Origin: a bacterium
Lineage (GTDB): Bacteria; Planctomycetota; Planctomycetia; Planctomycetales; Planctomycetaceae
NCBI GenBank assembly: GCA_016124895.1
Contig: WGMU01000099.1
Span: forward strand, 1 to 42,919
Length of the DNA: 42,919 bases
Direction of reading: 5' to 3'
Below are positions 1 through 42,919 of this stretch, one piece after another; the first letter of the stretch is position 1, and each line of letters opens with the position of its first letter. The position numbers were made by a program, and so were the translations under genes. A model generated the notes under the pieces. That model searched no databases. It was not told the origin of the DNA and worked only from the letters and a program-made list of their open reading frames with translations.

Positions 1-3000
1 CGAGTGCCGCGCCGCCGAAAACAGAGTCGTCACCAGAGCCCGCCAGAATCAGATCGTCGTCAGCACCACCGACAAGCTGATCGCCGAATTCGCTACCGAT
101 GATCGAGTCATTGCCGCCGAGACCACTGACGCTGACTGTGACTCCGCCTGTCCGAATAAACGCTGCCCTCGTCACGCCGCTCAGGTCGATGACATTCGCC
201 TCGTCGGAACCGGTCACGCTGATCTGACGCACTTCGCTGGCCGGGATCACTTCGCCCATTGAAGTTCCAGCCAGTGAAACGTCCGCAAGTCCGTCTCCAG
301 TCAGCGACCAGCCAAGGTTGCCGTCGCTGCCAGCGAAGACCGCAACGTCGGTCGCTCCCTGCAACGTGATCAGCAGCAGCACGCCCTCGTAATCGAGCGT
401 TGTGGCGTCGATCGTCTGCGTCGGCAGCGTTGCGAAGAAGCTATCGGACTCCGCCGTCCTGACAGCCACCGAAACCGTCGAGAGCTGGTTTCCGTCGTCG
501 TCGGAATCGTCAACGCCAGTGACAGTCACCGTCTGCGGAGTGTCCCAGTTCTGCGGAGTGAAGGTCAGGCTGGTCTGATCGACCCCGACCTCGGTTGCGT
601 CTGACACCGACAGATCGAAGACGACATCCGACAGCGGCTGCGCCGTCAGTACGACGGAGAACTCGTCCGTCGTACCTTTCTCGCTGACTTCCAGTGGCAT
701 CTTCGCTGACTGAATCAGAAATCCGGCAATATCGACATCGGTCACTGTCACTGCCAGCGACTGATCCGCAAGCGGCTGATACGCGGCATCGGTCAGACTC
801 GGATTGAGTGCAACGGTCAAAGCGATCTGCTGCGACCCGTCGACGATCCCGTCGCTCTGGCCGGTGACAGTCACCAACTGCGGAGTGTCCCAGTTCAGGG
901 GAGTGAAGGTCAGGGTTGTCTGATCGATCTCGACCTCGGTCGCGTCCGACACCGACAGATCGAAGACGACATCCGCCATGGGCTGCGTTGTCAGCACGAC
1001 GGTGAACTGGTCCGTCGTCCCGTTCTCACTGACTTCCAGCGGCGTCATCGCAGATTGGATCAGAAACCCGGCGACGTCAGCATCGCTCACCGTTACGGTC
1101 AGCGATTGATCCGTAAGCGGCTGATATGCGGCGTTGGTCAGGCCCGGATTGAGTGCAACCGTCACCGCGATCTGCTGAGCGCCGTCGACGATGCCGTCAC
1201 TCTGGCCGGTGACTGTTACCGACTGCGGCAGAGCCCAGTTCTGCGGTGTAAACGTCAGTTGCGAATGGCTCAGTGTGACTTCGCCGGTATCGGCGCTCGA
1301 CAGATCGAACACAACGTTTCCAGCCGGCTCAGCCGTCAGCACGACCGAGAACGAGTCCGTTGTTCCGGTCTCGCTGACGACGGTTGTTCCTGCCGTTTCG
1401 TGAATCGCGAAGCCGGGCAGATCGTCGTCGAGCGTCGAGACCGTCACTGACTCCGGGGACAGCGCGGCAAAGGAATCGTCGGTGGCGGCAGCGTCGATCG
1501 CGACCGTGACGCTGCTGATCTGCGTGCCGTCGACGATCGCGTCATCGATGCCGGTGACGGTGACGCTCTGCGGGACATTCCAGTTGTCCATCGTAAAGGT
1601 CAGCGATGACTGATCGGCCGTCGCGGCCGACGCGTCGCTGCCGATCACGGTAAGAACGACGTCCGTCAGAGGGCGGGATGTCAGTACCACCGAAAATGTA
1701 TCCGACGGACCGGATTCACTGACCTGCGTATCGCCGTCGGTCTCTGTCACCAGAAAGCCGGCAACGTCGTTGTCGACCGTCGTGATCATCACTGACTGCG
1801 GCGCCAGCAGATCAAAGGCCTCGTCCGACTCAGCCGGCAGAAGGCTCACCGTGACCTGCGATGTCTGCGTTCCGTCAACGAACTCGTCATCAACACCGGT
1901 CACCGTAACGATCTGCGCAACATTCCAGTTCGACGGAGTAAACGTCAGTGTCGCTGGCAAAACGGAGACTTCCGTCGCGTCGTTCGTTTCGACCTGCAGG
2001 ACGACGTCGCTGAGCGGCTGAGCGGTCAGCACAACGCTCAGCGTATCCGTCGAACCGGACTCGTCGACCGCCGTTTCGCCGCCCGTTTCCGAGACGGCAA
2101 AGCCAGCGGCGTCGTTGTCGAGACTCGTCACCGAAACCGCTTTCGGTGGTAGCAGATCGAATGCGTCGTCAGACGCAGCCGGATGCACTGCCAGAGTCAT
2201 ATCGACCATCCGCGTTCCGTCGACGGCGGGGTCATCGACGCTCTGTACGGTGACCGACTGGGGCATGTTCCAGTTGCTCGAGTTGAACGAAACGAACTGC
2301 CCAGCCGTTGTCACCTCGGTCGCATCCGCGCTGGCGACGGTCAAAATGACTTCGCCGTTCGGCTGCGCGGTCAGGACGATCGAGAAGGTGTCGGTGAGTC
2401 CGGACTCGGACGTCGTCGTCCCGCCGTTCGTTTCCGTAATCAGAAAATCGGCGACGTCGTCATCGAGCGTCGTTGCCGAGACGGTCTGATCCGCAACCTG
2501 AGCGAACGACGCGTCCGAAAACTGATCGAGTACCGTCAGTGTGACCGTCGTGATCTGATCACCATCAGCCTGCAGGTCGTCGCGGCCGGTCAATTGCACT
2601 GAGTGCGGCGAGTTCCAGTCGGTCGGTGTAAAAATCAGAGTTGTCCGGTTGATCGAGAGTTCCGATTGCTCGCTCAGCCGCACAGAGATAATGACGTTCG
2701 ATACCGGCTGCGCGGTCAACACAACTTCAAATGAGTCAGTGGTCCCGGATTCGCTGACAATCGTCATTCCGTTGGACTCGGTGATGGCAAACCCAGCGAC
2801 ATCATTGTCGAGCGTCGTCACCGAGACGGTCTGCGGCGACAGCGAATCAAACGCGTCATCCGACTGCGCAGCGTCGACCTGTACCGCGATCAGTGAGTTC
2901 TGATCGCCGTCAATGGCCGGATCGTCGAGGCCCGTCACGGTAATCATCTGCGGGATGTTCCACTCGCCAGGCAGAAACGTCACCAATGTCCGATCGACGG

Positions 3001-6000
3001 CGGACTCAGTCGCGTCGTTACTCCCGACGCTGAGCACGACCGAACTCAAAGGCTGAGCGGTCAATGCGATTTGAAATGTCGCAGTTGAACCGGCCTCGTT
3101 AACCGTCAGTGGCCCACCGGTCAGTTGAAACCCGGCGACGTCGTCGTCGAGCGTCGTGACGGAAACCGTCTGATCTGAAAGAGCAGCGAAGGCGGCGTCA
3201 CTGCGAACTGAATCGACGTGAAACGTCAGCATTGACGACTGACTGCCGTCTAGTACCGGATCGTCGACGCCGGTTACTGTGATGGATTGCGGCTGATCCC
3301 AGTTTGACGACGTAAACGTCAGCTCGCCGGGACTGACCGTTGCCTCTGAGAGATCGCTGCTCGCCACGATCACAACGACGTCACTGGCCGGTTGCGAAAG
3401 CAGGACGACACTGACCGAGTCGGATGTGCCGGCTTCGCCGACTTCCGTCGTCCCACCGGACTCGGTCACGCTGAAGCCGACGGTGTCGTTATCCGTGACG
3501 CCAAGTTGTGCCGTCACCGGATCGAAGCCGACAGCCGAAGCAGTCAGCGTGACCGTTTGAGTTCCGTCGGCCTGGGCATCGTCGACCGCGTCAATCGCGA
3601 AGCTGACCGACGAAGCGTTGGCTGGAATCGTGACCTCACTGACAGTCCCCGCTTCGGAAGTGTCATCGATCGAAATCGTTACCGTCAGCGGAGCCGACAG
3701 GTCGCCCGTGCGCGTCAGCGTCGCCGTCGCGGCGCTTGCTCCGTCGTTCTCCGCAATCGTCATCGGATCGATTGTCAGCAGCAGATGCGGCGTTGCTTCC
3801 GTCTGAAGCAGGTACTCGCCAGTGCCGGAGACGGCTGACAGTGAAATCAAGTAGATTCCGGTTTCTGCCGCGGTGAAGGTCACGGCTGGGTTCTTTCCGT
3901 CGAGACTGTTATCGTCGCTTGCAACCGTCGTCATTCCGTCCGGCGCAGTCACTGTCAGCGCGGCGTCGAGTGAGTTGAGCGGAAGCTGCGTGGCATTGTC
4001 GAAGGGTGTCGCGACCTGAATCAGCAGGCTGGCACCGGCTGTCAGATCGATCAAAACCCGGTCCGTCGAGTCCCCCGCTGCGTCCAGATAACCGAACAGG
4101 CTGCCACCGGCCACCAGCGTCTGCAGGGCGTCGCTCGCCGAGTTGCTGGGCTCGGCGTCGAACGCAACGCCATCGGTGACAGCGAACGAATAGTCGCCGA
4201 AAACGCTCGACGTCACTCGCACCGTATAAACGTTGTCGCCGACATCCGGCACCGCGAAATTCAGAATCGCCAGATCGGCATTCTGCAACGCATTTCCGAG
4301 CGGCATTGTCGATCCCGTTGCGACAACGACGCCATTCGGGTCAACCAGTTCGAGCGTCGCATCGCGACTGAAATCCGCGCCGTCGATTCCACTCAGCGCG
4401 ATGTCCACGCGACTGCCGACCGACGACGACAGGTCGACCGTGTACTCGTCCACATCCGGAGTGATCGGCAACACATAATCGAGCACGGCGTTATTCGAGA
4501 CCGACGCCATCAGGTAACTGAACTGGTCGAACGTGGCAGCATCGAGCTGTACCCCAATCGTCGCATCGGCCCCGTTGTTGTACCGCGCGTCGCCGAATCG
4601 GACGTCCTTATACGCAAACCGGACCTGAACCGAACCGGTCTCGAAGAGCTGCAGTTCGAACGTCGCCCGTCCGATGTCCGGCCACTCCGGCCGATCGTTC
4701 CACTGAACGATCAGCGTGTTGACACCGCCAATCTGCCGCTCCTCCCAGTAGACGTTGCCGGCGGTCGAATCGATGTCGTCCCAGAAGGGCAGCAGCGCCG
4801 TCACCCAGTCGGTCGATGGCAGCGCGGTATTCAGTGACGAAAGGTCCTGTCCGGCACCGGCGATCATGCCGCCGTTGTTGCCGACGGTGACCTCTCCAGC
4901 CGGGAAGATCAGATTGCCAACTGTCGTCGAGATCGTTGTCTCTTCATCGTCGTCCAGATTGAGCGGCATCCCCGTCGCTGAGATATCGACGAACTGCGCC
5001 GCCGAGGTGCGCAGATCGAAGGCCCCTGTGCCGACCTGCGGCGAACTGGTTCCGATGACCGCGTACCGTCCGCCGCCGAGTGAGAGCCGCGACACATCAA
5101 GGCTCAGTTCGTTACCGCTGGCCGAGTCGCCGACGATTGTTTCCAGCGACGCGTTGAGGAACAGATCGACATTCAACAGCACGAGGTCGTCCGCCGTCAG
5201 ACGCAGCTCGTAAACTCCGTCCGCCGGGATCACCACCGGCGCCAGCAGCACGTCGTCGCCCGGCGCCGCACTGCTGACCGGCGCGGCAACGCCGATCAGT
5301 TCGAGCGTTGCCGTAACGTTCTGCGCGAGCGTCGCGACCGCGGAAATCGTTTCACCCGCCGACGCGTAAAACGTCAGCGCGTCCGTATCCGCGATCGAAT
5401 TGATCACGCGCGTATTGTCCGCACTACGGGAGACCAGTGAGCCCAGCGGCGACAGGCGTTCAAAGTCATTCGCCGCGTCGGAGACCTCGTCGATCAGGAA
5501 ACTCACCGTGTAGTCACCGCCAGCGATGCCGTCACCGGTCGGTGTTCCGTCGAGACTGCCGCCGATTGGCTCGCCGTCGAGCGCGCTGCCGGCAACGTCC
5601 TCGAACGCGCCGGCTCCCGACACAAACGTCAGCGTGTAGCTGCCGGCTGGCAGATCACTCTGATAGCGGACCGTCAACGCACTCGTTGCGGCATCGAACG
5701 TTACCGAATCCGGAGCGAATGACTGCCCGGTCGCGGCTTCAACGAGTCGAACGTCGTCAGCTCCCGGTGCGAAGTTCCCTTTGCGCGGGCTGGCGATCAG
5801 AAACAGAGGCTCGGAAATTGTCGCTTCGATCGTCAGCGGCCCCGGCTGAAACGTCCGGTCGAGTGGGAACGGACTTCCGTTCCATAACGTGCTGGTAATC
5901 GTCGGTCCGGTTCCGTCGAAATCGAACGTCGCATTGAAATCGGCTGCGAGCGCGTGGCCGGCAAGATCGAGCACGCTGCCAGCCAGAATCAGCACCGAGT

Positions 6001-9000
6001 ACGTTCCGTCGCCAGTGTTGGCTGCGGCATCGACCAGGAAGTCGAACGTGTCTCCGGAAACGAACGTCACTCCCGCTGCCGGCACGCCGTTGATCAGCAG
6101 GTCGCCGGCCGAAACGCTCGATGCCAGCAGCGGCTCGGAGAATTGAATGCGGTACGTCGCCGGAAAACTGCTCAGCAGCGCGCCATCGTCGGGACTGGTA
6201 TCGAGGACTGTTGGTGGCGCGTCCGCTCCCGAAGCCCCACTGACCGACAGGACGTAGTCACCGGCATCTCCGGCGGTCAGAATTCGCACGCGATAAGTGC
6301 CGGTCGATGTCGCCGAATAACTGATGACCGCGTTGCGCCCGTCGGCCGCCGAGTTATCGTCAGAAGCGAGCAGCATTCCATCCGGAGCGTACAGCTCGAC
6401 CATCGGATCCAGCTGATTGACAACGCGGTTGCCTCCATCGAACGGTGTCGCTGTTTCGATCTGCAGTGAGTCGCCCGCCAGCACGGCGATGCGGAACCAG
6501 TCAGACTCGGCAATCGGATCGAGCTGAAAGCTGCCGACCTGCGTCGCCCAGCGGTTGTTCGCGGCGGCGTACTCGTTAAACACCCAGAACGTCGCATCGT
6601 CCGACGGGTCGATCGCCAGTCCCGAATAGTCGCCCCAGCGGTTGCGGCCGCCAGTGTCCGTCAGCTCGTAATTGCCGAGTCCCGTCGCGTATTCGTTGAC
6701 GGGAGTTGTGACCGTCCCGAGCGGATCCGTCGCAAGCCGTCCGGTAAACGCCGCGCCGTAAAACTGTTCGCTGCCGCCCGTCGAAAAGCCGATGCCCATA
6801 TTGCCGTTGCCATCGACCGCGATTGCCGGCATCCAGGCGTGGATGCCTGGACCAGGATCGACGTTGCCCGACTGCACCAGCGTCGGTGTTCCGACGGGGA
6901 AGTTGTTCGTCGCAACTTCGTACCAGCGTACGACGTCCTCGCCGTCGCCAATCGCCGGATCGGTGATCGCGTGAGCGAACCAGGCGGACCCGTCGCGCCA
7001 GACGCCGGTCATGATCCGGCTGCTGACTGAGTCCGCTCCAGTGCCGCCGCCCGACTGCGGCGGATCGATCGGCTCGTTATACGACGGGACGCTGAGGTTG
7101 AACGTGTCCCTTCCCGGCGTTCCGAGCACGTCCGTGATCGCGTGGATCCGGATCGTCGAACCGCCGAGTGCCTCCGCGAAATACTCCGTTGAGCCCGAGT
7201 TGAATTGATTCAGCGGGAACACGCTGAAGCCGTTGAAGAACTCTTCGTAGACCTTGTTGACCGGCCCGCCGCTCAGCAGCGGAGCCTTTTCGATCGCCGT
7301 GATCCCCGCATAAACACCGCTGCCGGTATCGATCGGAAAGTAGTTGCCCGAGATGAACAGGGCATCGTTGTTGACTCCGACCTTTTCATAATCCGGGAAG
7401 TGATTGCCGCTGCCGAGTCCCAGCGCCGCCGGGTTATGAGTAAAGTCGATTTTGTACTTGTGCCAGTCCGCCGACCCGCTGCCGGTCGGTGTCGAATCCG
7501 TCGAAACGGCGAGATAGACCGCGCTGGTGTCGTCGGTTCCCGAGCCGTTGATCGAATCAATCCCGATGACGAAGAACCGCTGAGTGTCGTCGTCGAAAAT
7601 GATCCACGGATCGAACACCGTGCTCGTCGCGCCGACGCTGCCGAAGAAGCCGCTCGAACCGTTCATGTTCTGCGAGAAGATCTGATTCCCCGTCGCTTTG
7701 TCATAAACGACGAGGTTCGTATTCACCGACGTGACGACCTGGCCAGGACCAACGGCAAGCGTCGAATCGGGCGGGATAAATCCCGTGTAGCCCGGTCCGG
7801 CGAACGATTGCAGCAGATCGAGACCCGCTCCCGCCTGCGCATCAACACCGCCAAGTACCGTCGCATTCGGGCCAATCCGTTGTGCCGTATCGAACGAATT
7901 GTTGGACTCAAGATCGAAGACCGCGTCCACTGTCACGACCAGGCTGTACTGTGGAGCCGAGTCGACCACGCGGACGTAATACGTGTCGGGCAGACCGTCC
8001 GAGGTCAGATCGACAAACCCGCTGATCGACTGCTCGACGTTTGCCGCCGCGATGCCGGTTGTCAGCAACGTCTGCGAGGCATCGTACAGTTCGAGTTGCG
8101 AGCCTGATCCGCTGAGATCGTCAATCACAACGGAAGCCGACTGCCCGTCGTCCAGGGTGAACGAGTACCAGTCGTCTGTGATAAACGAGGGGGTCGTTCG
8201 GAACCGAATCCCGTCGTAACCGCGGCCGTCCGTTGTCAGTGGGTAATTGTCGAACTGCTGAAACCGAATCTGGAAATCTGAGCCGAGCAAAATCCCCGCA
8301 GCATCCGCCGCTGCGACCAGATCGATGCTGACCGTCTCCCAGCCAGCGGGAGTCGTCGCGTTGAGCACTGTGTACCAGGTGACGCCGTCCGCACTGATCG
8401 CCACGCCGTCGCCGTTCGCGCTGCCAGTAAACGAGTCCGGCAGCGGCGACTCTTCGTCGTTAAACGCCGCGTGCTGAAACTCAAGCGTGACAGCGCTGTA
8501 GCCGGACAGGTCGACCGTCAGCGTCGCTTCGTTCAGGTTCGGCTGAAGGTCCTGAGCGACGTCCATCAGCAGCGCGTAGTTGCCCTCGCCGGTGCCGTAC
8601 GTGCCCGTGACCTGAATGCGCCCGTCGGCCGTCGACGAGTTCGTCGTCCAGCGTCCGTCGAGCGAGCCGCTTTCAAAGTCGTCACCAAGCCGCGGTTCGG
8701 ACGCGGCAACCACCGCCCCGCGCGACGCTCCGCTGTCGAGCGTCAGAAAACTCGCTGTCAGATCCTGAGCCGTCGCCAGCGAATCGTTTCCCGCGCCGCC
8801 AGACTGCTCAGGCTCGATGGCCGCATTCAGAGTGACGTCGAGCGAGTAAGTTCCGGTCGTCGACGACGCGCCGCCAACGTTGATCGTATACGTGCCGGAA
8901 CTCGTCGCCGCGACCGTCTGAATAACGAGTGAATCGCCGACCGCGCTGCTTGTTGTAGCGGCCAGCGTTGCCGCTGCTGAATCGAGGATTTCCACATCCG

Positions 9001-9295
9001 GCTGCAGCGAACCGTTCGGGACAACGACGACAGATACCGTCTGACCCGGATCGAGATCGACCGTCCAGGCATCGACTTCCCCGCTCGTCGCGATGGAATC
9101 GCTGACCGACGCAGCTTCGATCAGCGCGCCGGCCGGGCCGACACTCTGAAAGCCGGAGATCGCCGCCAGCAGAGTCCGATCTTCAAGCCACTCGACAGAC
9201 TGCCTCATGCGGCGTCGCCGAATCGCGTCACCGACTTGCGAGCATCCATGCCTGCGGCTGCGCAGCAACCTAAGCCAGTCCAGAATCCGCATCAT
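1..9295 (-). CDS. Giant secreted multi-domain repeat protein (planctomycete LEDRTLL type), C-terminus outside window
   Basis: An open frame of about 3,098 codons runs from 9295 off the left edge; the stretches I translated have no stop. The N-terminus is basic (RRRRMRQS, residues 26-33) followed by VEWLEDRTLLAA (34-45), the N-terminal motif of planctomycete extracellular proteins (Planc_extracel / LEPR-XLL type). In order I see a PPC-like module (about residues 60-160), a jelly-roll-like segment (about 8200-8700 nt), more PPC-like modules, a segment rich in calls such as DPWIIFDDDTQRFFVIGID that resembles a surface propeller-type region, a nidogen-like part near 4500-4800 (FWDDIDSTAGNVYWEE), a Calx-beta-like domain near 3540-3790, nine ~115-residue repeats (about 3510-420), and RTX-like GSGDDSVFGG glycine/aspartate repeats at the very end of the visible frame. 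It is probably an exported surface or adhesion protein. The start at 9295 is chosen because the motif lies about 34 residues in; ATG codons at 9292 and 9208 are alternatives. No strong ribosome binding site is visible. Confidence 0.88.
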   Translation of the reverse strand, partial: MMRILDWLRLLRSRRHGCSQVGDAIRRRRMRQSVEWLEDRTLLAAISGFQSVGPAGALIEAASVSDSIATSGEVDAWTVDLDPGQTVSVVVVPNGSLQPDVEILDSAAATLAATTSSAVGDSLVIQTVAATSSGTYTINVGGASSTTGTYSLDVTLNAAIEPEQSGGAGNDSLATAQDLTASFLTLDSGASRGAVVAASEPRLGDDFESGSLDGRWTTNSSTADGRIQVTGTYGTGEGNYALLMDVAQDLQPNLNEATLTVDLSGYSAVTLEFQHAAFNDEESPLPDSFTGSANGDGVAISADGVTWYTVLNATTPAGWETVSIDLVAAADAAGILLGSDFQIRFQQFDNYPLTTDGRGYDGIRFRTTPSFITDDWYSFTLDDGQSASVVIDDLSGSGSQLELYDASQTLLTTGIAAANVEQSISGFVDLTSDGLPDTYYVRVVDSAPQYSLVVTVDAVFDLESNNSFDTAQRIGPNATVLGGVDAQAGAGLDLLQSFAGPGYTGFIPPDSTLAVGPGQVVTSVNTNLVVYDKATGNQIFSQNMNGSSGFFGSVGATSTVFDPWIIFDDDTQRFFVIGIDSINGSGTDDTSAVYLAVSTDSTPTGSGSADWHKYKIDFTHNPAALGLGSGNHFPDYEKVGVNNDALFISGNYFPIDTGSGVYAGITAIEKAPLLSGGPVNKVYEEFFNGFSVFPLNQFNSGSTEYFAEALGGSTIRIHAITDVLGTPGRDTFNLSVPSYNEPIDPPQSGGGTGADSVSSRIMTGVWRDGSAWFAHAITDPAIGDGEDVVRWYEVATNNFPVGTPTLVQSGNVDPGPGIHAWMPAIAVDGNGNMGIGFSTGGSEQFYGAAFTGRLATDPLGTVTTPVNEYATGLGNYELTDTGGRNRWGDYSGLAIDPSDDATFWVFNEYAAANNRWATQVGSFQLDPIAESDWFRIAVLAGDSLQIETATPFDGGNRVVNQLDPMVELYAPDGMLLASDDNSAADGRNAVISYSATSTGTYRVRILTAGDAGDYVLSVSGASGADAPPTVLDTSPDDGALLSSFPATYRIQFSEPLLASSVSAGDLLINGVPAAGVTFVSGDTFDFLVDAAANTGDGTYSVLILAGSVLDLAGHALAADFNATFDFDGTGPTITSTLWNGSPFPLDRTFQPGPLTIEATISEPLFLIASPRKGNFAPGADDVRLVEAATGQSFAPDSVTFDAATSALTVRYQSDLPAGSYTLTFVSGAGAFEDVAGSALDGEPIGGSLDGTPTGDGIAGGDYTVSFLIDEVSDAANDFERLSPLGSLVSRSADNTRVINSIADTDALTFYASAGETISAVATLAQNVTATLELIGVAAPVSSAAPGDDVLLAPVVIPADGVYELRLTADDLVLLNVDLFLNASLETIVGDSASGNELSLDVSRLSLGGGRYAVIGTSSPQVGTGAFDLRTSAAQFVDISATGMPLNLDDDEETTISTTVGNLIFPAGEVTVGNNGGMIAGAGQDLSSLNTALPSTDWVTALLPFWDDIDSTAGNVYWEERQIGGVNTLIVQWNDRPEWPDIGRATFELQLFETGSVQVRFAYKDVRFGDARYNNGADATIGVQLDAATFDQFSYLMASVSNNAVLDYVLPITPDVDEYTVDLSSSVGSRVDIALSGIDGADFSRDATLELVDPNGVVVATGSTMPLGNALQNADLAILNFAVPDVGDNVYTVRVTSSVFGDYSFAVTDGVAFDAEPSNSASDALQTLVAGGSLFGYLDAAGDSTDRVLIDLTAGASLLIQVATPFDNATQLPLNSLDAALTVTAPDGMTTVASDDNSLDGKNPAVTFTAAETGIYLISLSAVSGTGEYLLQTEATPHLLLTIDPMTIAENDGASAATATLTRTGDLSAPLTVTISIDDTSEAGTVSEVTIPANASSVSFAIDAVDDAQADGTQTVTLTASAVGFDPVTAQLGVTDNDTVGFSVTESGGTTEVGEAGTSDSVSVVLLSQPASDVVVIVASSDLSEATVSPGELTFTSSNWDQPQSITVTGVDDPVLDGSQSSMLTFHVDSVRSDAAFAALSDQTVSVTTLDDDVAGFQLTGGPLTVNEAGSTATFQIALTAQPLSSVVLSVGSNDATESAVDRTLVTFLPGEWNIPQMITVTGLDDPAIDGDQNSLIAVQVDAAQSDDAFDSLSPQTVSVTTLDNDVAGFAITESNGMTIVSESGTTDSFEVVLTAQPVSNVIISVRLSEQSELSINRTTLIFTPTDWNSPHSVQLTGRDDLQADGDQITTVTLTVLDQFSDASFAQVADQTVSATTLDDDVADFLITETNGGTTTSESGLTDTFSIVLTAQPNGEVILTVASADATEVTTAGQFVSFNSSNWNMPQSVTVQSVDDPAVDGTRMVDMTLAVHPAASDDAFDLLPPKAVSVTSLDNDAAGFAVSETGGETAVDESGSTDTLSVVLTAQPLSDVVLQVETNDATEVSVLPATLTFTPSNWNVAQIVTVTGVDDEFVDGTQTSQVTVSLLPAESDEAFDLLAPQSVMITTVDNDVAGFLVTETDGDTQVSESGPSDTFSVVLTSRPLTDVVLTVIGSDASAATADQSSLTFTMDNWNVPQSVTVTGIDDAIVDGTQISSVTVAIDAAATDDSFAALSPESVTVSTLDDDLPGFAIHETAGTTVVSETGTTDSFSVVLTAEPAGNVVFDLSSADTGEVTLSHSQLTFTPQNWALPQSVTVTGQSDGIVDGAQQIAVTVALNPGLTNAAYQPLTDQSLTVTVSDADVAGFLIQSAMTPLEVSENGTTDQFTVVLTTQPMADVVFDLSVSDATEVEIDQTTLTFTPLNWDTPQLVTVTGQSDGIVDGSQQIALTVALNPSLTDAAYQPLADQSLAVTVTDVDIAGFLIQSAKMPLEVSEKGTTDEFSVVLTAQPLSDVVFDLSVSDATEVGVDQTSLTFTPQNWDTPQTVTVTGVDDSDDDGNQLSTVSVAVRTAESDSFFATLPTQTIDATTLDYEGVLLLITLQGATDVAVFAGSDGNLGWSLTGDGLADVSLAGTSMGEVIPASEVRQISVTGSDEANVIDLSGVTRAAFIRTGGVTVSVSGLGGNDSIIGSEFGDQLVGGADDDLILAGSGDDSVFGGAAL
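420..3510 (-). repeat. Nine tandem ~115-residue coding repeats (345 bp period)
   Basis: Within the giant gene the equivalent of the motif NWDxPQxVTVTG recurs at nucleotide positions (plus-strand marker) 531, 876, 1221, 1566, 1911, 2256, 2601, 2946 and 3285. Seven of the eight spacings are exactly 345 bp and the last is 339 bp. Each unit reads roughly as VTVTGxDDxxxDG, a beta-strand-rich stretch, TLDxDVAGFxIxE, SExGxTDxFSVVLTAQP, then FTPxNW. The two units nearest the C-terminus (531-876 and 876-1221) are clearly most alike at DNA level, which suggests recent duplication; the others have diverged. The units look like Calx-beta-like or immunoglobulin-fold beta sandwiches, but the family assignment is inferred. 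Confidence 0.9.
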
Positions 9296-9458
9296 TGCAT
9301 TCGCTGAAAAGAACGGCTCACGCTGCCCGCGACTCCTGACCCGGCAGAGTGTAGAAGCGACAACGAACCGATGCGATGTGCCTGCGGGTGAGAGGCAGGA
9401 TTCGCTGGAATTCAACGGCGACCGATTGACGATCCAGACCTGCGGGCCAGCTCAACAG

Positions 9459-10154
9459 TCACGGCTTCCGGATCGAAAAGTTGTCGTACAGGACCTCCCG
9501 ATCGACCGTCGTGATGTTCATGTTCGACTTGGTCGGATGGGCGATGCCTTCTGATTTGAGCGTGCCGCTCAGCTTGCCGTCGATCCACGTCTTCATGACG
9601 TCGCCTTCGATGCGGATCACGAGGTCATGCCACTTCTCGGGATCCATTTCGACCTTGTTCCACGACTGCTTCGTTTTGAGCATGTCCTGCGTGGCCTGGT
9701 CCAGCTTGGTCCCCGCCTGTCGCTTGTCGCGGATCTCTTTGAGAAAGATCCCGGTCTTGCCGTCATAGAGGACGACCGAATCGTGGTTGACGCCGACGTG
9801 GCAGATGTGCCCTGCGTGCGAGCCCTTGTAGTCGAGGTCGCGGATCATGATGTTGAACCGTTTTGATCCAGCGAACTTGAATGAAACGGCAATCTCCAGA
9901 TCGCTCAGCGGCGGCAGCTTGATCGAATTGACCGACGGGTGGTCCGCATCCTTCGGCGTGATCCCGACCAGCACCCCGTCGCGGACGACCGACTCGCTCT
10001 TCCAGGAACCCCATTCCTTCTTCAGTTCGGTTCCGGAGAAGTCGTCTTCAAACAGCACCGTCTTGAACGACCCCGCCTGCAGCGGCGAGGTCAGACACGT
10101 CGCGAGTGAGAAAAGTCCGAAGACTGTGGCGGTTACAGGGGATGTTGTTTTCAT
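9459..10154 (-). CDS. Secreted DUF1080-type (3-keto-disaccharide hydrolase-like) protein
   Basis: This 231-residue protein begins with a signal peptide (MKTTSPVTATVFGLFSLATC, cleavage expected near residue 27). The rest is one concanavalin-like beta-sandwich: FEDDFSGTELKKEWG near the start, then strands ending in TWIDGKLSGTLKSEG and VLYDNFSIRKP. This pattern is that of the DUF1080 / 3-keto-disaccharide hydrolase family, which is very expanded in planctomycetes and proposed to bind or cleave modified sugars outside the cytoplasm. I cannot identify catalytic residues. A GGAG lies about 10 nt before the ATG. It follows the SNF2 helicase gene by about 80 bp on the same strand, but the two functions are unrelated. 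The alternative is a plain LamG-like carbohydrate-binding protein. Confidence 0.75.
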   Translation of the reverse strand: MKTTSPVTATVFGLFSLATCLTSPLQAGSFKTVLFEDDFSGTELKKEWGSWKSESVVRDGVLVGITPKDADHPSVNSIKLPPLSDLEIAVSFKFAGSKRFNIMIRDLDYKGSHAGHICHVGVNHDSVVLYDGKTGIFLKEIRDKRQAGTKLDQATQDMLKTKQSWNKVEMDPEKWHDLVIRIEGDVMKTWIDGKLSGTLKSEGIAHPTKSNMNITTVDREVLYDNFSIRKP

Positions 10155-10235
10155 CGGTACTGAACTCCGCTGGGTTTATGGTCCGTCGAGGTGGTCGCTG
10201 TCTTGAGACAAGCCATCGCTGCAGAATTCGCTGTA

Positions 10236-13200
10236 TCAACCGAGCAGGATCTGCAGATCCTCGGCAGTCAGCGAGCTGATCAGGCTGTTATCCGCGGAGA
10301 TGATTGCGTCGGCGAGTTCCTTCTTGCTGCGCTGAAGTTCGAGAATCCGTTCTTCGACGGTGTCTCGGCAGATGATTCGATAAGCGAAAACGTGCCGTTC
10401 CTGCCCCATGCGGTGCGCCCGGTCGATCGCCTGGGCTTCGACCGCCGGGTTCCACCACGGGTCGAGAATGAAGACGTAGTCGGCGGCGGTCAGGTTGAGA
10501 CCGTGCCCGCCGGCTTTCAGGCTGATCAGGAAGACCGGGCAGTTCGCGTCCGACTGAAACCGCTCGACTTTCTGTTTGCGATTGCTGGTTTTGCCGTCGA
10601 GGTATTCGAACGTAATGCCCTGAGTCGCCAGCCGCTCTTTGACGATCGCCAGCAGACTTGTGAACTGCGAGAAGACCAGCACCTTGTGGCCTTCACCGAG
10701 AATCTCCTCAAGTTGTTCAAGCAGCATGTCGAGCTTTGCGCTCGGCTCGTCGCCGCGCTTCCCATCGATCAGCCCCGGATGGCAGGCCGCCTGCCGCAGA
10801 CGCAGCAGCGCTTCGAGCACGTGAATCTTCGACTGCGCCAGTCCCTTGTCGGCGATCTTCTGTGTGAGGCTTCTGCGGTAATAGTCCCGCAGTTCGTCGT
10901 ACGCCTTGCGCTGCTTCTTACCCATTTCACAGTACAGCGTCTGCTCAGTCTTGTCCGGCAGTTCTGTGAGTACCTGGCCTTTCGTCCGCCGCAGCAGGAA
11001 CGGCTTCAGGCCGTCGGCGATCGTCTGCAGATCGGCCGTGTCTGCGTCGCCCTTCGCCAGCCGCCCGAAGTTCGTACTGCGGCCGAGCATTCCTGGGTTA
11101 AGAAACTCGAACAGTGACCACAACTCGCCGAGGTGGTTTTCAATCGGCGTTCCGGTCAGCGCGAGCCGATGGTCGGCAGTGATCAACCGGCTGGCTTTCG
11201 CCACCTGCGAATTCGAGTTCTTAATCGCCTGCGCTTCGTCCAGAATCGCGTAGTCAAACCGCTGATCCTTCAGGTGAGCGATGTCCAGCCGCAGCGTTCC
11301 GTATGTCGTGACGATGACGTCGAACTCGTCGAGCCGTTCGCGGAGTTCCTTGCGCTCGGTGCCGTGATAGCTGGCAACTTTGAGTTTCGGGGTGAAGCGG
11401 GCTGCTTCGTCGATCCAGTTGAAGACGAGGCTCTTCGGGACGACAACGATCGACGGCCGCCGCTGCTCGTCCTTCTTCAGCCGCCGTGAACGCCGCGCTT
11501 CGAGCAGACTCAGCACCTGAATGGTCTTGCCAAGCCCCATGTCGTCGGCGAGGCAGCCACCCAGTCGAAACTCGCGCAGGAAGTTCAGCCAGCCGAGCCC
11601 CTGCTGCTGATATTCGCGCAACTCGCCCTGAAACGTGCGCGGAGCGTTCTTTGGTTTCACTCCGTCGAATTTCTTGAGCCGCGAGCAGCAGTCGCGAAAT
11701 GTCTTGTCGAGTTTCGTTTCGGACTGCGCCGCCAGCAGCGCATCGAGAATCAGCGCCTGTGACGGCACGAAACGGATGCCGTCTTCTGTTTCGCGGCCCA
11801 TCTCCAGCAGGCCGCCGTACTTCTTCAGCCAGTCTTCCGGCAGCAGTCCGAACGAGCCATCGTCGAGCTGCACGTAATCGTCGCCGGCCCGCGCCGCCTT
11901 CAGCAGTTCCGGCAGGCTGACCGTCGCGTCGCCGAAATCGATCTCGGCCGTCAGATCGAACCAGTCAATGCCGCTTGACACCGACATGCTGAAGCTGCCC
12001 GCCGAGCGTCTCACGTCGCGTCCCTGCGCGTTGACCGTCCAGCCGTGATTGATCAGTGCGCGAACAATCTCGGGCAACTGCTTTTTGGGAAACTGGTACG
12101 TGGCCCCGTCGCTGCGACTGCCTGCATACTGCGCCGGAATCAGAGGCAGGCCGGACAACGCCTGCAGCAGTTGCCGTTCGGCTTCGGCGTTGCGACAGAA
12201 GCACTGCCCGTTTTCAAGCAACAGTCCACGTGACGGAGCTTCCGGTGCGATCCGCACGCCACCGTAGTTGAGCAGTGTCGTTGCATACAACTGACCCGTA
12301 TTCCGGCACCAGTTGGCGACCTCACTGTCCTTCAGGATGAGGAACTGTCCAACGGGCTCGGAGATAACTTCGGCCGGCCGCAGCGATTCCGGCAGACGAT
12401 CGATCGCGACGCCGCCGGCATCAACCAGGTGTGCGAGAAACTCGCTGCGGTCTGCAAACGGGACAGTGAACAACGACGTTTTCAGCAGCGTTTTCAGCCA
12501 CGGAAAAGAGTCGTCAACGTGAAACTCGGACGCGATGCCGCCGCGGACGAGCACGCCGCCGTCAAATGCGGCTTTCACGTCGCTGGCCGCAAACGTTTCG
12601 TCGCCGCGCGTGAACTGTCCAGTGACGGTCCACTGCGAGTTCTCATCGTCTGGCTTGATCAACACCTCGAAGCTCCAGCAACCGCCATCATCCCAGATCA
12701 GAGCCGCGGCGTCGGCTGGTGATTCGTTGGCACTCAGACTGACGACAAGTCGCCCTGTCGCGCACAAAGCCGGGAACAACGATCGCAGCGCACTGACCGG
12801 CGGCAGCGAACGATCCGTCCGATTGCTGTATCCATACTGGTATCCGTAACCGGGCCGATCACTGGGATCCCGCCAGTTCAGCAGTCCCGCGAGTTGATCC
12901 CGCAGTCGGGCATCCGGAATGGACGGCAGCATTGACGCGTCAAGAGAGAACGCTTTTACCTTGCCCGGCACTCCTGTCGAACGCAGTTCGCGCTGCCGGA
13001 ACAGAATGACGGGGCGGTTACGAGCGACACTTTCCGCCAGATCGAGAACCAGCCAGACGTCCGTCTGCTGATTCAGCAGCGGCTGACGGTTTGCCGTCTG
13101 GAAATGCGAGACTGCCTGACGACTCACATCCTGCATCCAGCGCTGCCAGGGAGCGGGCACGGGCACTGCTGCTTTCCCGCCGGTTGACTTTGTCATTGAC

Positions 13201-13670
13201 GCCGCATCGAGCAAGGCCCTCGGAACGTGAGTCATCTGCTTGACGAGTTCCGAAATCACGCCGTCGTCGATCTGTCCCTGTTCGATCTTCCGTCGATTCT
13301 GGTAACTCAACCGCAGCAGATCGATCGGCAGCTCATCCAGCAGTTCGGGCAGCGACGGTGTGGAATCAGTACCGCTGTCGAACTCGTCGTCAGTGAATTC
13401 GTCCGCTTCCAGCAGCGTTGCCCAGATGTGTTTGCAGAGATAGCCGTCGGCAAACCTCGGGCAGGAACACGCCGCCTCGCGCCACGTCCCGTTTTTATTC
13501 AGGACAACGGACACGTCATAACAGTCACCGACCTCGTTCCAGACTTCGCTGTTGATCCGAGTGTCGGTGCAGCTATCGATTGCAACCAGCTCATCCAGAA
13601 AATACTGGCGTCCGCGGCTGCGGGTTCTGGAATCGAACTTTGACTGAAAGCGTTGCGCGAGCGTGCTCAT
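10236..13670 (-). CDS. SWIM zinc-finger SNF2-family DEAD/DEAH-like helicase
   Basis: The 1,144-residue product has a SWIM zinc finger near the N-terminus (C68, C70, C79, H81; CxC-x8-CxH). A long middle region, probably the bacterial SNF2-associated domain, precedes the two RecA-like lobes. Walker A is DDMGLGKT (about residue 705), the Walker B/DEAx box is DEAQ (about 810), followed by LTGTPIEN, and the second lobe holds VLVFSQFTSLL, SLKAGGHGLNLT and DRAHRMGQ. These are the standard SNF2 ATPase motifs, so it is expected to be an ATP-driven DNA or nucleoprotein translocase in the cytoplasm; the SWIM finger is for nucleic acid or protein binding. Length and order match the bacterial SWIM-SNF2 group. 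The exact target is unknown. The start at 13670 is the first ATG; no strong ribosome binding site is visible. Confidence 0.93.
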   Translation of the reverse strand: MSTLAQRFQSKFDSRTRSRGRQYFLDELVAIDSCTDTRINSEVWNEVGDCYDVSVVLNKNGTWREAACSCPRFADGYLCKHIWATLLEADEFTDDEFDSGTDSTPSLPELLDELPIDLLRLSYQNRRKIEQGQIDDGVISELVKQMTHVPRALLDAASMTKSTGGKAAVPVPAPWQRWMQDVSRQAVSHFQTANRQPLLNQQTDVWLVLDLAESVARNRPVILFRQRELRSTGVPGKVKAFSLDASMLPSIPDARLRDQLAGLLNWRDPSDRPGYGYQYGYSNRTDRSLPPVSALRSLFPALCATGRLVVSLSANESPADAAALIWDDGGCWSFEVLIKPDDENSQWTVTGQFTRGDETFAASDVKAAFDGGVLVRGGIASEFHVDDSFPWLKTLLKTSLFTVPFADRSEFLAHLVDAGGVAIDRLPESLRPAEVISEPVGQFLILKDSEVANWCRNTGQLYATTLLNYGGVRIAPEAPSRGLLLENGQCFCRNAEAERQLLQALSGLPLIPAQYAGSRSDGATYQFPKKQLPEIVRALINHGWTVNAQGRDVRRSAGSFSMSVSSGIDWFDLTAEIDFGDATVSLPELLKAARAGDDYVQLDDGSFGLLPEDWLKKYGGLLEMGRETEDGIRFVPSQALILDALLAAQSETKLDKTFRDCCSRLKKFDGVKPKNAPRTFQGELREYQQQGLGWLNFLREFRLGGCLADDMGLGKTIQVLSLLEARRSRRLKKDEQRRPSIVVVPKSLVFNWIDEAARFTPKLKVASYHGTERKELRERLDEFDVIVTTYGTLRLDIAHLKDQRFDYAILDEAQAIKNSNSQVAKASRLITADHRLALTGTPIENHLGELWSLFEFLNPGMLGRSTNFGRLAKGDADTADLQTIADGLKPFLLRRTKGQVLTELPDKTEQTLYCEMGKKQRKAYDELRDYYRRSLTQKIADKGLAQSKIHVLEALLRLRQAACHPGLIDGKRGDEPSAKLDMLLEQLEEILGEGHKVLVFSQFTSLLAIVKERLATQGITFEYLDGKTSNRKQKVERFQSDANCPVFLISLKAGGHGLNLTAADYVFILDPWWNPAVEAQAIDRAHRMGQERHVFAYRIICRDTVEERILELQRSKKELADAIISADNSLISSLTAEDLQILLG

Positions 13671-14051
13671 GCGGCATCCATTCCTGAGATTGAGTGACCT
13701 GCCTGTTGACTGGCGTCGCTGTGTCTGGCCATCGGAGAGCCCTGCACTTCGTAGCCGGGCATCGTAACTTCCGGCATTTCAATCTCCACTGAAAAGCCGG
13801 CGTCGCGGTCGGGCTGCTGACGATCAGGCATTTCAATTGAATCCCGCAGGATGGCCGAAGCTGAATCCGCGGGAATTCAATCACACAGCGAAACGGATGA
13901 GTTGCTGCGAATCGCGCTACGAGCGGCCGTCAATCTCAGGCTCAGTCAATCACCGTCAAACTGTCGTCAGTGACAGCAACGATTCGCCCGGCTAGTCTTA
14001 TCGCGGTTGGTCGCCCTGTCCGCTCACCTGCAACTCGCCGGGTCAGAAAAC
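13671..14051. other. Divergent intergenic region between helicase and moxR genes
   Basis: About 380 bp with no convincing gene. It should contain the promoters of both flanking genes, but I cannot place -35/-10 boxes confidently. It contains an imperfect inverted repeat (listed separately) and two copies of GGCATTTCAAT at 13774-13784 and 13827-13837. Confidence 0.6.
13836..13881. promoter_or_regulatory. Imperfect inverted repeat, possible operator or hairpin
   Basis: ATTGAATCCCGC (13836-13847) is matched by GCGGGAATTCAAT (13869-13881), whose complement is ATTGAATTCCCGC, so the arms differ by one inserted base. The spacer is 21 nt. It lies in the divergent gap between the helicase and moxR genes, and the GGCATTTCAAT repeat overlaps its left arm. 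A regulatory role is inference. Confidence 0.3.
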
Positions 14052-15098
14052 ATGTCGTTCGATTCTGTGTCTTCTTCCACCGTCCGCCTGCTGTCTCCGG
14101 AAGACGTCGAACGGGCACAGCGGGAGATCCGGTCGCTGCTGGATGGGCTGGGGACGGCAATCCTGGGACAGAGTGAGCTGCTCGAACGCGTCGTGATCTG
14201 CCTGCTGGCGCGCGGGCATCTGCTGCTTGAAGGCCTGCCGGGGCTCGGCAAGACGGAGCTGGTCAAGTCGCTCTCGTCGCTGCTGGGCCTTTCGTTCCGG
14301 CGGATTCAGTTCACACCGGATCTGCTTCCCAGCGATATTCTCGGGTCGCCGATTCTCGAAGATCAGGGTGGGTCACGGCGACTCGTGTTTCATCAGGGAC
14401 CGGTGTTTGCCAACCTGCTGCTGGCCGACGAAATCAACCGTGCGACGCCGAAGACGCAGGCCGCTCTGCTGGAAGCGATGCAGGAACGCCGTGTGACCGT
14501 GATGGGCGAGTCGCATCCGCTGCCGACACCGTTCTTCGTACTCGCGACTCAGAACCCGATCGAACTCGAAGGGACGTATCCACTGCCTGAGGCGCTGATC
14601 GATCGCTTCACGTTCAAGATCAACGTGAGCAGCGTATCGAGCGACGTGCTCAAAGAGATCATCTCGACGCGCCAGCACGGCATCGCACCGGAACTCCAGA
14701 CGGTTCTCGACGGCCCGCAACTGACTGAGCTGTTTGACCTGGTCGATCGCGTACATCTGCCGGAAGCTGTCGGTGATTACGTGGCGCGGCTCGTCACAGC
14801 GACGCATCCTGATCGCGATGGAGCGCCAGACTTCGTCAGGCGGTTCGTCAAGTTCGGTGCGTCACCGCGTGCCGCGATCGCGATTGCAGGAACCGCGCGC
14901 GCGGCGGCTCTGCTGGCCGGCAAGCCCAATGCTGGTTTCGACGACGTCCGTCGCGTCGCGCCGAGTGTTCTCGGGCATCGGCTGATTCTCGACTACTCCG
15001 CACGCATGGAAGGCTGGTCAACGTCGCGCGTGGTCAATGCTCTGCTCGACGCCGTCAACGAGATCGCTCGTCCGATTCCTCAGGATGTGGAGGCGTGA
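14052..15098 (+). CDS. MoxR-family AAA+ ATPase
   Basis: This 348-residue ATPase has Walker A GLPGLGKTE (about residues 60-68), Walker B LLLADEINRA (about 122-131) and the sensor stretch ATQNPIELEGTYPLPEA, all diagnostic of MoxR. MoxR proteins act as chaperone-like ATPases that help assemble or activate von Willebrand A-domain or envelope protein complexes. I start at the ATG at 14052 (MSFDSVSSS) because conservation begins soon after; an upstream in-frame ATG at 14007 adds 15 unremarkable residues. The stop codon overlaps the GTG of the next gene (GTGA), so the two are probably translated together. The usual DUF58 partner gene is absent next to it; the adjacent gene is a large membrane protein instead. 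Confidence 0.93.
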   Translation: MSFDSVSSSTVRLLSPEDVERAQREIRSLLDGLGTAILGQSELLERVVICLLARGHLLLEGLPGLGKTELVKSLSSLLGLSFRRIQFTPDLLPSDILGSPILEDQGGSRRLVFHQGPVFANLLLADEINRATPKTQAALLEAMQERRVTVMGESHPLPTPFFVLATQNPIELEGTYPLPEALIDRFTFKINVSSVSSDVLKEIISTRQHGIAPELQTVLDGPQLTELFDLVDRVHLPEAVGDYVARLVTATHPDRDGAPDFVRRFVKFGASPRAAIAIAGTARAAALLAGKPNAGFDDVRRVAPSVLGHRLILDYSARMEGWSTSRVVNALLDAVNEIARPIPQDVEA

Positions 15099-17173
15099 CC
15101 GCGATGCGCGAAACCAGTTCACAGACTCGTTTCCCGGCGACGCAGACTCGTTTTCTGCCGATGGACTTGTTCCGTAGGATTCCGACGGTCTTTGCCGCAC
15201 TGGTGGTGTTGAGCATCAGGCCGGGCGGCGTGTTTGCCGGTGGAGCGGACTCGTCGGCCCGTGAGGACGATATTCGGTTCACGGCGGACTGGCGCTGGGC
15301 CGGCGGGACACTCGGCGGTTATTACCCGATCCGCGTCTCGCTGCAGAATGCCGGGCCGCCGCGGACGATTAACGTTGTGCTCAAGTCGACCATGAGCGGG
15401 ATGCCCAGCGTTTCGCGGCGCGTCAACGTCGATCAGAACGCGTCGGCAGCATTTTCGCTGCTGGTGCCGCTGGTTGGGCAGAACTGCTTCGGTGAGCTGA
15501 ACGTTTACGCCAACGGACGGGAACTCGAAGCACTGCACTGTCCGGTCAATTTTCCGGTACTGGACTGGTCGGAGAACTCGTTTTCAACACTGGTCATCGC
15601 CGCTGCGCCGGTCGACTTCACGGAATACGAAGCCGCTGTCACGTCACTGTTCGGTGGCAGCTCCTCGTACGGAAGTCAGGCCAGCGATCACCAGCACGTC
15701 GAACCGCTGCGTCTGCCGGACTCCTGGCTGGCGTACAGCGGGCTTGATCTGGTGGTCACCTCGATCGAAGTCCTCAACAATCTGGAGACTCTGCCGCGCA
15801 AAGCGCTGATTGACTGGGTACGTGCGGGAGGCACTCTGGCGACCTATACGGAGCAGGACGGCACGGCAGTCCTCATGGATGCGGTCGATGATCTGTCTGA
15901 CACCAACCAGTCCGCGTTTCGATCCAACTGGCGGCCGGTTCCTCTGAGTCTACGACGTCCCGTTGGTCGCCTTAAGGTCGACGAATACGGCAACGAGAGT
16001 TCGCGTGAGGCTCCGGAACCTGGCAATTTCAAATGGCCGGCGGAAGCCGGCGCGCTGCAGATTCGGCAATTGGGACTTGGGCAGGTCGCAATGCTGCCGC
16101 CGCGGCCGTTTGACGGTACTTATCAGGACTGGGCCTGGCTGCTCAACGGAATTCAGTTCCGGCAGCAGCGGATGGCGGCGCGACTCGGCGTTGCCGGCAG
16201 ATCCACCAATGACGAGTTCTTTCACTTTCTGATTCCCGGCGTGCGCAGCGTTCCCGTCATTGCCTTCGCGGTCGTGATCACACTCTTCGCCGTGCTGATC
16301 GGACCGGTGAACTACTTCGTACTGGCACGACGCAAGCGACAGGGTTTTCTGGTGATCACCATTCCCGCGATCGCACTGCTGTGCAGCCTGGCAATTTTCG
16401 TGTACTCGTTCGTCGCGCATGGCGTTGCCGTGCGGTCACGCGTGCGCAGCGTCACGTGGATTGATCAGGGCAGCCAGTCAGCCGTCAGTATGGCGAGGAT
16501 CGCCTGGTTCGCAGGCTTTGCACCGTCCGATGGCCTCAACTTTTCGACAGCGACGGCCTTCATTCCGATCTGGCATTCCGAAGGCGGGTTTGGAAACGGC
16601 AGCGTCGACTGGACCGAGTCGCAGCGTCTGGCAAGCGGCTTTCTGCGCTCGCGGACACGGACACAGGCGTTGACAACAACCGTTCGCGACGAACGCGGGC
16701 GACTGACGATCTCGACGCCCGTCACCGGACGTGCCGGCCTGAAGAGCCTTGACGTGACGAGTGGTCTTGAATGGCCACTCGAAGCGCTGATCGTCTGGGA
16801 CGACGACGGGAACGCCTGGAGCACCGGCCGCGTCGAGCCCGGTCAGGCAGTCACTTTGACGGAGCTTTCAAGTGAAGCTCAGGACCGCTTTCTCAAACTG
16901 CTGCGCCGATCCGCACCCGCGATCCCTCCCGAACTGACAGAGCCCTCGAACGGGATGTTCGACATTCGGTCCATCATCGGCGTGGCGACCAACCATGCGC
17001 TCTCGCAGGGGCAGATGGAGCAGGCCATCGATCGCGTTGCTCAGGGCACAAAGCCACTCAACAAAGAATTTGCTCGCCGTTACGTCGCGATCGCCGCCGA
17101 AGCACCCGGCATCGAGTTCGGCACAAAAGTCACCGTCGTCGACGGCTGGCATCTCATTATCGGCGCGTACTGA
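15095..17173 (+). CDS. Large membrane protein of unknown function, coupled to moxR
   Basis: The 692-residue product has an N-terminal export segment (around MDLFRRIPTVFAALVVLSI, after a ~20-residue lead), a long extracytoplasmic beta-rich region, then two adjacent transmembrane helices around residues 385-450 (VPVIAFAVVITLFAVLIGPV and ITIPAIALLCSLAIFVYSF, separated by a basic ARRKRQG loop), and a second soluble domain. I do not recognise a catalytic motif. The GTG at 15095 overlaps the moxR stop; an ATG at 15104 has GGAGG (15089-15093) at a better 10-nt distance and may be the true start. The overlap implies co-expression and that this is the client or partner of the MoxR ATPase, which is inference. 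Confidence 0.8.
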   Translation: MTAMRETSSQTRFPATQTRFLPMDLFRRIPTVFAALVVLSIRPGGVFAGGADSSAREDDIRFTADWRWAGGTLGGYYPIRVSLQNAGPPRTINVVLKSTMSGMPSVSRRVNVDQNASAAFSLLVPLVGQNCFGELNVYANGRELEALHCPVNFPVLDWSENSFSTLVIAAAPVDFTEYEAAVTSLFGGSSSYGSQASDHQHVEPLRLPDSWLAYSGLDLVVTSIEVLNNLETLPRKALIDWVRAGGTLATYTEQDGTAVLMDAVDDLSDTNQSAFRSNWRPVPLSLRRPVGRLKVDEYGNESSREAPEPGNFKWPAEAGALQIRQLGLGQVAMLPPRPFDGTYQDWAWLLNGIQFRQQRMAARLGVAGRSTNDEFFHFLIPGVRSVPVIAFAVVITLFAVLIGPVNYFVLARRKRQGFLVITIPAIALLCSLAIFVYSFVAHGVAVRSRVRSVTWIDQGSQSAVSMARIAWFAGFAPSDGLNFSTATAFIPIWHSEGGFGNGSVDWTESQRLASGFLRSRTRTQALTTTVRDERGRLTISTPVTGRAGLKSLDVTSGLEWPLEALIVWDDDGNAWSTGRVEPGQAVTLTELSSEAQDRFLKLLRRSAPAIPPELTEPSNGMFDIRSIIGVATNHALSQGQMEQAIDRVAQGTKPLNKEFARRYVAIAAEAPGIEFGTKVTVVDGWHLIIGAY

Positions 17174-17274
17174 CGTGGCGCCGGCGACCGATTCCGGGCG
17201 GCGATCGCCGGCCTCGGTCAGACCCGGAGCGGCTGGTTGGCCCCCGGATTCGGCCTCGATAAGATGCCCCGCCA

Positions 17275-17296
17275 CTGATTCGGGAATCCGAATCAG
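17275..17296. promoter_or_regulatory. Perfect 9-bp inverted repeat upstream of the permease gene
   Basis: CTGATTCGG (17275-17283) and CCGAATCAG (17288-17296) are exact complements around a 4-nt centre, ending 50 nt before the permease ATG at 17347. No T-run follows, so a transcription-factor operator is more likely than a terminator, though it could also be a hairpin in the leader. Confidence 0.4.
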
Positions 17297-17346
17297 ATCC
17301 GTACTGCCTGCTTTGTTCTCTGAGATTTTCCTGCCAGGAGCCCCTG

Positions 17347-18759
17347 ATGTTTCACCCGCTCGTGATCATGACAATCGGCATCGTTCTGGTGATCGGAATG
17401 ATCATGTGGCTGCGCGTGAATGCGTTTATCGCCCTGATCACGGCGGCGATGGTTGTCAGCCTGATGGCGTTTGAAGAGGACGAATCCGGGAAGCTGCATC
17501 TGGCGAGTGACGCGATCTCGCGCGTGGCCGATGCGTTTGGCGGAGCGTGTGGGAGCATCGGAATCGTGATTGCTCTGGCCGCCGTCATCGGTACGTGCAT
17601 GATGGATAGCGGCGCTGCCGATCGCGTCGTCCGCGCGTTCGTGAATCTGCTCGGAGAAGAACGCTCACCCTGGGCATTGATGGGCAGCGGCTATGTCCTG
17701 GCGGTGCCTGTATTTTTTGACACGGTGTTTTACCTGCTCGTGCCACTGGCCCGGTCATTCTACAAACGCACGGGCAAGGCTTATCTGAAATGTATTCTGG
17801 CAATTACGGCCGGCGGGGCCATTACTCATACGCTCGTGCCGCCGACGCCGGGACCGCTGACGATGGCGGCAACGCTTGGCATTGATCTCGGCAAGATGAT
17901 TCTTGTCGGTGCGCTGGTCGCGCTGCCCGCGGCCGTGGTCGGCATCTGGATCGCTGGCTTGTTTGACCGTCTCTACAACATTGAAATGCGCGAAGTCGCC
18001 GGTCATGAAGAACCGGAGCCGCTGACTGATGATCAACTGCCGGGCCTGTTCGAATCTCTGCTGCCGGTGGTGCTGCCGGTCATCATGATCGCCTGCCACA
18101 CGGCCGCGAAATCGCTTGCCGACATGGCGTCGGGCAGCCTGGCCGAAACGGCGGAAGGTCTCTCGCACTACACGGCAGTCTTCGGCAATCCGAACTTTGC
18201 ACTTCTGGTTTCCAGTGGTCTGGCTCTGATGACCTACTTCCGGCAACGCAAGCCGACAAAAGAAGCGGTTGCAAAAGTTGTCGAAACATCACTGATGAGC
18301 GGCGGCGTCATCATTCTGATTACTGCTGGCGGATCAGCCTTTGGCGCCATGCTGAAGGCGGCTCATGTCGGCGACGCGATTGCTGCTCTGGCCGAAAAGA
18401 CATTCGGAGCCGGCTCGGTCGAAGGCATGCTGATGCTTTTCCTGGGGTTCGGGATCGCATGCGTACTGAAAGTGGCGCAGGGGTCGAGTACCGCAGCGAT
18501 GATTATCACATCGGGCATGATGGTCGGAATGATCGACGGTGTGGATCTGCCGTTCGACGTGGTCTACCTGGCCACAGCCATTGGCGCCGGGTCACTGGTC
18601 GGAAGCTGGATGAACGATTCCGGCTTCTGGATCTTCGCCAAAATGGGTGGGCTGACCGAACGGGAAGCTCTGTCAACATGGACTCCTTTACTTGTTGTAC
18701 TGGGACTTGTCAGCATGGCAACGACGCTGCTGCTGGCGGTCGTCATGCCGCTGAACTGA
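17347..18759 (+). CDS. GntP-family permease (gluconate/organic acid:H+ symporter type)
   Basis: This 470-residue protein is almost entirely hydrophobic, with about twelve or more membrane segments. It has the GntP signatures [17 protein letters not shown] (near residues 119-135) and [23 protein letters not shown] (about 160-182), plus the C-terminal [10 protein letters not shown] motif. The family imports gluconate, related sugar acids or D-serine-like acids with protons across the inner membrane; the substrate here cannot be read from sequence. The start is well supported by AGGAG six nt before the ATG. The next gene begins 27 bp after the stop, so the two are probably co-transcribed. A palindrome lies 50 nt upstream. 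Confidence 0.92.
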
Positions 18760-18786
18760 CGGAACTGCTGTTCGAGGAGCCCGGCG

Positions 18787-19812
18787 ATGAAAGCTGTCTG
18801 CGTTTGTCTGGCCGTTCTGCTGGTGGGTTCGACTCTCCCTGGAGCGGAAGATACTCCCGCGGTCTCTGATCAGATCGCGGCCGCCGTTCGCAAATCGATC
18901 GAGTTGATTGAACACAGCGGCGAAGTTTACCGCCGAGAGCGACAATGCTTCTCCTGCCATCATCAGGCCCTGCCCGTGCTGGCTCTGACCGAAGTGCGTC
19001 GCCGCGGTTTTACGATCAACGAGGATGAGTACAAACAGCAGCTCGCTCATACGGCCGCCCATCTGAAACGCGGCCTTCAGAGTTATCTCGCCGGGAAAGG
19101 GCAAGGCGGACGCGGAGATACGGCGGGCTACGCGCTGTGGACGCTGGCTGCCGGTGAGTGGCCAGCCGACGAGGTCACAACGGCGGTCGCCTCATACCTG
19201 CTGGGTAAAGAGGCCGATTTGCCGCACTGGAATCCACCGTCAACGACGAGACCACCAACGGCCGGCAGCCAGTTCACGTCGACGGCTCTGGCGATCTACA
19301 GCCTGCAGGCGTTCGGTGATGGCAAACAGTCCGATGCGATCACGGCGCGACTTGTGAAGACACGTGACTGGCTGCAGACGGCCAGTGTGAAAGACACCGA
19401 GGACCGCGTCTTCCGCCTGCACTCGCTGCACCAGCTCGCTGGCAAACAGGACCAGTTGCGCGAGTTCGCTCAGGAACTGATCGACCGGCAGCGGGATGAC
19501 GGCGGCTGGGCTCAGTTGCCGGACCGTGACAGTGACGCGTACGCGACCGGCACGGCTCTGGTGACGCTGCAGCAGTCCGGTTGTCTGCTGGTGTCCGACC
19601 CGGCGTACCAGCGCGGCGTTCGCTACTTGCTGAAGACGCAGCAGGACGATGGTTCCTGGCACGTCACCACACGAGCGAAACCCATTCAGCAGTATTTCGA
19701 GAGTGGCTTTCCACACGGAAAGGACCAGTTCATCTCGATGGCAGCCACATGCTGGTCCACAATGGCGCTGGCGTTGACCTGCGATGTCGCGACCGTCGAA
19801 GAAATGCCGTAG
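18787..19812 (+). CDS. Secreted protein with a CxxCH heme motif and prenyltransferase/squalene-cyclase-like QW repeats
   Basis: The 341-residue product has a signal peptide (MKAVCVCLAVLLVGSTLPGA). Soon after it reads CFSCHH (about residue 54), a CxxCH c-type heme-binding motif, followed by helical repeats with QW-type motifs such as RQRDDGGWAQL and TQQDDGSWHV. This is the alpha/alpha-barrel repeat of the squalene-hopene cyclase and prenyltransferase superfamily, but the acidic DxDD cyclase motif is not visible, so it is probably not an active terpene cyclase. Such CxxCH-prenyltransferase-repeat proteins are common in planctomycetes and of unknown function. GAGGAG precedes the ATG by about 7 nt. 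It sits 27 bp after the permease and 49 bp before the hydrolase-like gene. Confidence 0.82.
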   Translation: MKAVCVCLAVLLVGSTLPGAEDTPAVSDQIAAAVRKSIELIEHSGEVYRRERQCFSCHHQALPVLALTEVRRRGFTINEDEYKQQLAHTAAHLKRGLQSYLAGKGQGGRGDTAGYALWTLAAGEWPADEVTTAVASYLLGKEADLPHWNPPSTTRPPTAGSQFTSTALAIYSLQAFGDGKQSDAITARLVKTRDWLQTASVKDTEDRVFRLHSLHQLAGKQDQLREFAQELIDRQRDDGGWAQLPDRDSDAYATGTALVTLQQSGCLLVSDPAYQRGVRYLLKTQQDDGSWHVTTRAKPIQQYFESGFPHGKDQFISMAATCWSTMALALTCDVATVEEMP

Positions 19813-19861
19813 TCAACCATCGTGACCAGTCGAGAGTGCCCGCCGTGCTGGAGGACAGATC

Positions 19862-21094
19862 ATGCCGCGCAGGAATCAGTTCCAGCATCAGTCGTATCCG
19901 ACCGAGCCGGCAGTTGAGCCGCGCGTCCTTGATCTTGACCCTGTCCCGGCAGACGAGGTTGACTTTTCGCGACTGCATTCCGAGTTCGGGATCTCGCACA
20001 TCGAACTGCTGCACGGCACCTTTGCCGGAATGGACCCGTTTGGAATCCATGCGCTGCTCAGGTCGCTGGTTGCCGACGCGAAGCCGGCCATTCAACTCGC
20101 CCTGACGCCCGTTATCGCGAAGCTCGAAGAACAGACGAAGAAGATCACCGAGACCGTTACGGCGGATATCGCCAATTACAACGAGACGTTTCGAACGACG
20201 TTTCAGGAACTGGCGGGCGAAGAACTGATTGTGGCGCGGCCCGACCCGACCTGGAGCAGCGAGAACACGCACCTTGCACGGGCCGGACTGGCTGTCCGGC
20301 TGCTGTGCCGGCTGGATGACCTGCAGAACCAGGGCCTCGATCCGGAATACGATCGCGTCATGTTCTGGGGCCATAGTCACGCGGGCAACGGGATGGCGCT
20401 GCTGACCAATCTGCTGGCAAACGATCCACTCAGTGTGGCAGCGTTCTTCGACGCGGTTGGCGACACACTGGGGGACGACGGTCACCGCGCGAGGGAGATT
20501 CTCGCTCAGTACACCGGGCCGCATCCGATGGGACGATCACTGATTCTTGTCACGTTCGGCACGCCGGTCCGGTATGGCTGGGATACTGACGGATGCCGCC
20601 AGTTGCTGCACGTCACTCATCACCGGCCGGTGGACGAGGATCATCCCACGCAGACAGTACCGGCAATTCGCAGCGCGGACGACGATGCCACTGGTTTCGG
20701 CGCTGTTGCCAGCCCGCTGCGGGAGACGATCTTCGATGCGCTGCTGGCCCGTCACGGCGACTGGGTCCAGACATTCGCGATCGCCGGCACCGATCTGCGA
20801 CCGACCGTTCATCGCAACGAGAACCAGACCCTCGGCGAATACCTGGAACGCAACCTGCCGCACGCAACGCCGCAACCCATTAAGGAGCGGCTGCCGATTG
20901 TCGAAGCCCGCTGGCAGACGGCGACGCGACTGCACAGCGACGGTTTGAATCTGCTGGTCGCCTACGCACCAACGCGGCTGACCCGCTTCGGAGCCGCCCA
21001 TCAGAGCATCCTGGGCCACGGCGTCTATACGCGCACCGAATGGCTGCCACGTCACGTCGAGTTGCTGATGAAACATCTGAAGGCAGAGCCGTAG
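19862..21094 (+). CDS. Predicted alpha/beta-hydrolase-like protein
   Basis: This 410-residue protein has no signal peptide. HGTFAG near residue 51 resembles the oxyanion-loop HG motif and GHSHAG near residue 170 matches the GxSxG nucleophile elbow of alpha/beta hydrolases, following MFWGHS as in lipases and esterases. Several histidines lie in the C-terminal part (LGHGVY, HVELL) and could complete a triad, but I cannot assign them. The remaining sequence is not a family I recognise; much of the segment between the two motifs is helical (EEQTKKITETVTADI). GGAGG six nt before the ATG supports the start. It is the third gene of the permease group, with gaps of 27 and 49 bp, so the group may act on one substrate. 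Confidence 0.6.
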   Translation: MPRRNQFQHQSYPTEPAVEPRVLDLDPVPADEVDFSRLHSEFGISHIELLHGTFAGMDPFGIHALLRSLVADAKPAIQLALTPVIAKLEEQTKKITETVTADIANYNETFRTTFQELAGEELIVARPDPTWSSENTHLARAGLAVRLLCRLDDLQNQGLDPEYDRVMFWGHSHAGNGMALLTNLLANDPLSVAAFFDAVGDTLGDDGHRAREILAQYTGPHPMGRSLILVTFGTPVRYGWDTDGCRQLLHVTHHRPVDEDHPTQTVPAIRSADDDATGFGAVASPLRETIFDALLARHGDWVQTFAIAGTDLRPTVHRNENQTLGEYLERNLPHATPQPIKERLPIVEARWQTATRLHSDGLNLLVAYAPTRLTRFGAAHQSILGHGVYTRTEWLPRHVELLMKHLKAEP

Positions 21095-21123
21095 CGTCTC
21101 AACGTGGAGCGTGCGTGCCCGGC

Positions 21124-21149
21124 GTCGAACGGAATGAATTCTGTTCGAC
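21124..21149. terminator. Hairpin between convergent genes, possible bidirectional terminator
   Basis: GTCGAAC (21124-21130) pairs with GTTCGAC (21143-21149), and the inner GAAT/ATTC adds four pairs past one G-T wobble. It lies 30 nt after the hydrolase-like stop and 38 nt from the end of the convergent propeller gene. No clear T-run follows on either strand, so the termination role is inferred from position. Confidence 0.4.
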
Positions 21150-21186
21150 GATTCTCTGCAGTCATCTGAATGCGATCGCCGTGTTC

Positions 21187-24100
21187 TTATTTCTCTGCCA
21201 CGGCCTGCCGGGAATGGACTTCCAGCGCGTTGAGCACGGGACGGGCTTTGGCCTCGTCAGTCGACTTCGGCAACAGGCGGATTGTGAGGCTTCGTGTGAC
21301 GTCGACGTTCGGCACCTGACGGACGACCGCCTGGGATAGAGCGTCGACCGCGTGGCTGAGTTCCAGATCGCTGATGACGACCTTACCGTTGACCTCGACA
21401 TCGAACTTCGCCGTGCCTTCGCGAATCTGTGCGAAGTGCAGTGTCAGGTCGTACGCTTCCGGGCCGTCGTTTTCTCCGCGGAGCGGCACCGTCAGTTCAC
21501 TGAGTCCGCTGGCCCACGACGTGTAAAGCCAGGACGTTTCGGTGCCAGCCACCGGGTGGGTGTCCTCGCTGACGCTGGTAAAGCCACCGGCCGAGAACTT
21601 CGGCTGCAGTTCAAACTCCAGATCGAGGCTCGTTGTCTTGTGCGGATTCGGTCTTGGATAGGCCAGCCAGAGTTTACCATTACGGTCGCGACGATCGCCG
21701 GGAGCGCCGAAGTTCAGCGACATCTCACGGACGGGCAGCTTCGCACCCGTCGCACTGACCAGCGTCCAGGGATGGCGTGCTTCACGCGGTTCGAGCACGA
21801 TGGTCGACGCGATTGAGAACTGGCAGACGCAGCCGGCGCTCGCTTCGGGGATCATCACCAGACCGTTGGCCGGGATCGCGTTGATCCAGCAGCCGAGCCG
21901 ATGTCCGGCGAAGTGCCGCGTGCCCTCGTCGTTTTCCAGGTTGTAGAAGCCGGTGTAGCCCGAACGGAACAGCAGCATGTTGTCGCAGCCGGTCAACATG
22001 CCGCAGTGATGTCCCGGCCGGATGATGCTCCACGGAACGTCCTGGCCGGTCAGCGGATGCTGCTGCATGATCTGGTCGCCCGACGTCAGATCGAACGCCC
22101 ACGGTTCGGCGATCACCCGGTTGCCGACGATGATCGGTCGATGCCGGTAGTTCGCGTCCTTCTTCCACATCGTGTAGCCGGCTTCGGCGGACAGCGCGAC
22201 CAGGCGACGGCGTTTGAACTCGCCGGCGATAAACTGATTCCAGTAGTGTCCGTTCGCGTTGGCGCCGCACAGAATCAGGACGCCGTCCTTGTGCATCAGT
22301 GTCAGCTTGCCGCCGCCGATCCCGATTTCGCTGCAGTCGGTGACGTCGACTCCCGCGGCCCAGCGTTTCTCACCGGTGCGGGCATCAAGCGACACGGCCG
22401 TCCGGGCATCGAGCTTCTTCATCCGGTCTTCGGCGATCTGCCGGGCTTCGCCGGTGAGCACTTCGAGGTCGGACTTGTCCTCACGCAGAATCCGAGCCCG
22501 CTCTTCGCTGGTGATCGTGCTGTCGATGAAGAAGACGTTCTCGTCGCTCAGCGCAATCGTCTGCTCCGAGATGCTGCCGCCTTTGTACTCCCACAGGTGC
22601 TTTCCGGTTTTGACATCAATGGCGAAGATCGCGTCAGTTGAATCGAGCTTCGTACGACCGCGGCGCCGCAGTCGTGCCTCGACATCCTCGCGCACAGTAG
22701 CCGTCCCGAACAGAATTCCGTTGTGATATGCGAGATAACCCCATTCGCGTGTCCCGTCGTCGTACTCCTTCGGCAGACGATGCACCGCAACGACTTTGCC
22801 GGTTGCCGCATCGACTTCGAAACACTCGTCCTTCAGAAAGTGGAACAGCCGCTCGTCCGACGCTGCCAGATTGCCGGGGTTCTGATTCTGAAACACGCCG
22901 GTCCGCAGCGCTTCCTTGTTTTCATACTTCCACAGAAACAGTCCGTTGTACGCGTCGTACGCGCTGATGGTCGCGTCGCCCTGCACGAACAGCCGGCCAT
23001 TGACGGACAGCGGTCCGACGGCGCCATCGTGCCGGTTCACCATGTCGCCGGGGCCGGGATCGCCAAACCACAGGACGCCCAGGCCACCTTTGACTCGCTT
23101 GTCTCCAACGACCGCGGTATTGCCGACATCGCCGTACTGATGCGACCAGTTGCCGGCTCCGGGCAGCATTCCGCGATTGAGTCGCACCGACGTTTCACTC
23201 TTCGCCACCGTCGACTGATCAGCGAGGCCGCCGCTTTCGAGATACTTGTCGGCTCTTGCGAGTGTGTCGGCATCGTTCGTCGTGCGTCCCAGCCAGAACA
23301 CGCCACCCATCGGTTTGAGATGCCGCAGCAGCGTCTGTGTCGCCCCGGGAAGCTGCCCCGTCCGAACGTGTGTATCGGAGACGATCAGGTTGGCGAAGTA
23401 GTTCGAGTATGGAATCTCTGAGTAGTCCGCCTGATGGATCGTCACTCGGGTGCCGTACAGTCCGGCCGTGGCGAGCCGTTTTCGCGACTCAGCCACTTTG
23501 TCCGCGTCCGGTTCGATGCCGTAAACGATCAGGTCCGTGCGCGTCGCGAGTTCATAAGCCAGTCGACCGTCTTCGCTTCCCGCCACGAGGCAGAAGCCGC
23601 GCGTGATACCCGTCTCCGCAACGATTTGCTCGGCCGCCGTCCGGCAGACTTCCGTTGCCGTATCGGCGGCGTAGGGATTTGCAGACTTGTCGACGCGACT
23701 GTCGGCGATCACGGCAGCTTCGCCCGCGGCAGACATTCCAAAGCAGGACACTTCGCCGGCTGTCGTACTCACGACAAGATGCCCGTTCGCGAAAACAAGG
23801 CCTCGTGCTTCGCCATTCACGGCGAGCTTCAGCGTCTCTTCGCCGGTGGCAGCGTTATAGCCGGTCACATCACCGTCGCCGCCCGCGAGCAGTGTGTCTC
23901 CCGCGAGCACCAGTTCGGCATCCGCCTGATTCTTCACCAGCCACTCGATGCCAACCGACGCCAGTTCTTCCAGCTCGACCTGTGCCGCCCGGATCTTCTC
24001 CCGCAGTTCATCCGCGTCCTTGCCCGACTTGCCGCGGAGTGCGCTTGTCTGGCTGTAGATGCTCATTTCCAGATCGTGCCGTTTGCGGCTGGCGACCGCG

Positions 24101-25158
24101 TACTCCAGCCGGTTGAGCTTCGCGATTGAACTGCCGGACGCGATCCAGGCCGCATCGCCAGCGACAACCATCTGCCTCGCTTCAAACCAGCCGAAGCCCA
24201 GATCACCGGCTTTCTGATCGATCGCCAGCATATGGAATGCACCGCCTGAATAGAGCTGCCCGTCAGCCAGAATTGCTCGCGTGCCGCCGACAACGCCGCC
24301 GGCAGACGACCGCCAACTGTACGTCTTCTTGTGCAGCAGCCTGCCGGTCGCACGTTCAAACGTCGCCGGCATCGATCGTCCGGACGGAACGAAGAGCAGT
24401 TCATCCGTCGCCAGCAGATAACCCTGCGGCGAGAGGTCGTCGCGGGCTGCATCGGCTTCGCTGATATCATCACGCGTCCAGACGGCCTGACCGGTCTGCG
24501 CATCGACCGCGTGCAGATAGACGTTTTCATGCGGGAAGATGCCCGCACCGAAGTACGCAATTCCGTCGCGAATCATCACGCCGGTTCGGACCGCCCAGCG
24601 GGAGATCATTTCGCCGCGCCCGAGAAACCATTCTTCTGTCGGACCGCCGCGTCGCTTCCACTTGAGCGTCCCGGTGTCTGCGGCAACGCAGTAGGCGTAT
24701 CCGTCGTCCGACCCGAAGTAGACCGCGCCCTGATAGACCGTCGGAGCCAGTCGCACCGGAGCGCCGGTAAAGAACGTCCACAGCGTTTTTCCGGTCGTCA
24801 GATCGAGGCAGTAAACCTGGTGATCCGATGACGATCCGAACCACACGCGGTTGCCGACAACGACCGGCTGAAATGCGTCATCAAACCGGACACGGTCTTT
24901 AATGACGTGTCCCTCGATCGTGCGGCCTTCTTCGCTGGCCCATGCACGGTGCGGTGGATTCGGAGCCACAAACCGCCACTGCAGTGCCTTCGCCCCGTTG
25001 AAGTTCTCGGCCGTCGCTCCCGATCGATCATTGCCATGCCGATACGTTGGCCAGTCCTCTGCCGAAGCCGTCCGCGAGAGCAACGCCGTTCCAGTGAGCG
25101 CTACCAGCACGAACGCCAGACGCCGAACGTCACAACGACGCGAATCAAACGACCGCAT
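21187..25158 (-). CDS. Secreted PQQ-like beta-propeller / SAM-methyltransferase-like / beta-propeller fusion with malectin-like tail
   Basis: The ~1,323-residue protein starts with a signal peptide (ending LLSRTASA, about residue 33). A PQQ/BamB-like propeller follows (repeats such as VYCLDLTTGKTLW and AYCVAADTGTLKW). Around residues 500-650 is a Rossmann segment (CLVAGSEDGRLAYELATR, then VYGIEPDADKV and TVHQADYSEIPYSNYFA) like a class I methyltransferase, but the SAM-binding glycine motif is degenerate. A second propeller follows to about residue 1130, and the C-terminus resembles a malectin-like carbohydrate-binding fold (YDLTLHFAQIREG, VEVNGKVV). Such fusions recur in planctomycetes; their role is unknown and the export signal makes SAM use doubtful. 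The ATG at 25158 has GGAG six nt upstream and starts the signal peptide, so I prefer it to the upstream ATG at 25200. Confidence 0.85.
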   Translation of the reverse strand: MRSFDSRRCDVRRLAFVLVALTGTALLSRTASAEDWPTYRHGNDRSGATAENFNGAKALQWRFVAPNPPHRAWASEEGRTIEGHVIKDRVRFDDAFQPVVVGNRVWFGSSSDHQVYCLDLTTGKTLWTFFTGAPVRLAPTVYQGAVYFGSDDGYAYCVAADTGTLKWKRRGGPTEEWFLGRGEMISRWAVRTGVMIRDGIAYFGAGIFPHENVYLHAVDAQTGQAVWTRDDISEADAARDDLSPQGYLLATDELLFVPSGRSMPATFERATGRLLHKKTYSWRSSAGGVVGGTRAILADGQLYSGGAFHMLAIDQKAGDLGFGWFEARQMVVAGDAAWIASGSSIAKLNRLEYAVASRKRHDLEMSIYSQTSALRGKSGKDADELREKIRAAQVELEELASVGIEWLVKNQADAELVLAGDTLLAGGDGDVTGYNAATGEETLKLAVNGEARGLVFANGHLVVSTTAGEVSCFGMSAAGEAAVIADSRVDKSANPYAADTATEVCRTAAEQIVAETGITRGFCLVAGSEDGRLAYELATRTDLIVYGIEPDADKVAESRKRLATAGLYGTRVTIHQADYSEIPYSNYFANLIVSDTHVRTGQLPGATQTLLRHLKPMGGVFWLGRTTNDADTLARADKYLESGGLADQSTVAKSETSVRLNRGMLPGAGNWSHQYGDVGNTAVVGDKRVKGGLGVLWFGDPGPGDMVNRHDGAVGPLSVNGRLFVQGDATISAYDAYNGLFLWKYENKEALRTGVFQNQNPGNLAASDERLFHFLKDECFEVDAATGKVVAVHRLPKEYDDGTREWGYLAYHNGILFGTATVREDVEARLRRRGRTKLDSTDAIFAIDVKTGKHLWEYKGGSISEQTIALSDENVFFIDSTITSEERARILREDKSDLEVLTGEARQIAEDRMKKLDARTAVSLDARTGEKRWAAGVDVTDCSEIGIGGGKLTLMHKDGVLILCGANANGHYWNQFIAGEFKRRRLVALSAEAGYTMWKKDANYRHRPIIVGNRVIAEPWAFDLTSGDQIMQQHPLTGQDVPWSIIRPGHHCGMLTGCDNMLLFRSGYTGFYNLENDEGTRHFAGHRLGCWINAIPANGLVMIPEASAGCVCQFSIASTIVLEPREARHPWTLVSATGAKLPVREMSLNFGAPGDRRDRNGKLWLAYPRPNPHKTTSLDLEFELQPKFSAGGFTSVSEDTHPVAGTETSWLYTSWASGLSELTVPLRGENDGPEAYDLTLHFAQIREGTAKFDVEVNGKVVISDLELSHAVDALSQAVVRQVPNVDVTRSLTIRLLPKSTDEAKARPVLNALEVHSRQAVAEK

Positions 25159-25359
25159 AACAATCTCCAGTTCTGATTGAACGGTCACGTCGATCTGCAA
25201 GCGACCGCCGCAACTCCTGCCACCACCGTCGGGCCAGTGAGCGGTACTATCTCGAATTGATCAGCCGTTGTGAATTCGATGAGAGGAAACGCGCGATCTC
25301 TCGTCGTCAGCGGTATCTGGACGAAGTTCAACCTGACGCGGGAAAGATCCGTCATCGAC

Positions 25360-25400
25360 CAACGAAAAAACGGAGTGAAGTCCCGCGACCTCACTCCGTT
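25360..25400 (-). terminator. Intrinsic terminator downstream of ppdK
   Basis: AACGGAGTGA (25369-25378) and TCACTCCGTT (25391-25400) form a perfect 10-bp stem with a 12-nt loop. Read on the minus strand, the stem is followed by a run of six T, the standard rho-independent pattern, 28 nt past the ppdK stop. Confidence 0.88.
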
Positions 25401-25427
25401 CTCGTTCGTTGATGATTGGCGAAAGAA

Positions 25428-28160
<2,733 letters not shown>

Positions 28161-28943
28161 TTCGATCACTTCCTCAACAGGACTGGCCGCTTGCGCGACC
28201 GATTGGAATGGCGAGTGGTCCGCTGAACTGCGGGCGTCTGCTTCGCAGATCCTCTGCGAGACAGACTTCCGCCGGGACCGTCCTGAGCCCGCCGTGTGGT
28301 GGACTCTTTTCGCCGCGAACTCTCAGGACTTCCGCCTGGCAACGTGCCGGGCCGGGAAAACGTTTCAGCAGAACGCGTTCTGGTCGACGCGTCCGGCGTA
28401 CTCGCGGGCGATTAAAAATCGCGATGCTCAGCATCTCCGCGGATACGGCTCCTGCCCTGAAACCCGAGCATCCGTCTGCGCGTACGCTCAGCGAAATCAG
28501 GGCCGAAAAGCGACCGGACCGTACCAACGCCCTCTGAGACCGTCAAGCGACCGGAGCGTCGGTCGTCGCCCGCAACAACCTGCAAAATCAGCCGTTTTTG
28601 ATGGGATGTGAGCCGTCTCCGGCCGTGCCTTCTGTCGCTGGTTGAGGCGGAATCATGAGTCGCAGTCCGGCCCGGGCATCGTCGGGGGCATGTCAGGCGG
28701 AAGCGTGTCCGGCGGAGACGTTGAGACTGCGTTGCGGAAACTCGCATGGTCGCGAAAGAGCATCTCTGTTAGGTTCCGCCGCAACTCCGGGCTCATCGTC
28801 GTTGATCGCTCCGCGATCGAACCGTCGCACGACCGATTCCCGGCAGTCCGCAACTCGCTACGATCGCGGAGCGATCAGCGACGTTCTCCACACATCCGAT
28901 TGCGGTGACTCTCACCGGCCCAGCAGCTCAGGGAAGAGCGATC
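28161..28943. other. Non-coding gap between ppdK and the L,D-transpeptidase gene
   Basis: About 780 bp without a convincing gene; the short frames on either strand lack recognisable domains and have poor sequence character. It should contain the divergent promoters. It holds a small hairpin (GCGATT-AAA-AATCGC, 28408-28422) and a large inverted repeat (28803-28877, listed separately). I could not place promoter boxes. Confidence 0.5.
28803..28877. promoter_or_regulatory. Perfect 17-bp inverted repeat upstream of the L,D-transpeptidase gene
   Basis: The left arm 28803-28819 and right arm 28861-28877 are exact complements (TGATCGCTCCGCGATCG against CGATCGCGGAGCGATCA), with a 41-nt spacer. Each arm also contains its own palindrome GATCGCnnnGCGATC, so there are two binding-site-like elements about 58 bp centre to centre. 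They end 66 nt before the ATG at 28944, consistent with operator pairs for a dimeric regulator. Cruciform or chance from a frequent GATCGC word are alternatives. Confidence 0.5.
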
Positions 28944-30383
28944 ATGTGGAAGTCCTCTCGACGCATCGCCCTGTTTTCGACGTTTCTCGCTCTCGGTGGA
29001 GCCGTCTTTGTCGGCGTTGCCCTGTTTACGGACTGGCTTCCCATTGAGTTCCGCGAGCCGAATGCCGGACGTCTGGCCGACTCTGGGATCCCTGACGATC
29101 TGAGCTGGGCGACGATCGATGACGTCTCGGTGGATCTCGGCGAACCGGGGCCGATTCCGGATGAACAGTCGGAGCCGGTTGTTGGATCGGCCGAGCCTGA
29201 AACGTCCGGATTTCGGACTCGGGTCGAGCAGTTCGCACAGTCAAATGACCTGCCGCCCGCCTCGTTCAATGAACGTCGCGAATCGTTCAATGTCGACAGC
29301 CGTTTTCCCGATCAGTTTCCCAACTACGACAACTCGTCGCGTCCGGCGGTTTCGTCAAATTCGGCTCCAGCCCGCAACGTTTCTGTGTCAGCGTCGAGCG
29401 ACCTTGCCGAGCAGCCCCCGCTGTCGCGATCACGCTTCGATGCCGCGCGCTTTGGAGGAGACGAGCCATTCCGCGGCAGCGCCGTCCGGCGAGAATCGGA
29501 TTCGCGCGAGCTTCCGTCGAAACTCGCGCAGAACGAGGTTGCGTCGCGAGAGTCAATTCTGCTGACGGGCGGTGAAGCGTCGGCCGCCACTGAGCAGCCG
29601 GCAGCGGACAATCAGCCGCCATCGGGCGCGACTCCCGAACGGCCGCTGCAGACTGCGTCGCGAGTCGGCCAGACGCTGCCGGCCGCGGATGACTCGGCAG
29701 GGCAGGTCTCACAGATCGACGCAATGCTCTCCAGGGGCGAATACATTGCGGCGCATCGCGAGATGTCGAACATTTACTGGCGGCAGCCGGAACAGCGGCC
29801 GCTGATCATGAGCCGGCTCAAGGAGAACGCCGCGACGATTTATTTCAATCCGCAGCCGCACTTTCTGCCGCCGTACGAACTGCAGTCAGGCGATCTGCTG
29901 CAGCGAGTCGCTCCGAAGTACGGCCTGTCCTGGCAGTACCTCGCGAAGCTGAACCACATTTCCGATCCCAGCCGCATTCGCGCCGGTCAGAAACTGAAAA
30001 TCATCAAAGGGCCATTCTCCGCATTCGTCGATCTGAGCGATTTCGAGCTGACGATTCACGCGCACGGGTTCTTCGTAAAACGCTATTCGGTGGGCATCGG
30101 ACAGGACGGCTCGTCGCCCGTCGGTAAGTTCAAAGTGCTCGAAAAGATTCCGACGCCGCAGTACACCGATCCCGATGGCCGCGTTATCGCCGGTGGCGCG
30201 TCCGACAATCCGCTCGGCCCGTTCTGGATCGACCTGGGCGACAGTTACGGCATTCACGGGACAATTGATCCAAACTCGATTGGCAAGGCGGAATCGCGCG
30301 GCTGCATTCGAATGCGGAACGAAGACGTCGCCGAGGTCTACGATTTCCTGATCACCGGCAGCGAGGTCGTCATCCGGCCGTGA
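28944..30383 (+). CDS. LysM-domain L,D-transpeptidase (YkuD family), membrane-anchored
   Basis: The 479-residue product has a single N-terminal membrane segment (RIALFSTFLALGGAVFVGVA), then about 280 residues rich in serine and proline with little conservation, a LysM peptidoglycan-binding domain (about 310-355: YELQSGDLLQRVAPKYGL ... IRAGQKLKI), and a C-terminal YkuD catalytic domain with SYGIHGTIDPNSIG and the active-site SRGCIRMRNED. The family crosslinks peptidoglycan or attaches proteins to it in the periplasm. The ATG at 28944 is preferred because AGGGAAGAG precedes it and the anchor follows at once; an upstream ATG at 28905 is possible. The gene overlaps waaA by a GTGA, so the two envelope genes are probably one operon. 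Confidence 0.93.
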   Translation: MWKSSRRIALFSTFLALGGAVFVGVALFTDWLPIEFREPNAGRLADSGIPDDLSWATIDDVSVDLGEPGPIPDEQSEPVVGSAEPETSGFRTRVEQFAQSNDLPPASFNERRESFNVDSRFPDQFPNYDNSSRPAVSSNSAPARNVSVSASSDLAEQPPLSRSRFDAARFGGDEPFRGSAVRRESDSRELPSKLAQNEVASRESILLTGGEASAATEQPAADNQPPSGATPERPLQTASRVGQTLPAADDSAGQVSQIDAMLSRGEYIAAHREMSNIYWRQPEQRPLIMSRLKENAATIYFNPQPHFLPPYELQSGDLLQRVAPKYGLSWQYLAKLNHISDPSRIRAGQKLKIIKGPFSAFVDLSDFELTIHAHGFFVKRYSVGIGQDGSSPVGKFKVLEKIPTPQYTDPDGRVIAGGASDNPLGPFWIDLGDSYGIHGTIDPNSIGKAESRGCIRMRNEDVAEVYDFLITGSEVVIRP

Positions 30384-31774
30384 ACGACTCGGGTTTGAAC
30401 AAGACGCCGACTCCGTTACCCCACTGGGCCGGCTGGCTGCTGAATGCTGCGTACGTCGCGCTGCTGACCGCCGTCTCGCCGCTGCTCGTTTATCGCGCCC
30501 TCACACAGGGTAAGTATCGGACCGGCTGGCGGGAAAAACTGCTCGGCCGCGTGCCAGACCTGTCGCCGGTCGGCGCTGGAGCTGAGCGATACTGGTTTCA
30601 TGCTGTCAGCGTTGGCGAAGTGCTGCTGCTGCGTTCGGTTCTCACCGAACTGCGGCGTCGCGAACCCACTGCTGAAGTCGTCATCTCGACGACGACCTCA
30701 ACCGGACACGCAGTCGCGCGGGAGACGTTTCCGGACACAATCGTCTGCTACTTCCCGCTCGATTTTACCTGGGCGGTCGCTGCTGCGATCCAGAGGTTGA
30801 AACCGACGCGGTTTGTGCTCGTCGAACTGGAACTCTGGCCGAACATCCTCGCGGCGGTGGTGCGTGCCGGCGTGTCGCTGTCGCTGATCAACGGGCGACT
30901 CAGCGAGCACAGTTTCCGCGGCTACTCGAAGCTGAAGTGGCTGCTGCGTCCAGTGCTCCGTTCGTTCGATCAGATTGCCGTTCAGAACGATGCGTACGCG
31001 GAGCGGTTTCGGGCACTCGGAGCGCCGCCGGAGCGAGTCATCGTGACTGGTTCAGTTAAGTTTGACGGGCTTGAAACGCGGCGTGACAACGACCGCACTC
31101 AGTCGCTGCGTGAGGCGTTCGGCCTTGAGCCCGGCGAACGGGTTTTTATTGCCGGCAGCACTCAGTCGCCGGAGGAAGAGATCGCGATCACCGCGTGGCA
31201 GCGAGTCCGCGAGGTCGCCCCGAAACTGCGACTGATCCTCGTCCCGCGCCACAAGGAACGGTTTGACGAAGTCGCCGAACTGGTTGTCGCGCACGGTCTG
31301 CCGTTGCGCCGCCGCAGTACGACGACGGGCAATGCGGCAAACGCCGCCGCCTCAATTGTCACACCCGCAGATAACCGTGGTGATCGACTGGTTCTGCTGC
31401 TCGACACGCTGGGCGAACTTTCTGCCTGCTGGGGGCTCGCTGACTTCGCGTTTGTCGGCGGCAGCCTGACGAACCGCGGCGGGCAGAACATGATCGAACC
31501 CGCCGGGTACGGAGCCGCTGTCTGCTTCGGTCCGAACACTCGCAATTTTCGCGACACCGTCGAAGCTCTGCTGGCCTGTGACGGAGCAACCGTCGTCACC
31601 GATGCCGAGTCACTCGCGGCGACGCTCGAACACTGGCTTGCCGATCCCGCAGCGGCGGCAGCGATGGGCCAGCGCGCTCAGCAGTTCGTCGCCTCACAAC
31701 GCGGCGCGACTGAAAGAGCGCTCGACTGCCTTTGCGACGAAGAGCCGACGTCCGCACTCCACCGCGCCGCGTGA
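30380..31774 (+). CDS. waaA: 3-deoxy-D-manno-octulosonic acid (Kdo) transferase
   Basis: This 464-residue glycosyltransferase (GT30, KdtA) adds Kdo from CMP-Kdo to lipid A precursor at the inner membrane. Hallmarks are the N-terminal membrane segment (AGWLLNAAYVALLTAVSPL), the conserved HAVSVGEV with the catalytic glutamate, VELELWPNIL, LINGRLSEHSFRGY, the donor-binding AGSTQSPEEEI and LVPRHKERF, and VGGSLTNRGGQNMIEPA near the end. Length is slightly above the ~420 residues of the family because of a ~20-residue N-terminal lead. The GTG start overlaps the transpeptidase stop by four nt. Its presence shows the organism makes a Kdo-containing, LPS-like outer membrane lipid. Confidence 0.96.
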   Translation: MNDSGLNKTPTPLPHWAGWLLNAAYVALLTAVSPLLVYRALTQGKYRTGWREKLLGRVPDLSPVGAGAERYWFHAVSVGEVLLLRSVLTELRRREPTAEVVISTTTSTGHAVARETFPDTIVCYFPLDFTWAVAAAIQRLKPTRFVLVELELWPNILAAVVRAGVSLSLINGRLSEHSFRGYSKLKWLLRPVLRSFDQIAVQNDAYAERFRALGAPPERVIVTGSVKFDGLETRRDNDRTQSLREAFGLEPGERVFIAGSTQSPEEEIAITAWQRVREVAPKLRLILVPRHKERFDEVAELVVAHGLPLRRRSTTTGNAANAAASIVTPADNRGDRLVLLLDTLGELSACWGLADFAFVGGSLTNRGGQNMIEPAGYGAAVCFGPNTRNFRDTVEALLACDGATVVTDAESLAATLEHWLADPAAAAAMGQRAQQFVASQRGATERALDCLCDEEPTSALHRAA

Positions 31775-31826
31775 CCGACGCCGGCTCCGTCTGCCAGAGA
31801 GTGGCTCCGATTCAATATCTGATTTC

Positions 31827-31864
31827 GCTCCGCTTCCGGCCAGCGGCACCGGGAGCATTTTTCG
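31827..31864 (+). terminator. Possible intrinsic terminator after waaA
   Basis: GCTCC (31827-31831) pairs with GGAGC (31852-31856) and an inner CGCT/AGCG adds four pairs, with an asymmetric bulge. ATTTTTCG follows at once. It lies about 50 nt past the waaA stop. The stem is weaker than the ppdK terminator. Confidence 0.45.
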
Positions 31865-31921
31865 TGGATCAGTTCCGAGCAGAAGAGCGAGGCTGTTTTC
31901 CTGGCGTGTATCCCTTCTGAG

Positions 31922-32235
31922 TCCTGGATGCGAGCCGCGCCGCTTCCCGCGACGACGTCTGTCAGCAGTTCGACTCAAGCGGACGGCAGCCGCTCGATCA
32001 CGCAGCGCGGCGAACTGGCGGACGGCGAGCTGATCGCAACAATATCGGCGACGCTCGCTGGAGCTACACGCCAGAGAAAGCGGAACTGAAAACAACCTGC
32101 GTCATCAGCCCCAACGGCCGGATCGCCAGCATCAATCAGTCGCAAACCGCCAGCCTCGCGACGACATTGTCACTGAGCAGCGACGTCCCGATTCAGATGA
32201 CGATCCAGTTCTCGCGGAAGCTGGAGCGCCGTTGA
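31922..32235 (+). pseudogene. Probable remnant of a decayed gene, no start and possible frameshift
   Basis: A frame ending in TGA at about 32235 reads as ordinary protein in its last part (DARWSYTPEKAELKTTCVIS, then SINQSQTASLATTLSLSSD and VPIQMTIQFSRKLERR) but has no ATG or GTG start. A second frame just upstream reads ATTSVSSSTQADGSRSITQ and RGELADGELIA before shifting near 32045, so a frameshift could join them. I do not recognise the family. The sequence may also be chance open frame in GC-rich DNA. Confidence 0.35.
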
Positions 32236-32426
32236 CGGCACACGGTGATACAGGACGACGCTCGTAACCGTCGTCGAGGTTCTCCGAAACTTGATCAAAC
32301 GTGGGCATGGAGTCGATCGCTTCCTGAACACTCTGTCGACATGCGACCGTTTCCGGAAGCATCACGCGGGTCAGGTGATCCTGAGAGCGTCGTTCATGGC
32401 GACGTGCGAATTTCGGAGAAACCCAC

Positions 32427-34571
32427 CTACAGTTTCGGCAGAACCGGTTTCGGGGGCTTCGGCGGCGGGGGCGTCGGTTTCTTTGGCTCGGCGACGAACT
32501 GAACTTTGTTTTTCGGCACTGCCGCGTTGCGCGGAGCTGGTGGCCGGGGCGGCGGCGGGGCGACGTAACGCTGCTCGATCTCGATGCCGAAGCCGTCTTT
32601 CAATTCGCGTGCTGCGAGCACCGCCCACGGTGTGCCAGGAGCTTCGTCGACCACACGCTGCAGCAGTTCCTCGGCCAGTGTCGCCGTCTTTTTCATCGTG
32701 CCGGCGTAATTGAGTTTCTGCGACGACTTGACCGTCCAGCGGTTCGCTTTGGTACTGACGTCGTCGTTGGCGAGGTTCGATTTGACCCACGCCAGGCCGT
32801 AGTTGTATTCGAGATTGCGGACGCGTTGAGCGAGCAGGCGACCGTACGTCAGGCAGAAGTTCATGCGCCAGCGGGCCGAGTCTTCGTGAGCCAGTTCCTT
32901 TTCGATGCCTGACGGGAAGGCCTGCAGAATCATCTCGACCAGGTACTGCCCCTTCGCCGCCGACTTCTGGGCTTCCGTCGCGAGCTGCCGGAAATTGCCT
33001 TCGGTTACCGCGAAGTACAACTGCGGCGTACCGGGTGGCTGCGCGGAACGGCTCAGAATCGACGCTTCGACAACCGCCTTGCGCAACGGATGCTTCGCCA
33101 GATCACGCATGTAGTCTTCAGCAGTGCCAAACCGGTAATCCGGAGCAAACGATTTGATCGTCGCAGAGTCGAACACGCCCGTCGGCGTCAGGCCGCTCAT
33201 CGTCGTCATGTTCGTCGTGAAGTAGACGCCGCCAGTTTCGTGAACCAGCCGCGCCAGCGCGTACGGTGCAAACCCGGACGAAAGGTTGTCAAACTGCGGC
33301 CCCGCATACCAGAACGGCAGGACGACTGACTCGATGACCGGCGACTCAGGCCCCAGATCAACCGGAAGCTGATACGTCTTGCCGTCTTCGGGAGCGCGAT
33401 ACGGAACGTAACCCTTGCGGCGTCCAAACACGGCCGTCGGGCCGACGACGTAAGCCTTCGCTCCGAATCGCTGGCAGACGTTGATCGCCGGTTCGAGTGA
33501 CTCACTGAAGTCGTCGCCGGCTTCATCGGTAACGGTGATCAGCAGAATGCGGCGGCGCTGCTGGATGCGGTAGCGGGACCAGTTCGAGCAGACCTGTTTG
33601 ACCGCGCCAAAGATGTTTTCGACGCCGGACTGATCGATTTCCACGTTCTGAATCGCGGCCTGGACGTCGTCGAAGTTTTCCGTCGGCTGTGGAGTGAGAA
33701 ATGTCGTCTTCTCACCAAAGGTGACGACGCCGGTCAGCAGAGGCAGTTCCATCTTCGGAATCTGGTCAGTCTGCTGCTGCAGCGCGTCGAGTTCTCCGTA
33801 AATCCGTCGCAGCCGTCGCGCGATGGCTTTTCGCTGTTCAGTCAGGCTGCCGGAAGCGTCGAGCAGCCAGACGACGAGCACGCGGCTCTCCTGCAGGTTG
33901 TTGGCGATTTCCCAGGTGATCAGGTCGAGGGCCGAGTCAATCTGCACGAGTTCGCGGCCGGTCGTCCCGTTAACGACGATCCGGTCGTCAACTTCGAGCC
34001 CTTCCGGAACGTCGTACACGTGCTGCTCGCGCGGCGAGGGCAGCAATTCGGTCATCTGCTGCGGCGAAGACTCACGCCGCGGATTCTCGGTGGCCGCCAG
34101 CCCGATCCGGGCCGCGTTGATCACTTCGCGGACTTCGAGTTCCCGTTCGTCGGGGTCGGCAAGCACGTATTCGACTGACTGCAGTTCTTCCTCGTCGTCC
34201 GGCAGGCTGTCAACGATGGTGGCTTCGAGCGGTGGTTCGTACCAGCCGGGTTCCTGATCGATCGCCAGTTGCGCCAGATTGAGCAGCAAAGCGACGTGCA
34301 GGACGACGCTGATCAGCGTGCCCGCGACGCTGCCGCGCGAATCGCCATGCGGGGACGTTTCCGGTTCGTGACTTCCGCACGCGGTAACCGCTAATAAGCG
34401 CTCGTCACTATCTCCCTCGGCAGCCTCCGCAAACCAGACGCCATCGTCGAGGTCAGCGTCTGAAGCCCCGTCGCCCGCCGCCGCGAATTCAACGTCCTCG
34501 TCCGCGTGGTCATTCCGGATGGAGTCCGCGTCAAACGATGATTCGGTTTGTGGCGGCGCGTCGAAGGCCAT
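32427..34571 (-). CDS. Membrane-anchored von Willebrand factor A-domain protein with proline-rich tail
   Basis: The 714-residue protein has an acidic N-terminus, one transmembrane helix near residues 84-105 (LISVVLHVALLLNLAQLAI), a linker, and a vWA domain beginning near residue 230. The metal-site motif is WLLDASGSL (DxSxS), and ILLITVTDEAGDD supplies the downstream acidic residue. The last ~45 residues are proline-rich (APPPPRPPAPRN ... KPTPPPPKPPKPVLPKL), as in TonB-like linkers. vWA domains bind protein partners through Mg2+. Function is unknown; such genes are frequent in planctomycetes and often work with MoxR ATPases, but the moxR here lies 18 kb away. An ATG at 34571 is used; no strong ribosome binding site is seen. 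Confidence 0.82.
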   Translation of the reverse strand: MAFDAPPQTESSFDADSIRNDHADEDVEFAAAGDGASDADLDDGVWFAEAAEGDSDERLLAVTACGSHEPETSPHGDSRGSVAGTLISVVLHVALLLNLAQLAIDQEPGWYEPPLEATIVDSLPDDEEELQSVEYVLADPDERELEVREVINAARIGLAATENPRRESSPQQMTELLPSPREQHVYDVPEGLEVDDRIVVNGTTGRELVQIDSALDLITWEIANNLQESRVLVVWLLDASGSLTEQRKAIARRLRRIYGELDALQQQTDQIPKMELPLLTGVVTFGEKTTFLTPQPTENFDDVQAAIQNVEIDQSGVENIFGAVKQVCSNWSRYRIQQRRRILLITVTDEAGDDFSESLEPAINVCQRFGAKAYVVGPTAVFGRRKGYVPYRAPEDGKTYQLPVDLGPESPVIESVVLPFWYAGPQFDNLSSGFAPYALARLVHETGGVYFTTNMTTMSGLTPTGVFDSATIKSFAPDYRFGTAEDYMRDLAKHPLRKAVVEASILSRSAQPPGTPQLYFAVTEGNFRQLATEAQKSAAKGQYLVEMILQAFPSGIEKELAHEDSARWRMNFCLTYGRLLAQRVRNLEYNYGLAWVKSNLANDDVSTKANRWTVKSSQKLNYAGTMKKTATLAEELLQRVVDEAPGTPWAVLAARELKDGFGIEIEQRYVAPPPPRPPAPRNAAVPKNKVQFVAEPKKPTPPPPKPPKPVLPKL

Positions 34572-34684
34572 TGACGACTTCTCCCGGCACAGTGCCGACG
34601 TTTCCTGCCAATGCGGGACAGAAGACTCGACAGCGTACCGGACCGTTCTACACGACGAAACCGCATTCCCGCCCGAGCCGGCGA

Positions 34685-34725
34685 TATGAAAACGGGCCGC
34701 ACGTCGGTCTCCCGTCGTGCGGCCC
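34685..34725 (-). terminator. Intrinsic terminator after the DUF1549/DUF1553 gene
   Basis: GGGCCGCACG (34694-34703) and CGTGCGGCCC (34716-34725) form a perfect 10-bp GC-rich stem with a 12-nt loop. On the minus strand GTTTTC follows the stem. It lies 44 nt past the stop at 34769 and ahead of the vWA gene, so it ends the two-gene unit upstream. Confidence 0.8.
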
Positions 34726-34768
34726 CTGAATCATTTCGGGTTTGCTCCACAGTTGGTCGCGAAATCGA

Positions 34769-37216
34769 TCAATGCTGGAACAGAAACTCTTTCGAGTTCA
34801 GGATCGCCCAGCCGACATCTTCGAGGGCCAGCGTCCGGTCCTGACTGGACGCAATGTGGTTTTTCGACGCGGCGATTTCCGCATCAACCGGCTTGCGGCA
34901 CAGCGCGGCCAGGTACAGCGTTTCGATGATCTCATCGTCGGACTTGCCATCCTTGACCATCTGGTGAATGCGACCGTTGTCGGCTCTCAGTTTGTTATGC
35001 ACGGTCGGGCCGTTGATCATCTGCAGAGCCTGCGAGAGGTTCGACTCGTTCGAGCGTTCACACTGGCAGGCCATCTCACGCTGAGGCTGGCCGAAGACCT
35101 TCAGGAAGTAATGATCGGTCGGCGGATCCGGCAGGGCAACCGCTCGCGTTCCGGGCGGCAGACCTTTGAAGGATTCCGGCACGCTGGTCACCTGACAGAT
35201 CGCATCGAGAAGCTGCTCGGCCGTCAGCAGACGGGTCGTGGCGTGCGACGCGTAGATCTCGTCGTCCGCGTTGAAGTCGTTCTTCTTCGAACTGAGCTGG
35301 TACGTCCGGCTGTTCATGATCGTGCGGATTGCCCACTTGCGACTGAAGCCGTGCTGTGCGAACTGCTGAGATAGCTCGTCAAGCAGTGGCGCGTTTGACG
35401 GCGGGTTCGAGTCGCGGAAGTCGTCGACAGGTTCAACAATGCCGCGGCCCATCAGGTGTCCCCAGATCCGGTTGACTGACGCTTTCGCGAAGAACGGATT
35501 GTCCGCAGCGGTCAGCCAGTCGGCGAAGACCTGCCGCCGGTCCTGCTCGGCCGGGACGTCGACATCGCCTTTCAGCAGCAAATGGACCTTCATCGTCTGA
35601 CCGGTCCGCGGCTGCTGAATCTCACCCGAACGCGTCGCGTGAATGATTTCCTCATCCGGAGCCGCTCCCTTCTGCCGGCCAATCCGCGTAAACGCCGCAG
35701 CGATGCCGTAATAGTTGTCCTGGCTCCAGCGCTCGAACGGGTGATTGTGGCACTTCGCGCATTGAATGCGGATTCCCAGGAAGAGCTGGGCGGTCGTCTC
35801 GGTGGCGTCGTTCGGGTCACGGCTCGTACGCCAGTAGTTGGCCGCCGGGTTCTCGAAAACGCTGCCCGACGCTGTCAGCAGTTCGCGAGCAAACTGGTCG
35901 AGCCCCTTGTCCGTGCGAATACTCTCGTAAATCCAGTGCTGGAATTTGTAGACACCCGTATCAGTGACCTTCTTGGCATTCGACCGCAGAATGTCGCTCC
36001 ACTTGAGCGTCCAGAATTCGGCGAAGTCGTTTGAGTCGAGCAGGCGGTCAACAAGCTTCGCCCGCCGTGTGTCAGCCGAATCCGCCAGGAAGGCCTGAGT
36101 CTCTTCGATGCGCGGCAGCCGTCCGGTCAGGTCGAGATACGCCCGGCGAATGAATTCCTCATCCGAGCACAGATCGGACGGCAGAATCTGAAGCTGCTTG
36201 AGCTTGCTGAAGATCTTTGTGTCGACAAAGTTGGCTTCTGGCGGGTTACTCCACTGAAAGCCAGGGACATCTTCGAGAAACGTGATGTAGGACGTGTCCA
36301 TCTTGTCGAGGTAACGAGCGAGCACAGCGGTTTCGCCGCGACCGATTTTCTCGACGAGCCCGTCGGGCGTAACGGTCGCAACCGATTCGTTGCTCGAACT
36401 GAAGACGGTCAGGGCCGTCAGGTCGCGCTGCGAACCATCACTGAAAAAACCGGTGACCTGCAGTTGCTGACGGTCAGCGGGAGCGTTCAGCGTGCGCAGG
36501 TTCGGGCTGACCTGGACGCGGGTCAGTGTTGCCGTCTCGGGTGGGTCAAGCTGCAGACCCTCGGCAATCCAGTTGCGGAGCACGGTGTAGGACGCGTCGC
36601 CTTTGTGCAGCCGCCGTCCGCCGCCGTGTGCGACCTCCATCAGAGCCTTCTGCAGGATGAGACTTTCTTCCGGCTTAAGAATGTTCGTTCGCCGGCCGAA
36701 GTACTCGGACCGCAGCGTCAGGATGTCGAGCGGCGGGTCGAAGCCGCGCAGCGACAGTCGGAAGCCACCTTTACCCGACGGCGAACCGTGGCAGGCTCCC
36801 ATGTTGCAGCTTGACTTCGTGAGAGCCGCCAGCAGTTCATTGTTGAAACGCACCGGCTGCGGCTGGTCGAAGCTGCTGACCGTGACGTCAGCGACTGCAG
36901 ACTGATCGCCGATCGTCGCTTTAAGCTGAGCCGTACCGTTGCCTGCCGCTCGGGCGACAGTTCCGTCGATCCGGACAACGGCCGGGTTCGTCGATTCGAG
37001 TTTGACGTCGTGCGTCACGTCAAAGACGCCCTTGGCCCCTTGGCCACTGATGACAAGCTGCTGCTCGGCACGCGGACCTTTCAGCTCAAACTTCGCCGTG
37101 TCAAACGTCAGTTTTGACGGTTGCTCGGCAGCACCGGCCGTTCCCGGCGGCTGAGCCAGCGAGGCTGCGGTCAGGCACAGGAACGCGTTCAGAAACCAGT
37201 GACTCTGGTGACGCAT
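34769..37216 (-). CDS. Secreted DUF1549/DUF1553 protein with Big2-like domains and cytochrome c-like motifs
   Basis: This 815-residue protein has a signal peptide (NAFLCLTAASLAQ), an Ig/Big2-like domain (about residues 35-115), a CNMGACHGS motif near 135 (a cytochrome-like CxxxCH), a second Big2-like domain, then DUF1549 (EEFIRRAYLDLTGRLPR) with CAKCHNHPFERW near 485 and DUF1553 (SVNRIWGHLMGRGIVEPVDD, RTYQLSS, LTAEQLLDAI) at the end. This combination is a planctomycete hallmark; the proteins are exported and thought to be redox or polysaccharide-related, but no activity is established. GGGAG six nt before the ATG at 37216 fixes the start. Its partner ends 74 bp upstream, so the two form one unit. 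Confidence 0.92.
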   Translation of the reverse strand: MRHQSHWFLNAFLCLTAASLAQPPGTAGAAEQPSKLTFDTAKFELKGPRAEQQLVISGQGAKGVFDVTHDVKLESTNPAVVRIDGTVARAAGNGTAQLKATIGDQSAVADVTVSSFDQPQPVRFNNELLAALTKSSCNMGACHGSPSGKGGFRLSLRGFDPPLDILTLRSEYFGRRTNILKPEESLILQKALMEVAHGGGRRLHKGDASYTVLRNWIAEGLQLDPPETATLTRVQVSPNLRTLNAPADRQQLQVTGFFSDGSQRDLTALTVFSSSNESVATVTPDGLVEKIGRGETAVLARYLDKMDTSYITFLEDVPGFQWSNPPEANFVDTKIFSKLKQLQILPSDLCSDEEFIRRAYLDLTGRLPRIEETQAFLADSADTRRAKLVDRLLDSNDFAEFWTLKWSDILRSNAKKVTDTGVYKFQHWIYESIRTDKGLDQFARELLTASGSVFENPAANYWRTSRDPNDATETTAQLFLGIRIQCAKCHNHPFERWSQDNYYGIAAAFTRIGRQKGAAPDEEIIHATRSGEIQQPRTGQTMKVHLLLKGDVDVPAEQDRRQVFADWLTAADNPFFAKASVNRIWGHLMGRGIVEPVDDFRDSNPPSNAPLLDELSQQFAQHGFSRKWAIRTIMNSRTYQLSSKKNDFNADDEIYASHATTRLLTAEQLLDAICQVTSVPESFKGLPPGTRAVALPDPPTDHYFLKVFGQPQREMACQCERSNESNLSQALQMINGPTVHNKLRADNGRIHQMVKDGKSDDEIIETLYLAALCRKPVDAEIAASKNHIASSQDRTLALEDVGWAILNSKEFLFQH

Positions 37217-37290
37217 GATAATCTCCCGGTTCTACTGGAGAGGCGGTGTTCGGAGGTTGTTCTGGTGGGACGTTAGTTATCGAGGGTGTT

Positions 37291-39306
37291 CTATTTGGGC
37301 GGGTCCTGAATAGTCAGCGAGATGCCCGGAACGGACTGGGTGACCGTCGTCTTGTCCTGCTTGATGGTCGCCGTCAGGGCGACGGTGAAGGTGCCGACCG
37401 GAGCTTTATCGGTTGCTTTCAGCGTGATCTCGATTGAGTTCTGGTCTTTCGGAATCGGCTTGACCTCAGCCGTGACGTTGCCAGGCAGCCCGCCTTTGTT
37501 TGCTTCTGGAGTGACGGCCAGTGTGATCACCTCGTTGAAGCCGTCCACCCGTTCGGACAGCAGTTTGACCGTAGCGCTCTGGCCTTTGACCAGCGTGACC
37601 GACGGGATTTCGGGGCGGACGCGAATCTGAGGCTGCGGACCGATGCCGACAGCGATCTTCCGCGTCAGATTCTGCGGTGCCCACGGCAGCGCATTGAAAC
37701 CGGCCTTCATCGCGTCTTCAGTACTGGCCGTCGCCACGACATCCTGTTCGCCGATCTTCGCGCGACCGACGACGCGAATCGGAATCACCTGGCTCTGTGG
37801 AGTCGCCGTCGTGCTCGTCAGAGTCAGCACGACGGATTTCATTCCGGGGCCAACCACCGTCGGCTGACTGACGATGCCGTCCGGCAACCCTTCCGCAACG
37901 ACCTGAATCTCGCCGTTGTAGCCGCGGCGTTCGACGTTGACAGTGACTGCCGAAGTCGAGCCCGCTCCAATGTTGATTGTGTTGTCGCTGACGGACAGAT
38001 CGAAGCCGGCCGAAGCGGACTCGGTCTCGATCAGGTAGCCAAACTGCCCTCCGCCGCGACGGTGCAGTTCTTCAACCGCGACGAAGAATTCTCCGTCAGC
38101 GGGAAACGCGTAATCGAACGAGGCATCGCCAACACCGAAGTCTTCTTTGGCGGTGAGTTGCCCGCCGTCCGCGTTCAGTATTCTCACAAAGACCGACGTT
38201 GGAGCGCCGACCCGCCGGGTGATCGCTCGGAACGTAAACTTCTGACCTTTCGTGGCGGCTACTTTAAAGAAGTCGGCATCGCCGGGCTGATCGATGCGGC
38301 CGCTGAGCGTGTGGCCGAGCGGTGCAGCGGTGGCCTGCTCCTTCGAATCGTTTGGTTCGACTTCGGCGGTGGCCTCAGCCTGAGCGACGTGCAGCAGCGC
38401 GAGAGCACTGCTGCGGCCGTTGATGATTTTCGCGCCGACGTCGACGGCTTCTTCGAGTTCGTCCGCCGCCAGCGTCACGAGTGCCGGTGCGACGGCAACC
38501 GCATCCGGACCAACGAACGTCACGGCGGATTCCTTGCCGCGAGCTGCTCCCAGCGGGTACGGCACCGAGACGATCGGAAAGTCGCCGATCCGCAACCGAT
38601 AAAAGTGTCCGCCGCCGCCCTGATAGCGGATGTCGCGAAGTTCCAGCGTGTACTTGCCGCCTGCTTCAAATGTGTGATGCAGTCGCGCGTCGCCACGAAG
38701 ACCGGGTTCGTCGTCGCTCCATTCGACCTCGCGGCCCTGCGGGTTCAGCAACCGAATGAACGGATCGAGCGCCGAACCGAGCCGGCGAGCAACGACTTCA
38801 ATCGAAACCGCCTCGCCAGCCTTTGCGTCAAAGCGGAAGAACTGATAACTCAATGAGGCCACTGTTCCATCGACGGCAACCGGCAGCGTCAGATCCTGAG
38901 CGGCTTCCGGCGTCGTGTTATTTCCGACGCTGGCGACGGAGGGCAGATCGTCGACCAGCAGCAGCTTCAGCCCCGAGACTCCGCCTGGACCAGCGATCCG
39001 GATTCCGTGGACTCCGACGGGGACCTCAGCAGGAACGTCGAACTGCCAGGTCGAACTGCCGGCGTCTTTGCCATTATTTGGAACGTCCGCCGCGAGCGAC
39101 GTTGTTGCTGCGAAACTTGTCCAGACCTGCGATGCGTCGGTCAGGCTGCCGCCGCGCAGAACAACCTTTGTACTGCCGCCGGGCGCAACAGCCTGGGGTT
39201 GAGTGGTCGAGATCGTTGGAGGGGCCTGTGCCGTCGCGACGGTGGCCGCCGAACTCAACACAGCGAGAGAAAGCACGAAGGCAAACGGGCGGGCACGACG
39301 AGGCAT
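37291..39306 (-). CDS. Secreted protein with two pre-peptidase C-terminal (PPC) domains
   Basis: The 671-residue product has a signal peptide (FVLSLAVLSSAATVATA) and no catalytic domain. An Ig-like N-terminal part (LRGGSLTDASQVW) is followed by two PPC domains, about residues 130-250 (LGSALDPFIRLLNPQG, YTLELRDIRYQGG) and 315-420 (VEPNDSKEQATAA, ISGRIDQPGDADFFKV-like, FVAVEELHRRGGGQFGY), then further beta-sandwich segments. PPC domains usually cap secreted peptidases or bind the cell surface. Similar proteins sit beside DUF1549/DUF1553 genes in many planctomycetes, so it is probably the partner of the gene 74 bp downstream. GGAG nine nt before the ATG supports the start. Confidence 0.9.
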   Translation of the reverse strand: MPRRARPFAFVLSLAVLSSAATVATAQAPPTISTTQPQAVAPGGSTKVVLRGGSLTDASQVWTSFAATTSLAADVPNNGKDAGSSTWQFDVPAEVPVGVHGIRIAGPGGVSGLKLLLVDDLPSVASVGNNTTPEAAQDLTLPVAVDGTVASLSYQFFRFDAKAGEAVSIEVVARRLGSALDPFIRLLNPQGREVEWSDDEPGLRGDARLHHTFEAGGKYTLELRDIRYQGGGGHFYRLRIGDFPIVSVPYPLGAARGKESAVTFVGPDAVAVAPALVTLAADELEEAVDVGAKIINGRSSALALLHVAQAEATAEVEPNDSKEQATAAPLGHTLSGRIDQPGDADFFKVAATKGQKFTFRAITRRVGAPTSVFVRILNADGGQLTAKEDFGVGDASFDYAFPADGEFFVAVEELHRRGGGQFGYLIETESASAGFDLSVSDNTINIGAGSTSAVTVNVERRGYNGEIQVVAEGLPDGIVSQPTVVGPGMKSVVLTLTSTTATPQSQVIPIRVVGRAKIGEQDVVATASTEDAMKAGFNALPWAPQNLTRKIAVGIGPQPQIRVRPEIPSVTLVKGQSATVKLLSERVDGFNEVITLAVTPEANKGGLPGNVTAEVKPIPKDQNSIEITLKATDKAPVGTFTVALTATIKQDKTTVTQSVPGISLTIQDPPK

Positions 39307-39617
39307 AAAACAAAACTCCGCAATACAGGGCGGGACAGTGGAGCGTCAGTCGGCGGGAAATGTCGGAGGGCAGAACCGATGGAACTCGTGCGAGTCGCCC
39401 CGCCCCGAGTTCGCCGACTCACCAAGCCATGAGCCGGTTTTGATGGATCATCATAGGCATCTGCCGATCAGACCGTCAAAGCCGGAGTGCCGCCCGCACC
39501 GGTTCTCCTGGAGAGATGTCACGACAAACCGGCCATTCTCGACGGAGCTGTTTGTCAGGCAGTAGGCTGTATCCCGACCGGCCCGAACACTGCCTGCTTT
39601 GCAACCGGACTTCCGAA
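39307..39617. other. Divergent intergenic region between PPC-domain gene and coaC
   Basis: About 310 bp that should hold both promoters. An ATG at 39516 opens the coaC frame and codes 34 extra cysteine-containing residues that look unlike the family. I see no other gene or repeat and cannot place promoter boxes. Confidence 0.5.
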
Positions 39618-40166
39618 GTGGACGAATTCAAGAACCGCGAGATCCTGATCGGCGTGACGGGCGGCATCGCTGCTTACAAGACAGCAGACCTCGTCAGCAA
39701 ACTGGTGCAGGCCGGTGCGAAGGTCACTGTCGCGATGACGGACGCGGCGACGCAGTTCATAGGACCAACGACGTTCGAGGCGCTGACCAGCCGGCCGGTC
39801 TACCGTGGCATGTTTTCCCCGATCGAACATCCGCAGGGGGAACACATCGGACTGGCCCGCCGCGCCGAACTCTACATCGTCGCTCCAGCCACCGCTGACT
39901 TCATCGCCAAAGCCGCGCACGGCCTCGCGAGCGATCTCGTTTCGACACTCGCGCTGACCGTCACCTGCCCGATCCTGCTGGCTCCGGCAATGAATACCGA
40001 GATGTGGAACAAGCTGCCCACGCAGCGCAACCTGCAGCAGGTCGAGGCCGACGGAATGCACATCATCCAGCCCGGCAGCGGCTGGCTCAGTTGCGGCCAG
40101 ATCGGCCCCGGACGCATGGCCGAACCGGCTGAGATCCTCGCAGCCATCTCCGCACGACTGCCGTGA
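39618..40166 (+). CDS. coaC: Phosphopantothenoylcysteine decarboxylase
   Basis: This 182-residue flavoprotein decarboxylates phosphopantothenoylcysteine to phosphopantetheine in coenzyme A synthesis. Family motifs are [16 protein letters not shown] at the start, the active histidine in [29 protein letters not shown] for FMN binding, the PAMNTEMW motif and the substrate-recognition loop [17 protein letters not shown] with its conserved cysteine. Most bacteria fuse this domain to the synthetase CoaB; here the protein stops after the decarboxylase, and no synthetase is in the window. A GTG start at 39618 gives the usual ~180-residue length; the ATG at 39516 would add 34 unrelated residues. It is convergent with the lipoprotein gene, 41 bp away. 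Confidence 0.93.
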
Positions 40167-40207
40167 TCCGCTCTCGCTTTCTCGCGAGTGGCATCGGTGC
40201 CTTCGTC

Positions 40208-41050
40208 TCAGAAGCCACCGCCGGATGACGGGACTGCGGCAGGGCCTCCGGCCTGAGCGCGAGGGATTTCGTCGGTGGCCGTCATTTGCTCGATGGCCAT
40301 ATCGATCCCGTCGTATGGACGTGCCGAGCGTGCAAGGATGTCGTCGCTGGGAACAATCGTCACCAGTGCGAGCTGAATGTTCTGACCGACGAAGTAGCGG
40401 TACAGACGAAAGTCATAGCGGGCCTTTCGCCTGTCCACTTCGTAGGTCATCTCCGGGTCGGACAGCAGAATCCAGTCGTAATCCTTGCGCGGCACATAGG
40501 CAGTGCCACTGGGCGAACGGACTTCGGCAAACTGCCACGGCTCAATCGCGGAACTCGGCTGATAAACCCGCGAGCTGTCAGCCAGAGCCTTGATCACGTG
40601 ATCCATAAAGTCCGCAGGAATCACCGTTGGATTGTCGAATTTCTGACGATAGTCGTCGTGGTTGGTGCAGATGAGGATCCATGCCGGGAGTTCCTCGACA
40701 TCACTGTCAGGAATCTCGACACGCATTTGAGCCTGCCAGGCTCCGACAAGACCCGGCAGCTTACTGGTCAGAAACGCCGGCTGCCGTTTGTCTGGCGGCG
40801 GGGGAGAGTTTTCATCGGGGGCCGGTGGTGGAGGCGGCAGCTCAGCAAACCCCTTCGGCGGCCGGAACGTAATGCCCTCGGACGTCCAGGTTCGCGATTC
40901 GAGCAGGTTGTCGACCTGTTGCCGATAGCTGAAGTACGCCGTCGATGCAGCCAGTCGTTCTTCGTACGCCTGCGATCCGCAACCGAGAAGCGTTAACGAC
41001 GCGGTCAGCAGGCACAGCAGGAAAGCAGCGGTCATCGTCGGGCGAGTCAT
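40208..41050 (-). CDS. Predicted lipoprotein of unknown function
   Basis: The 280-residue product has a lipoprotein signal peptide ending LTLLGCG, with the lipobox cysteine at residue 24, so it is anchored to a membrane. The first mature stretch carries a proline-rich PPPPPAPDENSPPPPD linker (about residues 73-88). The rest is a single domain with aromatic and charged strands (WQFAEVRSPSGTAYV, RYFVGQNIQLALVTIVPSDD) and a glycine-rich end. I do not recognise the family; planctomycetes carry many such proteins. It is convergent with coaC and its upstream side borders the Rhs remnant. Confidence 0.75.
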   Translation of the reverse strand: MTRPTMTAAFLLCLLTASLTLLGCGSQAYEERLAASTAYFSYRQQVDNLLESRTWTSEGITFRPPKGFAELPPPPPAPDENSPPPPDKRQPAFLTSKLPGLVGAWQAQMRVEIPDSDVEELPAWILICTNHDDYRQKFDNPTVIPADFMDHVIKALADSSRVYQPSSAIEPWQFAEVRSPSGTAYVPRKDYDWILLSDPEMTYEVDRRKARYDFRLYRYFVGQNIQLALVTIVPSDDILARSARPYDGIDMAIEQMTATDEIPRAQAGGPAAVPSSGGGF

Positions 41051-41159
41051 GGTCGGCGTTCGTCTGCGGCGAGGAGAATTGCGAGACAGTGTCAGTCTTC
41101 AGCCAGTGCTGCGCGGGCCAGAGTCAAGTACGTCACACCGGCGGGCCGCGAGTGTACCG

Positions 41160-41518
41160 CCAGCCAGGAGCGGGCTCTACACACAGCAGGCAGACAATCG
41201 GACCGCGCGACATGCCGGCTGAGTCTGAAGGCTCTCCGTGCGACGGCAACAGTTCGAGTTCATCCAGTTCCAGCAGCGGCTCCACGATCGGCAACCTGAT
41301 CGAACGCAGCGAAACGAAGTACGACGACCGTGGCCGCGTCCATCGGACGATCCGCTATGCCGTGGACCGGCCACGGGAATCGTGGGCAACTCACTGACAG
41401 ACAATTCCTGTTACGACGCCGCGGGGAACGTGATCAAGCGGCTTCCAGCAGGCTCGGACCTGTTTACGAAGACGGACTACGACAGTACTTCCGGTGTACT
41501 TGTTTACCGAAAAACAGG
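41160..41518 (+). pseudogene. Rhs/YD-repeat gene remnant, frameshifted and cut off beside IS66
   Basis: The plus strand reads NSSSSSSSSSGSTIGNL, then SETKYDDRGRVHRTIRYAV, with YDxxGRV typical of Rhs/YD repeats. Near 41367 one base appears to be missing: the frame runs into a stop at 41397 after ESWATH, while the next frame continues in the same Rhs style (GIVGNSLTDNSCYDAAGNVI, then FTKTDYDSTSGVLVYRKTG). Rhs similarity stops near 41518, 40 nt before the transposase ATG. The piece lacks a start and a C-terminal toxin, so it is a fragment. The upstream boundary is approximate. Confidence 0.72.
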
Positions 41519-42919
41519 GTTGCGCATTTTGTGGAGGCCGTATAGCTTTCCGGAATCATGGATGGCGACGGCGAACCACAGTCTGAATGTCCTGGTTGCA
41601 GGCGGCTGAGCGCGGAGCTGGAACAGCTTCGCCGCGAGGTCGAACTGCTGCGGCAGGCGCTGGAGGAATCGCGGCGGGCGGGGAAGCGGCAGGCGGCTCC
41701 GTTTCGCAAGCAGAAGGTTCCCGCTCCGCAGAAACCGGGACGCAAGCCCGGTGATGAGTACGGACAGCAGTCGCGGCGCAGCATTCCAGAGCAGATTGAC
41801 GAGCACTACGACGTGCCGCTGCCGGAGTACTGCCCGCACTGCGGCTGTCACGAGTTGACCACCGACCGCGTCTGTCCGCAGTACCAGACGGACATCCCGC
41901 GAAAGCCGATTCACCGGCAGTTCAATATCCATATCGGCCGCTGCTCCGGTTGCGGCGAACGCGTTCAGGGACGGCACGAACTGCAGACATCGGATGCTCT
42001 GGGAGCGGCGGCCAGTCAGTTGGGAGCCGATCTGCAGGCCGCTCTGACGGTTGCTAATCAAGAGCTGGGGCTCTCACACGGCAAGTGTCGCCGGCTGATC
42101 GAGCGGCTGTTCGGGATCTCCATATCACGCAGTACGAACTGCCGGACGCAGCAGCGTCTGGCGGAGCGACTGCGGCCCTCGTACGACGCGATCGGCGCGC
42201 AGGTCCGCGGCTCACCCCGCGTCGTCTGTGATGAAACGGGCTGGCGGGTCAATGGTGAGAACGCGTGGCTGCATGACTTCGTGACCGAACGCGCGACGTA
42301 CTACGCGATCGACCCGACACGCAGTGCCGAGCCGGCCCTGCTGCTGCTCGGTGAGGACTACTCAGGCACGCTGATTCATGACGGCTGGAGCGTCTACGAC
42401 CGTTTCACTCTGGCCACTCACCAGCAATGCCTGGCCCACCTCATGCGCCGCTGCCACGAGTTATTAGAAACCGCCGTTGCCGGAGCGGTGTGGTTCCCGC
42501 GCGCCGCGCTGGATGTGTTCCGAGCGGCGCTGGCGGCCCGCGACCGCTTCCGACAGAACGAACTGACCGCCCACGGACTGCGCGTGCTGGCTGGTCGGTT
42601 CACTTCGACCATGCGCCGCCTGGTCGCGCCCGTCAAACGGAACGCCGCCAGCGAGCGTCTGGCGAAACATCTGGAGAATCATCTCGACGACCTGTTCACG
42701 TTCCTCCGTGACCCGCTGGTCGACGCCACCAACTGGCGCGCCGAGCAGGCCATCCGTCCGGCGGTCGTCAACCGCAAGGTCTGGGGCGGCAACCGCACCT
42801 GGAACGGAGCCGAAACCCAGGCCATCCTGACGACCGTCCTCGTCACCGCCGCTCAGCAGACCATCGACCCGCTCGACTTCCTCAAGCAGAACCTGACCTC
42901 ACCCCGCCACGCCTCATAC
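41519..42919 (+). mobile_element. IS66-family insertion element, right end outside window
   Basis: The element carries the transposase below and lies against the Rhs remnant. The left boundary is set where Rhs similarity ends; I could not identify the terminal inverted repeat because the right end is not in the window. No IS66 accessory tnpA/tnpB frames are visible upstream, so it is of the single-transposase type or has lost them. Confidence 0.7.
41558..42919 (+). CDS. IS66-family transposase, C-terminus outside window
   Basis: 454 codons are open to the right edge without a stop. The protein begins with a short coiled-coil leader (LSAELEQLRREVELLRQAL), then a basic segment (KPGRKPGDE), a zinc-binding domain (YCPHCGCHEL ... 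CSGCGERV) and the DDE catalytic core with VCDETGWRVNGENAW (first D), LIHDGWSVYDRF (second D) and NWRAEQAIRPAVVNRKVWGG (E). All three catalytic acids are present, so the enzyme may be active. It cuts and pastes or copies the element in the DNA. The ATG at 41558 is chosen as the first start in frame. The last few residues lie beyond the window. Confidence 0.93.
   Translation, partial: MDGDGEPQSECPGCRRLSAELEQLRREVELLRQALEESRRAGKRQAAPFRKQKVPAPQKPGRKPGDEYGQQSRRSIPEQIDEHYDVPLPEYCPHCGCHELTTDRVCPQYQTDIPRKPIHRQFNIHIGRCSGCGERVQGRHELQTSDALGAAASQLGADLQAALTVANQELGLSHGKCRRLIERLFGISISRSTNCRTQQRLAERLRPSYDAIGAQVRGSPRVVCDETGWRVNGENAWLHDFVTERATYYAIDPTRSAEPALLLLGEDYSGTLIHDGWSVYDRFTLATHQQCLAHLMRRCHELLETAVAGAVWFPRAALDVFRAALAARDRFRQNELTAHGLRVLAGRFTSTMRRLVAPVKRNAASERLAKHLENHLDDLFTFLRDPLVDATNWRAEQAIRPAVVNRKVWGGNRTWNGAETQAILTTVLVTAAQQTIDPLDFLKQNLTSPRHASY

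Follow-up and report, generated by a model that had tools for sequence, protein, structure and literature searches.

In a published account (PMC12898284), the ISBst12 group of the IS66 family comprises the members with a single ORF and without tnpA and tnpB. One element of this group, ISDge4 of Deinococcus geothermalis, is described there as having one ORF of 449 aa and an 8-bp direct repeat. A literature search on the IS66 family combined with 8-bp and tnpC gave nothing, and a search on Planctomycetes Rhs genes with an insertion sequence or pseudogene gave nothing on the subject, judged by title. The stretch of DNA analysed here, referred to as the window, has a length of 42,919 nucleotides and is contig C36 of an assembly of 195 contigs (8.13 Mb). 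It spans this contig from base 1 to the right end, and its right edge is therefore a contig end, a point overlooked in the preliminary description of the locus. The gene content, for example DUF1501, suggests a member of the Planctomycetes. Close to that edge, an IS66-family insertion sequence lies beside a remnant of an Rhs gene.

The left 1424 bp of the insertion sequence are located in the window (41496-42919, forward strand), and the last 25 bp at C192:117-141. The transposase ORF (41558-42919, forward strand) begins 62 nt inside the left IS end and has 454 codons in the window. On C192 the frame has one further codon followed by a stop, so that the transposase has 455 aa in total. The IS66 DDE model was matched by this protein, both in Pfam (PF03050, E = 2.7e-40, profile positions 2-283 of 284) and with the NCBIfam IS66 model NF033517 (250.9 bits against a cut-off of 180, E = 2.2e-74), in agreement with the IS66 transposase named in the preliminary description. 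No match was found among solved structures at E ≤ 0.001. Relatives of the transposase were present in 25 of the 59 genomes searched, own genome included, and a scan of the genome contigs gave six loci with 38-57% identity in the best segment.

It had been proposed to extend the sequence to the right and look for the other IS end. This end was found at C192:141 through a 116-bp overlap: the last 116 bases of the window are repeated exactly at the start of C192, and no other place with that identity was listed. Past the overlap, C192 continues with the transposase stop codon and then with CGGTAAACAAGTAC, ending at C192:141. As GTACTTGTTTACCG at 41496-41509 (forward strand) is the reverse complement of CGGTAAACAAGTAC at C192:128-141, the element is bounded by perfect terminal inverted repeats of 14 bp. 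Its length by the C36-C192 join is 1449 bp which, with the ORF starting so near the left end, leaves no room for more genes; a single ORF without tnpA and tnpB, as in the ISBst12 group, was thus found. Judged by its sequence, the element appears ordinary and intact, a single-ORF member of the IS66 family of the ISBst12 type.

Diverged copies of the element support the position of the right end. Similarity to a copy on C138 (90% over 141 columns) extended up to exactly this end, a copy on C136 (82% over 66 columns) had the same right end and a copy on C188 (76% over 149 columns) stopped one base before it. A shortened relative of the element was seen at about 2295-3571 of another genome stretch (L080, G011:C178:84000-92000); both end regions are recognisable there and are held in common with the window IS. 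A 13-base pattern of the IS end, with one mismatch allowed, was present at five places in the genome (C36, C136, C138, C192 and C188). Exact copies were found at four places, compared to about 0.24 expected with uniform bases, and with up to one mismatch allowed, the number of sites was not above chance, with about 10 expected and 3 in a reversed-pattern control. The weight of these sites rests on their position at the ends of the IS similarity. The C36-C192 join itself depends on one exact overlap of 116 bp, located within a mobile element; a break between contigs at such a place suggests ambiguity for the assembler, and the true right flank could be missing. A different repeat, about 140 bp long and 99-100% identical, is common to the other end of C192 and to contig ends of C193, C166 and C34. 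A further copy with 92% identity is located within C52, and the repeat may be one end of a second repeated element.

On its left side, the intergenic region with the Rhs fragment is delimited by the 5' end of a 280-aa gene (40208-41050, reverse strand). The gene is unassigned to a family and had no Pfam or NCBIfam match at E ≤ 0.001; it was matched at this threshold in 27 of 49 genomes, own included. The fragment itself (41243-41486, forward strand) is an internal part of an Rhs gene, a pseudogene truncated on both sides. Positions 41243-41485 aligned with 69% DNA identity over 251 columns (E = 5e-31) to the Rhs frame of a related genome (L081, G018:C956), an open frame of 2076 codons that matches RHS_repeat and the Rhs core model. 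On the protein level, matches to the Rhs loci of relatives were divided over two frames. Piece A (41278-41367, forward strand), which is preceded by a serine-rich low-complexity stretch, was 73% identical over 26 aa to L081, and piece B in the other frame (41367-41486, forward strand) was 70% identical over 40 aa to L100 (E = 2e-16). The Rhs-like nature of the remnant, as claimed in the preliminary description, was confirmed by these DNA and two-frame protein matches. Protein comparison was performed with 25 Rhs loci (L100-L124), three of which (L122-L124) span different regions of the gene. The frame of piece A, ending at 41367, matched 17 of them at E ≤ 0.01 and that of piece B, running to about 41486, matched 22; the matches of piece B started at 41367 in 20 loci, at 41373 in one and at 41379 in one. 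The third frame was matched in 3 of the 25 loci, more weakly (best E = 3e-7), because the conserved DNA is there read out of frame. Searched each alone, the pieces 41250-41378 and 41379-41519 had no match in Pfam at E ≤ 0.001. A DNA search of 40 genomes, with the own genome among them, gave a match to the fragment in three.

The upstream part of the Rhs gene is absent, and nothing upstream of 41243 aligned to L081 or to L082, a stretch of another genome. A few weak protein matches reached up to 41136; lying in the serine-rich stretch or in frames other than that of Rhs, they were taken as low-complexity or out-of-frame noise. This truncation on the left, also overlooked in the preliminary description, is not explained by the adjacent IS. 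Open Rhs frames in the 19 best matches had 1,342-2,351 codons; the window copy keeps about 70-80 and is thus a small piece from the interior of the gene. Similarity to YD-repeat Rhs proteins was found, and a long open frame with an Rhs core domain was not; with only about 240 bp in two frames, the fragment is therefore an Rhs remnant and not an Rhs gene. Rhs similarity runs as far as the codon ending at 41486, which leaves 9 nt to the IS end at 41496. The Rhs similarity was earlier said to stop within 40 nt of the transposase, but the actual gap is 71 nt (41486 to 41558). The stretch L082 (G002:C1:1900000-1916000) contains a short Rhs piece at about 9126-9710. Its alignment to the window Rhs piece seems frame-shifted at its start, and such remnants may recur in relatives.

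The frame of the fragment switches at about 41367. Between two common anchor residues the window has 14 nt and L081 has 15 nt, a net difference of one base fewer, and the reported loss of one base at about this position was reproduced. Apart from the site of the frame break, no stop is present within 41278-41495 in pieces A and B, as would be the case if the break were a sequencing or assembly error in a fragment otherwise in frame. Such an error has no direct counterpoint, and is considered very unlikely; the fragment would with it still be a remnant truncated on both sides.

According to the preliminary description, the rest of the Rhs gene might lie past the right edge, and an absence of Rhs sequence beyond the element would speak against an insertion into it. 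Two queries were used to search for the C-terminal part: a 400-aa Rhs segment extending some 140 residues beyond the IS site, and the RHS_repeat family, by which alone C192 was tested for the C-terminus beyond that segment. Past the right IS end, no Rhs was found on C192 with either search, and to the extent of this assembly and these searches the observation named there as a refutation was therefore made. In the own genome outside the window, the 400-aa query gave two weak matches, C13:573-1124 (36%) and C34:100133-100336, and the 40 rows for RHS_repeat were on C25 and C90 only. The Rhs pieces of the window gave nothing convincing on C192 (best E = 0.56), and the DNA of C192:142-1200 showed no link to the fetched Rhs stretches (best E = 0.47). 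Provided that the C36-C192 join is correct, the element is thus not followed by the rest of the Rhs gene. The C34 match is a second decayed Rhs piece with an internal stop (L125, G000:C34:96000-100979, about 4134-4337). Within the Rhs gene, its match lies downstream of that of the window fragment, and the piece is located near the contig end that bears the different repeat.

Other sequences in this genome were noted as well. A very long open frame of 4826 codons on C25 (L076, G000:C25, about 5120-19000, reverse strand) had 34 of the 40 RHS_repeat matches and was weakly similar to the window Rhs fragment. A 56-aa ORF at C192:143-310, beginning right beside the IS end, was considered as an Rhs-associated partner and dropped, as its best match in 21 stretches that contain Rhs genes or remnants, or lie downstream, had E = 1.1. 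Among 182 loci, its best match beyond its own copies was on the C25 stretch (E = 0.13), and no Pfam or NCBIfam family was matched at E ≤ 0.001. A 20-residue peptide in another frame beside the IS end gave a best E of 0.046.

The eight bases outside the left IS end, CTTCCGGT, do not match those outside the right end, CATGGATG, given the C36-C192 join. The best nearby shift was 4 of 7, and no good direct repeat was observed. The target duplication, which had been suggested as a check, is consequently absent as an 8-bp repeat at the window copy, a result that depends on the contig join. An 8-bp target duplication is a property of one insertion event and not of the IS66 family. IS ends were searched for in relatives, with every frame of at least 440 codons tried as transposase. 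Paired ends with an 8-bp duplication were found at 3 of 11 loci (L045, L048 and L050), the other eight being without, and shuffled controls were positive in 7 of 1050 cases. L045 belongs to another family of the same class and its transposase is 41% identical; its ends, GTACTTGGTTACCG, are nearly as in the window IS, and it carries the perfect 8-bp target duplication CAAGAAAG. The end sequences of L048 and L050 differ from those of the window IS, and no pair of ends and duplication was found at L069 and L070, other copies of the same two elements.

The first large gene on C192 is transketolase-like. Between it and the IS are two adjoining repeat copies of about 348 bp with inverted parts, 86% identical to each other (L009, G000:C192, 361-708 and 718-1064). 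Synteny of the join was analysed by searching the 280-aa gene and the transketolase-like gene in 49 genomes each, own included, and by comparing 13 stretches of relatives with 12 proteins from both flanks. Both flanking genes were present in six relatives, either on different contigs (G001, G007, G012 and G042) or about 1 Mb or more apart (about 1 Mb in G005 and about 2.4 Mb in G014); the 280-aa gene was matched weakly in several of the six. Few other neighbours are conserved, and synteny therefore says little on the C36-C192 join. Beyond the two anchors, the only matches were to the C192 gene at 5144 (38%) and to the window gene at 34769-37216 (27%), both at one place in G042. There, a relative of the C192 gene (C192:5144 onward) is separated from the 280-aa gene by about 5 kb, with the relative orientation preserved; this might be taken as support for the join. 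As the same stretch also matches the window gene, the genes probably belong to a multi-member family.

Several explanations were weighed for this arrangement. The gap of only 9 nt between fragment and element would suit a fragment carried in with the IS, one of two possibilities raised in the preliminary description. This is very unlikely, however, because the Rhs fragment lies outside the IS terminal repeat. Furthermore, the last 86 nt of the fragment were matched in only 2 of 34 loci, L041 and L042, both of which had been included for their Rhs match rather than as IS copies. The second possibility raised was that the insertion had cut a decaying Rhs gene. An IS66 element directly next to a decaying Rhs fragment was indeed found, but with no Rhs on C192 the claim that the IS cut the gene, with the rest past the right edge, was not sustained. 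It could be retained as a clean insertion into a longer Rhs gene, with the C-terminal part directly beyond and the C192 join as an assembly artefact from a second copy. Consistent with this, the contig breaks within the IS, the Rhs similarity stops just before the IS end and no target duplication is seen across C36 and C192, although one relative has it. Nevertheless, we consider a clean insertion unlikely: the Rhs fragment is truncated on the left too, the 400-aa query found just the two weak matches on C13 and C34, and RHS_repeat was confined to C25 and C90. In addition, of the five places with the end pattern, C138 and C136 (exact end) and C188 (one mismatch) have right flanks that are neither CTTCCGGT nor the flank on C192.

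The probable explanation is an ordinary IS66 element beside a doubly truncated Rhs scrap, with flanks that were later rearranged or an assembly that joins two copies of the element; the unmatched flanks, together with the finding of no Rhs beyond the element, lead to these two variants. To move, the element would use its predicted DDE transposase, which would act on the terminal repeats, and insertion would yield an 8-bp target duplication, judging from the relatives and ISDge4. It may have been placed beside the decaying Rhs scrap in the intergenic space, and after insertion the matching flank may have been lost, either by recombination between IS copies or by an adjacent deletion. Alternatively, the assembly join may mix two IS copies. 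Whereas the Rhs fragment with its frame break, the terminal repeats, the non-matching flanks and the finding of no Rhs on C192 are observations, we infer in which order the events took place, that the element is active and why the duplication is missing. Tentatively, the element could be the breakpoint of a chromosomal rearrangement, at which recombination between IS copies joined the Rhs-scrap locus and the unrelated transketolase-like locus; the target duplication would be missing for that reason.

The likely ends and length of the IS66 element in this genome are now defined. In annotation, the Rhs-like stretch should appear as a remnant lacking both ends of the gene and not as an IS-interrupted gene. 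Rhs debris and IS66 elements of the ISBst12 type are both known kinds, and the locus looks like ordinary bacterial genome debris. Compared with the Rhs (YD-repeat) genes of relatives, for example L081, the likeness is 73% over 26 residues in piece A and 70% over 40 residues in piece B. These genes are long, whereas the window fragment has about 240 bp, a frame break and neither gene end. As described in the published account (PMC12898284), ISDge4 has the ends GTGACTACTCAGCA and GTAACTGCTCAGCA, which differ in sequence from GTACTTGTTTACCG of the window element, and an 8-bp direct repeat, whereas the window copy as joined has no target duplication. ISDge4 resembles the window element in having a single ORF of similar size and short terminal inverted repeats.
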